From the IMG/VR virus record IMGVR_UViG_3300034355_001150, positions 25,767-89,766 of that record: a stretch of DNA of 64,000 bases, one strand, 5' to 3'. Each line of letters begins with the position of its first letter. Position 1 is the stretch's first letter. Position numbers and translations under genes: made by a program. Below are positions 1-64,000 of the stretch, piece after piece. This DNA comes from a virus. The notes beneath the pieces were generated by a model, which searched no databases, had not been told where the DNA came from, and saw only the letters and a list, made by a program, of their open reading frames with translations.

Positions 1-135
1 TTCAGTGCGCCTCAACGAACAGTAACATCCAGTTCACCTGGCAGCGTTGGTCAAATTTGTTGGGATGCAAGTTACATTTATGTATGTACCTCTGCTAATA
101 CATGGTCGCGCACACAATTAACGAGTGGGTTTTAA
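1..135 (+). CDS. C-terminal end of a tail-fibre protein (cut by window edge)
   Basis: Only the last 44 codons and the TAA stop are inside the window, so the start lies upstream. The sequence GSVGQICWDASYIYVC and the ending TSGF match almost position for position the C-terminus of the next gene (GTVGQICWDTNYVYVC, ending TGGF). This is therefore a paralogous fibre or adhesin, and the shared ending is probably a common tip or trimerisation module. No late-promoter box lies between it and the next gene, so the two are probably co-transcribed. Fibre assignment is by paralogy only. Confidence 0.7.
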   Translation, partial: FSAPQRTVTSSSPGSVGQICWDASYIYVCTSANTWSRTQLTSGF

Positions 136-175
136 TGAAAACTAATACTAAAATAATGAGTAACGGAGTAACAAA

Positions 176-3100
176 ATGAGTATTATTAACAAGGTAGCTG
201 GTGGATTAGCTAATATAACCACCTATGATGCGAATACTGGTTCAATCATTGATATCACCGTATCCGGTAATGTTACTGCTGCTTACATCATTGGTGATGG
301 TAGCAATCTAAGCAATATTAATGCTGGAAATCTTGTCGGGGCGTATGGTAATGCTAATGTGGCTGCTTATTTGCCTACTTATACTGGGGCAATTACTGCA
401 AATAGCGCAAATGTAACAGGGAATGTTCTTGGCGCTAACTTCATTGGCAATGGACAATATCTAAGCAACATCAATATCGCTAATATCGCTGGTAGCTATT
501 CCAATTCTAATGTAGCCAGTTATCTGCCCAATAATACCAGCAATATTTCCGGTAACGTAATAACTGGTAATTTATTCTTTGGTGATGGATTTGGATTGAG
601 TAACATTCCTTATGCAAATATCACTAATGCTTATAGTAATGCCAATGTAGCCAGTTATCTGCCCAACAATACAAGCAATATTTCCGGTAACGTAATAACT
701 GGTAATTTATTCTTTGGTGATGGATTTGGATTGAGTAACATTCCTTATGCGAATATCACCAATGCATATAGTAATGTGAATGTAGCCAGTTATCTGCCCA
801 ATAATACAAGCAATATCTCCGGTAACGTAATAACCGGAAATCTGTTAAATGTCAATGGTCCAGCGTTTGTAGCTGGCAACTTGACCGTTAGTGGCAATGT
901 TAACTACACCGATGTAACTGACTTAGTTGTCGGTGATCCTCTTATCTTCGTTGGAGCCAACAACGTCAGTGATATCGTTGATTTGGGCATGATCGTAACT
1001 TTTGATGACGGTGTAGCCCAACACGGTGGATTTGTTCGCGATGCAAGCGATGGTGTTTGGAAGTTGTTCAGCAATGTTATACCCGAACCCAATACTGTAG
1101 TTGACTTCAGCAATGCTATATATGATACGTTGCAAGCCGGATTCTTTTTAGGAGATGGTGGATTATTGAGCAATATCAATGCTGGCAATCTGGTTGGTGC
1201 ATACAGTAATGCTAATGTTGCTAACTATCTGCCAACATTCACTGGAACATTAACAGCGGGTAATGCTAATGTTACTGGCAATATTATTGCTTCTAATTTC
1301 ATCGGCAATGGTCAATACCTAAGCAATATCAATATCGCTAATATCGCTGGTAGCTATTCCAATTCTAATGTAGCCAGCTATCTACCCAATAATACAAGCA
1401 ATATTTCCGGTAACGTAATAACTGGTAATTTATTCTTCGGCAATGGCTTTGGATTGAGTAACATTCCCTATGCGAATATCACTAATGCTTACAGTAATGT
1501 GAATGTAGCATTCTATCTACCTAATAATACCAGCAATATTTCTGGTAATGTCATAACCGGCAATCTATTTTCAGGTAATGGCTCACAACTAACTAATCTA
1601 CCAATTGCATCAATTATTGGTAACGGCACAAGCAACGTCAGGATTCCTACTGCCAATGGCAATATTACGATGACGATAAATGCCGCAAGTGCGTTCAATC
1701 TTAGCGCCACGTCTGTTAGTGTGGGAGTTGGCGCAGGTAGCTTCGCTCAAAGTCAGTTTGGCATAGCGATAGGTGAAAACGCGGGTCAAAACTTACAAGG
1801 CGATGGTGGCATCGCCATCGGTGCTGCTGCGGGACAAGAAACACAAGGCTCCGGAGCCATTGCTATCGGCTTATCTGGAACGGCTGGTAATACACAGGGC
1901 GCATCGGCTATTGCTATCGGCCTTGGCACCGCTTACGATAATCAAGGTGAGAGAGCAATCGCTATCGGTGAGCAAGCAGCATATGACATACAAGGTGCGG
2001 ATGCTATTGCTATCGGCCCGTATTCTGGGTACAGCATACAGGGCATAGGCGCTGTGGCTGTCGGCAACTATGCGGGTCATTTTGTCCAAGGTGAATACAG
2101 TATTGCTATCGGCACACTGGCTGGCAATAGTTCGCAAGCCAACAACAGCATCATTCTGAATGCAACAGGCAATGATCTAGACGCCAACAATAGCGGATTT
2201 TATGCAGCACCAGTTCGTGACAATGTAACAACCGATGCTGTTTTTTATGATGTTACTACTAATGAAATATCATATGCTACGGCCTATGGTAACGCAAATG
2301 TTGCCGATTATCTACCAATCAACACATCCAGTGTTAACGCTGATGTTGTTACAGCTACACTGTTTAGTGGTGACGGTGGATTACTGAGCAACATCAATGC
2401 CGGCAATCTGGTTGGCGCTTATGGTAATGCCAATGTTGCAGATTATCTCGCAAACAATGCGACATCAGGTGACATATACGGTGGAATCATCACTGGCACA
2501 TATCTTTATGGTGATGGTAGCAACCTAACCAACATCGATGGCTCAACTATCTTTGGCGATATCAATATTTCTCCAAACAACATCACTGCTGGTAATGCTA
2601 CGTTTAATGGAAATATCAGTGTAGTCGGTAATGTAACCGTATCCGGCAATCTGAATTATCAAGACGTTACTGATTTAGTTGTAGGTGATCCACTTATCTA
2701 TATCGGTGCGAATAATACTGCTGATATCGTTGATCTCGGGTTAGTTGCAAGCTACGATCCTGGTGCTGGTGAATTACATACTGGCTTCGTGCGTGATCAT
2801 ACAGATGGAATTTGGAAGCTATTTACCGCATTAGCCGATGAACCAACAACCGTAGTCAATTGGGCAAACGCAACGCTTGCCGCAATGGAAGTAGGAACAA
2901 TTATCGGTGACGGTGGATTCCTATCTAATATTCAATATGCCAATGTTGTTGGTGCTTATAGTAACACCAATGTTGCCGATTATCTACCTCTTAATACTGC
3001 CAGCGTTAATGCTGATGTAGTTACTGCCACGCTGTTCAGTGGCGATGGTGGTGAGTTAAGTAATATTATTGCTGCTAATTTAGTAGGTGCATATGCTAAT

Positions 3101-3940
3101 GCTAACGTAGCAGACTACTTGCCGACTTACACTGGCAATCTTGCTGGCAACAACATCACTATAACTAATGAGTCCAACTTTGGTGCTATTGGCAACGTCA
3201 CTATTACTGGCGGCAACGCCGGTGAAGTAATAATCACTGATGGTGCTGGCAATCTGTCGTTCGGCAACGCAGTTACAGTTATTCCAGCAGTCTATTTTAC
3301 TGCCAATACTTCTGGCAATAATCTGACATTCGCTAATGCTATTTTGTCAGCCTATGCTGCCAACACCGATATGACACTGTTCTACAATGGGTCATTGCTA
3401 GATAGCAGTTATTACTCGCTTAGTGGTGATACGATTACCGTAAAAACACCGCTGTCAACTGGGGATAACATTGATATTATACAACAGTTTGCCGGAACTT
3501 TCAACACTGTTGTACCAAATGGTTATGGCAACGCCAACGTAGCTGCTTACCTACCAACCTACTCTGGTAATGTTGGGGCTGGATACATCAACGCCGACGA
3601 TGAGATAACAATCGCTACCAATAATGAGCATGGCGGCGTTGGATATGCTGGCATTATGACGATGACTAACACTGGTTCCAATGTTACTAACCCCAACAAG
3701 TTTGTAAGGCTCAATAACGTCGGAGCATTAGAGATAATAAATAGTTCATACAGTAATGTTATATTGGCCCTAAGTGATTCCGGCAATACTACTATTACGG
3801 GACTATTATCTTCACCTCTCAGAACTGTAACGGCTAATTCCATAGGTACTGTCGGTCAGATTTGTTGGGATACCAATTACGTTTACGTATGCATTGCAGA
3901 CAATACATGGAAGAGAACAGCATTGACAGGTGGGTTCTGA
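176..3940 (+). CDS. Large modular tail-fibre protein with YadA-head-like repeats
   Basis: A 1254-aa virion adhesin, probably trimeric and extracellular. It starts MSIINKVAGG after a GGAG ribosome site. Residues about 30-560 are repeats of 50-60 aa of the type GNGxxLSNIxxANI-xxAYSNxNVAxYLP; two consecutive copies are nearly identical in DNA. A distinct module (DLVVGDPLI ... GFVRD ... WKLF) occurs twice, near 245-310 and 835-900, and again in the next fibre. Residues about 510-660 are AIAIGxxAGxxxQG repeats, as in YadA-type adhesin heads, followed by a linker (SIILNATG ... GFY..PVR ... EISY) shared by all three large fibres. The C-terminus repeats that of the gene upstream. Fibre function is inferred from repeats and context; the receptor is unknown. 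Confidence 0.85.
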   Translation: MSIINKVAGGLANITTYDANTGSIIDITVSGNVTAAYIIGDGSNLSNINAGNLVGAYGNANVAAYLPTYTGAITANSANVTGNVLGANFIGNGQYLSNINIANIAGSYSNSNVASYLPNNTSNISGNVITGNLFFGDGFGLSNIPYANITNAYSNANVASYLPNNTSNISGNVITGNLFFGDGFGLSNIPYANITNAYSNVNVASYLPNNTSNISGNVITGNLLNVNGPAFVAGNLTVSGNVNYTDVTDLVVGDPLIFVGANNVSDIVDLGMIVTFDDGVAQHGGFVRDASDGVWKLFSNVIPEPNTVVDFSNAIYDTLQAGFFLGDGGLLSNINAGNLVGAYSNANVANYLPTFTGTLTAGNANVTGNIIASNFIGNGQYLSNINIANIAGSYSNSNVASYLPNNTSNISGNVITGNLFFGNGFGLSNIPYANITNAYSNVNVAFYLPNNTSNISGNVITGNLFSGNGSQLTNLPIASIIGNGTSNVRIPTANGNITMTINAASAFNLSATSVSVGVGAGSFAQSQFGIAIGENAGQNLQGDGGIAIGAAAGQETQGSGAIAIGLSGTAGNTQGASAIAIGLGTAYDNQGERAIAIGEQAAYDIQGADAIAIGPYSGYSIQGIGAVAVGNYAGHFVQGEYSIAIGTLAGNSSQANNSIILNATGNDLDANNSGFYAAPVRDNVTTDAVFYDVTTNEISYATAYGNANVADYLPINTSSVNADVVTATLFSGDGGLLSNINAGNLVGAYGNANVADYLANNATSGDIYGGIITGTYLYGDGSNLTNIDGSTIFGDINISPNNITAGNATFNGNISVVGNVTVSGNLNYQDVTDLVVGDPLIYIGANNTADIVDLGLVASYDPGAGELHTGFVRDHTDGIWKLFTALADEPTTVVNWANATLAAMEVGTIIGDGGFLSNIQYANVVGAYSNTNVADYLPLNTASVNADVVTATLFSGDGGELSNIIAANLVGAYANANVADYLPTYTGNLAGNNITITNESNFGAIGNVTITGGNAGEVIITDGAGNLSFGNAVTVIPAVYFTANTSGNNLTFANAILSAYAANTDMTLFYNGSLLDSSYYSLSGDTITVKTPLSTGDNIDIIQQFAGTFNTVVPNGYGNANVAAYLPTYSGNVGAGYINADDEITIATNNEHGGVGYAGIMTMTNTGSNVTNPNKFVRLNNVGALEIINSSYSNVILALSDSGNTTITGLLSSPLRTVTANSIGTVGQICWDTNYVYVCIADNTWKRTALTGGF

Positions 3941-3986
3941 TACTAAATCAGCTTCCAACAACAATGAATAATATAGATATGGTATA

Positions 3987-3994
3987 GATAAATA
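3987..3994 (+). promoter_or_regulatory. T4-like late promoter box GATAAATA
   Basis: AGATAAATATAC lies 45 bp before the start of the 1845-aa fibre gene. The same ATAAATA core recurs ahead of other structural genes in the window. In T4 the late promoter is only a TATAAATA box at about -10, with no -35 element. Phage sigma use is inferred. Confidence 0.6.
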
Positions 3995-4038
3995 TACACA
4001 TAAAAGAGAATAGCATTAACGAACAACGGAGTTATAAA

Positions 4039-7000
4039 ATGTCAATTAAAAATAAAGTAACCGGCGAATTATCAAACATTACTACCTATGATCCAATTAC
4101 TGGGGAAATCTCAGATATTGGTGTATCTGGTAATGTTGTTGCCGGAAATGAGATGGTTGCTGGTTACTTTATTGGTGACGGCAGCAATATATCCAATCTA
4201 AATCTATCCAATGCTACCGGTGGTTACGGTAACAGTAACGTTGCTAATTATATGCCAACATATGCTGGAAATATCTTAGCCAATGTTGTTACTGCTAATT
4301 TATTTTACGGTAATGGATTTGGATTAAGTAATATTCCTTATGCTAACGTTACTGGTGCCTACAGCAACGCCAACGTTGCCAATTATCTGCCAACGAACAC
4401 GAGCAATATTGCTGGCAACAATATAACTACAATCGGAAATGTTACAGCTGGGTATTTTATCGGCGATGGTTATAATCTATCAAACCTGAACTTAGCCAAC
4501 GCTACTGGTGGTTACGGTAACAGCAACGTTGCTAATTATCTACCTACGTATACGGGCAACATCACCGCAAATAATGTTACTGCAACCACATTTATAGGAA
4601 ACATCGCTCTCGCTAATGTAGTCGGGGCTGGCAATCTCGCAGCTATAAACCTAAATGGCAACGTGTCCACGTATTTGGCTGGCAATGGCGGATGGCTACC
4701 AAGTCCATCGTTGTACAATAACGCAAGTGCAGCAGCATATCTTGCTTCGTTCGGCAGCAATTCAATTAATACCACTGGCACTATTTCTTCTGGATACTTT
4801 ATTGGTAACGGCAGCAATCTTACTAATTTACCGGGTGCTAATATCGTTGGAGCAATCAACATTTCTCCAAATAACATTACTGCTGGCAATGCTACATTCA
4901 ACGGCAACATTAGCGTAGCTGGCAACGTCACTGTATCTGGTAATCTGAATTATCAGGACGTTACTGATTTAGTGGTAGGTGATCCACTTATCTATATCGG
5001 TGCGAATAATACCGCTGACATTGTTGATCTTGGCTTAATCGCAAGTTATGATCCAGGTAACGGCGAACTACACACTGGGTTCGTTCGTGATCACACTGAT
5101 GGCGTTTGGAAGCTATTTGACAATCTACCCGATGAACCAACCACCGTTGTTGATTTTGCTAATGCGACTCCAGCTGATATTCAAGCCGGTACGTTCTTCG
5201 GCGATGGCGGTGGATTATCTAACATTCAGTATGCTAATTTGGTCGGCGCTTATAGCAACTCAAATGTAGCAGCTTATCTGCCCACCTACACTGGTAACAT
5301 CACCGGTAACACCGCCACATTTACTGGCAATGTAACAGGCAATTATATTTTGGGCAATGGTAGCCAACTAACTAGTTTGCCTACTCAGACTCAAATAGTG
5401 AATGGCACAAGCAACGTCTTTATCCCAACAGCCAACGGTAACATCGCATTTACTGTAGCCGGAAACAGTGCTGGCAGAATCAGCAACAGCGCCGTGTCTT
5501 TGGGTGCTGGTGCTGGTGCCACAGCACAAAGCACACAAACTGTTGCCATAGGTGTTACCGCTGGCGCAAACACACAAGGATTCCGTGCTGTTGCCATCGG
5601 CTCTGACGCTGGCGCAAACACACAAGGTTCTGGTTCCGTTGCAGTTGGTCGTGGTGCCGCAACTGATGGACAAGGTTCTAGTTCTGTTGCTGTTGGGCCA
5701 ACCGCCGGTTATGAATTTCAAGGTATTACAGCCGTCGCCATAGGTTCTGGCACTGGATACTCACGTCAGGGTCTAAACTCAGTTGCTGTCGGATATAATT
5801 CTGCCGGAAACGCACAAGGCAACAATTCAGTATGTATTGGTTCAAGTGCTGCTACTGAATCTCAAGGATCCAATGCTGTTGCTATAGGAACAAACGCTGG
5901 CTACCGAACCCAGGGTGCTAACAGTATCGCTATCGGTCTCAACGCTGGTGCCGGCAACACATTCGCTCAACCAGCTAACAGTATTGCTATCGTAGCAACC
6001 GGTGTTGATATGGTTCCACGCAATGCTGGTTTCTATGTTGATCCTGTTCGCAATGATACCGGAAACACCACAAACGTGCTGTATTACAACACGACCACAA
6101 AGGAACTTACTTATGGTCCAGGTGCAAGCAATTATGGCAACTCAAACGTAGCCACATATCTAGCGAGTGGCAATAACACAAGCAATATTATTACAACAGG
6201 TAATTTGGCAATCGGAAATACCATTGCTGTTCTACCTAATACTGTTGCAAGCTTTGGTGCTAATGTTGATAGTTATGCTCAGATAAATCTCCAAAACTTG
6301 AGCAACGGGTCAAATGCCGAAGCTGATTTTGTTATTACCGCCAATAATGGCAATGATACCGTTAATTTTGTTAACATGGGTATCGTCAATAGCGGTTATG
6401 ATGCAAATACTCCCACCAATAGCCTCGGTAATATCATCAATGCTGCTGATGCTTTCGTATATGCTCAAGGTAATACAGCTAATACATCTCAAAGTGGCGG
6501 CAATCTCGCTATCGGCACCACAGTTGCAGGAAAAGTCGTCAGAGTATTTGCTGGTGGTAATACCACATCTGAAATCGTTGCAGTTTTTAGCAATAATCGT
6601 GTTACTATTGGATCAGGCGCAGCTACTGCTAATGCTGGTTCTAACTCGGTCGCTATCGGAACATCTGCTGGTGCTAATGCCCAAGGAAACAATTCCGTAG
6701 CTATCGGAACATTTACTGGTAATAGTTTGCAAGGTGCTAATTCAGTCGCTATTGGCTTTGAATCTGGCAACGCATCACAAAATGCCAACAGTGTTGCAAT
6801 TGGTTATCACTCTGCAAGAAATAGTCAATCCGTTCAATCAGTGGCTATCGGTTTTAGAGCAGGTAATAATTCACAGGGATCGCAATCAGTTGCTATCGGA
6901 CAAAATTGCGGTAATGCCACTCAAGGAACTAATAGTGTTGCAATTGGATCAGCTGCTGGACAAACTACCCAAGGAGATTACGCTGTTGCTATAGGATCAT

Positions 7001-9576
7001 TCACTGGGGTAACTAGTCAAGGTGGGTTAGCTGTGGCTATGGGACATCTAGCAGGTCAATCTACACAAGGCGCGAGAAGCGTTGCTATCGGCTCTGACGC
7101 TGCTGTTACGACACAAGGCGCAAATGCAGTAGCGGTTGGTTACTTGGCTGGTAGAGGAACTCAAGGAAACAGTTCTGTTGCCCTCGGCCACTCAGCAGGA
7201 AGCAACGCACAAGGAATGCAAAGTGTTGCTATTGGCTATCTCGCAGGTAATATTACCCAAGGCAATACCGCCGTTGCTATCGGTTCTTCTGCTGGTGAAA
7301 CATCACAAGGCATCAGATCAGTTGCGCTTGGTGATGGTGCTGCATCAATTTCCCAAGGAACACAATCTGTTGCAATCGGGTATAATGCTGCCGGAAATAC
7401 CCAAGGCACTAACTCTGTTGCGATTGGGCAAAATGCTGGCAATAATTCACAAAGCGGATCAGCAGTAGCAATCGGTAAATCTGCCGGTCAAACGTCTCAA
7501 GGTGCATCCGGTATAGCAATCGGCTCTGATGCCGCTCTGACCTCACAGGGACAAAGTGCTGTCGCTATTGGTACAGGAGCGGCAAATAATACTCAAGGAA
7601 CTCAATCAGTTGCTATTGGTTACTTGGCTGGTAGTAATGTTCAAAGTGTCAATGCTGTTGCTATGGGACCATTAGCTGGTCAATTTAGCCAATCTGCAAA
7701 TGCAGTTGCCATTGGCTTACAAGCTGGCTCAAATACTCAAGGCTCATACGCTATCGCAATCGGTTTCACAGCGGGCTCCACAAGCCAATCTACCAACGGT
7801 GTTGCTATTGGCACGTATGCTGCTAACGTATCACAGGGTGCTCGTTCAGTAGCCATTGGCTACGATGCTGGTCGTGTATCACAGGGCGGTAGTTCAGTAG
7901 CTATAGGCGAAGATGCAGCTAACGCCTCACAGGGATTGGGTGGCGTGGCTATCGGTTACCAAGCAGGTGCCAACACTCAGGGTGCCGCTGGTATCGCAAT
8001 AGGTACAGTGGCCGGTAGTCTCACACAAGGAGCACAATCTATTGCTATCGGTAACACGGCTGGGGCAAACACACAAGGTGCCAACTCTATTGCCATGGGC
8101 TACCAAGCTGGACAGACAACACAAGGAGCGAGAGCAATAGCAATCGGCGGAGTAGCTGGTCAGGTTTCACAAGGCATCAATTCTGTTGCCATTGGTTATC
8201 TTGCTGGTAACGCTTCTCAACCAGCAAATAGTATTATCCTTAATGCTTCTGGTTCAGCACAAAACGCAACCAACTCAGGTTTCTATGTCAATCCAGTTCG
8301 TAACGACACTGCTAATGTGGCAAACGTTGTTTATTTCAACGCAACCACTAATGAACTCACCTATGCTACTGCCTATGGTAATACACAGGTCAGCAACTAC
8401 TTAGCAAACGGCAACAATACCGGCGGGTATTCTACCACAGGCAACATTTCTTCAGGTAGCATAACAGCAAATGGTAATATCATTGTATCAGGAAATGTCG
8501 GTACAGGCAACATAAGTGGCGCTAATAATATCGCTGCTGTCAATTTCCTAGCATCTGGTAACATCACGGTCAGTGGCTTATCAAACCTCGGTGCTGTGGG
8601 CAATGTCAGTATCACTGGTGGCAGTAATGGTCAAGTTCTTACAACTAACGGCAATGGAGTACTAAGTTGGACTACAGTAAGCGGCGGCAGCAGCTATGGC
8701 AATAGTAACGTTGCTCTCTATCTTGCTAGTGGTACTAATACAAGCAACGTCATTACTACTGGAAACCTCGCGGCTGGTACTACCATCAGTTCATTGCCGA
8801 ATACTGTAGCCAGTTTTGGTGGTAATGTAGATAGTTACTTGCAAATCAATCTACAGAACTTGAGTACAGGCAGTAATGCGGAATCCGACATCGTTATCAC
8901 TGCTAATAACGGTAACGATACTGTCAATTATGCTGCGTTGGGATTGGTCAATAGCGCCTACGACAGAAACTCTCCGACTAATAGTCTAGGTAATATCCTC
9001 TACCCGGTTGATACATTCTTGTATGCTCAAGGCAATACTGCTAATACTGCACAGAGCGGTGGTAACCTGGTTCTCGGTACCACAGTGCCAACGAAAAACA
9101 TCAAGTTATTCGCTGGTGGTAACAATGACCAAGCACAGGTAGCAGTATTCACTAACAGTAACGTGTTTATGAATGCTATTCGTAGCGATAACGGAAACCT
9201 CGTAAACGTGATGTATTTTAATACTTCCACGAAGGAAGTAAGTTACGGACCAGCGTCTGTTATCGGCAAGACTACTCTTACCGGCAACACTACTCTGAGC
9301 CTTGGACAAGCAGGCACGTTCTTGTATTCAACATCAGCAAACAACATCAGCGTGACAGTTCCATCAAACTCCAACGTTGCGTTCGCTGTAGGTACTACCA
9401 TTACGCTCGTACAGCAAGGTTCGGGTGCGGCAGTTCTTACTCCACAGGCAGGCGTAACTATGTATCTCGGTGGCAACAACATAAGCACCAGCAGAACAGT
9501 AAGCCCATACGGCATTGGAACGTTGTTGAAGGTGGATACTGATACCTGGTTCGTTAACGGCACAGGAGTATATTAA
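4039..9576 (+). CDS. Giant tail-fibre protein (1845 aa) with two YadA-head-like blocks
   Basis: Paralogue of the preceding fibre: the N-terminus MSIKNKVTGELSNITTYDP matches it, and the SNLNLxNATGGYGNSNVANYLP repeats and the DLVVGDPLIYIGANN module recur. Two blocks of 16-aa repeats xSVAIGxxAGxxxQGx follow: about nine copies at residues 490-650 and about 33 at 868-1405. Each block ends in the shared N(S)G-FY-V-(N/D)PVRND ... linker. The last 100 residues (GTTITLVQQGSGAAVL ... DTWFVNGTGVY) resemble the beta-rich C-terminal domain common in phage fibres. The protein is extracellular and probably a homotrimer. The lectin-like gene starts one base after the stop, so the two are probably translated together. 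Function is inferred. Confidence 0.85.
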   Translation: MSIKNKVTGELSNITTYDPITGEISDIGVSGNVVAGNEMVAGYFIGDGSNISNLNLSNATGGYGNSNVANYMPTYAGNILANVVTANLFYGNGFGLSNIPYANVTGAYSNANVANYLPTNTSNIAGNNITTIGNVTAGYFIGDGYNLSNLNLANATGGYGNSNVANYLPTYTGNITANNVTATTFIGNIALANVVGAGNLAAINLNGNVSTYLAGNGGWLPSPSLYNNASAAAYLASFGSNSINTTGTISSGYFIGNGSNLTNLPGANIVGAINISPNNITAGNATFNGNISVAGNVTVSGNLNYQDVTDLVVGDPLIYIGANNTADIVDLGLIASYDPGNGELHTGFVRDHTDGVWKLFDNLPDEPTTVVDFANATPADIQAGTFFGDGGGLSNIQYANLVGAYSNSNVAAYLPTYTGNITGNTATFTGNVTGNYILGNGSQLTSLPTQTQIVNGTSNVFIPTANGNIAFTVAGNSAGRISNSAVSLGAGAGATAQSTQTVAIGVTAGANTQGFRAVAIGSDAGANTQGSGSVAVGRGAATDGQGSSSVAVGPTAGYEFQGITAVAIGSGTGYSRQGLNSVAVGYNSAGNAQGNNSVCIGSSAATESQGSNAVAIGTNAGYRTQGANSIAIGLNAGAGNTFAQPANSIAIVATGVDMVPRNAGFYVDPVRNDTGNTTNVLYYNTTTKELTYGPGASNYGNSNVATYLASGNNTSNIITTGNLAIGNTIAVLPNTVASFGANVDSYAQINLQNLSNGSNAEADFVITANNGNDTVNFVNMGIVNSGYDANTPTNSLGNIINAADAFVYAQGNTANTSQSGGNLAIGTTVAGKVVRVFAGGNTTSEIVAVFSNNRVTIGSGAATANAGSNSVAIGTSAGANAQGNNSVAIGTFTGNSLQGANSVAIGFESGNASQNANSVAIGYHSARNSQSVQSVAIGFRAGNNSQGSQSVAIGQNCGNATQGTNSVAIGSAAGQTTQGDYAVAIGSFTGVTSQGGLAVAMGHLAGQSTQGARSVAIGSDAAVTTQGANAVAVGYLAGRGTQGNSSVALGHSAGSNAQGMQSVAIGYLAGNITQGNTAVAIGSSAGETSQGIRSVALGDGAASISQGTQSVAIGYNAAGNTQGTNSVAIGQNAGNNSQSGSAVAIGKSAGQTSQGASGIAIGSDAALTSQGQSAVAIGTGAANNTQGTQSVAIGYLAGSNVQSVNAVAMGPLAGQFSQSANAVAIGLQAGSNTQGSYAIAIGFTAGSTSQSTNGVAIGTYAANVSQGARSVAIGYDAGRVSQGGSSVAIGEDAANASQGLGGVAIGYQAGANTQGAAGIAIGTVAGSLTQGAQSIAIGNTAGANTQGANSIAMGYQAGQTTQGARAIAIGGVAGQVSQGINSVAIGYLAGNASQPANSIILNASGSAQNATNSGFYVNPVRNDTANVANVVYFNATTNELTYATAYGNTQVSNYLANGNNTGGYSTTGNISSGSITANGNIIVSGNVGTGNISGANNIAAVNFLASGNITVSGLSNLGAVGNVSITGGSNGQVLTTNGNGVLSWTTVSGGSSYGNSNVALYLASGTNTSNVITTGNLAAGTTISSLPNTVASFGGNVDSYLQINLQNLSTGSNAESDIVITANNGNDTVNYAALGLVNSAYDRNSPTNSLGNILYPVDTFLYAQGNTANTAQSGGNLVLGTTVPTKNIKLFAGGNNDQAQVAVFTNSNVFMNAIRSDNGNLVNVMYFNTSTKEVSYGPASVIGKTTLTGNTTLSLGQAGTFLYSTSANNISVTVPSNSNVAFAVGTTITLVQQGSGAAVLTPQAGVTMYLGGNNISTSRTVSPYGIGTLLKVDTDTWFVNGTGVY

Positions 9577-9577
9577 T

Positions 9578-11161
9578 ATGTCAGCTTTTGAACAGCTAAC
9601 AGTGGGGTCGGCGGCGCTACCGCCGTCGGGCTCTACCGCATATGGTGTGTCTAACCAAAACAATGCAAATATGTTTCTACCGAATAGCGTTGCTAATTTC
9701 AACAACTTGCTGCCGCTCACTGGTGATTTTTGTTGGGAGATGTGGTGCTCCATAGACGGCCTTGGTGGACAGATGTTCAGTTTTGGCAATTTGCCTGGTT
9801 ATCAGTTTGGTGTTAGTTTTTATCAACCTGGAGACGGTACAGCGGCATTGTCATTCCTAGTGGGCGGCGGGCAAGGACCGGATACCTACTACTATGCTCC
9901 AGCAAGTAACTACGCAGGAGCAGGATGGATGCATCTTGCTTTTGCTCGCAGCGGAACAACAGTGAGCACATGGGTCAATGGGGTGTTATCAGCACGACTA
10001 TCTGGCTTCACTGGTACAATTGATTCTTCTGTTTCTACGACCTTATGGATATTTGGTGGTCCAGTTGGCGACCGAGACGAGACTTATGGTTATAGCACGT
10101 CCGGCAGCTGGCGTAATCTAAGATATGTCATCGGTGATTCTGTGTATGGCACTAGTAATTCGTTTGTCCCGCCCCCTGTAAGTGAAAATATACCGGTTAT
10201 CACCGGGACCCAGTATATTTGGTGGTTGAATCCTACAAGCGACATTCCGGATCATAGCACTTTTAACTATGATCCTCGTACTCCTGATTATACTGCGGAT
10301 GCAGCATGGTTGTGGACTAGTGGAACTGGTGCATCAAACGGTACCCAGCCAGCTAAGATGCCGTTCGTATTCCCAGGCGGTGACCCTGCGTTTCCGATTA
10401 CTAATTACGGACAGATTTTGGGTAGAGGGAGTTTCACAAACATGGGTACGGCACCTAACCAGCCTATTATCACTAGCGTCGGTCCCGCTGTTCCTGGTTT
10501 TTGGGCCAACACTGTGGGCGATTTTACAGCGACGGGCACTAATGTTCGCATATACAACGCTGGAGCACAAACGCTTTCACCTGGTCAACAGAGTTGCATT
10601 TATATCCTATATTTCTATGTCCCTGGTAACATAACCAACGAATGCAAAAATTTATTAGTAACAGAAGCAGCAAACGGATTTGTGCTTAACATTGGTAGAA
10701 CTGGATACGGATTAGATTGGGTATCTATTGAAACGTACGAAGGCACTGAGTTGGCATATGGTGCGCACGTATGGGCTCGTAACGCTTGGAATTATTTGGT
10801 AGTACAGCGGCTGTGTCAACCATTCTACTCCGCTTACAACTTTGCTGTTTGGGGCGGATGGGCTGGTGCCAGTATGGTTCCCAAGATACCAATGTATGAC
10901 GCTGGATTCGCATCCTATTCGTTTGCAGGCAGCACCCAACCTTTCTCTATAGGATGTAAAGCTGGGTCAAGCGTGTCGTGTCAATTGTATCTCAGTGAGA
11001 TTTGGACGTGGATCGGTAATTACGCACCAGAATTCTATGACTTTGATGCTCCGTTTATATCTCAACAGACGGTCGCTCCATTTGTTAACTACGCCGATGC
11101 TGCCCTTGGTATGATCTTTGACGGAGCAAACGGCAGTACTACATTTAATCAGTTATTATAA
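9578..11161 (+). CDS. LamG/concanavalin A-like adhesin, two lectin-fold domains
   Basis: A 527-aa protein starting one base after the giant fibre stop. Residues about 20-190 have the LamG-like pattern seen in the smaller lectin genes of this window: FCWEMWCSIDG, then GWMHLAFARSGTTVSTWVNG and a jelly-roll-like beta-rich stretch. A second, more divergent beta-rich region spans about 330-490 (IYILYFYVPGN, NYLVVQRL, SEIWTWIG). No signal peptide or catalytic motif is visible. Its position suggests a virion adhesin that binds carbohydrate or other surface ligands, or a protein attached to the fibre tip. Sugar binding is an inference from the fold. Confidence 0.65.
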   Translation: MSAFEQLTVGSAALPPSGSTAYGVSNQNNANMFLPNSVANFNNLLPLTGDFCWEMWCSIDGLGGQMFSFGNLPGYQFGVSFYQPGDGTAALSFLVGGGQGPDTYYYAPASNYAGAGWMHLAFARSGTTVSTWVNGVLSARLSGFTGTIDSSVSTTLWIFGGPVGDRDETYGYSTSGSWRNLRYVIGDSVYGTSNSFVPPPVSENIPVITGTQYIWWLNPTSDIPDHSTFNYDPRTPDYTADAAWLWTSGTGASNGTQPAKMPFVFPGGDPAFPITNYGQILGRGSFTNMGTAPNQPIITSVGPAVPGFWANTVGDFTATGTNVRIYNAGAQTLSPGQQSCIYILYFYVPGNITNECKNLLVTEAANGFVLNIGRTGYGLDWVSIETYEGTELAYGAHVWARNAWNYLVVQRLCQPFYSAYNFAVWGGWAGASMVPKIPMYDAGFASYSFAGSTQPFSIGCKAGSSVSCQLYLSEIWTWIGNYAPEFYDFDAPFISQQTVAPFVNYADAALGMIFDGANGSTTFNQLL

Positions 11162-11162
11162 T

Positions 11163-11912
11163 ATGAATCCCAATTACTTTTACGACCTAAAATATATCAG
11201 TCCATATCGGTTTTACATCTTTGAGTATTCAAAGTTGGACCCTGAACAGAAGGTGGATTTTTCTGTTTATTACGACGAGGGTATGATAGAGGCAGGCTTC
11301 TTTAATGATGAGAGTCTTGCTCTGCTTGACCAATACCGTGCTGTCCCTGCTCCCTACTCTTCGTACCCAAGTTTGGCACTTGAGTTTGATTGTGGTTCTA
11401 AAACTCCTGCATTCTTTACCAGACTACAGTTTAGAGCATTCAGAGCAGAAGAGACAATGGCTGGGTTGGCGTCTATTCTTGGTGTTTCTACACCTGCACT
11501 ACCCGTAGTCAATTCTCCAGCGGAATACGACGAAGTAGGCATTTATCCCGAAAGAAATCGCAATCAATTCAAGTTTGCCGTTCGCGGTCATGGCCAAGCG
11601 TTGAAGGATTTTGCTGACCTTCACGGCTGTAATAACACCGATGTAATAATGAGCGTGGATCATCCACCAATGAACACAGCGGTCAACTTCAATTGGGATG
11701 GCGAAAGGATGTCACATTTCACATTCTCTGCACCAGATTTAGGAGTGAATGACGAATGGGTTCAGCATGTCACTGAACACAATGCCGCTAAATGTGCTGA
11801 GTATTTTGGCGAGCGTGAATATAATATTCAACGTGTTGTGAAAATGTCAATAGGCACAGATTTGCCCGATGGGTACTTGAAGGCTTACTTCATTGTTAGA
11901 GCATCAAAATAA
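11163..11912 (+). CDS. Uncharacterised protein in the fibre cluster
   Basis: A 249-aa protein. The ATG at 11163 follows the previous stop by one base (TAATATG), so it is preferred over an upstream start that would overlap by 44 bases. The sequence (MNPNYFYDLKYISPYRFYIF) shows no signal peptide, membrane segment or catalytic motif I recognise. It lies between lectin-like genes and is probably co-transcribed with them, so a fibre accessory or assembly role is possible but unproven. Confidence 0.6.
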   Translation: MNPNYFYDLKYISPYRFYIFEYSKLDPEQKVDFSVYYDEGMIEAGFFNDESLALLDQYRAVPAPYSSYPSLALEFDCGSKTPAFFTRLQFRAFRAEETMAGLASILGVSTPALPVVNSPAEYDEVGIYPERNRNQFKFAVRGHGQALKDFADLHGCNNTDVIMSVDHPPMNTAVNFNWDGERMSHFTFSAPDLGVNDEWVQHVTEHNAAKCAEYFGEREYNIQRVVKMSIGTDLPDGYLKAYFIVRASK

Positions 11913-11918
11913 ACGATT

Positions 11919-12650
11919 ATGTCAATTACAGTAGAGTCAGGTATTACAGTTCAGAACGGAATCGTCATGGGCGATATACCGATTATCAGTGCTGGTGCCA
12001 ATACTCACACTATTGTCGCCAACACTAATGCTAGGATGTCAACCGCTCAAGCTAAGTTTGGAACAGCATCATACACAAGTAACTCTACAGCAGGTTATTT
12101 GCGTATCACTCCCTTTTCAGATTTTGTTTGGGGAACAGGTGATTTCACGATGGAAATGTGGCTTCGTCCTACATCGGTGACCTCAGCCTACACGTTGGTT
12201 GGATTTCGTCCAGCGAGTACAGAAGGTCTATTTCCTAATATATACGTAAATAACAACAATACAGTAAATTGGTATATTGCGACTGGCAACAGAATAACAT
12301 CTGCTCTTGGCATTCTGACCTTGAATGATTGGAACTCTATTGCGGTTGTTCGGTTATCGGGCAATACCAAGCTATACGTAAATGGCACCCAAACTGGTTC
12401 AACCTACGTTGATAACAATAACTACCAAGCTGGAGCGTGTATCATCGGGGCTAATGATTTTCAAAACGGTACCAGTTTGTTCGTACAAGGCAATCTGGAT
12501 GAAATCAGATTCAGTAATGTAGCAAGATACTCTGGCAATTACACGCCTGCTACTGGTCAATTTTGGCCAGATACTTTTACTCGGTTGTTGCTCCATTGTG
12601 ATGGTGCCAACAACAGCACATCTTTTACAGACTCAAGTAGCGCAGTATGA
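11919..12650 (+). CDS. LamG-like lectin protein, tandem copy 1
   Basis: A 243-aa protein and first of three tandem paralogues. The N-terminal 20 residues carry a short motif shared by all three (I-x-x-GIT-I/V ... GI-x-x-GD-I/M-P). A concanavalin A/LamG-like domain follows, with FGTASYTSN, GTGDFTMEMWLRP, WNSIAVVRLSGNTKLYVNG and GNLDEIRFSNVARYSGNYTP, ending LLLHCDGAN. LamG_3-type domains are common in phage and bacterial adhesins. The stop overlaps the next start by four bases (ATGA), so translation is probably coupled. Likely a virion-bound adhesin; the ligand is unknown. Confidence 0.7.
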   Translation: MSITVESGITVQNGIVMGDIPIISAGANTHTIVANTNARMSTAQAKFGTASYTSNSTAGYLRITPFSDFVWGTGDFTMEMWLRPTSVTSAYTLVGFRPASTEGLFPNIYVNNNNTVNWYIATGNRITSALGILTLNDWNSIAVVRLSGNTKLYVNGTQTGSTYVDNNNYQAGACIIGANDFQNGTSLFVQGNLDEIRFSNVARYSGNYTPATGQFWPDTFTRLLLHCDGANNSTSFTDSSSAV

Positions 12651-13378
12651 CAATAACGATTGAATCCGGAATAACAATAGCACCAGGTATTGCCATAGGA
12701 GATATACCTGTCTTTTCAAGCGGGGGTGGATTGACTCACACTGTCACTCCTGTCGGACAGGCTCAGGTATCAACCGCCCAAGCCAAGTTTGGAACAGGCT
12801 CATATACATCCAACAACTTGAGTGGTTACTTGCGTGTAAATCCTTTTTCGGATTTTGCTTGGGGCACCGGTAATTTTACTATGGAGTTTTGGTACAGACC
12901 AGTGGCATTCTCAACAGCATCCACGCTGATTGGGTTGAGGCCAGCATCAAACGAAGGCGCATATCCGGTCATTTTTATCAATACTAACTCCTCAGTCGGC
13001 TATTATGTAAGCGCAGTAACTCGGATAACTTCTGCGACCACTGTGATTACGGCGAACACTTGGAACTCTATTGCTGTTGTTCGTTCCGCTGGCAACACTA
13101 GGATGTACATCAATGGAAACCAAAGTGGCAGTACGTTCGTAGATTCTTTCAACTATCAAGCGGGCAACTGTATCATAGCAGGAAATGATTTTACGCTCGG
13201 ATCTGCTCCTATACTCGGCAACATGGATGAAATCAGATTGAGCAACATTGCCAGATATACTGCCAACTATACACCAGCTACCTCTGCTTTCACGACAGAT
13301 AATTACACTAAATTATTGATTCACTGCGATGGAACCAATGGCAGTAATGTTTTTGTTGATATGAGCAGTGCTATATGA
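12647..13378 (+). CDS. LamG-like lectin protein, tandem copy 2
   Basis: A 243-aa paralogue of the gene before it, sharing the N-terminal IESGITIAPGIAIGDIPVF motif and the core GTGNFTMEFWYRP ... WNSIAVVRSAGNTRMYINGN ... DEIRLSNIARYTANYTP. Differences concentrate in the loops between conserved strands, where a jelly-roll lectin would bind its ligand. It overlaps both neighbours by four bases, giving a tight three-gene unit. Assignment is by fold-like motif and paralogy. Confidence 0.7.
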   Translation: MTITIESGITIAPGIAIGDIPVFSSGGGLTHTVTPVGQAQVSTAQAKFGTGSYTSNNLSGYLRVNPFSDFAWGTGNFTMEFWYRPVAFSTASTLIGLRPASNEGAYPVIFINTNSSVGYYVSAVTRITSATTVITANTWNSIAVVRSAGNTRMYINGNQSGSTFVDSFNYQAGNCIIAGNDFTLGSAPILGNMDEIRLSNIARYTANYTPATSAFTTDNYTKLLIHCDGTNGSNVFVDMSSAI

Positions 13379-14091
13379 CGTTTGAAATACAACAAGGAAT
13401 AACTATCGGACAAGGTATCTACTTGGGAGATATGCCAGCATTCAGGACACCAAAAACTATTAGCGTTATTCAACAAGGAAGAATATCAGATGCTCAAGTA
13501 AAATTCGGCACCGGTTCATTGTCAAATAACGGCAATCTTGGTGGTATCAGAGCTACACCTACTACTGATTTCGCTTTTGGAACAAATGACTTTACTATTG
13601 AGTATTGGTACTATCCTACCAGTTTCACAGATTCTTTAGGCGTAGATATGAGGCCGGCAGCTACACAAGGAGCATACCCACTCGTTGGCCCACGAGCAAC
13701 TGGTTCAACTATCTACTATGTGTCGGCTACTACCAGAATCACTTCTTCCACGACAGCAACGCCACTGAATCAATGGTCGTCGGTATCGGTGGTTCGGTAT
13801 CAAGGTAATACCAATTTGTATATCAACGGCGTTCAAGAAGGAGTAACATACGTTGATAATAACAACTACATCGCAGGTAACTGCACGATGGGATGTAATG
13901 GATACGATGGCAACGCTGGTACCTTTCCTCTCAAGGGTTATTTAGACGAGATACGCATTAGCAATGTAGCGAGATATACCGCTAACTACACTCCTGCTGC
14001 TCAGGCATTCGTAAATGATCCTTACACTTTGCTATTATTGCATTGCGATGGTGCTAATGCCAGTCCGACATTTACGGATACTTGGTTTTAA
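13375..14091 (+). CDS. LamG-like lectin protein, tandem copy 3
   Basis: A 238-aa protein, the third and most divergent tandem copy. It keeps the N-terminal IQQGITIGQGIYLGDMP motif, the GTNDFTIEYWYYP and YQGNTNLYINGVQEG strands, and the terminal LDEIRISNVARYTANYTP and LLLLHCDGAN. Last gene of the lectin unit; a late-promoter box lies 22 bp after its stop. Role as an adhesin is inferred from the other copies. Confidence 0.7.
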   Translation: MTFEIQQGITIGQGIYLGDMPAFRTPKTISVIQQGRISDAQVKFGTGSLSNNGNLGGIRATPTTDFAFGTNDFTIEYWYYPTSFTDSLGVDMRPAATQGAYPLVGPRATGSTIYYVSATTRITSSTTATPLNQWSSVSVVRYQGNTNLYINGVQEGVTYVDNNNYIAGNCTMGCNGYDGNAGTFPLKGYLDEIRISNVARYTANYTPAAQAFVNDPYTLLLLHCDGANASPTFTDTWF

Positions 14092-14112
14092 AAACAATTA
14101 TGCGAATTAAAA

Positions 14113-14120
14113 GATAAATA
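14113..14120 (+). promoter_or_regulatory. T4-like late promoter box GATAAATA
   Basis: The context ATTAAAAGATAAATACTAC ends about 17 bp before the start of the acidic protein gene. The same ATTAAAAGATAAAT string recurs before the structured RNA at 30.2 kb, which supports a real promoter rather than AT-rich chance. Confidence 0.65.
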
Positions 14121-14141
14121 CTACTAACAAACGAGGATCAC

Positions 14142-15071
14142 ATGAAAATTAGCGATGTAATAAGAAATATCAGTGATATGGTAGACTCCACTCCAACCGA
14201 AAGGTCAAGTGGTGACAATACCAGCAAATTCACGGCATTTACTGGCGATTTAACTTTAGTTGAACTACCAGATGGTGAGGATGAAAAACGAAGAGAACCC
14301 GGCAAGATGCCTTCGGGCAATGATGAAATGCCGGAAGACCTTTATCTTCCACCGCTTCAATTAAAATCTGAACTATTGAAGAAAGCAGTAGATGTTGAAA
14401 ACGTTTTTGATGACGGCACTCCGGCTGTACGCTACAACGAAGAATATGGTGATGAGGGATGGCATGGCGATGATAACGATCATAGTTATATCGGTGCTCC
14501 TCAAACTGCTGAAGAAGTGGATGGACAACCTGATCCTAATGAAACCACCGATGGTTCTGATTCTGGCAAGCGTTCTAAACCAAGAGCAGATTCCGATGAT
14601 TCGGACGATGATGATTCGGACGACGATGAAGAACGTGAACGCGCTGATGAATCTTTGAATCGCATCCTTGAACTTGCTTTAGTAAAGGAATCAAACTATC
14701 ATGATTCTAAGTTCGTGGACAGGACTGAACGTCTTGAACGTCTAATGGCTCTTGATAAACGCACAGGTGAGTCAATTGATCGTATTCTTGAACTGGCTCT
14801 GGTAAAGGAATCAAACTATCACGATTCTATCGTTGAGTGGAGCGAGGATGACAACGAGGATCCGGATGTTGCCAAAGCAGACAGAGAGTTATCTCGCTTA
14901 GGCAAGACCTCTATCAAAGCAGCCAACATAGACACTGACAAAGATAAACTTGACGACAAGGAGGAAGAGCAGTTAGACGAGGAAGTCAAGGAAATGAATC
15001 GTATGCGTGAACTGGCCGGGTTGAACCCAGCAGTATTGTTCGCGCTCGGCGACGATGATTACCCGGTGTAA
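14142..15071 (+). CDS. Very acidic phage protein with repeated RILELALVKESNYHD motif
   Basis: A 309-aa protein, strongly acidic, with a poly-Asp/Ser stretch near residues 148-165. The 16-residue segment RILELALVKESNYHDS occurs twice (about 173 and 217), and a related helix NRMRELAGLNPAVL lies near the C-terminus. No signal peptide or catalytic motif is visible. It has its own late-type promoter and a strong terminator, so it is a single-gene late unit beside fibre genes. A head-core, scaffold or DNA-mimic role would fit the acidity, but nothing in the sequence proves one. Confidence 0.65.
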   Translation: MKISDVIRNISDMVDSTPTERSSGDNTSKFTAFTGDLTLVELPDGEDEKRREPGKMPSGNDEMPEDLYLPPLQLKSELLKKAVDVENVFDDGTPAVRYNEEYGDEGWHGDDNDHSYIGAPQTAEEVDGQPDPNETTDGSDSGKRSKPRADSDDSDDDDSDDDEERERADESLNRILELALVKESNYHDSKFVDRTERLERLMALDKRTGESIDRILELALVKESNYHDSIVEWSEDDNEDPDVAKADRELSRLGKTSIKAANIDTDKDKLDDKEEEQLDEEVKEMNRMRELAGLNPAVLFALGDDDYPV

Positions 15072-15086
15072 TACCACCGCTTGACA

Positions 15087-15119
15087 AATATTAAAAGCCC
15101 CTTCGGGGCTTTTAATATT
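15087..15119. terminator. Bidirectional rho-independent terminator
   Basis: A perfect hairpin: AATATTAAAAGCCCC, loop TTC, then the reverse complement ending in TTTTAATATT. It has A/U-rich tracts on both sides and sits between two convergent genes, so it can end transcription in both directions. Confidence 0.9.
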
Positions 15120-15127
15120 TTACACCG

Positions 15128-16240
15128 CTAAATTTGTGGCGGCCAATTCTTTTTACGGTTACCAGCAATCTCCCCAGTTAACCATCTGGGATCATCTTTG
15201 GTTGTCCTAAACATATTACCTTGCAAATCCTTCACAACCATAGTATCTTTGGCGTGTCCAACCATTTCTCCTGAAATCCATCTTGGATCATCTGCGTTGA
15301 TGTGGTGAATGACGCCATGTTCATCTCTTGCTTTTATGGTACCATTGGTGGTACTAACTAACTCACCCGATAGCCGTCGTGGATCATCTATTGCTATATG
15401 GTGGACTTTGCCGTTCTGATCTTTAGCAGGCATCATGCCTTTAGTGGTGCCGAATAGTTCTCCTGATAACCATTCAGGGTCATCTTTGCCGACGACACGA
15501 ACCCTTCCGTTTTTATCTCTTGTCGCCACTTTTCCAGTCGAGATACTAACCAATTCACCCGACAAACGCCGAGGATCATCCATACTGATACGATAAATGT
15601 TTCCGTCTTTATCTTTAGCTGGCATCATACCTTTATTGATTCCGACTAATTCACCCGACAAACGCCGAGGATCATCCATATTGATATGATAAATGTTTCC
15701 ATCTTTATCTTTAGCTGGCATCATTCCTTTAAAAATATGCATAATATTACCAGTCTGTATTCTCGGGTCATCTATTGATACTCGCATTAAGTTTCCGTCT
15801 TTATCTTTAGCTGGCATCATACCTTTATTGATTCCGACTAATTCACCCGACAAACGACGTGGATCATCAAGTGATACAAAATAGACAAACCCATCTTTAT
15901 CACACACAGATACCTTTCCAGTAACATAACACTTGTAACAATCAGATTTATTTAACCACTTATCATCGGCAACCACTTTAAGTCGACGCAAAACTTTATG
16001 CTCCCACAGTACTGCGTCATCTGGCGTAGAGAAGCCTTGGCGTCTGATCTGAATGATATCAGGATCACCGTGTTGTTCTCGGAACTTGGCTACATACTTG
16101 CTCGACGTCTGGTATTTAACCCAGAATAAGCCGGGATCGGCATCTTTTCCATACTTGCTTCCATAATACCAAACATTTAGCCAGGACCAGCCGATCAGGT
16201 AGGTATAGTAAATAGGTGTTTTTAATTTTTTGGTTGCCAT
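15128..16240 (-). CDS. GIY-YIG-like homing endonuclease with eight 32-aa repeats
   Basis: A 370-aa protein preceded by a good ribosome site (AAGGAG). Residues about 10-100 resemble the GIY-YIG-like endonucleases of large phages: YYTYLIG, then WYYGSKY, SSKYV, and LWEHKVLRRL with Glu80 as the likely metal-binding acid. From residue 109 to 364 there are eight perfect-length tandem 32-aa repeats with consensus KDKDGNxxxxxxDDPRRLSGELVGxxKG. A single related unit occurs in the HNH endonuclease at 57.6-58.6 kb, so the repeats are probably DNA-binding modules of the NUMOD type. It is the only minus-strand gene inside the plus-strand fibre region, consistent with insertion of a selfish gene. Nuclease activity is inferred. 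Confidence 0.65.
   Translation of the reverse strand: MATKKLKTPIYYTYLIGWSWLNVWYYGSKYGKDADPGLFWVKYQTSSKYVAKFREQHGDPDIIQIRRQGFSTPDDAVLWEHKVLRRLKVVADDKWLNKSDCYKCYVTGKVSVCDKDGFVYFVSLDDPRRLSGELVGINKGMMPAKDKDGNLMRVSIDDPRIQTGNIMHIFKGMMPAKDKDGNIYHINMDDPRRLSGELVGINKGMMPAKDKDGNIYRISMDDPRRLSGELVSISTGKVATRDKNGRVRVVGKDDPEWLSGELFGTTKGMMPAKDQNGKVHHIAIDDPRRLSGELVSTTNGTIKARDEHGVIHHINADDPRWISGEMVGHAKDTMVVKDLQGNMFRTTKDDPRWLTGEIAGNRKKNWPPQI
15149..15916 (-). repeat. Eight tandem 96-bp repeats inside the endonuclease gene
   Basis: The DNA repeats with exact 96-bp phase; strings such as ATCTTTAGCTGGCATCAT recur nearly unchanged in several units. They encode the 32-aa modules of the GIY-YIG-like protein. The high DNA similarity between units suggests recent expansion. 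Confidence 0.85.
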
Positions 16241-16304
16241 TGATTATCTCCTTTGTTGGTTATGGCAACGCCGATAGAAGATAGTTCAACGCTAAGGTAT
16301 AATA

Positions 16305-16312
16305 GATAAATA
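16305..16312 (+). promoter_or_regulatory. Possible late promoter box GATAAATA (plus strand)
   Basis: Exact GATAAATA, but 141 bp before the next plus-strand start at 16453. Another box (CATAAATA) lies closer to that gene, so this one may give a longer leader or may be chance. Confidence 0.35.
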
Positions 16313-16379
16313 ATCATTGCTGATGTCCTTCTGCGACGTTAGAACCGATGGATACTTGCAATATCGTGATCGGTATTTC

Positions 16380-16387
16380 TATTTATC
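16380..16387 (-). promoter_or_regulatory. Possible late promoter box for the endonuclease gene
   Basis: GATAAATA read on the minus strand, 140 bp upstream of the GIY-YIG-like gene. The distance implies a long leader, so the link is weak. Confidence 0.3.
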
Positions 16388-16422
16388 TAATTCCTGCCAG
16401 TTTACAGTATTTGACGACAAAG

Positions 16423-16430
16423 CATAAATA
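16423..16430 (+). promoter_or_regulatory. Late promoter box CATAAATA
   Basis: AGCATAAATACAATC ends 22 bp before the start at 16453, the same spacing as seen for other late-type genes here. Confidence 0.5.
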
Positions 16431-16452
16431 CAATCAACAACGGAGCAAGATA

Positions 16453-16755
16453 ATGGCTGAAACGGAAGACTGGATTCAAAGACTTTACACATCACGAGAT
16501 AACAACAATCCTGGTGCTAATTACATAGGCCAAGAGGGACGTTTATTCTATCGCCCCGACGACAACACCATACGAGTCAGCGATGGTGTTACTCCCGGTG
16601 GTATCATTGTTAGCGGTGGCGGTGGTGGCATTGGTAAAACACAAATTGACGGTGGTGCAGCAGATTCCGTTTATCTTGACGCCGATCAAGTAAACGGTGG
16701 TTCTGCCGCCAGCGTGTATACACCAAGTCAAGTTATCAATGGTGGTTTTGCTTAA
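16453..16755 (+). CDS. Small fibre-associated protein
   Basis: A 100-aa protein. The ATG at 16453 follows a CGGAGC ribosome site and gives the N-terminus MAETEDWIQRLYTSRDNNNP. The first half (GQEGRLFYRPDDNTIRVSDG) has the pattern found at the start of many phage fibre and head-fibre proteins, where a short beta-rich segment attaches to the virion. The second half carries DGG-A-SVY units (GGAADSVYLDADQVNGGSAA). It is far too short to be a fibre shaft and ends cleanly at a terminator, so it is a separate small virion protein or a trimmed fibre base. Function is inferred. Confidence 0.6.
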   Translation: MAETEDWIQRLYTSRDNNNPGANYIGQEGRLFYRPDDNTIRVSDGVTPGGIIVSGGGGGIGKTQIDGGAADSVYLDADQVNGGSAASVYTPSQVINGGFA

Positions 16756-16776
16756 ACTCATCAATCATTTAACAGC

Positions 16777-16807
16777 AATAACCTCGATTTATTCGGGGTT
16801 ATTTTTT
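16777..16807 (+). terminator. Rho-independent terminator
   Basis: AATAACCTCG pairs with CGGGGTTATT (ten pairs, one G-U) around a 7-nt loop, followed by six T residues. It ends the 100-aa gene unit. Confidence 0.88.
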
Positions 16808-16846
16808 GCCCGAATTATTATATCATGAATCAATCTCACATAAAAA

Positions 16847-16854
16847 GATAAATA
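16847..16854 (+). promoter_or_regulatory. T4-like late promoter box GATAAATA
   Basis: AAAAAGATAAATACATC lies 30 bp before the 2832-aa fibre start and directly after a terminator, so it probably starts an independent late transcript. Confidence 0.65.
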
Positions 16855-16884
16855 CATCATACTTCTTTTTAATAGGTAACATCA

Positions 16885-19800
16885 ATGGCATCAGAAATTC
16901 AATTACGCAGAGACACGTCCAATAACTGGATAGCTATCAATCCACTGCTTGCTCAAGGCGAGATCGGTATCGATTTAACAACAAATCAGATAAAGATAGG
17001 CACAGGGGTAGATAACTGGGTGGACCTTCCCTACTTCGGTGGCGGAAATGGCACTGGTGGCTATGGCAATTCAAATGTTGAAGCATTCTTAGCATCAGCG
17101 AGAGTGAGCAACATCATTCCGGACGGAAATGCGATCTATTCATTAGGCAATGCTACGAATCAATGGAAGGATTTATGGATCAGTAGTAATACAATCTACA
17201 TGAATACCATTCCTATCAGTTTAACCAACACAAATGATTTAACCGTAAATGGCAATCCTGTTGTAACTGCCAATTCTGCTGCCAATGGTGCTACTAATGT
17301 CAATGCAATCTCTGTATCGGGTAATCTATCGGCTCAAGAAGCTACAATTGCTAATACAACTATCAGCAATGGCAATATTACTGCTAATTATTTTATTGGT
17401 GATGGTAGTCTATTAACTGGTTTACCCGCTGGTTATGCCAACTCTGATGCTGCCAATTATTTTGCAAGTGGTAATGTTACCACCAATGTTATTACTAGCG
17501 GAAATATCGCTGCCGGTTACTTTATTGGCGATGGTAGCCAATTAACTGGTTTACCTGCTGGTTATGCCAATTCTAATGTCGCTGACTATTTTGCAAGTGG
17601 TAATGTTACCACCGATGTTATTACTAGCGGCAATGTAACTGCAAATTATTTCTTGGGCAACATTGCTTTTGCTTCAGGGGGTTACAGCAATACCGATGTT
17701 GCTGCCTATTTGGCCAACAATACTGGCGGTGAAATTGTTAGTAATGTTATTGTTAGTAACACTGTAACTACTACTGATATCATAGCAAATGGAGAAATTT
17801 CAACTACTGGCGTTGTCATCTCTAACGGCAATATCACCATTGGTGAAACGCTAACAAGTAATTCTGTCGTGAGCAATATTTTCGTGGGTGGTGATTTTAG
17901 CGGAGATGGTGGCAATCTATCCAATATCCAATATTCATCAATAGTTGGCGCTTACGGAGATAGCAACGTAGCTCTTTATCTTGAGAGCGGCAACCTATCA
18001 ACGGAGATTGTTAGCACTAATAGTATTACGGCTGCTCAGTTTTTCGGAGACGGGTATAATCTATCTAATTTAAATCTTGCAAATGCAACAGGCGGTTATG
18101 GCAATAGTGATGTTGCTAATTATCTTCCAACGGATTCCACTATCATTGCAATCAATAGCAATATAGCAAATACAGATGCTAATGTAGCCAATATTATTGT
18201 TGATATTGCTAACACCAATGCAAACGTAGCTAACACAGACTCCAATGTAGCCAATATTATTGTTGATATCGCTAATACTAACAGCAATGTAGCTAACATT
18301 GTTATTGATATTGCTAACACCAATGCAAACGTAGCTAACACAGACTCCAATGTAGCCAATATCATTGTTGATATCGCTAATACTAACAGCAATGTAGCCA
18401 ATACCGATTCTAATGTAGCTAATATCGTTCTGAACATCGCTAATACTAATGCGAACGTAGCGAATACCGATAGTAATGTAGCTAATATTATCCTAAGTAT
18501 TGCAAATACCAATGCAAATGTAACTAATGTCAGTGCCAATGTAGCCAATACCGATTCTAATGTAGCCAATATTATTGTTGATATCGCTAATACTAACAGC
18601 AATGTAGCCAATACCGACAGCAATGTAGCCAACAATGCTTCTAATATTCTTACACTACAAGGTCAAGTTTATTCAAACGTAAATGCTGCCGCGTATCTCG
18701 CCAATGCAAATACACAAGGAACAATCTACTCTGGTGATTTAACTATTGGCGCGGGTAATACTCTTGCCTTTGCCGAAGGTGGCTCAGTTGATTCTGTTAC
18801 TGCCGCTGGATTTGAAGGCACTCTGACTATTAACGGCAAAGCCAATAGAGGTATCTCTGTTACTGCCGGTGGTACTGTACCGGGTGCAAGTTATTCTCAG
18901 TTACAGTGGGTAGAAGATATCGCCAATTATGACCCTTATGGCGCACCTAATTCTATCACGAACTGGGTTTATGTCCAAAATGACGGTATCTATCTTCAGA
19001 ATATTGATACGCTAAACTCACCCGGATATGATTATCTATGGAAGTTTGCCGTTGATGGCAATCTAACATCACCTGGTAACATCATCAATGATGGTGATAT
19101 CTATGCAAATGCTTATTACGGCGATGGTGGATTCTTATCTAACATCACTAGCAGTTATCAAGATGCTAATGTAGTTGCATTGTTACAAAGTGGCAATATC
19201 TCTACTCCGATTGTTACTACTAATGCTATTACAGGCAATACAGTGACAAGCACCAGCACAATTACGGCTGTTGATGCAAATATCGCCAACACAGTAATAG
19301 CTAATCTATTCATCGGTGACTTCCAAGGTAATATCTCTGGTAATCTATCTGTTCCGGGTGCTAATACTCAGGTACTATTCAATGATAATGACGTGGCTGG
19401 TGCTGATGTTGGATTTACATATGATTCTGCTACCAAAACGGCCACAGTGGGCAACACCGTTGCTGCTGTTAATGTCGTTACAAGCGGACAAGTATTCTCT
19501 ACGGGCAATATCACAAGTAATTCAACTGTTATCGCTAACACATTAAGTGTAGGTGCAAATAGTATCGCTATCGTTGATAATTTAATCAAGACAGCCTCCC
19601 AAACGATCACCATTGATCCAATCGGCGATGGTTCGGCGGCAGGTAATGTGGTGATTCAAGGCAACCTACAAGTTACTGGTAACTTAACATACGTTGATGT
19701 ATCTACTGCTGTTACGAGTAACCTACTATGGCAAGCGGCCAATTCCGCTAATAGTCAAAGCGAAGCGTCGGGTGGTGGTTTAGCAGTTGGTCCCGGCAAT

Positions 19801-22800
19801 ACAGCTTATGCTACATGGACATACAACAGCGGAGGCAACAGTTGGGTTAGTAATTTACCTATCAAAGCGACGGGTGGCGCTAATATCGCTGGCCCACTAA
19901 CTGGTGCAACTACTGGTTCATTCGCAAATACTGTTACCGCTGGTGCATTCTCCGGTAATGGTGCTGCATTAACAAGTATTACTGGTGCTGCTGTTACTGG
20001 CCAAGTATCCAACGCGATTATTGCCGGAACTGTTTATACTGCTGCTCAACCAAATATCACTTCTGTTGGCAACTTGACATCTCTGGTTGTATCAGGTACC
20101 GCTAATGCCGTGGACATCAATGCTTCTGGCAATATCGCTGTTACTGGCAATCTATCAGTCAATCATGTCGTCGCTGCCGGAAATCTCTCTGTTTCTGGTA
20201 CATTAACTGGCAATAATGCTAATTTTAGCAATACAGTTACGGCTGCTTACTTCTCCGGTGATGGTAGCAATCTTGTTAATGTACCGATTGCTTCAAGATT
20301 AGCCAATGGCACAAGCAATGTTAGCATTCCGATTGCTAATGGAAATATCACAATGGCAGTCAATGGTACTCCTATTGTAAACCTATCATCCACATCTATA
20401 GCTATTGGTGCTGGTATCAATACTATCCAACAGGTATCTGGTGCCGTTGCGGTCGGTGATGGTGCTGGTGCAAGCAACCAACAAGCAAATGCAATTGCTA
20501 TTGGCGTTGGTGCTGGTGCCGCGTCACAGGGCAACAATGCTGTTGCTATTGGTGCTGGTTCAGGTGGTACTAATCAAGCGGAAAATTCAGTTGCAATTGG
20601 TTCTCGCGCTCATGCAAGTAATGCCGCTATCGTATTAAATGCAAGTGGCACTATTCAAAATGGCCAGAATGCAGGATTCTATGTTAACCCGGTTCGCAAT
20701 GATCAATCTAATATTGCACAAGCGGTAACATATAACGTCACATCAAAAGAAATCACTTATTCTAATACCATCAATTTAGCAGGAAACATTTCTGGTGGCA
20801 ACTTGAATTCAATTGGAATTGCGAATGTTGTTGGCAATATCAATAGTGGTAGCTGGCTAAACGCAAACGGCGCTAATATTCAAGGTAATGTTATCGTTTA
20901 CGATACTGTTAATAGTGGTGGAGTAAGCACTGGTGTATTAGCAACATCAGGCAATGCTTCTATCGGCAACAATATCACTGTAGCAAGCAATGCCGTAGTA
21001 ACGGGTAATATCTCGGGTAATAACTTATCTATCAGTAACAATGTTGCTATTGCAGGAAATGAAACTATCGGTGGGAATGCTACAGTAACGGGGAATATCT
21101 CAGGTAATAACCTATCTATCAGCAACAATGTTGCTATCACTGGCAATGAAACCATTACTGGCAATACAGTTGTAACCGGTAATATCTCAGGCAATAACCT
21201 ATCAATCAGTAACAATGTTGCTATCACCGGAAATACCGTTGTAACAGGCAATATCTCGGGTAATAACCTATCTATCACTGGCAATGAAACCATTACTGGC
21301 AATACAGTTGTAACCGGAAATATCTCGGGTAATAACCTATCTATCAGTAATAGTGTTGCTGTAACCGGTAATACCGTTGTAACCGGCAATATCTCAGGTA
21401 ATAACTTATCTATCAGTAATAGTGTTGCTGTAACCGGTAATACCGTTGTAACCGGTAATATCTCAGGTAATAACCTATCTATCAGTAACAATGTTGCTAT
21501 CACTGGCAATGAAACCATTACTGGCAACACTGTAGTAACAGGGAATATAACCGGCAATAACTTCATTGGTAATTCAATGGCGATTACTGGTAATATTTCT
21601 GCCAATAACTTTATCGGCAATCTCGCCAATGGCACCACTAATGTATCCATTATGGGCACTAACGGCAATATTACTATGACTGTTGCTGGCACACCATCGT
21701 TTACATTGAATAACAATAGTATTGCTATTGGTAATTCTGCCGCACTCACATCCCAAGGTGTCAGTGCTATTGCAATTGGCACAAGTGCCGGTAGAACTTC
21801 ACAAGGAAATTCAACAGTAGCGGTCGGCCAAAGCGCAGGTAATTCTTCACAAGGAATTGCGGCAGTAGCGGTTGGTTTTCAAGCAGGTTTCACGAGCCAA
21901 AGCACTAATGCGGTTGCCATTGGTAGCTATGCAGGAAATGTTACTCAAGGTGTAAATGCAATTGCCGTGGGTGTAGGCTCTGGTGCAAATACACAGGGTT
22001 CAAATTCAGTCGCAATTGGTGCATTTGCTGGAAATATTTCACAAGGTACTTCGGCGGTTGCCATCGGCCTCAATGCTGGAACAAATGCTCAAGGAGCAGG
22101 CACAATTGCAATCGGTAACCAAGCTGGCAACTCTAGCCAAAGCACAAGTGCGATTGCGGTTGGTCAATTGGCTGGATCAAATGCACAAGGAATTGCGGCA
22201 GTAGCGGTTGGTTTTCAAGCAGGGTTCACTGGACAAAGCACAAATGCAATTGCCATCGGTAGCTATGCTGGAAATTCAACCCAAGCGACAAGTGGTATTG
22301 CGATTGGCACAAATTCTGGTGCAAATACACAATCAGCTAATAGTATCGCTATTGGCACCAACGCGGCCAATAATACACAAGGCATTAATAGTGTTGCTCT
22401 TGGTGCTTCAGCCGCCAGCAATGTTCAGTTAGCTAACGCGGTTGCAATCGGCACTCAAGCTGGCAACAATATGCAGCAAACCAATAGTATAGCAATGGGT
22501 ACTCAAGCAGCCAATATCAACCAAGGTACTAACAGTGTTGCTATCGGTACTGAAGCTGCTGGTTTATCAGCAAGATACACAGCGAATAATATTATGTTCG
22601 CTAATAGCACGATGTCGGTATTTGGCACTCAGAGCGGAAACATCACCACTACATTGCTTGTTGCCGGAAATGGTGTTGCTGCCAATACTCGGGTAAGTGC
22701 AGTTAATACCACCATCAACCCTAATTCAACGATTACAGGAACAACATTAACAGTAAAAGGAACTGTTCAGATTGCTTATCTCGACAATGATTATGTTGTT

Positions 22801-25383
22801 ACCGGCAATGGTGTTGCTGCCAATACTCGCGTCACATCAGTAATTCAATCTACCATGAATGCCACAGTGAGTGGCACCACGCTAACTGTTAATTCGTATT
22901 CCGGCAATGATCCTGTTGTTGGTATGTATATGAATTTCAATGGCGCAAATCCTGGTGTTTGGATTGCAAATAATATCAGCGGCAATGGCGTCGGCTCAAC
23001 GTGGCAATTAAGTTCGGCTGTTACAGCCGCAACGTACACCAATACGGTCGGTAGAATTTGGACAGTAGAACCATCACAAACCACAAGCAATGTCACACTA
23101 ACCGGTGTTGCATACTCATTGAATAATTCACTTAATGCCAATGTAGGTAACATCAGCAATGTCGTCGTAACATCTGGACAAGGTGCTCTTTCTGTTGCCA
23201 TCGGTTATCAAGCCGGCGCGAATACACAAGGTAATATTGCTGTCGCTATCGGTTACCGAACTGCTGCTACTTTACAAAGTCAAGGTGCTGTTGCTATTGG
23301 GCAAGATGCTGGTAGCAATAGACAATCGTCGTCGGCAGTTGCCATTGGCACAAATGCTGGATCAAATACACAAGGACAAAACTCTGTTGCCGTCGGCCCA
23401 AGTGCTGGTTTATCTGGTCAGGCTCAAAACGCGGTTGCAGTAGGTGTCATCGCAGGCTCTACCGGACAAGGAGCACAATGTGTTGCTGTTGGCTATTACG
23501 CCGGTGCCACCACTCAAGGAACATCGGCAGTTGCTATTGGTCAATCTGCTGGGCAAACCACTCAGGGCACAAACGCGGTTGCTATCGGTATTAACGCTGG
23601 TAGTGGTTCTCAAGGAACACAAGCGGTTGCTGTCGGTCAATCTGCTGGGCAGACTACTCAAGGTGTAAGCGCGGTTGCTGTTGGTGTTAACGCAGGCTCT
23701 ACCGGACAAGGAGCGCAATGTGTTGCTGTTGGTGTTAACGCTGGTCTGTCCACTCAAGGAACACAGTCGGTTGCAATCGGCGCTGGCGCTGGTCAAACAA
23801 CACAGGGAACACAATCGGTTGCTGTTGGCGGAGCTGCTGGTCAATCCTTACAAAAAAATAACACGGTAGCAGTTGGGTATTTCGCTGGCCAAATATCACA
23901 ATGGGCTAATAGTACAGCATTGGGTCATTACGCTGGTCAACATTCTCAACGACCCGGTGCCGTCGCCATTGGTGCACAAGCAGGAATGGGCATTCAAGGA
24001 GCATTTACCAACTCTGGTACTATTGCTGGAAATGTATTCTCGATTGCCGGTAATGCCGCCAACGTGTCTGGTACTTTTGCAGTGGGTCAAACACTATTCG
24101 GAACTAATGTCCCAAATGATACCTACATCACTGCTTTGGGAACCGGCACCGGTAATGCTGGCACTTACTTCCTAAACACCAATACTGGCAATATTGTTGC
24201 CAATACTCAAGTATGGGCATACACAGGACAAGGTAATAGTGCCATCGCTATCGGCAATATTGCTGCCCCGTATAATCAAGGCGGAAACGCTATCGCCATT
24301 GGTAATTCGGTTGCACGATTCAATCAAGGCAACGCTGCTATTGCTATTGGTAATAATACTGCCAACAGCCAAGGAACAGGCTCTATTGCTATTGGTTCAA
24401 ATGCTGTTGCTAATGCACAATTTGCAAACTCTATCGTAATCAATGCTTCTGGTAATGCAATCGTAGCATCAAACGTGGGATTGTATATCAATCCTGTGAG
24501 AAATGATCTCGGAAATCTTGCTAATGCGGTTTATTACAATACATCAACAAGAGAACTAACCTATGGTCCATCATCTCTTGCATCAACCGATTACATCCAC
24601 GTTGTTCGCACTACCATCCAATCATGGAACTCGACAAATGCTGCTGTATTATTTAATTCAACAGTAGCCACTAATAGTAGTATACCATATAACTCAAGCA
24701 CTGGTGTGTTCACACTATCAGCCAACAAAACCTATCGCTTAACTGCTGGTATTCCGTTAGACGCAGCGGGTGGATATAATTCCTACCAATGGCAATATAG
24801 TGGCAACACTACTCCTATCAGCACAGCCACAGGAATGGCCGCTACTACTTCTTATGGAGCAAGCACCATCGAAGTGATATTTACATCAACCACTGATACT
24901 ACTGTAGCATTGAAAAGCCTCATGTCGTCGGGTAGTACCATATACGGTGGCGCATGGGCGGTTGTTCAACAAATTGGCGCAAGTGCGGTAACAAATAATC
25001 TTACCATTACTGGTGGATTATTTGCCAATACTATCGGAGGCACTGCTGCTAATGCCGGTATGGCTTTCAGCAACTACAAAGATGTAGTAAATAGCCCCGC
25101 CTTCGTTGCCTCGTATGCTCCCGATGTCAGCACTGGTTCAGTATTCAGAATGACATTGACCAACAACATCACTATCAATGGTTTTGGCGGTACTCCACAA
25201 GCTGGTCAAAGTGCAACATTGATCTTGACACAAGATGCAACGGGCAATAGGACTTTAAGTTCAACCATGAAGTTTGCTGGTGGCAACAAAACTCTCAGCA
25301 CAGCAGCAAATGCGATAGATATGTTATTCATCTTCTATGATGGCACAACATATTATGCAAGTCTGACAAAGGGGTATCAATAA
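16885..25383 (+). CDS. Giant tail-fibre protein (2832 aa)
   Basis: The largest gene here. The N-terminus (EIQLRRDTSNNWIAINPLLA then QGEIGIDLTT) is the virion-attachment segment found in many phage fibres and tropism determinants. Residues about 410-590 are heptad-like repeats NTNANVANTDSNVANI, probably a trimeric coiled coil. About 1350-1560 are NISGNNLSISNNVAITGN repeats. Four blocks of AVAIGxxAGxxxQG YadA-head-like repeats lie near 1170-1245, 1610-1900, 2100-2360 and 2450-2520, separated by beta-rich inserts. The C-terminus (about 2560-2832) contains a jelly-roll-like domain and a short domain ending YYASLTKGYQ. Probably a long homotrimeric host-recognition fibre; the stop overlaps the lectin start. 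Function is inferred. Confidence 0.88.
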   Translation: MASEIQLRRDTSNNWIAINPLLAQGEIGIDLTTNQIKIGTGVDNWVDLPYFGGGNGTGGYGNSNVEAFLASARVSNIIPDGNAIYSLGNATNQWKDLWISSNTIYMNTIPISLTNTNDLTVNGNPVVTANSAANGATNVNAISVSGNLSAQEATIANTTISNGNITANYFIGDGSLLTGLPAGYANSDAANYFASGNVTTNVITSGNIAAGYFIGDGSQLTGLPAGYANSNVADYFASGNVTTDVITSGNVTANYFLGNIAFASGGYSNTDVAAYLANNTGGEIVSNVIVSNTVTTTDIIANGEISTTGVVISNGNITIGETLTSNSVVSNIFVGGDFSGDGGNLSNIQYSSIVGAYGDSNVALYLESGNLSTEIVSTNSITAAQFFGDGYNLSNLNLANATGGYGNSDVANYLPTDSTIIAINSNIANTDANVANIIVDIANTNANVANTDSNVANIIVDIANTNSNVANIVIDIANTNANVANTDSNVANIIVDIANTNSNVANTDSNVANIVLNIANTNANVANTDSNVANIILSIANTNANVTNVSANVANTDSNVANIIVDIANTNSNVANTDSNVANNASNILTLQGQVYSNVNAAAYLANANTQGTIYSGDLTIGAGNTLAFAEGGSVDSVTAAGFEGTLTINGKANRGISVTAGGTVPGASYSQLQWVEDIANYDPYGAPNSITNWVYVQNDGIYLQNIDTLNSPGYDYLWKFAVDGNLTSPGNIINDGDIYANAYYGDGGFLSNITSSYQDANVVALLQSGNISTPIVTTNAITGNTVTSTSTITAVDANIANTVIANLFIGDFQGNISGNLSVPGANTQVLFNDNDVAGADVGFTYDSATKTATVGNTVAAVNVVTSGQVFSTGNITSNSTVIANTLSVGANSIAIVDNLIKTASQTITIDPIGDGSAAGNVVIQGNLQVTGNLTYVDVSTAVTSNLLWQAANSANSQSEASGGGLAVGPGNTAYATWTYNSGGNSWVSNLPIKATGGANIAGPLTGATTGSFANTVTAGAFSGNGAALTSITGAAVTGQVSNAIIAGTVYTAAQPNITSVGNLTSLVVSGTANAVDINASGNIAVTGNLSVNHVVAAGNLSVSGTLTGNNANFSNTVTAAYFSGDGSNLVNVPIASRLANGTSNVSIPIANGNITMAVNGTPIVNLSSTSIAIGAGINTIQQVSGAVAVGDGAGASNQQANAIAIGVGAGAASQGNNAVAIGAGSGGTNQAENSVAIGSRAHASNAAIVLNASGTIQNGQNAGFYVNPVRNDQSNIAQAVTYNVTSKEITYSNTINLAGNISGGNLNSIGIANVVGNINSGSWLNANGANIQGNVIVYDTVNSGGVSTGVLATSGNASIGNNITVASNAVVTGNISGNNLSISNNVAIAGNETIGGNATVTGNISGNNLSISNNVAITGNETITGNTVVTGNISGNNLSISNNVAITGNTVVTGNISGNNLSITGNETITGNTVVTGNISGNNLSISNSVAVTGNTVVTGNISGNNLSISNSVAVTGNTVVTGNISGNNLSISNNVAITGNETITGNTVVTGNITGNNFIGNSMAITGNISANNFIGNLANGTTNVSIMGTNGNITMTVAGTPSFTLNNNSIAIGNSAALTSQGVSAIAIGTSAGRTSQGNSTVAVGQSAGNSSQGIAAVAVGFQAGFTSQSTNAVAIGSYAGNVTQGVNAIAVGVGSGANTQGSNSVAIGAFAGNISQGTSAVAIGLNAGTNAQGAGTIAIGNQAGNSSQSTSAIAVGQLAGSNAQGIAAVAVGFQAGFTGQSTNAIAIGSYAGNSTQATSGIAIGTNSGANTQSANSIAIGTNAANNTQGINSVALGASAASNVQLANAVAIGTQAGNNMQQTNSIAMGTQAANINQGTNSVAIGTEAAGLSARYTANNIMFANSTMSVFGTQSGNITTTLLVAGNGVAANTRVSAVNTTINPNSTITGTTLTVKGTVQIAYLDNDYVVTGNGVAANTRVTSVIQSTMNATVSGTTLTVNSYSGNDPVVGMYMNFNGANPGVWIANNISGNGVGSTWQLSSAVTAATYTNTVGRIWTVEPSQTTSNVTLTGVAYSLNNSLNANVGNISNVVVTSGQGALSVAIGYQAGANTQGNIAVAIGYRTAATLQSQGAVAIGQDAGSNRQSSSAVAIGTNAGSNTQGQNSVAVGPSAGLSGQAQNAVAVGVIAGSTGQGAQCVAVGYYAGATTQGTSAVAIGQSAGQTTQGTNAVAIGINAGSGSQGTQAVAVGQSAGQTTQGVSAVAVGVNAGSTGQGAQCVAVGVNAGLSTQGTQSVAIGAGAGQTTQGTQSVAVGGAAGQSLQKNNTVAVGYFAGQISQWANSTALGHYAGQHSQRPGAVAIGAQAGMGIQGAFTNSGTIAGNVFSIAGNAANVSGTFAVGQTLFGTNVPNDTYITALGTGTGNAGTYFLNTNTGNIVANTQVWAYTGQGNSAIAIGNIAAPYNQGGNAIAIGNSVARFNQGNAAIAIGNNTANSQGTGSIAIGSNAVANAQFANSIVINASGNAIVASNVGLYINPVRNDLGNLANAVYYNTSTRELTYGPSSLASTDYIHVVRTTIQSWNSTNAAVLFNSTVATNSSIPYNSSTGVFTLSANKTYRLTAGIPLDAAGGYNSYQWQYSGNTTPISTATGMAATTSYGASTIEVIFTSTTDTTVALKSLMSSGSTIYGGAWAVVQQIGASAVTNNLTITGGLFANTIGGTAANAGMAFSNYKDVVNSPAFVASYAPDVSTGSVFRMTLTNNITINGFGGTPQAGQSATLILTQDATGNRTLSSTMKFAGGNKTLSTAANAIDMLFIFYDGTTYYASLTKGYQ

Positions 25384-26096
25384 TGTTTTTGCAAAAAATG
25401 GCCGCTAATCCTAAAAGGGTGGCGGTCACTGTAAATCCACAAACCATATCCGTAACTACAACCACTGGATCACCTGTGGGTTCCGGATATGCAATGTTTT
25501 TTCCGGGCAACAACGGATTGAACGAATGCGTATTCTTAAATGGCACTAATGTACCATTGGCTCAAAATGGATTTACATTTGGAACAGGCAATTTTACTAT
25601 GGAGTGTTGGTTTAACCCAACAAGACTTAATATCGGCAGTTTTGGTTACCTCATGGAGATACCCGGCGGCGGTCCTACGCTCTTTTTGCAAGCATCTGAT
25701 TCCAAATTGTGTATGGGCCAAGCTGGCGTAGGTTGGATTTATACGGGATCAGTACCCAGTATAAACACTTGGTATAACTTTTGTGTATGCAGAGCGAGCG
25801 GCACTCTGAGAACATTCTTAAATGGCACCATTGTTCAAAGTATTTCAGCGAGTAATGTATTCAGTCAAGGAGCATCATCTCCAAACGCATTCATTGGTGG
25901 CGGATTTCCGGGAGGAAGTAGTCCCGCGTGTGGGTTTACTGGTTTCATCTGTGAGGCAAGAATCAGCAACATTGCGAGATATACTGCAAATTACACACCA
26001 CAAACGACACCTTTTGTTAATGATACAAATACTCTTTTGTTGGTGCATGGCGATAATACCAACGGATCATTGGCAATATCAGATGATAATACATAA
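25383..26096 (+). CDS. LamG-like lectin protein following the giant fibre
   Basis: A 237-aa protein whose ATG shares a base with the TAA of the giant fibre (TAATG), indicating translational coupling. After a 40-aa N-terminus it shows the LamG-like pattern of the other copies: GTGNFTMECWFNP, WYNFCVCRASGTLRTFLNGT, ARISNIARYTANYTPQTTPF and LLLVHGDNTNG. Likely an adhesin or tip protein that works with the fibre just upstream, as the lectin genes do after the 1845-aa fibre. Confidence 0.7.
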   Translation: MFLQKMAANPKRVAVTVNPQTISVTTTTGSPVGSGYAMFFPGNNGLNECVFLNGTNVPLAQNGFTFGTGNFTMECWFNPTRLNIGSFGYLMEIPGGGPTLFLQASDSKLCMGQAGVGWIYTGSVPSINTWYNFCVCRASGTLRTFLNGTIVQSISASNVFSQGASSPNAFIGGGFPGGSSPACGFTGFICEARISNIARYTANYTPQTTPFVNDTNTLLLVHGDNTNGSLAISDDNT

Positions 26097-26098
26097 TG

Positions 26099-26129
26099 TA
26101 GCGAGTTAATCCAGATAATTAACTCGCTA
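26099..26129. terminator. Perfect 12-bp hairpin between convergent genes
   Basis: TAGCGAGTTAAT and ATTAACTCGCTA flank a 7-nt loop just past the lectin stop. There is no clear U-tract, so termination may be weak, but the position between two convergent genes fits a shared transcript end. Confidence 0.55.
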
Positions 26130-26138
26130 TAGCTTCGT

Positions 26139-26627
26139 TCAGTGATTGCCGGCAGGAATATAATTGTATGGACCATCGTAGCGAGGATCATAATATGATG
26201 GTGCGGCATCATAGTAATCACCACCATAATAATCACCATCATCGCATTCTGATTCTTCCGGAAAACAAAAGTTTTCAAACTCAGATTCAGAAAAATCACC
26301 ATTCTGTACACACCGAACGAAATCCCACTCATCCAAGAATCCATCCCCGATTTGTTCCATAGTGGAGAAGTCACGAACACATAGATTATTATCAATCTCG
26401 GTCAGTTCATAGCCATCGCTATCATCAAATGGTTTTGCAATATCACAATCTGCATCAAGCGCGGCCTGAGCTTTTGCTTCACTACTGAACCAATCAATAT
26501 AACCATACTTAGGTTCAATGAAGAACTCAAGAGTGTCCATGTCACCAACAGTGTACAGATAACCCCAATCCAGCCCCTTACGATTTCTTACGCCAGTGAT
26601 ATGCTTTACTTTGATTACGCTTTTCAT
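26139..26627 (-). CDS. Uncharacterised acidic protein
   Basis: A 162-aa protein starting MKSVIKVKHITGV after a GGGGAAAAA leader and a sigma70-like promoter. The C-terminal third is Asp/Glu/Tyr-rich (ECDDGDYYGGDYYDAAPSYY) and likely disordered. The middle (PKYGYIDWFSSEAKAQAALD) resembles no family I know. No membrane or signal segment. Probably an early accessory gene. Confidence 0.6.
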   Translation of the reverse strand: MKSVIKVKHITGVRNRKGLDWGYLYTVGDMDTLEFFIEPKYGYIDWFSSEAKAQAALDADCDIAKPFDDSDGYELTEIDNNLCVRDFSTMEQIGDGFLDEWDFVRCVQNGDFSESEFENFCFPEESECDDGDYYGGDYYDAAPSYYDPRYDGPYNYIPAGNH

Positions 26628-26658
26628 GATTTTTCCCCTGATTGAGTTGATGGAGAGT

Positions 26659-26686
26659 ATTATACAGAAAGATTTAAGATTGTCAA
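26659..26686 (-). promoter_or_regulatory. Sigma70-like promoter
   Basis: On the minus strand TTGACA, 16-bp spacer, TATAAT: both hexamers match consensus. It lies 32 bp before the acidic protein gene. Confidence 0.85.
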
Positions 26687-26971
26687 CTACTTTGACATGT
26701 ATTTTTTAAATTGCTTATCCAACTTTTCCTGATCGGTGGTCTTGCCGTTTCTGCTTTCCAACCAGCACACTCTATCTTGCAATGCCTTAACCATTGATTC
26801 CAATTGCGCCACTCTGGCCACCGTATTTCGTTGAGCATCAACGGTGGATTTAGCGAATTGCTGTTGTAAATCAGAAGATACTATCACTTGTTGAGTTAAT
26901 CCATTAACTGCCGATTGACTTGCACATCCACTCATTATCATCAATCCAACTACTGCTACTATCTTTTTCAC
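26687..26971 (-). CDS. Small coiled-coil lipoprotein
   Basis: A 94-aa protein. The GTG at 26971 is preferred over an ATG 19 codons upstream because AGAGGA sits at good spacing and the resulting N-terminus is a textbook lipoprotein signal: KK, a hydrophobic run, then the lipobox MSGC with Cys16 as lipidation site. The mature part (TVDAQRNTVARVAQLESMVK and on) is helical and probably coiled-coil. Expected in the periplasm, anchored to a membrane. Size and form recall Rz1-like spanins or Lpp-like proteins, but no partner is visible, so the role is open. It follows the 38-aa gene after a one-base gap. Confidence 0.6.
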   Translation of the reverse strand: MKKIVAVVGLMIMSGCASQSAVNGLTQQVIVSSDLQQQFAKSTVDAQRNTVARVAQLESMVKALQDRVCWLESRNGKTTDQEKLDKQFKKYMSK

Positions 26972-26972
26972 C

Positions 26973-27089
26973 TTACCATCCTCTTTTGTTATGTTTAACT
27001 TTTCTTTGATAATCGTTTTTACGGTCACGGTGAGTTGCCGCTTTATTTACTTCTCGGGCATATTTTGCTACTAAGTTATTTGCTTTCAT
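26973..27089 (-). CDS. Small basic protein (38 aa)
   Basis: MKANNLVAKYAREVNKAATH, then RDRKNDYQRKVKHNKRGW. The start follows GAGAGAAATAAAC and lies downstream of a strong promoter, and its TAA is one base from the lipoprotein start. The very basic composition resembles small basic proteins often seen in large phages, perhaps nucleic-acid binding. Evidence is leader, promoter and spacing only. Confidence 0.5.
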   Translation of the reverse strand: MKANNLVAKYAREVNKAATHRDRKNDYQRKVKHNKRGW

Positions 27090-27117
27090 GTTTATTTCTC
27101 TCGTTGGTATGGCGAGT

Positions 27118-27145
27118 ATTATACAGAATGATTTGAGAATGTCAA
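27118..27145 (-). promoter_or_regulatory. Sigma70-like promoter
   Basis: TTGACA, 16 bp, TATAAT on the minus strand, 29 bp before the 38-aa gene. The string GAGTATTATACAGAA here recurs at other promoters in the window. Confidence 0.85.
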
Positions 27146-27160
27146 CTGTTTTTGCAAAAA

Positions 27161-29113
27161 TTATCGTTGTTGTTTTTCTTGTTCTACTGCTCTTTTCACT
27201 TCGTCTCGTAATTCTGGTGGCACATCATACAACGCTATGTCCTTTTGATTAACAGCGATTTTGCATAGCTCTGGTGTTCTCAGTTCTTCTGGCACTGCTC
27301 CCAACGCCTCGCCATTTTGACTAACAGCGATTTTGCATAGCTCTGGTGTTCTTAATTCTTCTGGCACATAATGCAACGCTATGCCCCTTTGATTAACAGC
27401 GATTTTGCATAGTGATGGTGTTCTTAGTTGTTTCGGGTGTTCTGGCACATAGTCCAACGCCAAACCATTTTGTCTAACAGCGATGTTACATAGATCGGGT
27501 GTTCTTAGTTCAGGAGGCCATATTTGTGCCAACGCCTTGCCATTTTGACTAACAGCGATTTTGCATATATCTGCATATTCTGGCAAATTTGTTGGTACGA
27601 TTTTCAGTATCTCGCTATCTTGTCTGACTGCGGCTTTGCATATTTCCGAGTATTCCGGTAAATCGCGTGGCATCTGGATCAACACCTTGGGATTTTGACT
27701 AACAGCGATTTTGCATATATCTGCATATTCTGGCAATTCTGGTGGCACGTATCTCCACATCTCTCCTTTTTGACTAACTGCCATTTCGCACAATTCCGGC
27801 GTCCTTGAATCGATTGGTATATATACCAACGCATTGCCATCTTGACTAATAGCGATTTTACATAGTTTGGTATAACCAGTAGTAGATGGTTGAATGAACT
27901 CTAGATTTTTGTAATACGATTGCACCAATCCTTCCAAAATTTCAAAATTTCTTCGTATATCTCTATTTGCTTGAGATATAAGTAATTCGGGATCTCTTTT
28001 CAGCACATTCAATATCACGTCTTTATATCTCTCAATCATATTACTCGGAACATTCAGCGATAATTCCGGGTCTGCTTGAATCGCTTTGTCCCATGCCGCG
28101 GGATCATTAGTGTATTCACCGGTATTTGGATCAATCAGATATTGTAAGCCAGGTGATAGACCCGATATCTCATTGATGTACATTTTTCTTACCCAGGCCG
28201 GTGCTCGTAGTGCTTGATTGGGACTTACTTTAATTTGATCGCTTATCAAATTAGGTTTTTTATTTTGAATTACTTGTAGGTTTTCATCTGATAGGTCAAA
28301 TACCGAGAAGTTATTGTCGGCTAAGTAACCACCACCCTCAATTCCTTTTACCTTGTCGCTTAGTAATAAACTCATGATCTGAGGATGAAGCTTTTCTGAT
28401 GGCTTTTGGTTATTATATGCCTTCATCTCTCCTAAATTGCCATTAGGTTCAAGCACGAATGTAAGCAATACCTGACCGTTTTTCCTCAAGCTCAGTATTC
28501 GCTGATTTGGGTTGCTTTTTCCAGTTACATTACCACAATGCTTGCCGTGCTTGCCTTCTCTGTCGCAATAGGCCCTGTCGACCCACCACCAAGCAGAGCC
28601 ATCAGGGAATTTCATCAATTCATAGTCGCCTTCTTGTGGTTCTATTGGTGGCAAATTACGCTTAGACTGTTTCTCGCTCCAATCTTGTTCTATTGATTGC
28701 AAATCATTGATAATTTCATCATAAGACTTCTTACCGAATTGATACTGATCAATCGCCGGTATATTAAACCCAAAGAAGTGTCCGAGATCATTCTGAATTT
28801 CTTTTATATCAGGTACTTGTTTTCCTGCTTGTTGATCAACAAGCATATTGCCGACATTCTTCATATACCAAACGATTTTTTCGTCTTTTTTGAGCGTAGC
28901 CTTTGCCCACTTGAGTTGATCTGTGATTTCTTGTTGGAAATCGGGATACTTAGCCTTCATCGAGGCAATCATACCATCATAACTGGCTTCAGTGAGATTC
29001 ACTTCTTCGTATATCTTCTTGCTGGATTCTAACACGAACTGATGAAACAACTGATAAGCAGTTGTTTCATCATCATTCATTAGTGATTCAAGGATTTTGG
29101 AAAAGTGTGACAT
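27161..29113 (-). CDS. Phage protein with nine DUF4116-like repeats
   Basis: A 650-aa protein starting MSHFSKILESLMNDDE. The N-terminal half (to about 300) contains a conserved-looking core WWWVDRAYCDREGKHGKHCG followed by ILSLRKNGQVLLTFVLEPNG. From about residue 415 to 640 there are nine repeats of the type (E/D)(L/I)CKIAVSQNGxALxxVPxELRTP, matching DUF4116-like repeats in proteins of large phages, giant viruses and amoeba-associated bacteria. These probably form a helical solenoid for protein binding. A late-type promoter sits 23 bp upstream inside the end of the previous gene, so late or virion-packaged expression is plausible. The target is unknown. Confidence 0.65.
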   Translation of the reverse strand: MSHFSKILESLMNDDETTAYQLFHQFVLESSKKIYEEVNLTEASYDGMIASMKAKYPDFQQEITDQLKWAKATLKKDEKIVWYMKNVGNMLVDQQAGKQVPDIKEIQNDLGHFFGFNIPAIDQYQFGKKSYDEIINDLQSIEQDWSEKQSKRNLPPIEPQEGDYELMKFPDGSAWWWVDRAYCDREGKHGKHCGNVTGKSNPNQRILSLRKNGQVLLTFVLEPNGNLGEMKAYNNQKPSEKLHPQIMSLLLSDKVKGIEGGGYLADNNFSVFDLSDENLQVIQNKKPNLISDQIKVSPNQALRAPAWVRKMYINEISGLSPGLQYLIDPNTGEYTNDPAAWDKAIQADPELSLNVPSNMIERYKDVILNVLKRDPELLISQANRDIRRNFEILEGLVQSYYKNLEFIQPSTTGYTKLCKIAISQDGNALVYIPIDSRTPELCEMAVSQKGEMWRYVPPELPEYADICKIAVSQNPKVLIQMPRDLPEYSEICKAAVRQDSEILKIVPTNLPEYADICKIAVSQNGKALAQIWPPELRTPDLCNIAVRQNGLALDYVPEHPKQLRTPSLCKIAVNQRGIALHYVPEELRTPELCKIAVSQNGEALGAVPEELRTPELCKIAVNQKDIALYDVPPELRDEVKRAVEQEKQQR

Positions 29114-29119
29114 AATAAT

Positions 29120-30013
29120 TCATATAATAATGAAGTATTTATCTGAAACCTCAAATTTCTTCAGAACAAGGCGCTCACCTTTCGCATTAGCTTCACCAAT
29201 CATACCTTCATCTGCCATCAGATTCACCAAGGCATGAACATACTTATCATTAAGGCGAAATTTCTTCTTCAGAATGTCATTAGTGATCTTCTTTTGGTGC
29301 AAAGTAAAGGTAGCTACCTTAAACCAAATCTTATCATCAGCATAACCTAACGTATGAACGTATGCCTTTATAAGAAGATTTCTATACTGATCGTCTTTTC
29401 TTTTATTCTTGATCCAATCATTGTAAAAATCAAGTGCCATTGCAATCAGAATAGTGCTTACAACGATAGTACCGATAATACCACCCAGATGAAGGTAAAC
29501 AAATTTAAGAATTATCACAATAAGAGCTACAAGAAGCACTGGAACAAAAAATGATGCAGCAGCGCCAACCAGTCCACCCACTATCATATCTGATATAAAT
29601 CCACCACCGTGGTGTGCATCAGCAAAAACGCCATAAATCATTCCGATAATTGTAAAAGGAATAATAGTAATTCCAGTGAATATACTACCCTGAGGAACCC
29701 ACTCTCTGTTTGATGTAGAAGAAGAAACACTTGAGGTAATTGACGAAACAGAATTGGAAACACTTGAGGTAATTGACGAAACAGAATTGGAAACACTTGA
29801 CGATGAACCTGCTAATGAAGATTTTGATCTCGAAGCGATATCGGAAAGTCCTTCAGAGGTAAGATCATAGCCTTGCATAAGAAAAATTGATCCTTTGCCA
29901 TAAGTAGCTTCGGCAATAGATGTTGCCATGCTCGTATTAAGAGCATCAATTTTTACATTAAAGGGATATTGACCATGAAGACGAATGGTAGCAAGAAATG
30001 AAGACATTGACAT
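29120..30013 (-). CDS. Membrane protein with Ser-rich repeat and winged-helix-like C-terminus
   Basis: A 297-aa protein. Residues 1-60 are soluble; 64-101 are low-complexity Ser/Val/Thr with the 11-residue unit NSVSSITSSVS repeated in tandem at the DNA level. Three or four membrane segments follow at about 110-132, 138-168 and 172-195. The C-terminal 80 residues (KKITNDILKKKFRLNDKYVH) look like a helix-turn-helix fold. It is in the inner membrane by prediction. A sigma70-like promoter precedes it, with GAGAGATAAAAATC before the ATG. Function unknown. Confidence 0.65.
   Translation of the reverse strand: MSMSSFLATIRLHGQYPFNVKIDALNTSMATSIAEATYGKGSIFLMQGYDLTSEGLSDIASRSKSSLAGSSSSVSNSVSSITSSVSNSVSSITSSVSSSTSNREWVPQGSIFTGITIIPFTIIGMIYGVFADAHHGGGFISDMIVGGLVGAAASFFVPVLLVALIVIILKFVYLHLGGIIGTIVVSTILIAMALDFYNDWIKNKRKDDQYRNLLIKAYVHTLGYADDKIWFKVATFTLHQKKITNDILKKKFRLNDKYVHALVNLMADEGMIGEANAKGERLVLKKFEVSDKYFIII
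29136..29143 (-). promoter_or_regulatory. T4-like late promoter box GATAAATA (minus strand)
   Basis: The box lies inside the last codons of the membrane-protein gene, 23 bp before the DUF4116-like gene, which would give it late expression separate from its early-type neighbour. Confidence 0.55.
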
Positions 30014-30046
30014 GATTTTTATCTCTCGTTGGTTGGTATGGAGAGT

Positions 30047-30074
30047 ATTATACAGAAAGATTCAGGAAAGTCAA
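30047..30074 (-). promoter_or_regulatory. Sigma70-like promoter
   Basis: TTGACT, 16 bp, TATAAT on the minus strand, 34 bp before the membrane-protein gene; it shares the GAGTATTATACAGAAAGATT string with the promoter at 26.66 kb. Confidence 0.8.
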
Positions 30075-30144
30075 ATGTTTTTTATGAGAGAAGGATGAAC
30101 GCAATAGTTCATTATAATGGAGAAATTGTGGTAGTAGGTTCAGA

Positions 30145-30192
30145 GATGAGCGTAGCTCATCTGATGATTGGTTAGCACCAATCATCTTTTTT
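30145..30192 (+). terminator. Double hairpin with strong rho-independent terminator
   Basis: Hairpin 1 (30145-30161): GATGAGC, loop GTA, GCTCATC. Hairpin 2 (30163-30186): GATGATTGG, 6-nt loop, CCAATCATC, followed by six T. This is a plus-strand terminator, yet no convincing plus-strand gene ends here. It could end a small RNA from 30.08-30.19 kb or insulate the RNA gene that follows from upstream transcription. Confidence 0.75.
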
Positions 30193-30207
30193 CTTACACG
30201 ATTAAAA

Positions 30208-30215
30208 GATAAATT
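30208..30215 (+). promoter_or_regulatory. Late-type promoter box for the structured RNA
   Basis: The context ATTAAAAGATAAATTC is nearly identical to the box before the acidic protein gene (ATTAAAAGATAAATAC). It sits between a terminator and the structured region. By analogy with T4, transcription would start near 30221. Confidence 0.5.
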
Positions 30216-30855
30216 CTTGTTTAATAAGAATATTATTGTTGAATAATGATGGAGGATAGTGAGATTTGAGATTACCTCACTTCGGGAGGATTGTGCTGGG
30301 TTTATGACAGCCCCCTTTCAGGGGACAATCATAATCTTCGGTTGGGACCGGAGGGATACAACAGGTAGGATTTTTTTGAACTCTTGGACGGGGGGCTCGC
30401 ACCCAACCCCGGTACCTACTGCGACTTTCTTATTAAGGGATTCCCTGGCGTTAATTTGGAATTCCCAGTCCTTCATCAAATAATGGTATTACTTGAAACA
30501 AGTTCAATAGACGATTGATTACTCAACCTCAAACCTATTACAGTGACGCAAAATTCCTTCTCCATAAGGAGAGGATTTTTAAAGGCATCCAGACACGCGA
30601 TGGACTGGGTAGTGCGCCAAGGCTTGGATGCGACCTCCAAAATTACGTTCCTCCACACAGCAGAGAGGCATTCCGTTGCCGAATTATCAGAGGAGCCGGC
30701 TATCTCCAAAAATCGCAGTGGGTGCCAGTTTTGTTTCCCACTCTGGCAAGTGGTTTGTAACGCTAGTTTAAAGGGCACCCGGTTACCTGGAGTCCACGGA
30801 GTAAGCTCTACCGCGAGGCGACGGTAATGATAATCAGATTATCTGCTTGCCCCGT

Positions 30856-30899
30856 CTGAACAAGCACTTTTATTTATACACAATACTACGCTTGTTCAG
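30856..30899. repeat. Perfect 10-bp inverted repeat at the 3' end of the RNA region
   Basis: CTGAACAAGC (30856-30865) and GCTTGTTCAG (30890-30899) flank a 24-nt loop. The left arm also belongs to a shorter hairpin (GCTTG/CAAGC) followed by TTTT, so the two folds compete. Confidence 0.75.
30871..30878 (-). promoter_or_regulatory. Exact TATAAATA box antisense to the structured RNA
   Basis: A perfect T4 late consensus on the minus strand within the loop of the inverted repeat. It would drive antisense RNA across the structured RNA. It could also be a chance AT-rich loop. Confidence 0.3.
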
Positions 30900-30920
30900 G
30901 AATCACGTCAAGTAAAAAGG

Positions 30921-31304
30921 TCAAATGCCACGTATTTTCTTAATCTCAGTTTTCATGTCATCAACCGATATTTTTCCATCTACGTATGATATCAATAGCG
31001 ATTTAAATTCCTTGATAAATTTTTTAATCTCAGTGCTTTCATAAGTATCCAAGGCATTCTTAACATACTTTGCGATTATTGTGGGATTGTTTCCGATAGA
31101 ATATGTTGCAACATGTATTCTATTCTTAAACACCTTCATTCTACATTTGGTGTGGGGTAATTCGTCGGGTTGAGTGCGAGTCCATAGCGTGATGTTACCG
31201 GGAATACCAGTAACATCAGCAATCAGATTGCCCATTTCGGCAATGAATGTATCTTCTCGTAGATTCATTCTGAGCTTATTATGAGGTAATTCAGAAATTT
31301 TCAT
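30921..31304 (-). CDS. Conserved-type phage protein, unknown function
   Basis: A 127-aa protein (MKISELPHNKLRMNLREDTF). The middle TLWTRTQPDELPHTKCRMKV and a helical C-terminus are visible; there is no catalytic, signal or membrane motif. Its ATG overlaps the stop of the gene before by four bases, and both share a pattern of basic beta strands plus a C-terminal helix ending (D/E)I(S/D)xxxMxxE(I/L)(K/R), so they may be distant paralogues. Last gene of the unit containing clpP. Confidence 0.6.
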   Translation of the reverse strand: MKISELPHNKLRMNLREDTFIAEMGNLIADVTGIPGNITLWTRTQPDELPHTKCRMKVFKNRIHVATYSIGNNPTIIAKYVKNALDTYESTEIKKFIKEFKSLLISYVDGKISVDDMKTEIKKIRGI

Positions 31305-31642
31305 AATGAACGTAGTTCTTGAACCATTTCTGTGGTATCAATCTCGTCATTCCAATATTTCATCAATACATCGTAGTTTTTGTTGATGTATTCCCTTAGT
31401 GCATTTAATACATCATTGGTGAGTGTATCGTAACCGATTACATCATCCTGCGTGATGTTTCTTTTTAGTATAACGCTAACTGTTTCGTGTGGATTAAAAT
31501 TATCATCAGTGTTGGTCATAACCTTAATTCTCGGTCCGTGACGTTTATTCACGCTGCCGCCGCTACTGACATAAATGTTTACGGGCAATCCGGAAGTCCT
31601 TTTCCAGATATTGCTCATCTCAAATAGATCATCAACGAACAT
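31301..31642 (-). CDS. Conserved-type phage protein, unknown function
   Basis: A 113-aa protein (MFVDDLFEMSNIWKRTSGLP). It has a beta-rich first half with RHGPRIKVMTN and a helical second half (LREYINKNYDVLMKYWNDEI). The RIKVMTN block is of a type I associate with short proteins of large phages. It starts one base after clpP ends and overlaps the next gene by four bases, so it is part of that operon. No function is indicated. Confidence 0.6.
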   Translation of the reverse strand: MFVDDLFEMSNIWKRTSGLPVNIYVSSGGSVNKRHGPRIKVMTNTDDNFNPHETVSVILKRNITQDDVIGYDTLTNDVLNALREYINKNYDVLMKYWNDEIDTTEMVQELRSL

Positions 31643-31643
31643 T

Positions 31644-32234
31644 TCAGATACTATTTCTATCTACGATGATTTTATCAGCCAATCCATAGGCAACCGATTC
31701 TTCCGCTGACATAAATGTATCTCTGTCCATATCTCGTTCAAATTCTGCATAAGTTTTACCAGCAGAATTATGATTAACGTAGATATTAGTGAGTGTTTCT
31801 TTTACCTTCTGAATTTCTTTTGCTTGAATCTGAATATCAGATGCCATGCCGCTCGCACCACCGCTCGGTTGATGAATCATGTGCCTTGCATTGGGTAACA
31901 TAATTCGCTTACCCGGTGAACCAGCAGTAGCTAATAACGAACCCATACTACATGCCTGTCCAGTCACGATAGTAGATACATCGGGCTTGATGAATCGCAT
32001 AGTATCGTAGATTGCCATTCCAGCGGTTACTTCACCTCCACCAGAGTTGATATACATAAATATGTCGGTTTCTGTATCTTCGGCCTCTAAAAATAGCAAT
32101 TGAGCTACCACAACATGGCTCATTTCAGTGTGAATAGAACCATTTAAAAATATAATTCTTTCTTTCAATAGCCTGGAAAAAATATCATAACTTCGTTCAG
32201 AAGTGGCTGTTTTTTCTATTACAAATGGAATCAT
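31644..32234 (-). CDS. clpP: ClpP-type serine protease
   Basis: A 196-aa protein, full family length. The catalytic triad is readable: Ser96 in GQACSMGSLL, His121 in MIHQPSGG and Asp168 in FERDMDRDTF. INSGGGEVTAGMAIYD and SAEESVAYGLAD are also typical. ClpP forms a tetradecameric barrel that degrades unfolded substrates delivered by ClpA or ClpX ATPases. No ATPase is encoded in this window, so it would use host unfoldases or act on phage assembly intermediates. The start at 32234 follows an AGGGAAAATAA leader. It sits in an early-type operon, and a ClpS adaptor lies 2.6 kb away. Confidence 0.93.
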   Translation of the reverse strand: MIPFVIEKTATSERSYDIFSRLLKERIIFLNGSIHTEMSHVVVAQLLFLEAEDTETDIFMYINSGGGEVTAGMAIYDTMRFIKPDVSTIVTGQACSMGSLLATAGSPGKRIMLPNARHMIHQPSGGASGMASDIQIQAKEIQKVKETLTNIYVNHNSAGKTYAEFERDMDRDTFMSAEESVAYGLADKIIVDRNSI

Positions 32235-32249
32235 TTATTTTCCCTCATG

Positions 32250-32645
32250 TTAAGATTCTGTTCCCTCTGATTCTTCTACGCAAAACTCAACCGATTCTTT
32301 AGTTAGTGTGCGTAATGCATCTTTTTCTATATACAGTCTGCGAACAACATCCTCAAGACTCTTATATTCATTAACTGAGATATGTCCTTGCGCTCCCTCG
32401 GCCAAAAATACCATGTCCCAATAGTTTTTAGCAGTCAAAAAGATATTGGCCGCTATAATCATTTGATTTTTATCTTCTTTGTCTTTTGTACCGGATGCAA
32501 AAACAGCAGCAGAATTCATTGCTTCTGTTAATACAACTGAGCATATTCTCGCCCTGCCAAATTTGGTATATTTTTCAATTTCCTGAGACAAAGATGCAGA
32601 TGATATACAAATCAATCCGCATCCTATAATGTGTTTAATTTTCAT
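32250..32645 (-). CDS. Exported protein of unknown function
   Basis: A 131-aa protein with a classical signal peptide (MKIKHIIGCGLICISSASLS then QEIEKYTKF), probably cleaved after about residue 20. The mature part is mostly helical and acidic at the end (SVEFCVEESEGTES), with cysteines near 35 and 123 that could pair in the periplasm. It overlaps the upstream membrane-protein gene by 11 bases. An Imm-like or envelope role is possible but not shown. Confidence 0.65.
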   Translation of the reverse strand: MKIKHIIGCGLICISSASLSQEIEKYTKFGRARICSVVLTEAMNSAAVFASGTKDKEDKNQMIIAANIFLTAKNYWDMVFLAEGAQGHISVNEYKSLEDVVRRLYIEKDALRTLTKESVEFCVEESEGTES

Positions 32646-32889
32646 TTATTAGTGATAGTAGTAATTCACGATGATGATACACCGTTCCACTCAAGTATAT
32701 CACCAACAATCCGATGTTGACCAGAAAAATGTTGAAATCTCTCACTCGCCATGCCCACAACGCATACAACAATGCACCAAAATTACTGATGTAGATATTA
32801 AGTGGGGCTATCTGAAATGCAGTCAGAGTAGCCCCAATCAATGCAACAATCAAACCAAAATTTTTAATTACGCTATTAAGCATAATCAA
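32635..32889 (-). CDS. Small three-helix membrane protein
   Basis: An 84-aa protein with three hydrophobic segments (about 9-27, 30-48, 54-70) and short loops: FGLIVALIGATLTAFQIAPL, then NIYISNFGALLYALWAW and IFLVNIGLLVIYLSGTVY. Size and layout resemble half-transporter (SemiSWEET-like) proteins, but I do not see their diagnostic motif clearly. It overlaps both neighbours, so it is expressed with them. Inner membrane by prediction. Confidence 0.6.
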   Translation of the reverse strand: MIMLNSVIKNFGLIVALIGATLTAFQIAPLNIYISNFGALLYALWAWRVRDFNIFLVNIGLLVIYLSGTVYHHRELLLSLINEN

Positions 32890-33040
32890 AATCTTCTAAT
32901 GATGCTGCATAAGCATGTTCAAGAAAATCAATCTGCCATTGAATTTCTTGGAGAGATTCTACTGTGAGTTCTTCGGATTCAAATTGCTCATACAATGAAT
33001 TCAGTTCGGTCTTGATAGAAGCGTTGTCTGAAATAATCAT
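32876..33040 (-). CDS. Small acidic protein (54 aa)
   Basis: The ATG at 33040 follows GGAGAACCTAAG and a strong promoter, which rules against an upstream start that would lie inside the promoter. MIISDNASIKTELNSLYEQF and the rest are helical and acidic. First gene of the operon that leads to clpP. Function unknown. Confidence 0.6.
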   Translation of the reverse strand: MIISDNASIKTELNSLYEQFESEELTVESLQEIQWQIDFLEHAYAASLEDFDYA

Positions 33041-33076
33041 CTTAGGTTCTCCGTGGTTGGTGTTGATGATGGGTGA

Positions 33077-33104
33077 ATTATACACGCAAACCAAAAGATG
33101 TCAA
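33077..33104 (-). promoter_or_regulatory. Sigma70-like promoter of the clpP operon
   Basis: TTGACA, 16 bp, TATAAT on the minus strand, 37 bp before the 54-aa gene. The following genes to 30921 are closely spaced or overlapping, so it probably drives them all. Confidence 0.85.
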
Positions 33105-33110
33105 GCGTTT

Positions 33111-33662
33111 TTAGCTTTTCAATAAAGATTTCACGTTCTTCATGGTGTCCATGAGGATATTTTCCGCCCCACTCAACTCGGAGAACAGTTCGCCAACATG
33201 ATCAACAACAACCCACTGAACTTTAGGATATGAGCGTATCACTTCGCTGACCAAATTTCTATAGTTGGTTAACTTAGTTCCGATTGTTGAATCATCTTCA
33301 GTGCTCCAATCAAATCCATATAATATAACAATATCAGATGATACACTGGCTAAGTGCATTGCGATTATTTCTTCATGATTGATGACATCATGGGCAAATT
33401 CACCATGAAAATAGGTTACTTTGGGCATTACACCAAATTTTTCCTCACACTTTACCGGAAGATAAAGCATATTGGCTACCTGATTGAATCGTTTTCTTAT
33501 TAGCTTATCTGCCTCAGACGAATCATAGCAAATGATATTATCAGTTTTACACGTATGCCATGTTTTCCAACTACCCCAAAATTGTCCGCTTGCTTTTAGC
33601 GCAGCAACATCCTCGGTTGGGTCCATGACTGTATCGTTGGCGAATACCCAATTTATTTTCAT
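33111..33662 (-). CDS. Conserved-type phage protein, unknown function
   Basis: A 183-aa protein. ATG at 33662 overlaps the previous stop (ATGA) and is preferred over a start seven codons upstream. The N-terminus MKINWVFANDTVMDPTEDVA, then FWGSWKTWHTCKTDNIICYD, and alternating hydrophobic strands (DIVILYGFDWS, VQWVVVDHVGELF) suggest a Rossmann-like alpha/beta fold. I recall a similar MKINWVF-type protein paired with the gene upstream in other large phages. No catalytic residues are evident. Confidence 0.65.
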   Translation of the reverse strand: MKINWVFANDTVMDPTEDVAALKASGQFWGSWKTWHTCKTDNIICYDSSEADKLIRKRFNQVANMLYLPVKCEEKFGVMPKVTYFHGEFAHDVINHEEIIAMHLASVSSDIVILYGFDWSTEDDSTIGTKLTNYRNLVSEVIRSYPKVQWVVVDHVGELFSELSGAENILMDTMKNVKSLLKS

Positions 33663-34012
33663 TTTACGATCAACGCTGTCCAATTTTCTGATGGAGGGGT
33701 TTCTGTAAATTCAGCAATACGACGCTTAATATCATCGTAAAAACTGTTTACTTCTCCGCTCCAAAATCCATACAATGATTCTATACATTGCAAGCAATCG
33801 TCCCACTTTTTTTCTTTATACGCTTCAATCATGTCTTTATGTAATTCACTCATTTCTGCATTGAGTGACATTTCCTCAACAGGAACAGTTTCAATGACGC
33901 AAAAAGCCGTAGATGTTTCTGGCTTATCCTTAAACAAGAACGTATCAAGTTCAAGAATGGTGTACTTAGTTGACAGACGTTCTGCTGATTCGTGACCGAA
34001 AATAATATTCAT
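33659..34012 (-). CDS. Conserved-type phage protein, unknown function
   Basis: A 117-aa protein starting MNIIFGHESAERLSTKYTIL, with a beta-rich first half and a helical second half (AEMSELHKDMIEAYKEKKWD). It overlaps the next gene by four bases and has a perfect late box 28 bp upstream. The two genes form a late-type pair. No motif indicates function. Confidence 0.65.
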   Translation of the reverse strand: MNIIFGHESAERLSTKYTILELDTFLFKDKPETSTAFCVIETVPVEEMSLNAEMSELHKDMIEAYKEKKWDDCLQCIESLYGFWSGEVNSFYDDIKRRIAEFTETPPSENWTALIVK

Positions 34013-34027
34013 GCGCTCTCCAATTTG

Positions 34028-34034
34028 CTAAATA
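34028..34034 (+). promoter_or_regulatory. Possible late box CTAAATA (plus strand)
   Basis: GCTAAATATAC ends 25 bp before the phosphatase start, at the usual late-promoter distance, and lies back to back with the minus-strand TATAAATA box. One mismatch at the first positions of the consensus. Confidence 0.4.
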
Positions 34035-34039
34035 TACTA

Positions 34040-34047
34040 TATTTATA
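34040..34047 (-). promoter_or_regulatory. Perfect late promoter box TATAAATA (minus strand)
   Basis: An exact T4-type box, 28 bp before the 117-aa gene, in the divergent region between it and the phosphatase gene. Confidence 0.65.
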
Positions 34048-34059
34048 TTATTCTAAACC

Positions 34060-34851
34060 ATGACAACAATTTTGTGCGATATCGTTTCGGATTTACACAT
34101 CACACACGCAGATGATTTTAACTGGGAAGGCCAGCCTACCAGTCCATTTTGTATCGTTGCCGGTGATGTAGCCAGAGATAGGACTATTCTTAAATCTGTT
34201 TTAACTCATTTGGGTCAATGCTATCAGCAAGTGTTTTACATTGATGGCAACGATGAACATCGTGATTATCTTGAGGATTTGGATGCAAGCTACGATCATT
34301 TAGGTGATATGCTTGCTGGAATCAATAACGTAGTTTATCTACGTGACGAGATTGTTGTTCTCAACGGAGCAGCTATTATTGCAGCCAATGGATGGTGGAC
34401 ATATGATTTTGATCCTATGATTAGTGTTGATTCCGCTCTTCAAGGCTATTGTGATTATACCGGCATTTCCAGAGAAGCTGCCCTCAAAATAGTAGAGAAG
34501 GCTTATGAAGATTCCTGTTACTTAGTAAACAGTGTTCAAAAGATTCAGAGACATCCCGATATCAAGGTGGCTACGATCATTAGCCATACATTGCCGTGTA
34601 CAACACTTATAAATCATGATATTTCGTTAGTGGGAGAGCCAAGATTTAATTGCATGGGCAATCAACACATGAATCAAGTGTTTCAAGCTGATTTAGAATC
34701 TAAAATAAAAGTGTGGGGAATGGGACATTATCATTATTGTATTGATCGTGAATTGAATGGCGTAAGATATATGAGTAATGTTAGGGGACGTGCTAATACA
34801 CCATGGTATCAACACGCCTTTTACCCTAAACGAATTACGTTTGATAATTAA
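34060..34851 (+). CDS. Calcineurin-like metallophosphoesterase
   Basis: A 263-aa protein with the five metal-binding motifs of the family: D-x-H at 11-13 (SDLH), GD at 35-36 (AGDVARD), GND at 63-65, H176 in ISHT and H223/H225 in GHYHY. The usual GNH motif is GNDEH here, so the third-motif histidine is shifted or replaced. Such enzymes hydrolyse phosphomono- or diesters with two metals; phage members include PnkP-like and nucleotide phosphatases. It is the only plus-strand protein gene between 26.1 and 64 kb, with its own late-type box, and converges with clpS. The substrate is unknown. Confidence 0.85.
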   Translation: MTTILCDIVSDLHITHADDFNWEGQPTSPFCIVAGDVARDRTILKSVLTHLGQCYQQVFYIDGNDEHRDYLEDLDASYDHLGDMLAGINNVVYLRDEIVVLNGAAIIAANGWWTYDFDPMISVDSALQGYCDYTGISREAALKIVEKAYEDSCYLVNSVQKIQRHPDIKVATIISHTLPCTTLINHDISLVGEPRFNCMGNQHMNQVFQADLESKIKVWGMGHYHYCIDRELNGVRYMSNVRGRANTPWYQHAFYPKRITFDN

Positions 34852-35153
34852 GCATCAGGCTCAATTTTCACTTGCAGCGGATAGTTTTGCGTTCTTGCAG
34901 CTAAAGTAACTTCAATACCGCGTTGTTCCGCTATTTCAAATGGTAATACAGCAACAACAGCCGAACCTTTTTCGTGTATATCTTGTGTGATATAAATCGC
35001 GGTTTCAGCAGTATAATTGAAGTAATCAATAAGTGTTTCAATAACGAATTCAACCGTGGTCGTATTATCGTTAATATATACCACTCTGAACAACGGCGGT
35101 TCTTTAATTGCTACTTCTGGCCTAACAAGTACCGCTGGATCTGCATTTCCCAT
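34848..35153 (-). CDS. clpS: ClpS-like adaptor protein
   Basis: A 101-aa protein. FRVVYINDNTTTVEFVIETL matches the ClpS core strand and helix (VLLHNDDxTPMEFV in the bacterial family), followed by ETAIYITQDIHEKGSAVVAV, where the family has its MxxVHxxG segment, and a final strand YPLQVKIEP. ClpS delivers N-degron substrates to ClpAP in the host cytoplasm. A phage copy may redirect the host protease or work with the phage ClpP. A late box lies 24 bp upstream. Its end overlaps the phosphatase gene by four bases. Confidence 0.85.
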   Translation of the reverse strand: MGNADPAVLVRPEVAIKEPPLFRVVYINDNTTTVEFVIETLIDYFNYTAETAIYITQDIHEKGSAVVAVLPFEIAEQRGIEVTLAARTQNYPLQVKIEPDA

Positions 35154-35177
35154 ATAATTATTCCCTTTGTAAAAATG

Positions 35178-35185
35178 TATTTATC
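35178..35185 (-). promoter_or_regulatory. T4-like late promoter box GATAAATA for clpS
   Basis: GATAAATACATT on the minus strand, 24 bp before the clpS start and touching the stop of the Hsp20 gene. Confidence 0.6.
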
Positions 35186-35631
35186 TACGAAGCATATGTA
35201 ATAGGAATACTTTTTGGCTTTTCAATCTCCGGAATAAGTCGCTGAACCCTAACATTCAGAATTCCGTCCTTTACATTAGCATCCAATACTTCTACATTAT
35301 CGGCCAATGTCCATGTCCGAATAAATTTTCTTGCCGAGATACCATGATGAACATAGTTTACCTCGGTTGTATCTTCATTAAATGCTTTTTCACCTGAAAT
35401 AACCAGTAGACCGTTTTCAATCTTTACTTCAAGTTCGCTGATATTAAAGCCAGCAACTGCTACTTGTACCTCAGTTTCGGTTTCACTTAGCTTAATAATA
35501 TTATAAGGCGGATAGTTACCGTGTTGACCATTTTGATTTTCAATTGAATCCAAAATGCGTGTAATAATCCTATCAGCACCAAGAGCATGCCGATGAGCAT
35601 TGGTAAAATCGGTTGATGTTAATCTAGACAT
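35185..35631 (-). CDS. Hsp20-family small heat-shock protein
   Basis: A 148-aa protein of IbpA/IbpB type: YPPYNIIKLSETETEVQVAV, then the AGF strand, LEVKIENGLLVISGEK, HGISARKFIRTWTLADNVEV and a final I-P-I tail (KSIPITYAS). Alpha-crystallin-domain proteins hold unfolding proteins for refolding and are found in many large marine and freshwater T4-like phages. Start at 35631 follows TTAGGAGAAAAAA. It lies between groEL and clpS, so it belongs to the proteostasis set. Confidence 0.92.
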   Translation of the reverse strand: MSRLTSTDFTNAHRHALGADRIITRILDSIENQNGQHGNYPPYNIIKLSETETEVQVAVAGFNISELEVKIENGLLVISGEKAFNEDTTEVNYVHHGISARKFIRTWTLADNVEVLDANVKDGILNVRVQRLIPEIEKPKSIPITYAS

Positions 35632-35657
35632 TTGTTTTTTCTCCTAAGTTAGCGAGT

Positions 35658-35685
35658 ATTTTACTTCCCTTTACGGCAAAGTTAA
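35658..35685 (-). promoter_or_regulatory. Possible sigma70-like promoter for the Hsp20 gene
   Basis: TTAACT, 16 bp, TAAAAT on the minus strand, and GCGAGTATT as at the other sigma70-like promoters of the window. Weaker hexamers than its relatives. Confidence 0.45.
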
Positions 35686-35705
35686 GTGGGAGAAGTATAT
35701 TTTAA

Positions 35706-35744
35706 TCGCCCCTCTCCCGTTTGGCGACTCCCATCCCGATGGGA
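35706..35744 (-). terminator. Two hairpins after groEL
   Basis: Reading the minus strand past the groEL stop: TCCCATC/GATGGGA with a tight loop, then TCGCC/GGCGA, followed by ATTAAAATAT. A plausible transcript end, but the U-tract is imperfect. Confidence 0.45.
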
Positions 35745-35746
35745 TA

Positions 35747-37378
<1,632 letters not shown>

Positions 37379-37684
37379 TTAGTTTTCTCCTCTAATAATT
37401 GCAACCACTTCGTCTTCGCGAAGAATATGATAATTTTTACTCTCTACTGTAACCGTTTGGCCAGCGTGTTTGCTAAACAGAACACGATCACCAACACTAA
37501 TGACCAACGGAACAATAGTACCATCTTCGGCGATACGACCAGAACCGACACCCAATACTACCGCTTGAGTGGGTTTTTCGTTTGCGGAATCTGGAATAAC
37601 CAATCCAAATTCAGTCACGGTTTCATTTTCAATAAGCTCAACTACGATTCTATCGCGAATTGGCTGAACAGGACATGTACTCAT
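37379..37684 (-). CDS. groES: GroES-type co-chaperonin
   Basis: A 101-aa protein: [14 protein letters not shown], mobile loop region [43 protein letters not shown] and [13 protein letters not shown]. The mobile-loop hydrophobic triad that binds GroEL is normally IVL after GG; here it reads FGLVI, suggesting co-adaptation with the phage GroEL. Start at 37684 follows ATGGAGAAATAA. A long hairpin lies in its leader. Confidence 0.95.
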
Positions 37685-37720
37685 TTATTTCTCCATTAAA
37701 TTTTAGGCAAGTTTGTCTTT

Positions 37721-37750
37721 GAATCGCTTGAATAGATATTCAAGCGATTC
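37721..37750. promoter_or_regulatory. Perfect 13-bp hairpin in the groES leader
   Basis: GAATCGCTTGAAT, 4-nt loop, then its reverse complement, 37 bp before groES and between it and the upstream small gene. No U-tract follows on the minus strand. It may be an RNA-processing or stability element, or a weak attenuator. Confidence 0.6.
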
Positions 37751-37765
37751 ATTTGGGTGAGTTTA

Positions 37766-37981
37766 CTATCGGGAATGTTGCATCGCCCTTAATAGGCGAT
37801 TTTTCTTTCTACTTTGATTTATTCCCTGTCGCATACAAGGGGTGAGTAGCCTCATAAAGCTACTCAATAGTGGCCCTGATCTTTTCAGGATTTTTTGAAT
37901 TCTTTGTTGTTTCCAACGACAATATGGTCTTCTGAATATGACCATGACTTTTCTTGGACATGGTGTCTTTTTTCTTTTCAT
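37766..37981 (-). CDS. Small basic protein ahead of groES (71 aa)
   Basis: MKRKKTPCPRKVMVIFRRPY and onward, extremely Arg/Lys-rich. The start has a very strong ribosome site (AAGGAGAAACATA) after a sigma70-like promoter. A second reading, a 33-aa ORF in another frame (MSKKSHGHIQKTILSLETTK) starting 28 bases later, also looks protein-like, so it is unclear which frame is used. No family recognised. Confidence 0.4.
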   Translation of the reverse strand: MKRKKTPCPRKVMVIFRRPYCRWKQQRIQKILKRSGPLLSSFMRLLTPCMRQGINQSRKKNRLLRAMQHSR

Positions 37982-38057
37982 TATGTTTCTCCTTAAATCA
38001 AGCGAGTATTACTTATGAACCCATATAGGCATTCATATATTCACTATCATTAGACTA

Positions 38058-38086
38058 ATAATAGCGTCTGAAGTTCAATAATTCAA
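38058..38086 (-). promoter_or_regulatory. Sigma70-like promoter of the groES-groEL unit
   Basis: TTGAAT, 17 bp, TATTAT on the minus strand, 77 bp before the 71-aa gene. Each hexamer differs from consensus by one or two bases. GAGTATTAC, as at the other promoters, lies downstream. Confidence 0.55.
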
Positions 38087-38102
38087 GTACAAAGTTGAAA
38101 TT

Positions 38103-39230
38103 CTAAACTTCAGAAAAATGTTTCTCAATGAAATCAGCTTCTTCCCAGGGATAGTGTTGAATCAATCCTTCTACTAGCAAATGATGCTGTTCTTTCAACG
38201 TATGAGTTGGGTTTAGTCCCTTCCAAACCTTTGCGGCTTCTTTAGCACTTACTTTTATTCCATTGACATGAATATCCTTGTTGAGATCAAGTAGTTGTTC
38301 AACGGGAATTCTATCAATGCTATTTAGCTTTAGGTCATCGCTGATACTAATAAATGCCTCATCATTAACTGCTTCAGAAACAAAGTCTTTTATAGTATCG
38401 GTTGATATTATGGTAGCTTTTTCTGAATCAGAAAAATGAGTGATTGTTTTCCCATCAGACGAGTTAGTTCTATCTTCTTTTCTCCACTTAAATCCCTCAT
38501 TGGCCGCTAATACCATTGTAATAGCCAATGGATCAAACACGATCACCAACATAATAATTAACCATCTGACAGCTTTTTCAAGCGTGTTAGTATCAGGATT
38601 ATCGCCATATACCATAGCTGCCAAATATTTTATTGGTCCTACCTCCGCTTCTACTTGCCTCATTTCAGCAGCAATCGGCGCTCTCTGATCGTTCAATTGA
38701 ACTATTTTTTCCTGAGATAACGTAATTGATTTCTGAATGTCATTGCGTTCTTTAGTCAGATTTTTTCTTAATTGAAACGCTCTGCCAACAGCGGACTCAG
38801 AAGTAGACCGAGCAATAGTTTCATTAACACCATTGCTCATTTGGGATAATGTTTTTCTATTTTCCTCTATGTTGTTTTTTTCTATCTGAATCTTTTCATC
38901 AAGGATTGCTAATTGAGACAAAACATTGCCTGATACAAGATTCTGAGAACTATGAGCTTTGGACAATAATCCAAATATGCCAATACTGGTTATCGTTGAT
39001 AAAACTATCACGGACGCAACCAAATACGTTTTCATGGTCCATTTACATCTTTTCCAATAATGATGAAGCCATACTGCTGTTGTTACTTTAGCCACCTCCA
39101 TTGAGGCTGACATAATGATAACAGGCAAAGGAGCGGCAGAAAAGATGGTAGCTAATCCGATTACACTATAATAGGCCGCGATTCCAGACAACGTTAACGC
39201 AACAAATAGCGTCCATAGCGATAAAAACAT
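38103..39230 (-). CDS. Membrane-anchored coiled-coil protein
   Basis: A 375-aa protein. Membrane segments lie at about 5-32 and 66-90 (TYLVASVIVLSTITSIGIFG), and a third at about 222-247 (WLIIMLVIVFDPLAITMVLA). Between them residues 105-205 form a long coiled coil. The C-terminal 120 residues are soluble. Proteins with this layout are common in T4-like phages of marine and freshwater bacteria, and their role is unknown. The layout would suit an inner-membrane scaffold. A CTAAATA box lies 47 bp upstream. Confidence 0.7.
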   Translation of the reverse strand: MFLSLWTLFVALTLSGIAAYYSVIGLATIFSAAPLPVIIMSASMEVAKVTTAVWLHHYWKRCKWTMKTYLVASVIVLSTITSIGIFGLLSKAHSSQNLVSGNVLSQLAILDEKIQIEKNNIEENRKTLSQMSNGVNETIARSTSESAVGRAFQLRKNLTKERNDIQKSITLSQEKIVQLNDQRAPIAAEMRQVEAEVGPIKYLAAMVYGDNPDTNTLEKAVRWLIIMLVIVFDPLAITMVLAANEGFKWRKEDRTNSSDGKTITHFSDSEKATIISTDTIKDFVSEAVNDEAFISISDDLKLNSIDRIPVEQLLDLNKDIHVNGIKVSAKEAAKVWKGLNPTHTLKEQHHLLVEGLIQHYPWEEADFIEKHFSEV

Positions 39231-39276
39231 AACAATATCCTCTACAATAATAATTGAGTTGCAATTCTCAATCTAT

Positions 39277-39283
39277 TATTTAG
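39277..39283 (-). promoter_or_regulatory. Possible late box CTAAATA
   Basis: CGCTAAATAATAG on the minus strand, 47 bp before the coiled-coil membrane protein gene. Confidence 0.4.
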
Positions 39284-39302
39284 CGAAAATGTCATGAAAT
39301 TT

Positions 39303-39833
39303 TCAGAACCAAACACGATGCTTTTCGGCTACCCATTCTTCTCCTTGAAATGATTCAATCTTCCATTCTACATCAATTGGAATACTGACTATGGTCAGAG
39401 TAGCCATCGGACCAGATGCATCTTCGGCCAGGTTTCTTACGATATTCACCAATATTCTATCATCTCTTGCCAATCTGGTATCCCAATACCGATCATTATT
39501 TACTTCAGTGTATTTTCCATACTTATTAGTGGCGTGTCTATCTTCCCTATCCACTAAAGTATACTGTGTGCCCAATGCAGTCAAGTATTCTATCTGAGCC
39601 CTATGTGATAAGCCAAATTTACCATAAGGCTCAGAATTGATTACTATATCGCGTTTGCCCTTTAAGCAAGAAAAAAACTCATCGTACTGAGTGTCTCTGA
39701 TGTTTTCCGGTGAAATCAAGCGTATAAATTGAATACACTTGTTACATATCATTACTCTATCACCGCTAATAGTAGTGCTAAATGCCCCGAAAACATCAGT
39801 TGAGGAGCAAATAACACATCTACTTGTTCTCAT
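39303..39833 (-). CDS. Phage protein with ClpX-like zinc finger at the N-terminus
   Basis: A 176-aa protein. Residues 6-33 read C-x2-C-x20-C-x2-C (CVICSSTDVFGAFSTTISGD, then ICNKC), followed by IQFIRLIS, which resembles the zinc-binding dimerisation domain of ClpX (C-x2-C-x18-C-x2-C, then a short helix). The rest (about 65-176) is a separate conserved-looking domain ending WVAEKHRVW. There is no ATPase. Given clpP and clpS nearby, an adaptor for Clp substrates is conceivable, but any four-Cys zinc ribbon would look similar. It overlaps the next gene by one base. Confidence 0.55.
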   Translation of the reverse strand: MRTSRCVICSSTDVFGAFSTTISGDRVMICNKCIQFIRLISPENIRDTQYDEFFSCLKGKRDIVINSEPYGKFGLSHRAQIEYLTALGTQYTLVDREDRHATNKYGKYTEVNNDRYWDTRLARDDRILVNIVRNLAEDASGPMATLTIVSIPIDVEWKIESFQGEEWVAEKHRVWF

Positions 39834-40276
39834 CAGTCGGCAAACTCACACAGAAGAACGTTTTCTTCTACAATATCGTAATTGAAGTAATCGGTTCGTT
39901 GAATCCTATCTACCTTAAATCCACCAGAAATCTTAATATACTCTTCTTCAATGTGCCATCTATCTTTGTCTTGAAGACCACCATTTTTTAACCATTCATT
40001 CCTGATAATATCACGCTCTATTTCGATGTAGCTATCATCAAATGTAAAATGATAACCAATCAGATTATGCAATTCACAGCCCAATCCCTCTGACATACTG
40101 CATGTTACGTATGTATTGAATTCACTTCTTGTTGGACAGGAACGACTATCTCTGTATGCAATTGCGTGTTTATAAAACTCTGACACTGTCCAACCTCTTG
40201 TTTCTGCACCAGTGTTTTCAAACACACTCCAAAAGACTTCTACAAACTTATTTTCAGGTGATTCAATTCTGTACAT
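39833..40276 (-). CDS. Uncharacterised phage protein
   Basis: A 147-aa protein (MYRIESPENKFVEVFWSVFE), mixed alpha/beta, with no motif, signal or membrane segment recognised. TAAGAGGATAATATG gives a good start. The stop shares a base with the zinc-finger gene start (TGATG), so they are co-expressed. Confidence 0.6.
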   Translation of the reverse strand: MYRIESPENKFVEVFWSVFENTGAETRGWTVSEFYKHAIAYRDSRSCPTRSEFNTYVTCSMSEGLGCELHNLIGYHFTFDDSYIEIERDIIRNEWLKNGGLQDKDRWHIEEEYIKISGGFKVDRIQRTDYFNYDIVEENVLLCEFAD

Positions 40277-40325
40277 ATTATCCTCTTGTTGATATCTCTT
40301 GGTTAAATTAGGGTTAGTCCGACGA

Positions 40326-40607
40326 TTATATCAATCTTGCCACTCCTATTAGTTTTCCGTTCTCCCAATCAAATGTGAATTTAACATTATTTTCCTCATC
40401 CTTTCTTGGTGGTCTAAACCGACAAAACTCTTTCTCTAATACGATAACACCAGATACCTCAATGTTTTTTCGCTTGATTCTATATTCAACATCATTGTCC
40501 CACACGGGCGTTAAACAATCAACCCAACCATCTTCCCATTTAGCTTGAATTTCAGCGCCATTTGCCCATGCAATAATCAGATCGCGATGCTTATGTGGTT
40601 TTGACAT
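40326..40607 (-). CDS. Small phage protein with HRDLIIAWANGAEIQ motif
   Basis: A 93-aa protein. The N-terminal KPHKHRDLIIAWANGAEIQA, then W-x-D ... P-x-W and EYRIKRK, is a short module I have seen repeatedly in proteins of large phages, sometimes fused to other domains; its function is not known to me. The start shares a base with the ligase stop (TAATG). Confidence 0.6.
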   Translation of the reverse strand: MSKPHKHRDLIIAWANGAEIQAKWEDGWVDCLTPVWDNDVEYRIKRKNIEVSGVIVLEKEFCRFRPPRKDEENNVKFTFDWENGKLIGVARLI

Positions 40608-41968
40608 TACACTTTTTCTCCTTCAGTAAAGCCACGGAATCGTTCAAATCTTGGGAATCTCAAGCTATAAGTACCATCTTGATTTTTTGTAATCGTATCC
40701 GCTTGAATCTCAATCACTCTACCAAGAACAATATCACGATCTTCCCAAAAACTTTCACGCTGTACATCAGTAAATCCGCTACCAACATTGACTCGTATAA
40801 TGCGACCATTATCCTCGCCTTCGCAAATCAATGCACCCAGCTTCCCTTCATTTTTGCCAGTGCCTTCCTCATAACCGATTACTGATAGATCAAATGTTTC
40901 TACTGGCTTATATTTCAACCAAGATGTGGATCGTTTGCACTTATACGGTGCATCCAAATCTTTAATCATAATGCCCTCAAATTTATCACTGATAGCTTTA
41001 TTGGCAAAATCCCACATCTGATCAACACCTTCATCTGTATCCAGATCAACAATCAGATTGTCTACCAATTGAATGCAATCACATTCAAGAATTTCTTTTG
41101 CCTTGAATAAAGTTTCGGTTCTCTTACTTTGCGCAATAGGGCATTCACCATCCTTAAAATCACTACTGGGAACAACATCAAACACATGGTAAATGGTATC
41201 ATCGGTGTTGATATCAGTCTTGCGACGAGCTTGCTTCATCAACATCTGGAATGATTGACCAATCACTTCGCCATCAATAACAAACGATGATCCAAAAATA
41301 GGCGCAAGTTCATCGTATCGCTTCTGAATTTCTTCTGCAATATGCGGAAAATTATCAAATGGTTTTCCATTGCGGCTCATTAAATTTACAGTAGCACCAG
41401 TGACGATAGCCAACACCCTCACACCGTCTAGCTTCAGCTCGATTTGCTTTTTACCAAGCATTTTTTTCTGATTATCTTTTGAATCAGATGCAAGTTGGCA
41501 AGAGAATACAGGAATTTCCCATTGAGTATTTTTCAATACTTTATTAAGTGTTTTTTCAGAAATGCCTACTCGCAAATCCTTGGTGAGAATTCTGCGGCAA
41601 CCGTTATTCCAATTATCAGAATCAAATTGCTTGCTTAGTTTGGCAATCATATCACGAGCAAGATTTCCAGTAACGCTTCTGGTTCTTAGTTCTTCGCATA
41701 ATGCCCAAAATTCTGGCCATGGATTTTCTTTATCAGTTAACGCAACCGTAGTTGGAACTTGCTTAATATTGAATACAAAAAATGGATTGTATGTCAGATA
41801 GCAATTGTATAAAAATGCATCTGCGTCTTCGGAACCAAGATTGGCAAACATCAATGCTTGCTCAAGGATTTGTTCCTTCTCATTTCTGCTATTTGTAGAC
41901 TCTAGCCTACTGATCCATTTTCCAGACACATTCAATCCATTGAATTTAGTATTATTGACTTCTAACAT
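40607..41968 (-). CDS. ATP-dependent DNA ligase, T4 gp30 type
   Basis: A 453-aa protein. Motif I is ELKLDGVR with the adenylated Lys179. Also visible are SRNGKPFDNFP (motif Ia-III area), the FVIDGEVIG strand, FEGIMIKDLDAPYKCKRST (motif IV) and SWLKYKPVETFDLSVIGY (motif V). The C-terminal OB-fold region follows (GRIIRVNVGSGFTD). The enzyme seals nicks in duplex DNA during replication and repair. It is close in length to the 487-aa T4 enzyme. A sigma70-like promoter is 31 bp upstream, which fits an early replication gene. Confidence 0.93.
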   Translation of the reverse strand: MLEVNNTKFNGLNVSGKWISRLESTNSRNEKEQILEQALMFANLGSEDADAFLYNCYLTYNPFFVFNIKQVPTTVALTDKENPWPEFWALCEELRTRSVTGNLARDMIAKLSKQFDSDNWNNGCRRILTKDLRVGISEKTLNKVLKNTQWEIPVFSCQLASDSKDNQKKMLGKKQIELKLDGVRVLAIVTGATVNLMSRNGKPFDNFPHIAEEIQKRYDELAPIFGSSFVIDGEVIGQSFQMLMKQARRKTDINTDDTIYHVFDVVPSSDFKDGECPIAQSKRTETLFKAKEILECDCIQLVDNLIVDLDTDEGVDQMWDFANKAISDKFEGIMIKDLDAPYKCKRSTSWLKYKPVETFDLSVIGYEEGTGKNEGKLGALICEGEDNGRIIRVNVGSGFTDVQRESFWEDRDIVLGRVIEIQADTITKNQDGTYSLRFPRFERFRGFTEGEKV

Positions 41969-41998
41969 ACTATTTACTCACTTTGGGTTAAAAAAGAC

Positions 41999-42027
41999 AT
42001 CTTAGCAGAATGTCGGTGAAATGTCAA
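41999..42027 (-). promoter_or_regulatory. Sigma70-like promoter of the ligase gene
   Basis: TTGACA, 17 bp, TAAGAT on the minus strand, 31 bp before the ligase start. Confidence 0.75.
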
Positions 42028-42030
42028 GCG

Positions 42031-42279
42031 TTAAAGGTAATCTGTGCAATGTCTATGCACTCTGTCGGCTGATCCCCATAATTCTGTGGGAACCTCAAAG
42101 TAAATACACCTTACCAAATCTTCTAAAGATTTTATATCGTCTGGACTTGCTTCCAGCACAGCATTGAAGAGATCATTCTGAAGAACAAACTTCAAAAATG
42201 AGCTATCAATCTTGCCGTGTTCAATGTATTGCTGAAGCCGAATCTTTAGATCGGCGTGAATGTTGTATTTTTCAAACAT
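42031..42279 (-). CDS. Small conserved-type phage protein
   Basis: An 82-aa protein: LKIRLQQYIEHGKIDSSFLK, then VLQNDLFNAV and a tail with ELWGSADRVHRH. The pattern (RYIEHG ... FL ... VLxNDL ... P ... WGS) fits a family of short phage proteins of unknown function. AAGGAGGAGACA gives a strong start. Driven by its own sigma70-like promoter. Confidence 0.65.
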   Translation of the reverse strand: MFEKYNIHADLKIRLQQYIEHGKIDSSFLKFVLQNDLFNAVLEASPDDIKSLEDLVRCIYFEVPTELWGSADRVHRHCTDYL

Positions 42280-42308
42280 TGTCTCCTCCTTATGATTAAT
42301 GAGAAGAT

Positions 42309-42337
42309 AGTATATACTGTTGTCCTCAAAAAATCAA
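42309..42337 (-). promoter_or_regulatory. Sigma70-like promoter
   Basis: TTGATT, 17 bp, TATACT on the minus strand, 30 bp before the 82-aa gene; the -35 box overlaps the stop of the 30-aa gene. Confidence 0.6.
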
Positions 42338-42426
42338 CTGTTTTCTTTTCGTTTCTTTGTTGGCTTGTCGTCGGTGGTTAAAGCCATCGCCAAAATCATA
42401 ATTGTGATCGTTATAAAAAAGTCCAT
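42334..42426 (-). CDS. Membrane mini-protein (30 aa)
   Basis: MDFFITITIMILAMALTTDD then KPTKKRKENS: one hydrophobic helix followed by a basic tail, the shape of a single-pass inner-membrane peptide. The start has a near-perfect ribosome site (AAAGGAGACACA). A CTAAATA box lies about 40 bp upstream. Could be a holin-like or regulatory peptide; too short to say. Confidence 0.5.
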   Translation of the reverse strand: MDFFITITIMILAMALTTDDKPTKKRKENS

Positions 42427-42464
42427 TGTGTCTCCTTTGTTTCGTTGTTAATACGTCTCTGTAG

Positions 42465-42471
42465 TATTTAG
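42465..42471 (-). promoter_or_regulatory. Possible late box CTAAATA
   Basis: CCTAAATACTAC on the minus strand, about 39 bp before the 30-aa gene; the ACTAC context matches the box at 14.1 kb. Confidence 0.4.
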
Positions 42472-42551
42472 GGATATGATAACACAAAAAAGCAACAATT
42501 CAAGCATTTTGAGCGCAATTTATTATTTACTCTGAGTGAATGATGGCACGT

Positions 42552-42749
42552 TTAGTTCATCATTGGGTCTTCAATACCGACGAATACCATTGGATTGGTT
42601 AATGCCAATTGCTCAATGAATTTCTCCATCATACGATTTTCTAACCATGCCATTTCTACTTCCGTTAGAATATCTGGGTCCATTCCTTCGGATAGAACCT
42701 GATTCACCATTATCATTCTCTTCTTGGAAGGTTTCGGTAAGGTCATCAT
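42552..42749 (-). CDS. Small uncharacterised protein (65 aa)
   Basis: MMTLPKPSKKRMIMVNQVLS and on, ending GIEDPMMN, mostly helical. It starts four bases after the preceding gene's stop, so the two form a unit under the promoter at 42.94 kb. No family recognised. Confidence 0.5.
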   Translation of the reverse strand: MMTLPKPSKKRMIMVNQVLSEGMDPDILTEVEMAWLENRMMEKFIEQLALTNPMVFVGIEDPMMN

Positions 42750-42753
42750 TTGA

Positions 42754-42912
42754 TTACACCTCTACCAATTCATTGGGATCAAACGCAGCCAAGTTATCTT
42801 CTTCGTCGTCTTCCCAAACAGCATTTCCCTCATCGTACTTAACGAATCTGAGTTTTGATTCAGGGTCAACGAACGTAGCTCCAAAATACAGTTTTCCGAA
42901 TTCAATAGTCAT
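42754..42912 (-). CDS. Small acidic protein (52 aa)
   Basis: MTIEFGKLYFGATFVDPESK with an acidic middle (WEDDEEDNLAAFDPNELVEV). The start follows GGAGACTAAAA and lies 26 bp after a consensus promoter. Beta-rich, possibly a small domain of the OB or SH3 sort. Unknown function. Confidence 0.55.
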   Translation of the reverse strand: MTIEFGKLYFGATFVDPESKLRFVKYDEGNAVWEDDEEDNLAAFDPNELVEV

Positions 42913-42937
42913 TTTTAGTCTCCATTAAATTAGTGTG

Positions 42938-42965
42938 ATTATACAGTAAAATTTTAGATTGTCAA
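42938..42965 (-). promoter_or_regulatory. Sigma70-like promoter
   Basis: TTGACA, 16 bp, TATAAT on the minus strand, overlapping the end of methyltransferase copy 1 and driving the two small genes. AATTAGTGTGATTAT at its edge recurs at 45.96 kb. Confidence 0.85.
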
Positions 42966-43870
42966 CAACTGCTCTCAATTAGCTCAATTTCTTCTTTGGT
43001 CAGATTAAAATGATTGTACAATTGCTGATTGGACCAGCTTCTTGTCAAGTCAAGTTTAGGAAAAACATTCAAGTTTTTCGTTTCATTATATTGAGTATGG
43101 CGATATACGCGAGAAAAAAATTTATACAGATTGCTATTAAACACTGTTTTTGCGTGTTCAACACTTTCTTCTTCTTTCAAGAGCATTGTTTGGCACCATC
43201 CTACACCATAATGTCCATCATCAATGATTACTTTTGTGGGTCCATTGTAGGGAATAACCACTTTCTTTTTTGATTTTAACGGTGATTCAATTTCACTCCA
43301 TCTTACAGGAATTCCAGAATCGTTTAAGTAATCCTTGCTAGAATTAACATGATGTATGTTTGCGTGTATGGCGTTCGCCGTTTTATTATCGGTATGATAG
43401 CCTGTTCCTTTATATTGATGATTTATGCCAGCTAAGAAAAAATTACAACGTGGTTCGGACGATTCTGTTAGCTTTTTTATAATAGTCAGCCCTTTGTTTG
43501 TAATTAGCTTGGTTTTCCTTAAATCAACTACATGAACACCATCATTGCAATTTATCTCAGATTTACCTTGATATTGATTTTTTTGTACAATAGTGTAGCC
43601 AAACGTAGAGGAAACATTAAAGTAATTTTTAATTCTATCCGATATGTCAGCGTATATCAGATTGTATTCTGAAAACACTCTCTCAATGATTTTTCCATTA
43701 TCGCTCGGAGAACACCAACCAGTTGGCGTAATTAAGCAAGTATATCCATTTTCTGCTGTGATGTCAACCGATAGCGTTAAAAACTCTTTCCACAGAGATT
43801 TGTTAGTTTGTCTTCCGTTTTTGGCGAGTTGTTTGAATGGTGGATTACCTACCACTATGTCAAATTTCAT
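42962..43870 (-). CDS. N6-adenine methyltransferase paralogue 1, short form lacking SAM domain
   Basis: A 302-aa protein beginning MKFDIVVGNPPF; NPPF is catalytic motif IV of N6-adenine (gamma-type) DNA methyltransferases. The SAM-binding motif I, which in the long copies precedes it by about 70 residues, is absent, so the protein is either a partner subunit or a store of sequence. The middle (about 60-260) differs from all other copies and should hold the target-recognition part. The C-terminus SWSNQQLYNHFNLTKEEIEL is shared with copy 5. ATG 43870 is preferred over the TTG one codon earlier. It lies 12 bases after copy 2. Confidence 0.75.
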   Translation of the reverse strand: MKFDIVVGNPPFKQLAKNGRQTNKSLWKEFLTLSVDITAENGYTCLITPTGWCSPSDNGKIIERVFSEYNLIYADISDRIKNYFNVSSTFGYTIVQKNQYQGKSEINCNDGVHVVDLRKTKLITNKGLTIIKKLTESSEPRCNFFLAGINHQYKGTGYHTDNKTANAIHANIHHVNSSKDYLNDSGIPVRWSEIESPLKSKKKVVIPYNGPTKVIIDDGHYGVGWCQTMLLKEEESVEHAKTVFNSNLYKFFSRVYRHTQYNETKNLNVFPKLDLTRSWSNQQLYNHFNLTKEEIELIESSC

Positions 43871-43882
43871 CAACCAATATTC

Positions 43883-44980
43883 TCAATAGTAATTTGGCAT
43901 AGCGTTTATTACGTCGCGCTCTTCTTGTGTGAATCCATAGAAGTCTTGTATTGAATCTTCAGTCCAAATTCTATCCAATGGCGGTAGTGGTACATTTTCA
44001 AAATATCGCTTAATAAACAAATGCTGTGATACCTTGTATATCACCAAGCCATATCTAGCCACCTTTGTTTTCAAATAAGATTTTAAGCTATCTTTTTCTT
44101 CGTCTGTGTTAATGACCAAACATTTAGCGCCATCTTTCAAGACATCAATTTTACTGTTCCTGTAGAAAAAAGTAAAATAATCATCAGTATTAAAATGTCC
44201 ACATATTTGAGGTAACGCAATAAATGGTCGGTTGGGTCGATCTGAAGATATATCATTCAAACACTTTTCTTTCGTTAATTCTTTGTATCTATTTACGAGA
44301 CTCAAAACAACGTCACTTGGTTCCCAAAACCCCGTAGGCAAATCAGAAATGTCTTTTATATAATATTTATTATCTGATTCTTTGTAATGCAATTTAATGT
44401 TATCTTGGTTGTTCTTTATAGCATATGTTACGCATAGATAGCAACTGAATAGGCCCTTTCCAAATAACTCGTTGCCATCCATAAATGTTAATTGTTTAAG
44501 TCTTCCCTTTAGCTCTCTTCTGACTTCTTTTTCTATAGAAGAATTGCCTCGATATGTCCACCCCGATGGGTGAATCAAGCAAACAATATCAGCTATCTGC
44601 AAACATTTCAATAAAAAATCTAAGTGGGTATTTTTTAAATAAGGTGGATTGCCCACCACTATGTCAAATTTCATATCTGTTTCCCATGTCAAAAAGTCGG
44701 CTCTGATTACGTTCTTGAATCGGCCATGCAACATCATGCGATTAGTTGCCCATATTGCCTTATCAAGAACGTATATGCGATTATTTATGTAGTCATTGTC
44801 AAAGCCTAATTTTCGCATTCTTCTTACAATCACTTTTGACTCGGTTCCATAGCCACAGGCAACATTCAGTATCTTAATATCTGGATTTAAAAATACCTCG
44901 TCGGGTATTTGGTCAATGATTTCTGTCCACAATTCAATACTATCTGGATCACCTAAAAAGCAATTGCCGCCGTATCCCAT
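43883..44980 (-). CDS. N6-adenine DNA methyltransferase paralogue 2, long form
   Basis: A 365-aa protein. The N-terminal 114 residues carry KILNVACGYGTE (motif I, SAM binding, about 37-47), the VLDKAIWATN acidic strand, and DMKFDIVVGNPPY (motif IV at 111-114), and are nearly identical in DNA to copy 5. After NPPY the sequence diverges completely (LKNTHLDFLLKCLQIADIVC), giving a different putative target-recognition region, then a C-terminal IWTEDSIQDFYGFTQEERDV segment. Expected product: N6-methyladenine in phage DNA at a specific site. It is preceded by an AGGAATTTTA leader. Confidence 0.85.
   Translation of the reverse strand: MGYGGNCFLGDPDSIELWTEIIDQIPDEVFLNPDIKILNVACGYGTESKVIVRRMRKLGFDNDYINNRIYVLDKAIWATNRMMLHGRFKNVIRADFLTWETDMKFDIVVGNPPYLKNTHLDFLLKCLQIADIVCLIHPSGWTYRGNSSIEKEVRRELKGRLKQLTFMDGNELFGKGLFSCYLCVTYAIKNNQDNIKLHYKESDNKYYIKDISDLPTGFWEPSDVVLSLVNRYKELTKEKCLNDISSDRPNRPFIALPQICGHFNTDDYFTFFYRNSKIDVLKDGAKCLVINTDEEKDSLKSYLKTKVARYGLVIYKVSQHLFIKRYFENVPLPPLDRIWTEDSIQDFYGFTQEERDVINAMPNYY
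44639..44980 (-). repeat. 342-bp direct repeat, copy A (shared methyltransferase N-terminal half)
   Basis: Matches 48239-48580 at an offset of exactly 3600 bp. Positions 44639-44820 are identical and the remaining 160 bp have about 18 differences. Identity stops abruptly just past the NPPY codons. Large enough for homologous recombination. Confidence 0.95.
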
Positions 44981-45048
44981 TAAAATTCCTCCATAGATTA
45001 ATTGTTGTTAATAACTGTTCTCATTTGTTTTAGGTCATGTCAAGTCTT

Positions 45049-45864
45049 TTACGAGGTTTCTTTTTTTCTAACAAGTACATCTAAGATGTATTCTTGCTCC
45101 GTGGCGGAGATATTGAACAATGAGAATAATTCTGAATCATTCATATTAATTCCGGAAATTTTTGGCATCCTTGCTAAATTTCTATAGCTCACTTGCGCTG
45201 CATTGGCAAAAGAATATACACAAAATCTACCAAGAAGTGATTTGGATAAATACCAAGAGTTAAGGTGAGCTTCCGTCTCCGAATCCATCTTTAAAAACAT
45301 ACCTCTGCCATTCTCAATTATTCCTTCGTTTGTATGATTCACTCTTGAAATAACTGACTTTTTTCCACCCTTTGGTTTTGTGTGACAAAAACGAATATAT
45401 GCAGAATCAACAAAAACATAATCTTTTGCAATCTCGTTTCGTGATAGAAACAATTTTTCTCCCGAGGAGTTAAACACTTTGTCTATTATGGATGCCCCCA
45501 CAATGTTTGTGGCCTGTATGGGTAACGCCTTTTGCATATCCCAATCAATGTGCGATTCCGAGAAGATGACTTTTGTTGTTTTTGTAACCAATCCCAAAGA
45601 CTTTGAACCAATAAAACCAGCAATGTTTGTTCCAATTCCCGGAAAACTTTCATTCAGGTTGGCAAATACTGTTGTTAATGAAAATAAATTATGTATTATT
45701 TTAGCACTTTTAGACCCCGGATCTAAAAATCTATTGGGAACAACGAATGCAATCAATCCGTCTTCTGAAAGAACTTTTCCAGACTTTTCTATAAATTTTG
45801 TATAATACGAAGAATCACCGTCTATTTTATATGGCGGATTTCCAACCACAATGTCAAATTTCAT
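45049..45864 (-). CDS. N6-adenine methyltransferase paralogue 3, N-terminally truncated
   Basis: A 271-aa reading from the ATG of MKFDIVVGNPPYK. Upstream the frame stays open to 45957 and still encodes LDRTIWATN ... NVIRADFLTWETD, the counterpart of residues 72-102 of copies 2 and 5, then meets a stop. So about 70 N-terminal residues including motif I were lost, right where the AP2-like gene ends. After NPPY it has typical Eco57I/TaqI-like features (IAFVVPNRFLDPGSKSAKII and a C-terminal SYRNLARMPKISG). Either a short form like copies 1 and 4 or a decaying gene. A TTG start at 45918 is also possible. Confidence 0.7.
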   Translation of the reverse strand: MKFDIVVGNPPYKIDGDSSYYTKFIEKSGKVLSEDGLIAFVVPNRFLDPGSKSAKIIHNLFSLTTVFANLNESFPGIGTNIAGFIGSKSLGLVTKTTKVIFSESHIDWDMQKALPIQATNIVGASIIDKVFNSSGEKLFLSRNEIAKDYVFVDSAYIRFCHTKPKGGKKSVISRVNHTNEGIIENGRGMFLKMDSETEAHLNSWYLSKSLLGRFCVYSFANAAQVSYRNLARMPKISGINMNDSELFSLFNISATEQEYILDVLVRKKETS

Positions 45865-45956
45865 ATCTGTTTCCCATGTCAAAAAGTCGGCTCTGATGAC
45901 ATTATTGAACCCACCCAAAATACGTATCCGATTGGTAGCCCAAATGGTCCTATCTA

Positions 45957-45971
45957 ATTAGTGTGATTATT
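45957..45971. repeat. 15-bp promoter fragment repeated at a truncation point
   Basis: AATTAGTGTGATTAT at the junction where copy 3 loses its N-terminus also occurs at 42930-42944 beside the promoter of the small-gene pair. It looks like a recombination scar carrying part of a promoter region. Confidence 0.5.
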
Positions 45972-46581
45972 AATCTTCTAGGTTAAATAGATTTATAAAT
46001 TCCTGTGGGGTTAGATATTCTTTTGCCCTGATAACAACGTCGTTGCCATATTTGGCAAACAACGCCTTCCCGTCATATTTTTCGTATATCTGAGGCCATA
46101 GACCTTTATTATCGTTAACCGAACGAGTGGGAAAAGCGACGCGAATCTTTAATTTACTAGAAACCGTAACGTTACCTGCATTTCTCTTAATCGACTTGAG
46201 TTTGATATCCTTCAAAATTTTTGAAGCCTCTTCTTTGTCCAATCCACTGGGTGCATTGTATAGATCGCTGGGGAAATCAACCCAGCGTCCGTTCTCATGA
46301 ATCCAATAATCAACATTGATAGGATCAATTTTAAATAGCTCTGTTACATATGCCGCCTCTCTGGCATCTGCATAATATCCGCCGTGCCAAGAAGTTCTTT
46401 CTTGTGCATATAATTGTGAACGAATAGAGGTATCTGATGGATTGGCACATGCCGCAATAAATGGTTTGGATTCATCCAATGTCCAAGCAGTGGATAATGC
46501 GGCTCCGGTGTAACCCGACCTATTTGATTTTCTGGTTGACAGATGAATTTTTATGCCGGTGGAAAGAGTAATAGTGGTCAT
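45970..46581 (-). CDS. AP2-like DNA-binding protein inserted in the methyltransferase array
   Basis: A 203-aa protein. ATG 46581 follows GGAGACAAACA and is preferred over an upstream start that overlaps the promoter. Residues about 20-85 (GYTGAALSTAWTLDESKPFI ... HGGYYADAREAAYVTELF) resemble an AP2/ERF-like domain, which in phages is usually the DNA-binding part of homing endonucleases. The C-terminal half (KIRVAFPTRSVNDNKGLWPQ) contains no HNH or GIY motif that I can see. It has its own early promoter and sits at the broken end of copy 3, suggesting it arrived as a mobile gene. Confidence 0.5.
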   Translation of the reverse strand: MTTITLSTGIKIHLSTRKSNRSGYTGAALSTAWTLDESKPFIAACANPSDTSIRSQLYAQERTSWHGGYYADAREAAYVTELFKIDPINVDYWIHENGRWVDFPSDLYNAPSGLDKEEASKILKDIKLKSIKRNAGNVTVSSKLKIRVAFPTRSVNDNKGLWPQIYEKYDGKALFAKYGNDVVIRAKEYLTPQEFINLFNLED

Positions 46582-46635
46582 TGTTTGTCTCCTCGTTAAA
46601 ATTAAGACTTGAACGAACTTCAAATCATTGGGAGT

Positions 46636-46663
46636 ATTATACAGTAAAATTTTTACTTGTCAA
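46636..46663 (-). promoter_or_regulatory. Sigma70-like promoter of the AP2-like gene
   Basis: TTGACA, 16 bp, TATAAT on the minus strand, overlapping the last codons of copy 4 and 55 bp before the AP2-like gene. Confidence 0.85.
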
Positions 46664-47477
46664 CCTTTTTTACTCTACTCTCTATGAAATTTATCTCATC
46701 ATCGGACAGCAAGAAATGCTTATAAACATCGTTATTGGTCCACATTCTATCAGAATCTAACTTTGGTAACAAATTATTATTTTTTACCACTGGAGTAAAT
46801 CCAGCTGTTTTAAGATGGTTGTCGGCATAAAAGCGATATAAATTACTGTTGGTATATGATAAAATATTATTGCCCTCCTTTATGTTCGTTATAGGAAGAA
46901 TTTTATTAAATTTACAAGTGGGCGAATCGGTTATGAATTGCGAGGAGTAACTTGCGCTGAAAGGATAGACTATTTTGAGGCCGACATTATTTGGCTTTAA
47001 ATCTGTGTTCGTTTTGTTTTTGCCGCTATAATAAATCTCACAATCCCCTATGTTTAAATTCTCTTTTGTTATTTGCGGGTTCTCGTATATCAAAGATAAA
47101 AATTCCGCGCTATCTAACATTTTAGACACAATAGAGTCAATCATTGGATCTCTTAGTATTGGAAGCATAACCTTTTTGTGCTTTGAACTTCTCGTTACTA
47201 CCCAATGACATGTATTCACTCCAACTGAAAACCATTGTTTTTCTTTGTGTACAGAAGCATGAGTTAAAGTTAGTTGATTATTCAATCTATCCTTAAACCA
47301 CTTTCCCATACCGACCGTGTAATCAAAAATAGATGCAGGTGTTACGAATGCAACAAACCCGATGTCGGTAACTAGGGTGAGTGTTTTTTTCGCGAATTTA
47401 TGCCATAATTTATTATTTTTAGCTTTATTGTTGTTGTCCTGATAAGGTGGATTGCCCACCACTATGTCAAATTTCAT
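46653..47477 (-). CDS. N6-adenine methyltransferase paralogue 4, short form lacking SAM domain
   Basis: A 274-aa protein beginning MKFDIVVGNPPYQ, with motif IV but no motif I. The body (GFVAFVTPASIFDYTVGMGK, HWVVTRSSKHKK) is a third distinct variable region and the end RMWTNNDVYKHFLLSDDEIN is the shared C-terminal helix pair. Its ATG overlaps the stop of copy 5 (ATGA), so the short form is translated together with a full enzyme. It could work as a second specificity subunit using the SAM domain of copy 5. Confidence 0.75.
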   Translation of the reverse strand: MKFDIVVGNPPYQDNNNKAKNNKLWHKFAKKTLTLVTDIGFVAFVTPASIFDYTVGMGKWFKDRLNNQLTLTHASVHKEKQWFSVGVNTCHWVVTRSSKHKKVMLPILRDPMIDSIVSKMLDSAEFLSLIYENPQITKENLNIGDCEIYYSGKNKTNTDLKPNNVGLKIVYPFSASYSSQFITDSPTCKFNKILPITNIKEGNNILSYTNSNLYRFYADNHLKTAGFTPVVKNNNLLPKLDSDRMWTNNDVYKHFLLSDDEINFIESRVKKVDK

Positions 47478-48580
47478 TGACCAATTTTCTCAATTAGCTC
47501 AATTTCTTTGTTAGTCAGATTAAAATGATTATACAATTCTACGTCGGACCACGCCATGTTGGTGTCAACCATCGGTAATGATTGCAAAATTCCGGTACTC
47601 GATTGCCCTGCCTCTCCGCCAAGTATTTTAAACACGTAGCAAAACAACTTGCTATTGAATATTGTTTTATAATTTGCAAGATTTTTTGTATCAGCTATCA
47701 CCATAGTTTGTGCAGAATGATTAGTGTCCGACGAACGACCGATAAAAAGTTTATCGTATTTTTTGAATCGTCCTCCGTTTATCTTAACCACCAAATCAGA
47801 TTCCTTCGACTTATCGCATTCTGTAAATTTCCATTTCTTGGAGGAATATGTTTTGTTCAATATACTTAGATTATCTGGAGTAACATCAAACGGAATAGGA
47901 CAGGAAGCATCTACATCGCAGTAAGTAGAATCATTATTATTTAAGATAAGACATTGTCCAACATAATTTTTGGACATAACAAATGCACTTATGCGAATAC
48001 CAACATTGAAATGATGCGAAACATCCGGGTATATTCCGATGAATTTAAAATTATTTTTATAAATAAATGTTATCTTGTTTGTTTCCTTGCCAAAATTTGA
48101 TATAGAAAAAATTGAAGTGGGAACTATCATTGCTATAGTTGTATTTTCGCTTGACAATTCAACGGCTTTTGTCAAAAAAGCCCACCAAAAGCCTCCTTGT
48201 TTATTGTTCTTGCATTTTATAGCTGCGGTCGATGCCTGATAAGGTGGATTGCCCACCACTATGTCAAATTTCATATCTGTTTCCCATGTCAAAAAGTCGG
48301 CTCTGATTACGTTCTTGAATCGGCCATGCAACATCATGCGATTAGTTGCCCATATTGCCTTATCAAGAACGTATATGCGATTATTTATGTAGTCATTGTC
48401 AAAGCCTAATTTTCGCATTCGGCGAACGATCACTTTTGACTCGGTTCCATAGCCACAGGCAACATTCAGTATCTTAATATCTGGATTTAGAAATACCTCA
48501 TCGGGTATTTTGTCAATGATTTCTGTCCACAATTCCTCGCTATCGGGATCACCCAAGAAGCAATTACCACCATATCCCAT
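47474..48580 (-). CDS. N6-adenine DNA methyltransferase paralogue 5, long form
   Basis: A 368-aa protein with motif I (KILNVACGYGTE, about 37-47) and motif IV NPPY at 111-114 in an N-terminal half nearly identical to copy 2. The variable region is different (QASTAAIKCKNNKQGGFWWA and on) and the C-terminus (MAWSDVELYNHFNLTNKEIE) is close to copy 1. The start shares a base with the stop of the helicase C-terminal ORF, placing it in one operon with the helicase. Predicted N6-adenine methylation; the target site is unknown. Confidence 0.85.
   Translation of the reverse strand: MGYGGNCFLGDPDSEELWTEIIDKIPDEVFLNPDIKILNVACGYGTESKVIVRRMRKLGFDNDYINNRIYVLDKAIWATNRMMLHGRFKNVIRADFLTWETDMKFDIVVGNPPYQASTAAIKCKNNKQGGFWWAFLTKAVELSSENTTIAMIVPTSIFSISNFGKETNKITFIYKNNFKFIGIYPDVSHHFNVGIRISAFVMSKNYVGQCLILNNNDSTYCDVDASCPIPFDVTPDNLSILNKTYSSKKWKFTECDKSKESDLVVKINGGRFKKYDKLFIGRSSDTNHSAQTMVIADTKNLANYKTIFNSKLFCYVFKILGGEAGQSSTGILQSLPMVDTNMAWSDVELYNHFNLTNKEIELIEKIGQ
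48239..48580 (-). repeat. 342-bp direct repeat, copy B
   Basis: Second copy of the repeat described at 44639-44980. A shorter 34-bp piece of it (starting at AAGGTGGATTGCCCACC) also begins copy 4 near 47443, and a diverged version begins copy 1 near 43848. Confidence 0.95.
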
Positions 48581-49935
48581 TACACATCTCCAAAACAGAA
48601 ATCATTGATTAAATTGTTGTATTTTTTAGTATTCTGGACAACCACGTCTAATATCGGCTCATTCAGAATTCCCTTATCTAAGATCATCAAAGCTATCTCA
48701 ATATCAATTCCGACAAAATCATAAAATTCTTCGGATGATTGCGCAGAGTAAATAATGTTCTCCAAACACTCTTTGTACGTTTCTCCGCTTGGATATAGAT
48801 AATGAACATTTCTCGCAGACCGATTTATCGTCTTGATGGCCTCATTTATTATCGTCTCAATATCTTTATCACTTTTGCGATTTTTCGGCCTTTTGCCATC
48901 TGTTTCAGTTACATAATTTTTAACAGCATCAATTGCATTTTTGCCTTGATGTCCTGGTCCAGCAATACGATTCGCGTTTTCAAGATGTTCAACGATGTCA
49001 CGTGCCAAATCAATATTTACAGTAACATCGGCCACCCGAAGTAGATTTTCATTATCATTCAGAATGGTGAACATTTCAGATTCAGTTACCTCAACCGCCG
49101 TTCCATACTTCACTCTAAAACAATCTATGCTTGATAAAACAAAGCGAGTCGCGGTTGGAAAATCCATCCCTTCGCTTTTATGAACCTGCATGATCTCTTC
49201 TACTAATAGCTTTTCTATATTTTCAGAACGATTTGGGTCAAAGCTAAGATCAACAATGTGTCCATACTCTTTTGATTCACCAGAGAATGTGTTACCCGGT
49301 GTCAAACAACGACTTACTTTTTGAATAGTAGTATCTACCGATCCTCTATCATAAGCAATAACTGATGCTTGAATTTCAGATATACTGTATGATCGTGAAC
49401 CCATCTGATTTGATATTATAATCAAACCATCCTTGCCAGCGATTTTTGCCTCGTTTATTTCCCGAATCGTTTCTGATTCTGCTTCTTTGTTGCTGGTAAA
49501 ATCACCGTTTAATATTTTGATATGATAATTAGGGATAGCCCTGATAGCGATATCTTTAATCTGCCGCATTTCCTTGTTGTTGGCACTCACCAACAACATA
49601 AAGCAATCAACAGATTCGCCGGTCAAATTGCTCAAGTTCAATTCTTGTCGTAGAGGTTCTTCTCCGATAAAACTCTTGAATAATTTTGTGATAAACGATT
49701 TATTTCCATTGGGTTTTCCCCATATTTTTGCCCAAGAAGGCTGAACTTCTGGCTCAAGCGATTCTATATCATGCTTGAGTGTATCTACTTCCAACATGAA
49801 GAATTTTCGTTTTATAATACTTTCTTCGGATTGCTCTAATTGACTATAAGCGGTATAAATAACCCCATCAACTTTTGGCGCACCTTTGGCCAATCTCTGG
49901 ATGTTGGTTCCAGAGGCATATATTTTTATTAGCAT
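48580..49935 (-). CDS. SF2 helicase, C-terminal half of a split gene
   Basis: A 451-aa protein starting MLIKIYASGTNIQRL. SGT at 8-10 is a helicase motif III, IISNQMGSRSYSI (173-185) is motif V-like and DTTIQKVSRCLTPG (201-214) is motif VI. It therefore contains the second RecA-like lobe plus a helical tail. It lies in the same reading frame as the ORF upstream, separated by a 27-bp stretch with three stops, so the two once formed, or together form, one helicase. The ribosome site before this ATG is poor. Confidence 0.75.
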   Translation of the reverse strand: MLIKIYASGTNIQRLAKGAPKVDGVIYTAYSQLEQSEESIIKRKFFMLEVDTLKHDIESLEPEVQPSWAKIWGKPNGNKSFITKLFKSFIGEEPLRQELNLSNLTGESVDCFMLLVSANNKEMRQIKDIAIRAIPNYHIKILNGDFTSNKEAESETIREINEAKIAGKDGLIIISNQMGSRSYSISEIQASVIAYDRGSVDTTIQKVSRCLTPGNTFSGESKEYGHIVDLSFDPNRSENIEKLLVEEIMQVHKSEGMDFPTATRFVLSSIDCFRVKYGTAVEVTESEMFTILNDNENLLRVADVTVNIDLARDIVEHLENANRIAGPGHQGKNAIDAVKNYVTETDGKRPKNRKSDKDIETIINEAIKTINRSARNVHYLYPSGETYKECLENIIYSAQSSEEFYDFVGIDIEIALMILDKGILNEPILDVVVQNTKKYNNLINDFCFGDV

Positions 49936-49959
49936 AGTTCATTTTGGTGTTTATTGATT

Positions 49960-50784
49960 TCATGAAAACAAAAAATCTACTTTTTTAATTTGATTGTCGG
50001 TATGAGTGCCGAAATCTCCCTCGTCGGCGAAAACAAATATATCGTCATTTTTCAAATCTGATATCCATTGATGTTTTTCGCACCATTCATCATAATCTCC
50101 GTGAAGTGAGATAGGAACAACTACTCGTTGACCATTAGATAAAGCATTTTCAACTTTGAATGAGGCATCGTCGTCATTGCAATCAATCAATGCAATGTCC
50201 AAAAAATCATCATAGTCCGATAATGCATTTATGAATGATGAATGCACACTGAGCCAATACGCTGGCAACAGCATAATTCTATTGTTGTATCTTTCGCAAA
50301 CAGCATTAAATAGCATCAGTGACCATATTGTTTTGCCAAATCTCGGGCATAAATTTGCGGCAATCGTTGGCGAATGATCGGTTTTATCTATTATTTCTAA
50401 TGCGTCATTTAATGCTTTTTGTTGTAAGTCACGAAGTACAACCTTGTTTCTTACTCGTTTTCCCTCCATGGATTCAACCAAGTCATCAATGTAACGATGA
50501 GCGTCATCAATAGAGGTACCGGGAATTTTAAACCATTCGGTTCCTGCACCATCTTTGTGGTGCAATCCTTTCCTGGTCAATACTTTATGAACTTCGTAAT
50601 CACGCTTGATATTCTGAAGATTATTCCATGAGCCTACTCGGATTTTTGCTTCATACTCTGATGCACCTCCCTGTTCTGCTATTCTAACGTCAACATCACG
50701 AATACTATCGCCCACTTTGGCCAAAATAAACCCATCATACTTGCATAATGCCGAAGGATAAGTGTACGCATATAAATTGATCAT
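49960..50784 (-). CDS. GIY-YIG/T5orf172-like domain fused to SF2 helicase N-terminal lobe
   Basis: A 274-aa protein. ATG 50784 follows GGGGAGAG and starts five bases after the methylase stop; an earlier start would overlap. Residues about 5-100 (FILAKVGDSIRDVDVRIAEQ ... EVHKVLTRKGLHHKDG ... TEWFKI) match the T5orf172 type of GIY-YIG-like domain that is often fused to helicases and restriction enzymes. Then come the Walker A PRFGKT (147-152) and Walker B/DEAD-like box FADEGDFG (252-259). It ends at VDFLFS, just before motif III, which is in the next ORF. Together with the methyltransferases it looks like restriction-modification-type machinery. Confidence 0.75.
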   Translation of the reverse strand: MINLYAYTYPSALCKYDGFILAKVGDSIRDVDVRIAEQGGASEYEAKIRVGSWNNLQNIKRDYEVHKVLTRKGLHHKDGAGTEWFKIPGTSIDDAHRYIDDLVESMEGKRVRNKVVLRDLQQKALNDALEIIDKTDHSPTIAANLCPRFGKTIWSLMLFNAVCERYNNRIMLLPAYWLSVHSSFINALSDYDDFLDIALIDCNDDDASFKVENALSNGQRVVVPISLHGDYDEWCEKHQWISDLKNDDIFVFADEGDFGTHTDNQIKKVDFLFS

Positions 50785-50789
50785 GCTGC

Positions 50790-51266
50790 TCACTCTCCCC
50801 AATTATCAAATAGCGTGTGTTTATGTAATTCATCATCGTTAAAGTTTGTTCCATTGAACTCATATCCATAGGTTAAACCATCATGGCATACTATGTTCTT
50901 CTCAACAATGTGAGAATATTCTGATTTACCACATAATAAACGCTCTCTGCACAGAGTAACATTATCTTGCATAATATCAACGCCAAAAACTGTACTCAGG
51001 GCTTGTTTAAACCCATGACCGTTCTCTAGCTTACGAATAAGAACTTCGCTTAAAAATTGCCCATCGCCGCAACTTGGATCAAGAAATGTTTTAGTTGGAT
51101 CCGTAAATGAATCTTTTGGTAATAGGTCCAATATCTCTTGCACCAATGGCGTGGGTGTGAAGCACTCCCCTGTGCTTTTTATGCGGGACATTTCTCGAAC
51201 AGTCCCGGACATGAATTCTCTATCGCGCATATGCGATATAGCTGATTGTAATTCTTCTTTCGTCAT
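50790..51266 (-). CDS. Small N6-methylase-like protein (SAM-binding module)
   Basis: A 158-aa protein. GECFTPTPLVQEIL is the motif X region and TFLDPSCGDGQFLSEVLI is motif I of the HsdM/N-6 adenine methylase family, with VFGVDIMQDNV as the acidic strand. It stops before any NPPY motif, so it is only the SAM-binding half. This is complementary to the short methyltransferase copies, which have NPPY but no motif I. First gene of the operon; the promoter is unclear (TTGAGG, 15 bp, TATAAT). Confidence 0.75.
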   Translation of the reverse strand: MTKEELQSAISHMRDREFMSGTVREMSRIKSTGECFTPTPLVQEILDLLPKDSFTDPTKTFLDPSCGDGQFLSEVLIRKLENGHGFKQALSTVFGVDIMQDNVTLCRERLLCGKSEYSHIVEKNIVCHDGLTYGYEFNGTNFNDDELHKHTLFDNWGE

Positions 51267-51332
51267 AATTCTCCTATTATAATATGGTTAAGATTACCTC
51301 AATTTGCTAATTACTTAAAGTCATTTTGCGAT

Positions 51333-51357
51333 AAAGGGATCATGACATGATCCCTTT
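51333..51357. terminator. Perfect inverted repeat, terminator-like
   Basis: AAAGGGATCA, loop TGACA, TGATCCCTTT, then AGTTTTT on the plus strand. It lies just past the stop of a minus-strand gene; the U-tract favours the plus direction, but the A-tract on the other side allows some bidirectional use. Confidence 0.65.
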
Positions 51358-51365
51358 AGTTTTTG

Positions 51366-51734
51366 CTATGTTGAATCAATTTTTGGCTTTCTTGGCAATT
51401 TAAGTCCATGCTCAACCATGTGCATAAACGATTCAACGTCCGTTACATGATAATCTATATCGTCAATTGTCACATTGGGTCTGTCGCTCGTTACATCAAA
51501 CTCTGGCATTTCATGCAAAAACCAATCAATCCAATCTCTCAGTTCTTTTCCTAGAAATAAATCCAATACAAGTTGAGTTTGAAAATAGTATGTATTGGTA
51601 TATAAATTTTCTGATATAACTTCCTCTAATGAGGGATCCACAGAACGCAAGTCGCGTCTATACTTGTCCAAGTTCTCATTGTCTGATTTTAACCGAGTTG
51701 CGATTTCTCTAAAATCTTCAAGATATACATTCAT
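51366..51734 (-). CDS. Uncharacterised protein (122 aa)
   Basis: MNVYLEDFREIATRLKSDNE and on; helical and acidic, with LGKELRDWIDWFLHEMPEFD in the middle. No motif, signal or membrane segment is seen. It starts three bases after the exported-protein gene and ends at a hairpin. Unknown function. Confidence 0.55.
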   Translation of the reverse strand: MNVYLEDFREIATRLKSDNENLDKYRRDLRSVDPSLEEVISENLYTNTYYFQTQLVLDLFLGKELRDWIDWFLHEMPEFDVTSDRPNVTIDDIDYHVTDVESFMHMVEHGLKLPRKPKIDST

Positions 51735-51737
51735 GGT

Positions 51738-52154
51738 TTATTGACAAACCTTTACATAGCGAGGATTGCCAGCTTGATCATACACGGTTTCGCCATGGCA
51801 ATTGTTGGCCGCAGATGGTTGAGAATATCCATTAGCAGGATGACCCGCAGATTGTGGATATTGCTGTTGTGGATATCCTCCTTGTGGCTGTTGGCCGGTA
51901 GGTTGACCATTCTGGTTAACGTAGATTACTTGAGGTGGTGCTTGTTGAACTTGTACTGGGTCAGGTTGACTCATCTTATTAACAATGCCGCTAACAAGAG
52001 CAACACCAGCCTGCGCCACGCCCATGCCCAGTGGACTTGAGTACCAATTCGATGATCCAAATTGCTGATTCATCGTATATTGTTGGTTATATGGACCATA
52101 GGCATTTGCATTACATGAGACAAGAATCGCACCGATAAAAAGTAACTTTTTCAT
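51738..52154 (-). CDS. Exported Gln/Pro/Gly-rich protein
   Basis: A 138-aa protein. ATG 52154 follows GAGGTGATTACA and yields a clear signal peptide MKKLLFIGAILVSCNANA, cut before YGPYNQQ. The mature part is low-complexity (QPQGGYPQQQYPQ) with a Cys pair near the end (NNCHGETVYDQAGNPRYVKV then CQ). Expected in the periplasm or outer envelope. It has a consensus early promoter. Similar small exported proteins occur at 52.7 and 63.6 kb. Confidence 0.65.
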   Translation of the reverse strand: MKKLLFIGAILVSCNANAYGPYNQQYTMNQQFGSSNWYSSPLGMGVAQAGVALVSGIVNKMSQPDPVQVQQAPPQVIYVNQNGQPTGQQPQGGYPQQQYPQSAGHPANGYSQPSAANNCHGETVYDQAGNPRYVKVCQ

Positions 52155-52185
52155 TGTAATCACCTCTTTGTTTATAGTGATGTGT

Positions 52186-52213
52186 ATTATACACACATTT
52201 TTTCAGTTGTCAA
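52186..52213 (-). promoter_or_regulatory. Sigma70-like promoter
   Basis: TTGACA, 16 bp, TATAAT on the minus strand, 32 bp before the exported-protein gene. Confidence 0.85.
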
Positions 52214-52219
52214 GCAAAT

Positions 52220-52480
52220 TCAAAGATATTCGTTCTGATTTTTATTCAACGGGCAAAACTTAGTAGACCAACGATCATACTCAGTGATAGCATAAGGAGC
52301 ATAATCATAGGTTTTTCCATTTGAACACCACTCGCATTCATATCCATTAGCCCAACTTCGGCTAATGCGTTCCCATCCTGCGTTTTTGTTGGATGTTCTC
52401 ATGCCCACCCTAGCGCCTTGTTCAGTGCTATAAGTGGCCACTTTTTCGCCAGTTTTTATATAAAAAAGAATGTATGTCAC
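52220..52480 (-). CDS. Small conserved-type phage protein
   Basis: An 86-aa protein: TYSTEQGARVGMRTSNKNAG with APYAITEYDRW near the end. I associate this STxxGARxGMxxxNxxAGW ... YAIxxY pattern with short proteins of unknown function in large phages. Cys residues at ECEWC may bind metal. Nine bases separate it from the gene before. Confidence 0.6.
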   Translation of the reverse strand: MTYILFYIKTGEKVATYSTEQGARVGMRTSNKNAGWERISRSWANGYECEWCSNGKTYDYAPYAITEYDRWSTKFCPLNKNQNEYL

Positions 52481-52489
52481 GGTTAAACC

Positions 52490-52690
52490 TCAAACAAAAT
52501 CAATTTGAACTTTATGACCGTCCGTGTCTGTTAAAGCAATACCAACTGATCCATCGTTGGATTGAAGCAACTTAGCATAAGCTCGTTGCACAATCTTATT
52601 TATTCTTTCAGAATCACCAACGCCTTTCTGAATAGCGTTGCTTGAGGAATAAAACGATACATCATTGACAATAACACGAATCTTTTTCAT
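52490..52690 (-). CDS. Small uncharacterised protein (66 aa)
   Basis: MKKIRVIVNDVSFYSSSNAI and on: beta strand, helix (RINKIVQRAYAKLL), two beta strands. GGAGCAAATTATC gives a good start. No family recognised; probably expressed with the exported-protein gene upstream. Confidence 0.55.
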   Translation of the reverse strand: MKKIRVIVNDVSFYSSSNAIQKGVGDSERINKIVQRAYAKLLQSNDGSVGIALTDTDGHKVQIDFV

Positions 52691-52702
52691 GATAATTTGC
52701 TC

Positions 52703-52987
52703 CTATCGGCAGTTATATTGGCAAGGTTGTTGATATTGTGGTTGATACTGTTGCTGTTGTGGGTATGACGGGTCGTTGTTGTTGATAATGATTGGCGGAC
52801 TCTGTTGGATTATAGTCGAATAGTTGAACGAGGGGGATGGAATAGCATAACCATACCCCATCATTCCATAAGGCATCCCGTATCCATAACCACCATATCC
52901 ATAGCCACCGAATCCGCCATAGCCTCCCCACCATGCGTTAGATGCCGAACATACCAACATTAGTGTGATAAAAGATAAAATTTTCAT
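52703..52987 (-). CDS. Exported Gly/Tyr-rich protein
   Basis: A 94-aa protein with signal peptide MKILSFITLMLVCSASNA, then tandem GGYG/GYGYG repeats and a Gln/Pro-rich tail ending in two Cys. Low-complexity Gly/Tyr repeats suggest an extracellular or periplasmic adhesive or structural role. The start follows TTGGAGACACT and a sigma70-like promoter. Confidence 0.65.
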   Translation of the reverse strand: MKILSFITLMLVCSASNAWWGGYGGFGGYGYGGYGYGMPYGMMGYGYAIPSPSFNYSTIIQQSPPIIINNNDPSYPQQQQYQPQYQQPCQYNCR

Positions 52988-53023
52988 AGTGTCTCCAATA
53001 AGTAATTTCTGACCACGGATAGA

Positions 53024-53052
53024 ATTGTACTACCAAAAATCAAAAGTGTCAA
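53024..53052 (-). promoter_or_regulatory. Sigma70-like promoter
   Basis: TTGACA, 17 bp, TACAAT on the minus strand, 37 bp before the Gly/Tyr-rich gene. Confidence 0.75.
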
Positions 53053-53059
53053 CTATTTT

Positions 53060-53971
53060 TCACGGATTAGTAACCGCGCTGCCACCTTCTCCGGTTTCTT
53101 CCGATGGTGTCAACGGCAATGTAATCTCAATAGGGATGTTAGTGGCATAATTCACACCAGATGATGACATGCTGGTTTGATTAACGCCCTCTCGCAGACA
53201 TCCTATCACACTCTGCCCAGATAGCAACTGCATATTTGCAATGGATTGGATAAACCAATGATTGCCACCGGGCCTGAGATCAAGTCCTTGTTGTGGCAAT
53301 GTTCTTATCCATGCGGTCATCGCTAAATCATCACCAGCGCCCAAATCTGACCAATCTAAGCCAGCTTTTCCTTGTAGCTTTACTTCATTTATGACTTGGT
53401 CGTCTGCCGAGTTCCACCTATTGTTCAATAAAGATTGTTGGAATGGATATAAAGCAATGATGTTTGCTATTTCGGCTAATGCCGCAGGAATCAATCCATC
53501 AGTAAACGCTGTTTCTATTGAAGAATATGTTCCAGCAGCCGGTTTTTCGGCTGGAATAACAACCGGACCACTTCCGTAATCGCCACTGACCGTAGATTTC
53601 ATGGTGGTGTATATTGATTGAAGACTGGACGTATCCATTTCGGACAATATATTAACGATAGCAATGTAATTTAAGCCAATAATTCCAGCAAGTGAACCAA
53701 AAAAATCAGCTATAACAAATGTTCCACCAGGCCCAGAACCAACAGCAACTTCGTTCGCAAAAAAATCAGCGACTTCTTTTGGTACTGGTTGAGTCAATTT
53801 GTTAACCAATGGAAGATCAGAACATGTCCTCATCGGAGTAGCAGCAGAGGCTATCTCCTTTAATTTAATAGATGGATTTTTTGATATCTGTTGCAGCGTT
53901 ACTGATAACGCCTTATTAGCTAATGCAATATCGGCTGGTAAAATTTGTTGCAGTCTGTCTAATGCTATCAT
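53060..53971 (-). CDS. Probable virion protein of the PAAR cluster
   Basis: A 303-aa protein (MIALDRLQQILPADIALANK), with hydrophobic Gly/Ala-rich helices (FFGSLAGIIGLNYIAIVNIL) but no clear signal peptide. It overlaps the 445-aa gene by four bases and the two follow the PAAR gene. Position suggests a baseplate or tail-associated component. No family is recognised with confidence. Confidence 0.5.
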   Translation of the reverse strand: MIALDRLQQILPADIALANKALSVTLQQISKNPSIKLKEIASAATPMRTCSDLPLVNKLTQPVPKEVADFFANEVAVGSGPGGTFVIADFFGSLAGIIGLNYIAIVNILSEMDTSSLQSIYTTMKSTVSGDYGSGPVVIPAEKPAAGTYSSIETAFTDGLIPAALAEIANIIALYPFQQSLLNNRWNSADDQVINEVKLQGKAGLDWSDLGAGDDLAMTAWIRTLPQQGLDLRPGGNHWFIQSIANMQLLSGQSVIGCLREGVNQTSMSSSGVNYATNIPIEITLPLTPSEETGEGGSAVTNP

Positions 53972-55305
53972 GCAGTTGATCTCAGTGTATATGCTGGCAA
54001 TGATTGGCTCAACGTAGAGTTTACACCAGTTGCGCTGATATAAATGGGTTGATATCCATCTTTTGTCGGAACTTTCATCGTTTTGTAGCTGTTAGGAAAT
54101 AGCTTCATGGGGTTTAAAAGATCAGCCGCAGTTTCTAAGTTTTTTGTTTTTACATTAAGAACTTTTGTAATCTGAGCTAAGGCATCACCAGTTATTAACG
54201 ATAATGCCTTATACATCAATTTTTGAGTCTCGTCGGATACACTTGCATTCACCGAGCCTATCGCTCCAACAACTTGTTGCTGAATGCCCACCGTTAAAAA
54301 GGCAACTGATAAAATAGGTAAATATCCCGTAACGCTAATTATTTGTCGTACCAATGCTAATGGACTTCCTAAATCATTCAAGTTGTCCAAGTTAATCAGT
54401 TTTCCTAAATTATTGAGGTCAAATGAGAATTGTTTTATATTTGGATTTATTGAAGATACCGCTCCTGTGATTAAATCCGACATTCCATTGAATGTATTCT
54501 GTAAGTAGTTTTGCCCTATATTTGCGCTATTGATAAATTGATTTGCTTGAGACATATATCCTTGAATGAGATTATATGCCTGAACGAAAATAGTGTAGTC
54601 ATAAGGCAATTTACTTCTATCAGTGGTATCAGGGTCTTGTATACCACCGGCACCCAAGTATAAGTTGTGTAATTTTTTTACAAATTTATCATACTTTTGA
54701 TCTTGTGCCCAACATTTTCCAATCCAGGGAATGTTTGCGACATTACCATCTTTTGGGTATTCTACGAAATCACTCATCAAGAATGGATAATATACATTTC
54801 CTTCTGTTTTTGGAACCGTGTCTTTAAAGCAAGATAACAAGTCAAAACTGGTGTATCGGGTATTGGCATTTGCATCAACTAAATTAACGAACTGACCAGA
54901 TGGCGTAACATGTTGGCAAATATTTACTGTTCCCGTACAGATAGTATCACCACAAGTAACCGTAACAGAGGTTCCTGCACGAATGATATTGGAAATCATT
55001 TTCCCTTTTAGAGAGGTAATTCCCATAGTCGAGTATAAATTTGGTCCTGATCCAGTAAAAATTGTAACATTTCCACCAGAATTGCTTAATGCAGGGCAAG
55101 CAGGAGATAATGTACTTAAACTGTTTATTGTGGCAGTGGACAATACTCCAGAATCCGTTGCTATTTGAATAGTGTCAATTAACGGTTTTATCAAGGGCGA
55201 ATTTAAGTAAACAACCTTTCCGTCTGTGTTGGACACGTTTGCGCATAGTCCTTGATTCTGCAATAACCCGGCAGAGGCATTAATCTGAAGAGGAGTTAAA
55301 TTCAT
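53968..55305 (-). CDS. Probable virion protein downstream of the PAAR tip
   Basis: A 445-aa protein. The ATG at 55305 follows AGGATAGTTG and is preferred over a TTG one codon earlier. N-terminus MNLTPLQINASAGLLQNQGL. A central region has TVTCGDTICTGTVNICQH and several Cys residues; a long helical C-terminal half follows. Only three bases after the PAAR gene. A baseplate, cargo or spike-associated role is inferred from this neighbourhood alone. Confidence 0.5.
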   Translation of the reverse strand: MNLTPLQINASAGLLQNQGLCANVSNTDGKVVYLNSPLIKPLIDTIQIATDSGVLSTATINSLSTLSPACPALSNSGGNVTIFTGSGPNLYSTMGITSLKGKMISNIIRAGTSVTVTCGDTICTGTVNICQHVTPSGQFVNLVDANANTRYTSFDLLSCFKDTVPKTEGNVYYPFLMSDFVEYPKDGNVANIPWIGKCWAQDQKYDKFVKKLHNLYLGAGGIQDPDTTDRSKLPYDYTIFVQAYNLIQGYMSQANQFINSANIGQNYLQNTFNGMSDLITGAVSSINPNIKQFSFDLNNLGKLINLDNLNDLGSPLALVRQIISVTGYLPILSVAFLTVGIQQQVVGAIGSVNASVSDETQKLMYKALSLITGDALAQITKVLNVKTKNLETAADLLNPMKLFPNSYKTMKVPTKDGYQPIYISATGVNSTLSQSLPAYTLRSTA

Positions 55306-55308
55306 CAA

Positions 55309-55578
55309 CTATCCTACAAACACGTTAAATGCCCCTCCGATTCTTACATCTCCGCAAGAATCAACGTCTCCCATTTTAATTACGGGTAGACCATTGCATA
55401 TCACTTGAAATTGAGTGGGTATAGTCACTGCACCAACGTGATAGTAGCTATGCGGAGAAACCGGCATACCCATAACAGCAATTGGAAGACCATTTACCAA
55501 TACATTAGGAATGCCCATCATAATGGCACCACCACCTGTGTTTACATCTCCCAATCGTTGTACAGGCATAGGAATCAT
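55309..55578 (-). CDS. PAAR-repeat tail spike tip protein
   Basis: An 89-aa protein. It has the small Gly/Pro-turn-rich PAAR layout: RLGDVNTGGGAIMMG, PNVLVNGLPIAVMGM, HS-YYHVG, then NGLPVIKMGDVDSCGDVRIG. PAAR proteins cap the tip of contractile-tail spikes (T4 gp5.4 and type VI secretion) with a sharp metal-bound cone. His/Cys residues that could bind the metal are present. The neighbours downstream are therefore likely spike or baseplate proteins. Confidence 0.85.
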   Translation of the reverse strand: MIPMPVQRLGDVNTGGGAIMMGIPNVLVNGLPIAVMGMPVSPHSYYHVGAVTIPTQFQVICNGLPVIKMGDVDSCGDVRIGGAFNVFVG

Positions 55579-55582
55579 GGCA

Positions 55583-55882
55583 TTATCCCATCAGAATTTT
55601 GCTTGATACTGGCTTAATGCCAGTAGTCGTCTCAATATATCCGTCTGATACTTCTCTGCGAGCAACAACGATCATAGCGCAGTGTGCTTTGAAAAGCGTT
55701 ACATCAGCTTCAGGATCACCGGTAACCACTCCGGAAATCATCTGAACACCCTGTGGGCCAGCAATAACAACCAATGGCTTAGTCAGAGTATAGGTAAGCT
55801 CATCTTCTGCTATGATTTTGGTCACAAGTTCATCACCATAACTGGTCTTAATTACATAAATTTCGTCAAAACTGATATTCAA
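55583..55882 (-). CDS. Small phage protein with Sm/SH3-like beta pattern
   Basis: A 99-aa protein: SYGDELVTKIIAEDELTYTL, then TKPLVVIAGPQG and DVTLFKAHCAMIVVARRE. The alternating strands resemble Sm-like barrel proteins seen in T4-like phages. It starts one base after the sirtuin stop and lies four bases before the PAAR gene. RNA binding or a structural role are both possible; not shown. Confidence 0.55.
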   Translation of the reverse strand: MNISFDEIYVIKTSYGDELVTKIIAEDELTYTLTKPLVVIAGPQGVQMISGVVTGDPEADVTLFKAHCAMIVVARREVSDGYIETTTGIKPVSSKILMG

Positions 55883-55883
55883 G

Positions 55884-56696
55884 TTATTCTCCGTTAAAAA
55901 TTATTTTTGTCAATAAGTCTATGCCATCTATGGCATTCATTTGCATAGATATATCTTGTTTGCGTGATATATCCGGTTCATATAGGTTTATCCTAATCAA
56001 TTTGCTGGTTCTTTCTGCACCAAACCATCTAATAGATGGGATAGTTTTACCAGCCCCTATCTCAATTCCGACAATGTTTTTCTTATCAGATTCCCATTCG
56101 GTATATGATCTTTGTTGTTCGTCCACCCGATTGAAACAAAAAGCAGGATCATTGAACATCATTACTTTTGGTCTCAAATAGCTACCGCAATTTGGGCAGG
56201 TTGGTATATCTTTTTCGCTGGTCAGTACATCAGTAAAATTCGGCATAGGCCAATCTTCGCGTGTGCATTGATCAACACATTGAATATATCGCAAATTACC
56301 GTGAATTTCAAGCAATTTGTTTGAATCATATCCAGCCTTTAAAAAGTGACCATCAACATTGGATGTTACCGAGAATATATCCTTTCCTAATTCTTTAAGC
56401 CTCAGTAATTGTACATATCCCTTATGAGGAGTTAATGACATTCCGGTTATCAATCTGGTAATATAAAAGTTCCATGCTTCCAAAGGATGAATGGCAAATG
56501 CGTCGGCTGTAGCAAATTTCATGAAATTACTTTGCTCACTTGTCCATATTCCATCTTTTCCCCTAAAGTCCGGTATTCCAGAATCAACGCTCATACCCGC
56601 CCCAGATAGAATAACAATCCCATCTGCTTCATCAATCATCTTTTTGATTTGATTATCCAGCACAGCTTTCGCATTCTCCTTTACTAGCTTGAACAC
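55884..56696 (-). CDS. Sir2-family NAD-dependent protein deacylase (sirtuin)
   Basis: A 270-aa reading. Family motifs: VILSGAGMSVDSGIPDFRG (NAD binding), SNVDGHF (113-118 area), catalytic His132 in LLEIHGNL, Zn cysteines Cys140/Cys144 and Cys167/Cys170, and IEIGAGKTIPSIR in place of the usual GTSLxVxPA. Sirtuins remove acyl groups from lysines while consuming NAD. The GTG start at 56696 overlaps the RNR gene by 44 bases; a GTG at 56663 (after AAGGAG) or ATG at 56639 are alternatives that keep the motifs. It is co-transcribed with nrdA. In a phage it may act on host proteins or NAD metabolism. Confidence 0.88.
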   Translation of the reverse strand: MFKLVKENAKAVLDNQIKKMIDEADGIVILSGAGMSVDSGIPDFRGKDGIWTSEQSNFMKFATADAFAIHPLEAWNFYITRLITGMSLTPHKGYVQLLRLKELGKDIFSVTSNVDGHFLKAGYDSNKLLEIHGNLRYIQCVDQCTREDWPMPNFTDVLTSEKDIPTCPNCGSYLRPKVMMFNDPAFCFNRVDEQQRSYTEWESDKKNIVGIEIGAGKTIPSIRWFGAERTSKLIRINLYEPDISRKQDISMQMNAIDGIDLLTKIIFNGE

Positions 56697-57648
56697 CCGA
56701 TTCTGATCTAATATAATACAATGATTTAATCAACGGATCATTAAATGCCATCTGATGAACTTCTGAGATATATTCTTCTGATTCATCTGACGAGAAAAAT
56801 AGATTGATGGATTGCGCTTGGTCTATAAATTGCTGTCTTACTGAAGCTAATCTTATAATGACCTTTTGATCAATTTCAAATGCCGTTTTAAATACTTTTT
56901 TCTCTTCTTCGTTTAACCATTCAACATCTTGCACCGAGCCATTATGATTGATTACTTCGTTGATGTGCTTATCATCATAAATTCCTTTTTCCTTCAACAG
57001 TTCCAAAAATACCGGATTGATTCTGTTCATTTCTCCAGCAGCAGAACCTTGTACGTAGACATTTTTATAAACGGGTTCAATTCCCTGTGATACGCCTCCC
57101 ATAATTCCGGCTGTTGATAGCGTTGGTGCAACAGCCAATAGATGAGAATTTCTACGATTATATCCTCTGCACCATTCTGGTTCGCCAAATGCTTCTGCCA
57201 TCCATCGTGTTGCCTTTTCTGATTCTTCTTTAATTTTTTTGAAGATTTCTGCATTCTTAAAGTGAGCTTCTATTGATTCAAACGGAATCATATTTAATTG
57301 CAAATAGGTATGAAATCCCATTACGCCAAGTCCTAATGCTCTTGACTTTTCCGTGAACCTGACTGCTTTTTCTAAACCTTTTATTTTTTTACCAATAGAA
57401 ATAAACTCAGATGCGACACAGTCTAAGAATACAGAAGAAACAAAAATAGTATCGGTATCTTTCCATTCATCATACTTAGCTAAATTCAACGAAGATAATA
57501 CGCATGTATAGGTATGTTCATCATCGGAGAACAACGTGATCTCTGTGCAATTATGAACCAAAATGTCGTTTCCGAAGAAGTTATTATTGTCTTCTACTGT
57601 TATATCATAAACATCTTCTAGATAGTCAACCTCTTCAATTAATAGCAT
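56653..57648 (-). CDS. nrdA: Class I ribonucleotide reductase large subunit, C-terminal part with C-intein
   Basis: A 331-aa protein. Residues 1-33 are the C-terminal half of a split intein (block F VYDITVEDNNNFFGNDI, block G LVHN), followed by Cys34, the +1 residue, and the C-extein CTEITLFSDDEHTYTC. NLC-TEI is the RNR segment carrying the thiyl-radical cysteine, so the intein splice residue is the catalytic Cys itself. The rest includes the barrel strands and a C-terminal GECESCAG with the redox Cys pair. AAGAGG stands six bases before ATG. After trans-splicing with the N-part the enzyme would be about 564 aa, shorter than T4 or E. coli NrdA, which have an extra N-terminal ATP cone. Confidence 0.92.
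   Translation of the reverse strand: MLLIEEVDYLEDVYDITVEDNNNFFGNDILVHNCTEITLFSDDEHTYTCVLSSLNLAKYDEWKDTDTIFVSSVFLDCVASEFISIGKKIKGLEKAVRFTEKSRALGLGVMGFHTYLQLNMIPFESIEAHFKNAEIFKKIKEESEKATRWMAEAFGEPEWCRGYNRRNSHLLAVAPTLSTAGIMGGVSQGIEPVYKNVYVQGSAAGEMNRINPVFLELLKEKGIYDDKHINEVINHNGSVQDVEWLNEEEKKVFKTAFEIDQKVIIRLASVRQQFIDQAQSINLFFSSDESEEYISEVHQMAFNDPLIKSLYYIRSESGVQASKGECESCAG
57550..57648 (-). other. Split-intein C-half (33 aa)
   Basis: Encodes LEDVYDITVEDNNNFFGNDI and LVHN; His32-Asn33 are the splice-junction pair, and Cys34 begins the extein. The length is typical of natural C-inteins. Confidence 0.9.
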
Positions 57649-58612
57649 CTAATACCTCTTTAACATTAATTTTGTTTCTCATTTTGTTATACCTATTGTA
57701 TTCTAAATTTAACTCTTTACAAACCGGCGAAATCAAATTGTTTTTAACATCACCATTAAACCTAAACCCACTTTTAGCACCGCCGCCGAGATTTGGAAAT
57801 TTTCTAAATTTGTGTTTTTCATCCCAAATCAACTTAATCAATTTTAATCCTGGCAATTCATTAAATTGGTATTTTTCGGCAATCACAGACGCAACCTTTA
57901 CGTAAAAATCATAGATTTCATCATCGGTTATTCCGCTGTATTTTGGGTTATTTGTTCCGGTTGTCTGATCATCTTTATTTGAAGCAGATACCCAATCTTC
58001 AATATTGTCCAAATCGTTCTTATTGCAATATCTTCCTTCTCCGGTTTTTTTATTATAAAATTTGTGTTTATTCTTTGAATGATGAACCCATTCACCCGAA
58101 ACGACTTTTGGGTGATTTTTTTCAACTGATCCAACTATTTCTCCGGTTAATACATCTTTTACTGGAAAAGTTCCTTTTCTTGATATTGATATTCTGTGTT
58201 TTCCTTCTTTTGTTTGCCACCCGTTAGTTTTACGAAAACTCGAAGAATTTTGCCTCATCCATGCATAAGAATTTCGTATTTTTCTATTTAAACAGGTTTT
58301 AATATTTTTCAATTTCTTTTTGCTGTTAAACCCGTTTATAACAAACTTAATAGCAATAAAATCACATCGTTCACCATAAGCTTTATATCTTATTAAATGC
58401 GCAAACAAATGTTCTTCTGGCAAAAGCGTAACTATATTATCTATGTTATTTGAACCCCCAACACTTTTTGGAATTATATGATGCCCCTCGACATATAATT
58501 CTAAATTATTTACTATTCGTAAATCTTTGGGGTTTCGTTTCCTTAACCGAGCAAAAGGGGTTGTTCTTTGACAATAATTGATAAATGTTTCATATAATTT
58601 AATATAATTCAT
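57635..58612 (-). CDS. HNH homing endonuclease between the split-intein halves
   Basis: A 325-aa protein. The HNH core is ELYVEGHHIIPKSVGGSNNI with TLLPEEHLFAHLI (His/Asn/His). A NUMOD-like DNA-binding unit follows (FPVKDVLTGEIVG ... HPKVVSGEWVHHSKN), matching the 32-aa repeats of the endonuclease at 15-16 kb, and a C-terminal basic region. It is a free-standing gene exactly between the two parts of nrdA and overlaps the C-part start by 14 bases. It should cut intein-less nrdA alleles and spread the fractured-gene arrangement. Its leader contains a hairpin with an internal late promoter. Confidence 0.85.
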   Translation of the reverse strand: MNYIKLYETFINYCQRTTPFARLRKRNPKDLRIVNNLELYVEGHHIIPKSVGGSNNIDNIVTLLPEEHLFAHLIRYKAYGERCDFIAIKFVINGFNSKKKLKNIKTCLNRKIRNSYAWMRQNSSSFRKTNGWQTKEGKHRISISRKGTFPVKDVLTGEIVGSVEKNHPKVVSGEWVHHSKNKHKFYNKKTGEGRYCNKNDLDNIEDWVSASNKDDQTTGTNNPKYSGITDDEIYDFYVKVASVIAEKYQFNELPGLKLIKLIWDEKHKFRKFPNLGGGAKSGFRFNGDVKNNLISPVCKELNLEYNRYNKMRNKINVKEVLDAIN

Positions 58613-58617
58613 GTTTT

Positions 58618-58651
58618 AATTCCTCTTCGTGTATTTATACGAAGAGGAATT
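58618..58651 (-). promoter_or_regulatory. Hairpin-embedded late promoter masking the HNH ribosome site
   Basis: A perfect 13-bp stem (AATTCCTCTTCGT/ACGAAGAGGAATT) with an 8-nt loop. The minus-strand TATAAATA box (58632-58639) lies in the loop. The downstream arm contains AGAGGA, the ribosome site for ATG 58612. A read-through transcript would fold and hide it; a late transcript starting near 58626 would begin at AGAGGA with the upstream arm missing and be translatable. T4 uses this arrangement for I-TevI. Confidence 0.85.
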
Positions 58652-58664
58652 TCACTACATAAAA

Positions 58665-59789
58665 CTATAAAATTTTGAGTTCATCAGAAGTTGTCAAATT
58701 GCCAGCCTCAACATAACCTCTATTTTTAGTATAGATGAGATGACAAGGAGTACAAACTAAACTTTTGCCAGAAGTTTCATCTGTAATTTTAATCAATTTC
58801 GCATCTTTTTTCGTTAAAGCAAAATCAACAATTTTTTTCCATTCAATTTTGTTTGATTCTATATTAAACGACTTCGTTAATAACGGAATGCCATTATCTA
58901 AAAATAATCCAACAAGTTTGATGGGAAGTACAAATTCTTCCGACGATTCGTCCTCAATTTTTACTTGAACCAAAGTATTTCCGGTTACACAGAGATTACT
59001 CGCCTTTACTTTTAATCCATTATCTTTGTAACATTTGGGTGTCAGCTTGTTTACCTTGTCAACAAAAAAGAAATATCCCTTTCCGGTTACCATCTTGGTT
59101 TTCATAACCTTTTGATACCTTGAAATAGCTTTTTTATCGCCTGAGTTCAATCTCCTAATGAATTTATCAGTTATAACCCACCCGATATTACAATCATCTG
59201 GGCTTGAATTGAGGAAGTTAATGATCTCCCAAAAATCTTCATGATCAATTTCAATATATCCAGCCCATGCTCCACGCCTCGTGTTGCCCTGAGATATATC
59301 TCTGGACAATTGAACAAAGTCTTTCAATACAGGAAGAACACCAGATGCCTTTCCGCCAGATGAGATTTCTGTTCCTCTATGTCTGATTGCACCAAGATAC
59401 GAGCTTGTACCAAAACCGTTCTTGGATAACATTGCTATTTCTTTTTGAGTATCATAAAAGTCATACACACAATCATTGACAAAATTACCAGAGCAGCTTA
59501 CATTACATCCTCTATCGGTTCCCATGTTGGCGAGAATCGGAGTAGCACAAGATAGCCAACCATTCCAAATAACTGTATAAAATTTATGTTCCCAATACTC
59601 TGGATCATCAGTCCATTTAGCCGCACATTTGCTAATTCTACGAGCTACTGACTTAAAGTCCTTTTCTGTTTTAGTTGCGTATTTTGAAGAGAATAATTGC
59701 CACCCAGCGGTCGTAAACCAATCAGGTAAAACGCCTTCCTCTTGGAGACGTTTGCGTTCTTCGGATAGATCTTCGTAAATTGTCTTCAT
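58665..59789 (-). CDS. nrdA: Class I ribonucleotide reductase large subunit, N-terminal part with N-intein
   Basis: A 374-aa protein. ATG 59789 overlaps the nrdB stop (ATGA), so it is preferred over a start 14 codons upstream. N-extein residues 1-266 contain SCATPILANMGTDRGCNVSC, NGFGTSSYLGAIRHRG and the QGNTRRGAWAGYI strand, ending KASNL. Residues 267-374 are the N-intein: CVTGNTLVQV (block A) and GKSLVCTPCHLIYT (block B, normally TPDH) ending DELKIL. It splices in trans with the C-part. The enzyme reduces ribonucleotides for DNA synthesis with NrdB as radical source. Confidence 0.92.
   Translation of the reverse strand: MKTIYEDLSEERKRLQEEGVLPDWFTTAGWQLFSSKYATKTEKDFKSVARRISKCAAKWTDDPEYWEHKFYTVIWNGWLSCATPILANMGTDRGCNVSCSGNFVNDCVYDFYDTQKEIAMLSKNGFGTSSYLGAIRHRGTEISSGGKASGVLPVLKDFVQLSRDISQGNTRRGAWAGYIEIDHEDFWEIINFLNSSPDDCNIGWVITDKFIRRLNSGDKKAISRYQKVMKTKMVTGKGYFFFVDKVNKLTPKCYKDNGLKVKASNLCVTGNTLVQVKIEDESSEEFVLPIKLVGLFLDNGIPLLTKSFNIESNKIEWKKIVDFALTKKDAKLIKITDETSGKSLVCTPCHLIYTKNRGYVEAGNLTTSDELKIL
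58668..58991 (-). other. Split-intein N-half (108 aa)
   Basis: Starts with Cys1 after extein SNL. Block B reads CTPCHLIYT, where the usual Asp before His is Cys. It resembles the known NrdA-type split inteins from environmental phage sequences. Confidence 0.9.
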
Positions 59790-60790
59790 GCCGCTTCCTC
59801 TACCGACCAATTGAATCCCTTCTCGTTCCAATCTCGCTTATATGAATTGCCAATTTTATAGAAAAAATCATGCAATTGAGGTGCGTTGATGTTTTTATAG
59901 AACCAAGTTTTGATTGGATTGTATTGAGGATTATAGTGTTTTTCAAATCCAAGTTGTTCTAAACAAAGATCAAGTCGATGCTGAATAAACGATTTTAGCT
60001 GATGGTCGGTAATTCCCTTGATATTGCCCTTCTCAAAAATCATATCTATAATTCTATCCTCGTGTTCTTTGATGTGTTCTACTGTTTCTAATAGGTCTGT
60101 GTTTAATTTCGTTATTTGTTCTTGTGATAATTCGCTTTCTGCCAACAGAGTTCTGAACAACCATGCTCCGGCAATAGAATGAAGATTCTCATCTCTGACG
60201 GAGAAGTTAATTCCGGCAGTAACGTTCACCAACTTGTTTTTTCCCTCTGATTGAAAATGCTTCAAGAAAGCAAATGATGAGTACAAGATAGCGCCTTCAA
60301 TCATTGAAAAAACAGCTAATGATTTCAGAATATCAATGATATTGTCAGAAGGTTTGGCGATTACCTTATTGATCCAATTTATTCTATTGAACAACACCGA
60401 ATCTTCAACATAAGAATTGTAGAATTCGTCTGTGTTCAATCCAAGAACTTCGTTTAGTTTGTTATAGAATGGTGCATGAACATTTAGCTCAAAAAAACTA
60501 AAACAGTTGCTCATTCGTTCAATATCTGGCCTGGGGAAAAGCCTTTTTATTTTTCCAGACCAATATTCTTTGCCTACTACCAATTCATATAACGTGAATA
60601 GCTTTAAGGTAGTAATTACTCCATGATACTCAGCATCAGTGAAATTGGTCTTCATATCATGAAGGTCCTTTTCCACCTCTATTTCATTGGGATGCCAAAA
60701 AATATCCATTTGTTGGTTTGCAAACTCAACCGCTTCGGGATAATCTATCGTGTATGTTGTTTTTTCTTGTAATAGTCTTGGTTTTTCCAT
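59786..60790 (-). CDS. nrdB: Class I ribonucleotide reductase small subunit
   Basis: A 334-aa protein. Probable metal ligands are Glu69 (LFTLYELVVG), Glu101 and His105 (FFELNVHAPFY), Glu165 (SMIEGAILYSSFAF) and Glu201/His204 (RDENLH), with Tyr109 four residues after His105, as for the radical tyrosine in the E. coli enzyme. The Glu-to-His spacing at the second ligand pair is four rather than the usual three. It generates the radical used by NrdA. The stop overlaps the nrdA start by four bases, so the subunits are coupled. Confidence 0.93.
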   Translation of the reverse strand: MEKPRLLQEKTTYTIDYPEAVEFANQQMDIFWHPNEIEVEKDLHDMKTNFTDAEYHGVITTLKLFTLYELVVGKEYWSGKIKRLFPRPDIERMSNCFSFFELNVHAPFYNKLNEVLGLNTDEFYNSYVEDSVLFNRINWINKVIAKPSDNIIDILKSLAVFSMIEGAILYSSFAFLKHFQSEGKNKLVNVTAGINFSVRDENLHSIAGAWLFRTLLAESELSQEQITKLNTDLLETVEHIKEHEDRIIDMIFEKGNIKGITDHQLKSFIQHRLDLCLEQLGFEKHYNPQYNPIKTWFYKNINAPQLHDFFYKIGNSYKRDWNEKGFNWSVEEAA

Positions 60791-60800
60791 TGGTAATCAG

Positions 60801-61223
60801 TTATAATAATTTTTCTTTAAAGTAATCCTGAGACAACCTTCTTGTGACATCTGCTTTTGGTCGTGTATTTACTATGGATTCTTTATCCACGTTTAAAATA
60901 TATTCATCATTATGAATCAATGATGTAGAGTTGTCAACTGAATAGATTAAATCAAAATTTTGAAGGTCTGATCTATCAATCAACACAATAGTATACATCA
61001 TCGCTAATCCACGCGATACGTCGCAGTATCTATCAAAAAATAGTAGCTCCCATGGATCTGGCCATGATTTAAAATCATCCCAGTGTAAATGATACGGTGT
61101 CCAAGGTCTGTTGAACCACCAACTATTTATAGTTTGTAACGCAGATTGAATTGACGTTTCTGCGAGCGCAAAGCTACGCAACTGATTCCATTCAATCAGT
61201 TTTTGGTCATATGTCATGCTCAT
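60801..61223 (-). CDS. Conserved-type phage protein next to the tail spike
   Basis: A 140-aa protein. The ATG at 61223 follows the tail-spike stop by one base (TGATATG) and is preferred over longer starts that overlap that gene. The central NRPWTPYHLHWDDFKSWPDP with a nearby WELLFFDRYCDVSR stretch is an aromatic-rich block I associate with tail-region proteins of T4-like phages. Function unknown. Confidence 0.6.
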   Translation of the reverse strand: MSMTYDQKLIEWNQLRSFALAETSIQSALQTINSWWFNRPWTPYHLHWDDFKSWPDPWELLFFDRYCDVSRGLAMMYTIVLIDRSDLQNFDLIYSVDNSTSLIHNDEYILNVDKESIVNTRPKADVTRRLSQDYFKEKLL

Positions 61224-61224
61224 A

Positions 61225-62868
61225 TCAGTAGTTAAATGTTTGAATAGAGTAACTAAATGTAGCGTCAATAAAATTGAATGAAGTGGTATACACAACCGAT
61301 AATACTTCTCCCGCTTGCTTTACAACCAAATTAACACCCGATGGTTGATTTTCTGTATAATCATCCGACCATGTAGGCTCAAGATTTATTGCACCGTTAG
61401 CACTCACTGAAATCGTGCCAGTTCTATACACCGATCCTCTGATAATAGAATAGTTGATAGAGAATGTATCTATGTCTAACGTATTGACAACAAGTGGCTC
61501 ACCATATTCGCTTATTACGGTTGTCTCAACAGATGTATTATCAGCTAATGTTGCGATACTACCGGGTCTACGAATGTATGTTCCGACTTCAACCTGATCG
61601 CTCATCACCGAGATTGATGTGGTGTTGTTAGTCAATATGCAGGGAATGGATGTTCCCGGTAACACTGATCCGGGATCAACGGTCTCTCTGGTAAATAGAT
61701 CACCTACACTAATATTGTCGCCATTTTTGAATTCAATGATGGCAGTATAAGGATTTTCTATTCCGAGTAAGTAGTTACCAACATCGTAAAAAAAGTTATA
61801 GGCGCTTGCATTTATTCTAACTTTTCCAATAATAATACCTTCGGCGTAAATTGAATCAAATACGTTGGATGTTATTCTGAATCCAGTTATCTCATTCGTA
61901 AACGTGTTTGAGCCGATTCTGATTCCTTGGTATAGGTTGGACAATTTTGACTCGTTGATAGTAACTCCGCGAACAGACGAGTTATCTCCTGATTCATAAT
62001 CATCGGTGTTGATCGCGTATGTCAATCCGCTAAATTGGCAATTGTCAATCGTAACTGAATTTGTAATCAGTGATTCGTTACTTCTGAATCTGATTGCAGC
62101 CATTCTTGCAACATCCGACGATATTTCGTTATTGACCAATGGTCCTTGGAAGCCAACTGATTGGAACCTAATGACCGACACTGAATCAAGTAAGCATAAA
62201 TTTGAATTGGATGTTTTTGATGCAATACACATATTGAAGATGGTTACATTTTGTGGAAGAATTGCACCATTTGAGCCAATGTTTACGCCCGTTTGTTGAT
62301 TGCTATCAGCAGTAACAAGAACATAGGGTTCTACGCTATTATATGCCATTTGAATGATGGAGTTTTCTGCTCCATCACCATAAAGCGTGGCATAGGGAGG
62401 AACCTTGATTGCACTGGTTACTTTATACACACCCGCTGGAAAATAAATTGACTTTCTTACTTGTGGATTTACATCTCTGCAATATATCTGATATAAAGCA
62501 CGATTGATGGCCGCTGTATCGTCGGCGAATCCATCACCCTTTGCTCCAAAATCTTTAACTGATACCCATTGATCCATCCATTGTTGGAGTGACATTGTTA
62601 CCGGCGAATCTATATTTGGTCCGGTTTGTGCTATATATCCGGTTGATTCACCTTCGTAGGTGTAGGTGGCATTTACTTTCAGAATATCACTGAATTCAGT
62701 TAAAACTTCGGTGTTTCCTATAACTGGTGCGCCTTCTTCAAGATCGCCATTGCCGATAAACAATCTTCTGCTATCCACCGACCAGCCAAATTCTGCTCCA
62801 GCTAATCTTGGTAAATCAACTTGTAATCCCTTTCTTTGGGTAATCTGAGATATCTGAGTAATTGCCAC
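61225..62868 (-). CDS. Tail-spike protein, pectate-lyase-like beta-helix
   Basis: A 547-aa protein. GTG 62868 follows AAGGAG at good spacing and is preferred over an upstream TTG. The N-terminal 80 residues (KGLQVDLPRLAGAEFGWSVD, SRRLFIGNG) are the particle-binding segment of many phage fibres. VKDFGAKGDGFADDTAAINR opens a pectate-lyase-3 type parallel beta-helix, with FPAGVYKVTSAIKVPPYATL and many short strand turns to about 400, then a beta-rich C-terminal domain. Such spikes bind and often cleave surface polysaccharide. No catalytic residues can be assigned by eye. A CTAAATA late box lies 24 bp upstream. Confidence 0.85.
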   Translation of the reverse strand: MAITQISQITQRKGLQVDLPRLAGAEFGWSVDSRRLFIGNGDLEEGAPVIGNTEVLTEFSDILKVNATYTYEGESTGYIAQTGPNIDSPVTMSLQQWMDQWVSVKDFGAKGDGFADDTAAINRALYQIYCRDVNPQVRKSIYFPAGVYKVTSAIKVPPYATLYGDGAENSIIQMAYNSVEPYVLVTADSNQQTGVNIGSNGAILPQNVTIFNMCIASKTSNSNLCLLDSVSVIRFQSVGFQGPLVNNEISSDVARMAAIRFRSNESLITNSVTIDNCQFSGLTYAINTDDYESGDNSSVRGVTINESKLSNLYQGIRIGSNTFTNEITGFRITSNVFDSIYAEGIIIGKVRINASAYNFFYDVGNYLLGIENPYTAIIEFKNGDNISVGDLFTRETVDPGSVLPGTSIPCILTNNTTSISVMSDQVEVGTYIRRPGSIATLADNTSVETTVISEYGEPLVVNTLDIDTFSINYSIIRGSVYRTGTISVSANGAINLEPTWSDDYTENQPSGVNLVVKQAGEVLSVVYTTSFNFIDATFSYSIQTFNY

Positions 62869-62891
62869 AATAAATTCTCCTTGTAATGGAG

Positions 62892-62898
62892 TATTTAG
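62892..62898 (-). promoter_or_regulatory. Late box CTAAATA of the tail-spike gene
   Basis: GCTAAATACTCC on the minus strand, 24 bp before the GTG start, within the same spacing as other late-type boxes. Confidence 0.5.
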
Positions 62899-62902
62899 CA
62901 AT

Positions 62903-63622
62903 TTACAACAGGTAGAACTGTTCTACTCTTTTCCACCATAAATCAACATACTTGTCGTATTCTTTTCCTTCTAAAATAAATTCCTGATATTCTGGGTCTG
63001 ATAGTAAATGGCCAGTTGATTCATCTACCTTTGGCTTAACCGACATGAATATCACGCCTTTTTTAATTTTGGTTCCATATGTCTCGTCGTGGGCCAATCC
63101 GTAAGCCACTAATTGCAAAAAATAATCTTCAATCCATTCACGATTTTTTGGTTTATTGGTTTGCTTATGGTCCATAATCGCTTCGGCAGAATCATGAACT
63201 CCAACTAAATCAGTTGTTCCTGCATACAATTGCGGAAAATATAAACCGATTTCAACTCCCCAAACCTCGTTTACGTTGGATAGTCCATTGTCGATGATTG
63301 CTTTAGCCATCGCATGGGCCGGCCAAGAAAATGGGTTACTGGTTCTTTCCGGCAAGATACCATTCTCAACATATCCTTCTAAGAGAGAATGCATCTTTGT
63401 GCCGCGATTTGCAGCTTCCGTGGTGATCTTTTTTGCCTTTTCTGTTCCTACTCGTTCTTTCCATTCTTTTAATGCTTTGACCTTTTCTTTTGGTTTTGTG
63501 GCATCAAGAATGGTTGTTACTGAAGCAACCGCTTGTCCAGATGGAGTAGTGTATAAACGCTTTCCATCTTCATTCTTGCGTTTAAGCGGAAGATACTCAA
63601 ACTTTTTTGTTAAAAGTGGCAT
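62903..63622 (-). CDS. RecB-like PD-(D/E)XK exonuclease
   Basis: A 239-aa protein. The nuclease landmarks are in order: His78 in GTKMHSLLEGYV, Glu124 in VWGVEIGL, Asp138 in GTTDLVGV, Asp151-x-Lys153 in AIMDHKQT, and Gln170-x3-Tyr174 in YFLQLVAYGLA. This is the layout of Cas4/RecB-type exonucleases and of single-domain phage exonucleases used in recombination, host-DNA degradation or end processing. Four bases after the exported-protein gene. No fused helicase. Confidence 0.85.
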   Translation of the reverse strand: MPLLTKKFEYLPLKRKNEDGKRLYTTPSGQAVASVTTILDATKPKEKVKALKEWKERVGTEKAKKITTEAANRGTKMHSLLEGYVENGILPERTSNPFSWPAHAMAKAIIDNGLSNVNEVWGVEIGLYFPQLYAGTTDLVGVHDSAEAIMDHKQTNKPKNREWIEDYFLQLVAYGLAHDETYGTKIKKGVIFMSVKPKVDESTGHLLSDPEYQEFILEGKEYDKYVDLWWKRVEQFYLL

Positions 63623-63625
63623 AGT

Positions 63626-63907
63626 TTAATAAGGATACGTTGGTTGAAATGGTCGATAACACATACAATTACCATCCCATATTGATTGATACTGAGGGGG
63701 TGGTAAATTATAATTCTGAGGATTGATTCTTGGGGGAGGTGGTATTCCCATGCCCGGAAATCCGTAACCGGGCATTCCCATGCCTATTCCCATTCCGCCC
63801 ATGCCATAACCGGGCATTCCCATACCCATTGGTGGGATACCTTGTCCATACGGGTTGGACATCGCGGATACAGAAAATAAAAGCAAGAATCCAAAAATAA
63901 TTTTCAT
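63626..63907 (-). CDS. Exported Gly/Met/Pro-rich protein
   Basis: A 93-aa protein with signal peptide MKIIFGFLLLFSVSAMS, then repeats of GMGMPGYG/GFPGMG and a Pro-rich tail with a Cys pair (NCMCYRP). It is a relative in style of the proteins at 51.7 and 52.7 kb. Expected outside the inner membrane. Has a sigma70-like promoter. Confidence 0.65.
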   Translation of the reverse strand: MKIIFGFLLLFSVSAMSNPYGQGIPPMGMGMPGYGMGGMGIGMGMPGYGFPGMGIPPPPRINPQNYNLPPPQYQSIWDGNCMCYRPFQPTYPY

Positions 63908-63940
63908 CGTCGTTCACCTATTTTGTTGAGGTAAGTGAGA

Positions 63941-63969
63941 ATGATACACGTGGTTGATAGATATGTCAA
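63941..63969 (-). promoter_or_regulatory. Sigma70-like promoter
   Basis: TTGACA, 17 bp, TATCAT on the minus strand, 34 bp before the exported-protein gene. The remaining 31 bases to the window end show nothing else. Confidence 0.8.
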
Positions 63970-64000
63970 CGCATCTGTTGAATTAAATTTTGAGGACGTT

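Follow-up and report, generated by a model that had tools for sequence, protein, structure and literature searches.

We found that a gap between two minus-strand genes of a T4-like environmental phage is a real, noncoding orphan locus flanked by late-type promoters. Our best single guess, to which we give a probability of about 0.35, is that the minus strand of the gap is transcribed late into a noncoding RNA, which would be at least about 650 nt long. We infer minus-strand transcription, a switch in start site, and any function from the promoter elements, the noncoding state, and the predicted helices of the gap.

The window, by which we mean the whole 64,000-nt stretch of DNA that was analyzed, corresponds to bases 25767 to 89766 of an 89,766-base virus record. 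By translation, its gene content includes GroEL/GroES-, ClpP-, and ribonucleotide-reductase-like genes, with long tail-fiber-like genes on the plus strand, and several genes of the record are preceded by T4-type late boxes. The neighbors of the gap, both on the minus strand, are a 127-aa gene (end at 30921) and a 297-aa gene (start at 30013), with a 650-aa gene behind the latter. The features of the locus, in window coordinates, are as follows.

30047 to 30074, minus strand: promoter of the 297-aa gene, a near-perfect sigma-70-type match (TTGACT-16-TATAAT)
30163 to 30186, plus strand: terminator-like hairpin and T-run
30187 to 30920, no strand assigned: noncoding, G+C-rich gap and candidate RNA locus, with spurious-like codon scores, no six-frame protein family, and the highest G+C sampled between 26 and 64 kb
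30208 to 30215, plus strand: late-type box GATAAATT, with +1 at about 30221, ranked 19th in the record by profile
30290 to 30329, no strand assigned: gap-free three-way junction of the earlier note (ATTGT/ACAAT, GCTG/CAGC, and CCCC/GGGG in the letters)
30382 to 30642, minus strand: predicted long-range helix region, 30633-30617 with 30412-30397 and 30642-30636 with 30388-30382 (probability about 0.5)
30464 to 30609, minus strand: best-defined predicted domain, in which CCCAGUCC/GGACUGGG close three hairpins, one of them capped by a GUAA tetraloop (pair probabilities about 0.7 to 0.96)
30844 to 30866, minus strand: proposed first helix GCUUG...CAAGC of the late RNA, which cannot form together with the inverted repeat (predicted, with a pair probability of about 0.7)
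30856 to 30899, minus strand: perfect 10-bp inverted repeat CTGAACAAGC/GCTTGTTCAG, with the late box between its arms
30871 to 30878, minus strand: exact T4-type late box TATAAATA, with predicted +1 at 30865, ranked 54th in the record by profile
26686-26659, 27145-27118, 33104-33077, 42965-42938, 46663-46636, and 52213-52186, minus strand: TTGACA-16-TATAAT sites

An earlier note on this DNA had described the gap as free of credible ORFs, and we agree. The stretch from 30014 to 30920 (907 nt) has no credible long ORF, with one exception at its edge, a 48-aa ORF. We scored codon usage with a measure trained on the record's own genes and found that every ORF of at least 40 aa between 30259 and 30827 scored from −0.13 to +0.02; the two right-flanking genes scored 0.127 to 0.141, and spurious ORFs average −0.09. 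When six-frame translations of the gap, with stops masked, were searched against Pfam and PHROGs, there was no match at an E value of ≤1, and the individual gap ORFs matched no family in either collection above chance. A decayed protein gene was rejected as an explanation because these six-frame profile searches show no trace of one. Base composition also sets the gap apart, as 30261 to 30860 is 48% G+C, the highest of the 600-base stretches sampled between 26 and 64 kb of the window, and the other long gaps have 34 to 39%. We concluded that 30187 to 30920 is noncoding, to the extent that a single sequence allows such a conclusion. The 48-aa ORF at the edge (30029-30175, plus strand) lies outside the interval of the earlier note and ends inside the terminator hairpin; its codon score is gene-like, and it is either a small gene or a chance frame.

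The best nonrandom clue is the minus-strand late box with its inverted repeat, which is the best-supported promoter architecture of the locus and lies on the opposite strand from the promoter of the earlier note and at the far end of the gap from it. We favor a minus-strand late RNA because the gap is noncoding, the box is an exact TATAAATA, and the repeat is rare by chance: arms of at least 10 were found around random positions in 5 of 3,000 trials. The record has about 50 matches to [TG]ATAAAT[AT], of which only two, this one and one at 58639, have arms longer than 7. We take the spacing of T4 late promoters to place +1 at 30865, exactly where the 3′ arm of the repeat begins. When upstream sequence was included in the predicted fold, the 10-bp hairpin formed; when the RNA was started at 30865, the same strand paired with CAAGC downstream. 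That the first helix begins at the predicted +1 is a further reason why we favor this reading.

According to this model, the box at 30878-30871 would direct phage-modified polymerase to start at 30865, and no protein would be produced. In RNA that reads through early from the genes upstream, the 5′ arm would sequester the 3′ arm, GCUUGUUCAG. A late transcript would begin exactly where the 3′ arm does, leaving that strand free to pair with CAAGC at 30849-30845 as the first helix. We propose that the native fold would be possible only when the RNA is made late, because the late start frees the 3′ arm. The product would most likely be a stable late-infection RNA that acts by its structure or by binding protein or RNA.

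Late-promoter hairpins of T4 offer the closest comparison. At T4 gene e and I-TevI, a late promoter lies in the 5′ part of a helix, and late transcripts escape the structure that blocks early read-through; related helices occur at soc, gene 49, and stand-alone homing endonucleases, and the T4 helix hides the ribosome site of the ORF just downstream (PMC3014915). The gap is similar in that a TATAAATA-type box lies in the DNA for the 5′ part of the hairpin (30899-30856, minus strand), and late transcripts would lack the 5′ arm. In contrast to the T4 cases, the gap helix hides no ribosome site and no gene-like ORF follows; downstream of 30856, we found neither a gene-like minus-strand ORF nor a start codon with a ribosome site. 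The other repeat-enclosed box of the record, TATAAATA at 58639, has a 12-bp perfect inverted repeat (58618-58641, minus strand) and heads an HNH endonuclease ORF (57635-58612, minus strand), which is thus headed by a hairpin-enclosed late box, as is T4 I-TevI. We also favor the minus-strand late RNA because this sole matching box-repeat heads an HNH ORF, as is known in T4 (PMC3014915).

The HNH ORF lies between the halves of nrdA (ribonucleotide reductase large subunit), which occupies 56653-59831 on the minus strand in two ORFs, 58665-59831 and 56653-57648. The ORF at 56653-57648 begins with an intein C-terminal splicing domain, and the locus looks like a split-intein "fractured gene" arrangement.

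The pairing of promoter-hairpin and endonuclease can also be read as history. The gap could be without function today, either neutral DNA or what is left of a lost gene whose promoter-hairpin survives, such as one for a stand-alone homing endonuclease. In favor of this are the only matching promoter-hairpin of the record, which heads an HNH endonuclease ORF, a folding energy within the normal range of the genome, and the lack of a homologue in the collections searched. It sits poorly with the stop-masked six-frame profile searches, which show no protein-family trace, with the compactness of phage genomes, and with the distinct base composition of the gap. We consider neutral or remnant DNA somewhat unlikely.

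A late minus-strand transcript could instead continue into the 297-aa gene (30013) and the 650-aa gene, in which case the gap would be a long untranslated leader that tunes their late expression. The box has the same strand and order as these two genes, and nothing resembling a minus-strand terminator separates the gap from the 297-aa gene; none was found between 30220 and 30075. Against this, the 297-aa gene owns the near-perfect sigma-70-type promoter at 30074-30047, and a leader of 850 nt would be unusual in a record whose other late boxes mostly lie 20 to 60 nt before a gene. A long leader is, in our view, unlikely. The 297-aa protein itself (29120-30013, minus strand) is serine rich with hydrophobic stretches, and its C terminus weakly matches the FtsK gamma domain (E = 1.7e-4, below the Pfam cutoff). 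Several perfect TTGACA-16-TATAAT promoters of the window, all on the minus strand and with a spacing of exactly 16 nt, are likely an early-promoter set.

The earlier note had placed the promoter on the plus strand, and by that reading a late RNA would start at 30221 from GATAAATT, be insulated by the 30163-30186 terminator, and end near the 30856-30899 hairpin. We confirmed the terminator-like plus-strand hairpin and its T-run, which lie just upstream of the box. Against a late-box profile built from ten other boxes, the plus-strand box outscored the minus-strand box (19th versus 54th). The late boxes of this phage are (A)AGATAAATA, sometimes TATAAATA, and lie mostly 20 to 60 nt ahead of a gene. 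The plus-strand box had been called identical in context to that of a protein gene, and the context does agree over 14 nt, since ATTAAAAGATAAAT is common to it and to the box of the tail-region gene at 14142 (window 14106-14119). The final base of the box deviates: GATAAATT has a T where late boxes of this phage have an A, so this last base is unlike every late box seen. A plus-strand RNA could also form the gap-free three-way junction at 30290-30329, but plus-strand folding is below the genome average, and the proposed 3′ end has no terminator. We regard a plus-strand late RNA as quite unlikely.

Folding of the two strands bears on the same choice. Compared with dinucleotide shuffles, the plus strand gave z scores of −0.7 to −1.3, weaker than genome-window means of about −1.6 to −1.9, and the minus strand gave −2.8 to −3.9, in about the top tenth of genome windows. 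In the calibration, windows drawn at random from this genome had mean z scores of about −1.5 to −1.9 for either strand, and in 34% of them (35 windows, 16 shuffles each) one strand reaches −2.8 or lower. For local folding, 75% of 68 windows did at least as well as the plus strand of the gap and 10% equaled or surpassed its minus strand. The minus strand folded better than the plus strand in all seven 200-nt windows starting from 30100 to 30700 and in 145 of 150 shuffle comparisons overall; several of its predicted helices contain G-U pairs, which become A-C mismatches on the plus strand, and one of them carries the GUAA tetraloop. We had at first taken the minus-strand z score as proof of structure and withdrew this after genome calibration: folding energy is no proof of an RNA gene because ordinary genome windows reach similar values. 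These results only weakly support a structured gap, and such folding signal as exists favors the minus strand. We favor the minus-strand late RNA also because that strand folds better than the plus strand and matches the strand of the neighboring genes.

The individual helices of the earlier note fared unevenly. It had chosen the less stably folded strand, whose energy is not special, and had described the gap as packed with perfect helices; we found 13 perfect stems of at least 6 bp versus 6.8 in shuffled sequence, weakly above chance, and 6% of windows had counts as high. The three-way junction is present in the letters, with no unpaired junction bases, and is absent from the minimum free energy (MFE) folds of both strands. 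The long-range pair of GCATCCA (30585-30591) with TGGATGC (30625-30631) is likewise there, and the supposed 12-bp hairpin at 30550-30579 proved to have an interrupted stem.

The gap had also been likened to large ornate phage RNAs such as GOLLD and ROOL. We found no Rfam family above its cutoff, and a search of the gap alone at an E value of ≤10 gave only chance-level matches to unrelated families; those to Polynucleobacter-1, RatA, 6S-Flavo, and group II D5 were rejected as far below the cutoff. The GOLLD covariance model (RF02032) had no match in the record at an E value of ≤10 and none in the gap by permissive scans. The ROOL model (RF03087) had no match at an E value of ≤10, in a search without a working positive control, and none in permissive scans. 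GOLLD and ROOL often sit near phage tRNA islands (PMC12286853), and we found no tRNA in the record. The comparison is therefore not supported, as direct model searches were empty, there is no tRNA, and there is no homologue for covariation. The gap resembles GOLLD as a large noncoding phage locus for which we propose late expression, and ROOL in its similar length (574 model positions) and phage setting. It differs from both in the lack of a model match, of a nearby tRNA or tRNA island, and of covariation support. Thus, the gap should not be filed under GOLLD or ROOL, both of which it resembles in setting.

A new structured RNA in the gap is possible but unproven. We think it improbable that the gap represents a new class of large late minus-strand phage RNA in which a promoter-embedded hairpin would misfold early read-through and the RNA's own late start would permit folding. 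If a discrete late RNA is made, it would join GOLLD and ROOL among the few large RNAs of phages whose function is unknown, and it would be a case in which a T4-style switch of start site governs how an RNA folds instead of its translation. If not, the locus is a caution that helices counted by eye, together with single-sequence MFE, do not tell an RNA gene apart from ordinary DNA of a phage.

Searches for relatives gave no homologue. A blastn search of the gap in phages and plasmids was negative, and neighbor proteins and ORFs of the gap, used as bait, drew no homologue from viral or bacterial genome contigs. The gap DNA matched nothing beyond chance in 98 records of ClpP/GroEL-bearing phages, and in 50 of these a covariance model built on the single sequence of the best-defined domain likewise gave nothing beyond chance. 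Two 15-mer scans of viral contigs returned only chance or coding matches. Matches of 66 to 67% in L251, L252, L276, L299, and L335 were rejected because all lie in one gene family, and a 15-mer match in L255 was rejected because it lies inside an open frame. Because no homologue was found, no helix has covariation support. The phage is isolated in the collections searched, since the nearest GroEL and ClpP are only 69 to 72% identical, and missing homologues therefore say little about missing function. Against the minus-strand late RNA we count the missing homologue, the ordinary fold energy, the lower box score than that of the plus strand, and the lack of a terminator between 30220 and 30075.

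Within the record, there is no paralogous copy of the gap; repeats of 25 to 31 nt (window 26650-26674 and 27103-27133) are a shared early promoter. Tandem, partly similar methyltransferase-like ORFs occur at 42962-48580 (minus strand) and L170:176-1791 (minus strand), share the motifs MGYGGNCFLGDPDS and MKFDIVVGNPP, and form a family that recurs across the two parts of the record. L170 also carries a TnpB-like ORF (11320-12048, plus strand) with an IS605 OrfB/Cas12f-like TNB domain, which adjoins a 602-bp gene-poor gap (L170:10718-11319).

Follow-up and report, generated by a model that had tools for sequence, protein, structure and literature searches.

Type ISP restriction-modification enzymes such as LlaGI and LlaBIII carry a nuclease, a helicase, a methyltransferase and a target-recognition domain (TRD), in that order, on one polypeptide. 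Elsewhere, specificity parts are more mobile. In the accounts drawn on here, bacterial Type I systems contain duplicated, switchable hsdS genes (PMC7394358; SpnIV tvr, PMC6265443), TRD sequences of Helicobacter pylori change position (PMC3077401), and the antirestriction protein DarB of phage P1 combines a TaqI/EcoKI-like methylase with an SF2 motor (PMC5512222).

The phage locus compared with these systems lies in a 64,000-nucleotide window (the whole stretch analysed; positions 25,767 to 89,766 of virus record IMGVR_UViG_3300034355_001150) and is built around five Eco57I-type adenine methyltransferase ORFs that run head to tail on the minus strand from 42962 to 48580 (Table 1). In the original prediction, the array had been drawn from 42962 to 51266. 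The five methyltransferases are upheld, as all score above the curated cut-off of Pfam Eco57I and are intact over 274–368 amino acids, but 51266–48580 encodes S, HelN and HelC, which are not methyltransferase paralogues, and an unrelated 217-aa ORF interrupts the series. This ORF (46623–45970) had no Pfam or PHROG match and, among 2,611 ORFs, matched only itself. The repeat that had been predicted to encode the SAM-binding half (SAM half) of two ORFs, at 342 bp and about 95% identity, was recovered as a 344-bp pair with 18 mismatches (94.8% identity), which stops at the final base of the NPPY codons. The copy described as truncated corresponds to N3 (45918), which lacks the 5′ part of the SAM half and keeps only about its last 25 codons. 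Of the two ORFs lacking a SAM half and expected to start exactly at the MKFDIVVGNPP codons, N2 (47477) does so at the MKFD codon, but N5 (43873) begins one codon earlier. The middles of the five ORFs differ as foreseen (25–32% amino acid identity), but the ends are not uniformly conserved: C-terminal identity to M1 (48580) is 58.6% for N5 (43873), about 38% for N2 (47477) or N3 (45918) and 6.7% for M4 (44980). Because of this unevenness, the point of exchange is less sharply placed on the 3′ side than on the 5′ side. A second array is found outside the window in the same record (record 176–1791), and its ORF at record 952–176 retains only 21 codons before MKFD. Promoter-like sites across the window array are not in excess (35, versus 35.0 in shuffled sequence).

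Table 1 Features of the methyltransferase array and its partner genes (window coordinates).
Feature	Position	Strand	Description
S, stand-alone SAM-binding subunit	50790..51266	-	158 aa; motif I DPSCGDGQF; overlaps HelN start
HelN	49960..50802	-	T5orf172-like N-terminal domain (weak) and first SF2 helicase domain (RFGKTIW, DEGD)
HelC, second helicase domain	48580..49935	-	451 aa; QKVSRCLTP motif; stop overlaps M1 ATG
Repeat copy A (SAM half to NPPY)	48239..48582	-	48239-48420 identical to copy B over 182 bp
M1 methyltransferase	47474..48580	-	368 aa; SAM half (residues 1-102), MKFDIVVGNPPY and TRD; Pfam Eco57I 51.2 bits
N2 NPPY-start methyltransferase/TRD half	46653..47477	-	274 aa; ATGA overlap with M1 stop
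Perfect sigma70-type promoter, TTGACA-16-TATAAT	46636..46663	-	upstream of 217-aa ORF, N3, M4, N5; consensus match only
217-aa ORF inside array, function unassigned	45970..46623	-	unrelated to methyltransferases
N3 methyltransferase, 5′-truncated SAM half	45049..45918	-	289 aa; SAM-half likeness reaches to about 45942
Repeat copy B (SAM half to NPPY)	44639..44982	-	direct repeat of copy A
M4 methyltransferase	43883..44980	-	365 aa; SAM half, NPPY and TRD
N5 NPPY-start methyltransferase/TRD half	42962..43873	-	303 aa

Besides the methyltransferase subunits (M), the larger module to which the array belongs has a helicase split into HelN and HelC and a separate subunit, S, for SAM binding. These three partners adjoin the array in the window, and a HelC-guided survey showed the same linkage in most of 60 virus loci, usually in the order HelN-HelC-M-S. 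S matches Pfam N6_Mtase across residues 29–121 (29.5 bits, cut-off 20.4), phrog_21201, phrog_4376 and the second part of phrog_11371. A G.G motif is present in 80 of 84 S sequences and missing from the N-terminal part of 51 of 140 M ORFs, 36 of which share their locus with S (these counts include duplicate contigs). Both helicase parts retain conserved motifs, as the GKT and DE columns of HelN are invariant in 14 aligned sequences and the QK.SR..T columns of HelC in 10. The T5orf172 likeness of the window HelN scores 18.2 bits, below the Pfam cut-off of 20; it comes near this cut-off in three homologues (20.0 in L087), gave no match in the whole-record search and is absent from other HelN clades. 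PDB sequence profiles returned nothing meaningful for HelN and HelC, and PADLOC and NCBIfam matched M and S to generic methylases only. In the relatives L069, L023 and L076, as seen with domain-limited HMM models, HelN, HelC and N are fused in one ORF, whereas the window encodes them separately.

With Type ISP enzymes, the module shares the order of motor, gamma-class adenine methyltransferase and TRD. SF2 translocase motifs are present in HelN and HelC, and the gamma-class assignment, with NPPY and TRD, is given by Pfam Eco57I and by a fold that matches CamA, M.TaqI and BrxX. For the fused homologue L069, the best Foldseek hit is the Type ISP enzyme LlaBIII. The likeness nevertheless rests on the order of motor and methyltransferase, because the L069 model is weak (pLDDT 64.8) and a Snf2-type motor (Z 18.7) ranks above LlaBIII (Z 17.4) in the VIA table, which barely tests the N-terminal domain of L069. 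In contrast to the single Type ISP polypeptide, HelN, HelC, M and S are separate phage proteins, the nuclease domain is different and uncertain, and several M copies accompany one motor. The array resembles switchable hsdS loci in that duplicated specificity parts are exchanged by recombination at conserved segments; in the part of the literature considered, however, it is HsdS that is exchanged, commonly on inverted repeats (PMC7394358), whereas the array exchanges whole methyltransferase/TRD halves on direct repeats, combines methyltransferase and TRD in one ORF instead of a separate HsdS gene and lies in a record with no integrase or resolvase match. TRD sequences shift position as in H. 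pylori, where the account concerns bacterial specificity subunits rather than a tandem methyltransferase array with S and a motor (PMC3077401). DarB, too, unites an EcoKI/TaqI-like methylase and an SF2 motor in a phage, but its methyltransferase precedes the helicase in one fused virion protein, and the portion of the description considered mentions neither a TRD array nor a separate SAM subunit (PMC5512222); here M comes after HelN and HelC, which are encoded separately. The same NPPY-TRD and S halves, either fused as TRD-S or lying side by side, occur in permuted methylases of Aeromonas phages (PHROG 11371) and in the cyanophages S-CAM7 and ACG-2014f, which have methyltransferase, helicase and S genes; all are single copies, with no tandem TRD array in the stretches examined. 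Orphan phage methyltransferases of the Eco57I family have the Eco57I domain in common with the array, and the linked motor and partner set the window apart.

No phage array of this build was recognized in open-licence papers, but the initial claim of there being no known phage system of this form is valid only for named systems. The module is widespread in uncultivated phages, and at least six more phages in the scanned loci have tandem M copies. Across the 60 loci, counted with duplicate contigs kept, M is absent from 6 and present once in 43, twice in 7, three times in 2 and five times in 2. Arrays of the same build have five copies in L098 and three each in L199, L200 and L201. Near-identical DNA was absent from 50,697 cultured phage records, and among cultured phages only S-CAM7 (MT586120) was matched by HelC (from the window) and HelN (from L098). 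A pattern-based search of 84,980 bacterial and archaeal genomes, which does not prove absence, gave 99 HelC and 179 HelN pattern stretches and no confirmed relative.

We propose that the array probably encodes exchangeable specificity subunits for a modification system, perhaps a restriction system, that is phage-encoded, split, Type ISP-like and diversified by homologous recombination. It would be a store of such subunits for a multi-polypeptide Type ISP relative. HelN-HelC would be the DNA-translocating motor, perhaps with a nuclease domain of T5orf172 type, while catalytic motif IV and a TRD would come from each M or NPPY-start ORF. S would provide a SAM-binding half, most plausibly in trans where an M subunit has none or has lost motif I. 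New specificities could arise through deletion, duplication, gene conversion and exchange between phages, with the nearly identical SAM halves and the 12-codon MKFD..GNPPY anchor as recombination sites at which a conserved SAM half would gain a different TRD. The product is predicted to methylate phage DNA with several or changing specificities, which may protect it from host restriction and possibly help in attacking unmarked DNA. If so, phages as well as bacteria keep and trade methyltransferase recognition domains as cassettes, which would give them a route to keep pace with changing host restriction. The array would also provide a natural, exact exchange point inside a catalytic domain, existing chimeras with which to study how specificity is set by the TRD, and a system for testing whether a SAM half can act in trans. 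A more tentative extension, on the unlikely side, is a combinatorial split modification-restriction machine, in which many exchangeable catalytic/recognition subunits share a single motor-nuclease and a single SAM subunit, and specificity is changed or stacked by trading NPPY cassettes, with modification and restriction shifting together.

A serious possibility, falling just short of probable, is that the module is a plain anti-restriction repertoire in which several methyltransferase specificities protect phage DNA and the helicase only helps, as in DarB, with no restriction involved. Multiple jumbo-phage methylases have been proposed, in the account considered, to counter several host systems (PMC7824862), the methylase and SF2 motor pairing of DarB serves antirestriction (PMC5512222), and the evidence for a HelN nuclease is weak. 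However, the helicase precedes the methyltransferase as in Type ISP and unlike in DarB, and T5orf172 lies near the cut-off in three homologues.

It seems improbable that most copies are functionless remnants of unequal crossing-over in a decaying duplication cluster. The 5′-truncated copy, the two copies without a SAM half and the ORF with 21 codons before MKFD at record 952–176 would fit such decay, but all five window ORFs are intact. In addition, the SAM-half copies of the record are not explained by chance, since their dN/dS is 0.05–0.12 (0.05–0.15 for 13 pairs of SAM halves), S is present, and NPPY-start genes form tandem sets elsewhere (L092, L199, L200 and L201).

In agreement with the proposed diversification, TRDs behave as cassettes: phages exchange, acquire and lose them, and the breakpoints fall at the NPPY codons. 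In the 152 pairs whose SAM halves are at least 72% identical (duplicate contigs kept; pairs with less than 150 nt before or 400 nt after the motif dropped), TRD identity is at least 70% in 44, between 55 and 70% in none and at most 55% in 108, with an unrelated baseline of 44.4 (sd 1.9). NPPY breakpoints are observed for L010 versus the record, for L035 versus L046 (97% before, 98% after) and for L152 versus L182, and two swap pairs with such breakpoints have flanks of their own that differ by 2–8%. The original prediction that shared segments join one SAM half to different TRDs is thereby borne out, by the L010 fusion and by swaps in other phages, but its comparison with phase-variable switching is not. 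Rapid switching is unsupported because the repeats are direct, integrase and resolvase families (PF00589, PF00239) have no match in the 89.8-kb record, itself incomplete, and the array is unchanged in four of five near-identical contig sets. True phase variation, with frequent reversible rearrangement within one phage population, would account for the two forms seen in otherwise identical sequence (window and L010); it is considered unlikely in view of these results and of direct repeats favouring loss over reversal. Turnover of cassettes over evolutionary time is a better fit than switching within a population.

The L010 contig (3300035190_001357) is otherwise identical to the record, with the array collapsed by 3,600 bp so that the SAM half of copy 1 (M1) is fused to the TRD of copy 4 (M4). 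The crossover falls in the identical stretch 48239–48420, and since these 182 bp exceed a 127-bp k-mer, the collapse is possibly an assembly artefact. Gene conversion is not claimed from this identical run, which arose in 1 of 200,000 shuffles of 18 single mismatches but in 14,730 of 200,000 once clustered mismatches were merged to 6 events. Least likely is that strain variants or repeats were stitched into the array or L010 was wrongly collapsed: the first 127 bp of the record exactly repeat 1767–1893, a k-mer-sized overlap, and the L010 crossover lies in identical sequence, but same-build arrays occur in the contigs of other phages (L098, L199, L200 and L201) and two NPPY swap pairs have divergent flanks.

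Copy number and order, put forward at the outset for comparison between relatives, vary from 0 to 5 M copies and from one arrangement to another, although four of five near-identical sets are unchanged. L151 and L172 differ by one unit gained or lost. In the related phage L201, N1, N2 and N3 are homologous to record 952–176, record 1791–949 and window M4 (48.5, 49.4 and 39.8% amino acid identity, the last over 269 columns with an NPPY-start N3); relative to their homologues in this phage, they stand in another order and another place, and the SAM half is absent.

The array in the window (positions 25767–89766 of the 89,766-bp record) consists of five Eco57I-type adenine methyltransferase ORFs on the minus strand, running from 48580 down to 42962. 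Its layout agrees with the original prediction: two copies, M1 and M4, carry a SAM-binding half on a repeat, and the others (N2, N3 and N5) start at or next to the MKFD codon of a shared MKFD..GNPPY anchor or are truncated. The two copies of the 344-bp repeat are 94.8% identical (18 mismatches), and the repeat extends exactly to the final base of the NPPY codons. The middle parts, also described there as differing, share 25–32% amino acid identity across the five ORFs. Based on the low dN/dS values between SAM-half copies of the record (0.05–0.12) and among the five of L098, another virus contig (0.06–0.15), these halves have been retained as protein-coding sequence. Perfect minus-strand sequence matches to a TTGACA-16-TATAAT promoter are found inside the array (46636–46663) and just past it (42938–42965).

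Features of the methyltransferase arrays and adjoining genes
Feature	Coordinates	Strand	Description
S	window 51266–50790	minus	stand-alone SAM-binding subunit; upstream of M1
HelN	window 50802–49960	minus	half of split SF2 helicase; upstream of M1
HelC	window 49935–48580	minus	other helicase half; upstream of M1
M1	window 48580–47474	minus	SAM-binding half on 344-bp repeat
N2	window 47477–46653	minus	starts at MKFD codon; overlaps M1 stop (ATGA)
217-aa ORF	window 45970–46623		within array; without relatives in libraries tried
N3	window 45918–45049	minus	only end of SAM half retained
M4	window 44980–43883	minus	SAM-binding half on 344-bp repeat
N5	window 43873–42962	minus	starts one codon ahead of MKFD
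Second methyltransferase array	record 176–1791		outside window

The proposed joining of a SAM half to a different target-recognition half (TRD) at the shared segments is observed in L010 (contig 3300035190_001357). This contig matches the record exactly over 84346–74005 and then once more further downstream; at the junction, the SAM half of M1 is fused to the TRD of M4, with the crossover inside a 182-bp identical stretch and the loss of 3,600 bp relative to the record. L010 may be a wrong assembly collapse; the other exchange cases, from further virus contigs (L035/L046, L152/L182, L151/L172, L182/L172, L201 and L204), are independent of it. L035 and L046 are 96.9% identical until 2 nt past the NPPY codons, unlike for ~790 bp (52.8%, the top of the unrelated TRD range) and then 98% identical. 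L152 and L182 are 95.3% identical as far as the NPPY codons of M1, continue with different TRDs and then return to 94%; the second M gene of L152 is missing from L182. One whole M gene is present in L172 only, with 92% identity to L151 on either side, and the third TRD of L172 resembles the sole TRD of L182 (68.9%) at a different position. In L201, three NPPY-start genes adjoin a clamp loader 73% identical to that of the record. These genes are homologues of record 952–176 (48.5% amino acid identity, 237 columns), record 1791–949 (49.4%, 178) and window M4 (39.8%, 269), of which the latter two carry a SAM half, whereas their L201 homologues start at NPPY. The gene order differs from that of the record, where one of the latter two belongs to the second array, at a distance of about 70 kb. 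In L204, the TRD of the fifth L098 gene (72.7% amino acid identity, 187 columns) lies behind a different N-terminal part.

Among the matches listed, 130 MKFD..GNPP pattern instances gave 152 pairs with SAM-half identity of at least 72%, many within one array or repeated contig. TRD identity in these pairs is ≥70% in 44 and ≤55% in 108, with none between; the baseline for unrelated TRDs is 44.4% (sd 1.9, maximum 53.0, 151 pairs). A different locus set contains one intermediate TRD group at 64.2% (L159 with L155 and L157).

Fast, reversible switching of the phase-variable type, as originally envisaged, is not supported, because the array is unchanged in four of the five near-identical contig sets that have at least two M genes (L151/L186, L152/L153/L154, L172/L178 and L199/L200/L201) and the record, a genome fragment, has no match to an integrase or resolvase family. 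The sole set with a differing array is that of the window and L010.

The N6_Mtase match in S is confined to the SAM-binding half, and the SF2 helicase motifs are split between HelN and HelC. In PHROG 11371, a form seen in Aeromonas phages Aeh1 and PX29, one protein resembles the NPPY-TRD of M4 in its first part and S in its second, so the NPPY-TRD half and S belong together naturally as components of a single enzyme. By a loose G.G pattern, with duplicates included and some GGQF-type motifs missed in a few of the 51 M ORFs, the motif is kept in 80 of 84 S but lacking from the N-terminal part of 51 of 140 M ORFs (36 of the 51 with S in the same locus); some members of the family thus probably rely on S, acting in trans, to bind SAM. 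The first 115 residues of the window HelN weakly match T5orf172 (18.2 bits, cut-off 20), as do its relatives in L087 (20.0, equal to the cut-off) and L100 (19.7, slightly under); the match is absent or marginal in HelN of other clades, and searching the record for this family gave zero matches.

The predicted structure of M1 (pLDDT 78.3) matches CamA, M.TaqI, BrxX and MmeI. In locus L069, HelN, HelC and M are fused in a single 1140-aa chain, and the best Foldseek match of its model (pLDDT 64.8) is the Type ISP enzyme LlaBIII (E 4.5e-18). In VIA-align, Snf2h ranks first (Z 18.7) in a field of helicases, ahead of LlaBIII (Z 17.4, 598 residues, rmsd 12.9) and LlaGI (Z 16.3, 534 residues, rmsd 13.4). 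The M subunits probably act like the MTase-TRD part of these Type ISP enzymes but, in contrast to them, are separate proteins in the window. Any restriction by the module, like its benefit, is an inference. The main rival is a purely protective role like that of phage P1 DarB, a methylase-helicase pair with a known antirestriction role (PMC5512222).

The MKFD..GNPP pattern was found in at least 118 stretches of IMG/VR; among the matches listed, tandem copies number five in L098, three in L052 and L092 (whose copies begin at MKFD) and two in L031/L078, L047 and L107. A second survey was steered by HelC and therefore blind to M copy number. With duplicate contigs and contig ends counted, its 60 loci contain zero M copies in 6, one in 43, two in 7, three in 2 and five in 2 (L191, the contig of L098, and L195). 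The commonest gene order is HelN-HelC-M-S; in L195 (4097–7614), three M genes separate HelN from HelC. No HelC or HelN relatives were confirmed by pattern search in 84,980 cellular genomes, and one S-CAM7 record is the sole match in cultured phages; more distant forms occur in cyanophages and Aeromonas phages. Each ingredient is already known on its own: TRD exchange, Type ISP enzymes and phage methylases. Among the papers that a literature search brought up, none described a phage MTase/TRD cassette array with a common motor and SAM subunit and exchange at the NPPY codons.

At the edge of the record, positions 1–127 are an exact, k-mer-sized copy of 1767–1893, outside the window. This 127-bp repeat reads as a graph k-mer overlap, by which the record would have broken within its second array. 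L011 (contig 3300034355_001151) begins in the same repeat (99.2% over 133 bp) and continues to a PhoH gene; it also carries what we take, from its sequence, to be a DnaJ-like gene. Because the L201 array lies between the clamp loader and a gene resembling the DnaJ-like one of L011, L011 probably represents the opposite side of the second array. The clamp loader of the record (record 2131–3057) has its closest counterpart in jumbo phages of the Pseudomonas PA5oct group (51.6% amino acid identity), so the record is likely to be a piece of a larger genome. Very long ORFs of up to 2,832 aa with many internal repeats, perhaps tail fibres, occupy window 16885–25383 and its neighbourhood. At window 56653–58612, presumed reductase-like ORFs lie next to a presumed HNH-like ORF, with the look of an intein or homing insertion.

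What the first reader, a model, noticed from the sequence alone, without database searches (positions are those of the whole stretch)
58610..58651. I-TevI-like late switch in the leader of the split-intein endonuclease
A perfect 13-bp hairpin holds the exact TATAAATA late box in its loop and the ribosome site AGAGGA in its arm. Transcripts from nrd promoters would hide the site; a late transcript would start about 14 bases before the ATG and expose it. T4 controls I-TevI translation in the same way. Its presence on an intein-associated HNH gene implies convergent control of a different class of homing element.
Basis: partly seen in the sequence, partly recalled or inferred. Interest (0 to 1): 0.72.

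Follow-up and report, generated by a model that had tools for sequence, protein, structure and literature searches.

The report
Late-switch hairpin before a homing endonuclease
A phage gene for a selfish DNA-cutting enzyme, sitting between the two halves of a split ribonucleotide reductase gene, appears to be kept silent early in infection by an RNA hairpin and switched on late by a promoter inside that hairpin, a known trick of such genes that turns out here to be widespread among their relatives.

Summary
On the minus strand 58651-58618 is a perfect 13-bp stem with an 8-base loop; the exact late box TATAAATA (58639-58632) occupies the loop; AGAGGA (58626-58621) lies in the 3' arm, 8 bases before the ATG (58612) of an HNH gene between intein-N and intein-C halves of nrdA. 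It is far beyond chance. The architecture is conserved while the arms change. Yersinia phage TG1 has the same split-intein nrdA, a 41%-identical HNH gene and a 12-bp stem around TATAAATA. In a sample taken through intein-C, without looking at leaders, 5 of 5 HNH leaders and 21 of 21 closely related GIY-YIG leaders in split nrdA have the hairpin and exact box. In split uvsX it is 5 of 9. Late-box leaders of endonuclease genes form such stems in 50 of 73, other genes in 6 of 104. The mechanism is published for I-TevI, I-TevII, I-TevIII, segB and, closest, Aeh1 mobE, an HNH gene inside nrdA whose leader I folded too. So control of an HNH gene this way is not new. The extension to split-intein cassettes, as a recurring rule, I did not find in the papers searched. 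No transcript start or translation was measured.

The parts
58639..58651 (-). 5' arm of hairpin (AATTCCTCTTCGT), removed in a late transcript
58632..58639 (-). late-promoter box TATAAATA; loop plus last base of 5' arm
   Evidence: NATAAATA enriched upstream of window ORFs
58618..58630 (-). 3' arm of hairpin (ACGAAGAGGAATT), holds the ribosome site
58626..58626 (-). predicted late transcription start, 6 bases after the box
   Evidence: inference from recalled T4 late-promoter spacing; not measured
58621..58626 (-). Shine-Dalgarno AGAGGA, 8 bases before ATG
57635..58612 (-). free-standing HNH homing endonuclease gene, 325 aa
   Evidence: Pfam PF01844 E 5.4e-5; phrog_655 homing endonuclease E 1e-22
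58665..59831 (-). nrdA N-terminal half ending in intein-N (ORF from TTG 59831; an ATG at 59788 is the likelier start)
   Evidence: Pfam Ribonuc_red_lgN and lgC; ORF
58668..58991 (-). intein-N fragment CVTGNTLVQ...DELKIL, 108 aa, after NL of the (recalled) active-site NLC
   Evidence: 40% identical to TG1 intein-N over 105 aa
57550..57648 (-). intein-C fragment MLLIEE...DILVHN at the start of the second nrdA half
   Evidence: Pfam Intein_splicing E 4.3e-8, 33.5 bits, just below its cut-off of 35.8
56653..57549 (-). nrdA C-terminal half (starts C-TEI)
   Evidence: Pfam Ribonuc_red_lgC E 1.5e-52
57655..57661 (-). own Shine-Dalgarno AAAGAGG of the intein-C/nrdA-C gene, inside the 3' end of the HNH gene, ATG 57648
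59786..60790 (-). nrdB, upstream in the same direction
   Evidence: Pfam Ribonuc_red_sm

Best explanation
A promoter-in-hairpin translation switch of a homing endonuclease gene. Transcripts that start upstream (nrdB-nrdA) contain both arms; the stem closes over the ribosome site, so HNH protein is not made while both nrdA halves are (the second half has its own ribosome site at 57661-57655). Late RNA polymerase starts inside the hairpin at about 58626, leaving out the 5' arm, so the late message is free to be translated and the endonuclease appears late. Shown here: anatomy, conservation of stem and box with covarying arms, near-specificity for endonuclease genes. Inferred: the start site, the early and late timing, the block of translation.
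For: Perfect stem, box, ribosome site and ATG in register. TG1: same split-intein nrdA, 41% identical HNH, leader with 12-bp stem round TATAAATA and AAGGAG in the 3' arm, z -5.5. Aeh1 mobE: 13-bp stem round CTCTAAATA, z -4.4. Intein-C sampling: 5 of 5 distinct HNH leaders and 21 of 21 GIY-YIG leaders in split nrdA have exact TATAAATA and a stem. Seven HNH leaders anchored on the box: predicted start to ATG 14-21 bases; 11 of 15 stem positions change on both sides. Own arms pair better than all 36 swaps in 13 of 19 leaders that I picked. GIY-YIG group with KP13-7: 3 of 17 pairs with both-sided change, 0 of 500 shuffles reach any of the five measures. Opening cost of the ribosome site, full minus late transcript: L063, a twin of the window leader, 13.5 kcal/mol; TG1 13.8. 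Late-box leaders with stems of -12 or stronger: HNH 16 of 28, GIY-YIG 34 of 45, others 6 of 104.
Against: No transcript or protein data. Aeh1 gp55 as query found no late sigma factor in the 89.8-kb record, which may be incomplete. The 14-base leader would begin with the ribosome site itself. My first statistic (gain in unpaired probability) did not separate HNH from other genes, p 0.12; the opening-energy statistic that did was chosen afterwards. In split uvsX only 5 of 9 boxed leaders have the stem. In the GIY-YIG group the 3' arm has no Shine-Dalgarno. The window's other HNH gene (15131-16240) has no such leader.
Confidence: 0.82

Rival explanations
1. The inverted repeat is mainly a DNA element: an operator where the HNH protein binds over the late promoter and represses itself, as described for I-TevI.
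For: The box lies in the centre of a DNA palindrome; I-TevI autorepression at an operator over its late promoter is described in PMC2988022 (passage).
Against: Arms differ between relatives with 41% identical proteins and keep pairing; an operator would be expected to keep sequence. In the GIY-YIG group G-U pairs replace A-U or G-C in several leaders, which keeps an RNA stem but not a DNA palindrome.
Confidence: 0.08
2. The stem is a transcription terminator or an RNA-processing site that separates nrdA-N from the endonuclease message.
For: Stable stem in an intergenic gap; an RNase E-like site is reported in Aeh1 mobE (PMC2988022, passage).
Against: No run of more than three T after the stem on either strand; nrdA-C lies downstream and would be cut off; a terminator does not explain the box in the loop or the ribosome site in the arm in the HNH leaders.
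Confidence: 0.06
3. Chance palindrome over a chance late box.
For: TATAAATA is no more frequent in the window than expected.
Against: Arms of 13 absent from 12 shuffled windows; same arrangement in TG1, Aeh1 and in 5 of 5 HNH leaders of split nrdA.
Confidence: 0.01

Closest known systems
Aeh1 mobE leader (Gibb and Edgell 2007, 2009; seen only as described in PMC2988022 and PMC3014915)
   Same: HNH gene inside nrdA; stem hides the ribosome site; late promoter at the loop; folded here from the Aeh1 record
   Different: I see no intein fragments in the translations of the Aeh1 nrdA halves; the box is CTCTAAATA; MobE matches the window protein only in a 40-residue HNH core
I-TevI, I-TevII, I-TevIII and segB switches of phage T4 (PMC2988022, section 12 read)
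   Same: Same order of late promoter, stem, ribosome site and ATG, as described there
   Different: I-Tev genes are inside group I introns; here the host gene is split by a presumed trans-splicing intein, so there is no intron folding to protect
seg43(25) hairpin of Aeromonas phage 25 (PMC2988022, section 12)
   Same: Stable stem upstream of an endonuclease gene
   Different: There the ribosome site lies outside the stem; this resembles L060 and Klebsiella phage KP13-7 more than the window
Fractured genes with split inteins and free-standing endonucleases (Dassa et al. 2009; recalled, paper not held)
   Same: nrdA split at an intein site with an endonuclease gene between the halves
   Different: Whether that paper mentions leader hairpins could not be checked

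Membership tests
Late-promoter/RBS-hairpin switch of phage homing endonucleases | Downstream gene is a homing endonuclease | tested here: met
   Pfam HNH and phrog_655
Late-promoter/RBS-hairpin switch of phage homing endonucleases | Stable stem that includes the ribosome site | tested here: met
   extra opening cost 13.5 kcal/mol in the full transcript, measured on the twin L063
Late-promoter/RBS-hairpin switch of phage homing endonucleases | Late promoter placed so that its transcript lacks the 5' arm | tested here: inconclusive
   Box present and in register; start site not measured
Late-promoter/RBS-hairpin switch of phage homing endonucleases | Gene lies on a longer message from upstream promoters | not testable with these tools
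   nrdB, nrdA-N, HNH, nrdA-C run in one direction; no RNA data
Late-promoter/RBS-hairpin switch of phage homing endonucleases | Translation rises when the stem is lost | not testable with these tools
   needs a reporter assay
Fractured gene with split intein | Host gene in two ORFs, one ending in intein-N and one starting with intein-C | tested here: met
   intein-C score 33.5 against Pfam cut-off 35.8
Fractured gene with split intein | Halves trans-splice | not testable with these tools
   needs a splicing assay
MobE orthologue | Similarity over the whole protein to Aeh1 MobE | tested here: not met
   43% over 40 residues of the HNH core only

The most novel reading that the evidence does not exclude
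The promoter-in-hairpin switch is a standing part of the split-intein endonuclease cassette itself: HNH and GIY-YIG endonucleases in split nrdA and uvsX of distant phages, a jumbo Klebsiella phage included, carry it in differing sequences, so that phages make the host enzyme early and the cutter late. A GIY-YIG branch does it without a Shine-Dalgarno in the arm, which would be a different way of blocking the ribosome.
Probability: 0.55. Interest if true: 0.62.

Novelty: new member of a known kind. Interest (0 to 1): 0.5.

Why it matters
It turns a handful of T4 and Aeh1 cases into a rule that can be tested by sequence: across the viral contigs sampled, a late box inside a stem in front of a gene is a strong sign of a homing endonuclease (50 of 73 against 6 of 104). 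It also shows that elements which need no intron folding keep the switch, so its use cannot be only to protect RNA splicing, the reason proposed for I-TevI (PMC3014915, passage). Late expression of the cutter, or keeping ribosomes off the overlapping start of the second nrdA half, become the leading reasons.

Tried and rejected
Unpaired-probability statistic on 73 leaders: no separation, p 0.12; replaced by opening energy, p 2.2e-4. First regex split of late-box genes counted several GIY-YIG genes as ordinary (15 of 121 ordinary and 41 of 56 endonuclease leaders at -12 or stronger); the regex was widened and the count repeated (6 of 104 and 50 of 73). The widened GIY set still holds a few genes that are probably not endonucleases (for example L035 first entry, L093, L101, L154), and two of the six strong ordinary ones (L060, L118) look endonuclease-like; neither was corrected. 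L106 was moved by hand from HNH to other, and L020 dropped there for lack of room. In one search I gave 52 of the 80 uvsX loci; the 28 whose match began at query residue 34 or later were left out; L024 was given a wrong start there. The MAFFT alignment of HNH leaders used wrong coordinates for L189 and was not used. The late sigma factor search with Aeh1 gp55 found nothing. Gibb and Edgell 2007 and 2009 and Dassa 2009 are not held.

Full report
What is there. The HNH gene 57635-58612 (minus) lies between an nrdA N-terminal half that ends in an intein-N fragment and an nrdA C-terminal half that starts with an intein-C fragment; nrdB is upstream in the same direction. The 52-base gap before the HNH gene holds a perfect 13-bp stem (58651-58639 with 58630-58618), loop ATAAATAC, late box TATAAATA at 58639-58632, AGAGGA at 58626-58621 and ATG at 58612. 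The minus strand folds at -23.8 kcal/mol, z -7.3. Arms of 13 or more did not occur in 12 shuffled windows. The box is not enriched over the window as a whole but NATAAATA is enriched upstream of ORFs, 8 of 64 against 1.8.

Direct relatives. A viral contig, IMGVR_UViG_3300035190_001357, carries the same leader and a 100% identical HNH protein. In Yersinia phage TG1 the HNH protein is 41% identical and lies in the same place in a split-intein nrdA. Its leader has a 12-bp stem of different sequence round TATAAATA, with AAGGAG in the 3' arm. Aeh1 mobE, the published case, has a 13-bp stem round CTCTAAATA; I see no intein in the translations of its nrdA halves.

Sampling by leader pattern. Of 103 distinct leaders, 30 with ORFs under 60 aa were dropped. 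One more was dropped for lack of room, leaving 25 HNH and 47 others. The cost of opening the ribosome site, full minus late transcript, had median 5.0 kcal/mol for HNH and 0.9 for others, 17 of 25 against 10 of 47 at 4 or more, p 2.2e-4; shuffled 5' parts reached 4 in 14% of 2500. An earlier statistic gave p 0.12. Several of the HNH genes lay between intein halves of nrdA or uvsX.

Sampling by intein, blind to leaders. Of the 80: 58 had intein-N and a gene between, 10 no intein-N found, 7 contiguous, 4 no gene between, 1 open. The 58 gave 35 distinct leaders: 5 HNH, 21 GIY-YIG of one related group, 9 other. All 5 HNH and all 21 GIY-YIG have exact TATAAATA and a stem that ends within 5 bases of, or overlaps, the ATG. 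Three of the 5 HNH leaders (L138, L141, L189) and the window twin had already been seen in the pattern scan; L145 is new. Of the 9 others, L143 and L150 have box and stem but the AAGGA lies just past the stem, L167 has a stem and no box, and 6 (L152, L154, L155, L157, L158, L161) have no exact box. In split uvsX, 52 of 80 loci were examined: 15 had a gene between, and of 9 distinct leaders with NATAAATA 5 have a stem of -11 kcal/mol or stronger and 4 do not. Klebsiella jumbo phage KP13-7 has a GIY-YIG gene (Pfam) between nrdA intein halves with a 14-bp stem round AATAAATA, z -7.7, but the stem ends 15 bases before the ATG.

Covariation. On seven HNH leaders anchored on the box (window, TG1, Aeh1, L138, L141, L145, L189), 11 of the 15 stem positions paired in two or more leaders change on both sides; the stem in each was chosen as the longest, so the control is the swap test: own arms outscore all 36 swaps in 13 of 19 leaders, and rank 2 in 3, 5 in 1, 12 in 1, 24 in 1. 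In the GIY-YIG group with KP13-7 (22 rows, 19 distinct) 95.4% of cells pair, 3 pairs change on both sides, and none of 500 shuffles reach any of the five measures; relatedness can inflate some of these.

Specificity. In the loci L013-L216 every TATAAATA 22-58 bases before an ATG with an ORF of 100 aa or more was scored by the pairing of the part before the start with the part after it; 177 distinct leaders. Strong pairing (-12 kcal/mol or better): HNH 16 of 28, GIY-YIG 34 of 45, other 6 of 104; one per protein start, 30 of 52 against 6 of 96, p 8e-12. Classes are by regular expression, widened once after the first count.

How it works. The stem covers the ribosome site in any transcript from upstream; a late transcript starts inside the hairpin and lacks the 5' arm. 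The second nrdA half has its own AAAGAGG inside the end of the HNH gene, so both enzyme halves can be made without the endonuclease. Start site, timing and block are inferred.

What is known. PMC2988022 (passages and section 12) and PMC3014915 (passages) describe this mechanism for I-TevI, I-TevII, I-TevIII, segB and Aeh1 mobE, and RBS-hiding structures for T4 e, soc and 49. I-TevIII and MobE are HNH there. A search for split intein, homing endonuclease, late promoter, hairpin and phage (at least four of the five) found no paper on the combination among the 9 listed; searches added none, judged by listings. The originals on Aeh1 and on fractured genes were not readable. I file the window feature as a new member of a known kind; the recurrence across split-intein cassettes is the new part.

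Noticed in passing
L010:4315-4377 (Klebsiella phage KP13-7): GIY-YIG gene between split-intein nrdA halves of a jumbo phage, with a 14-bp stem round AATAAATA that ends 15 bases before the ATG, so the ribosome site is outside.
   Followed up: partly
L187:1468-1526 and 20 related leaders: GIY-YIG endonuclease leaders whose stem covers the ribosome region but whose 3' arm is pyrimidine-rich; AGGAAG is in the 5' arm instead. How ribosomes start on the late message is unclear.
   Followed up: partly
L003:4700-5300: A relative of the same HNH family (39% over 87 aa) starts inside what looks like a group I intron (my reading, not tested), with no promoter hairpin seen.
   Followed up: no
window 15131-16240 (-): Second HNH gene of the window (phrog_12434); its leader has AAAGGAG but no late box or stem on the coding strand.
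   Followed up: no
window 42965-51266 (-) and L217:179-1791: A run of neighbouring proteins, most matching the same PHROGs (phrog_3689, 5172, 9133, 11371), some named DNA methyltransferase; looks like a family expanded in tandem.
   Followed up: no
window 11919-13375 (+): Two adjacent 243-aa proteins that match the same baseplate-wedge and virion-structural profiles, apparently a tandem duplication.
   Followed up: no
L217:4033-4518 (-): 162-aa ORF that matches a DNA polymerase family of 171 positions; the polymerase gene may be in pieces.
   Followed up: no
window 55884-56696 (-): Sir2-family gene directly after nrdA.
   Followed up: no
L057, L109, L127: HNH genes that split what looks like a B-family DNA polymerase gene without an intein, also with late box and partial stem.
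   Followed up: partly
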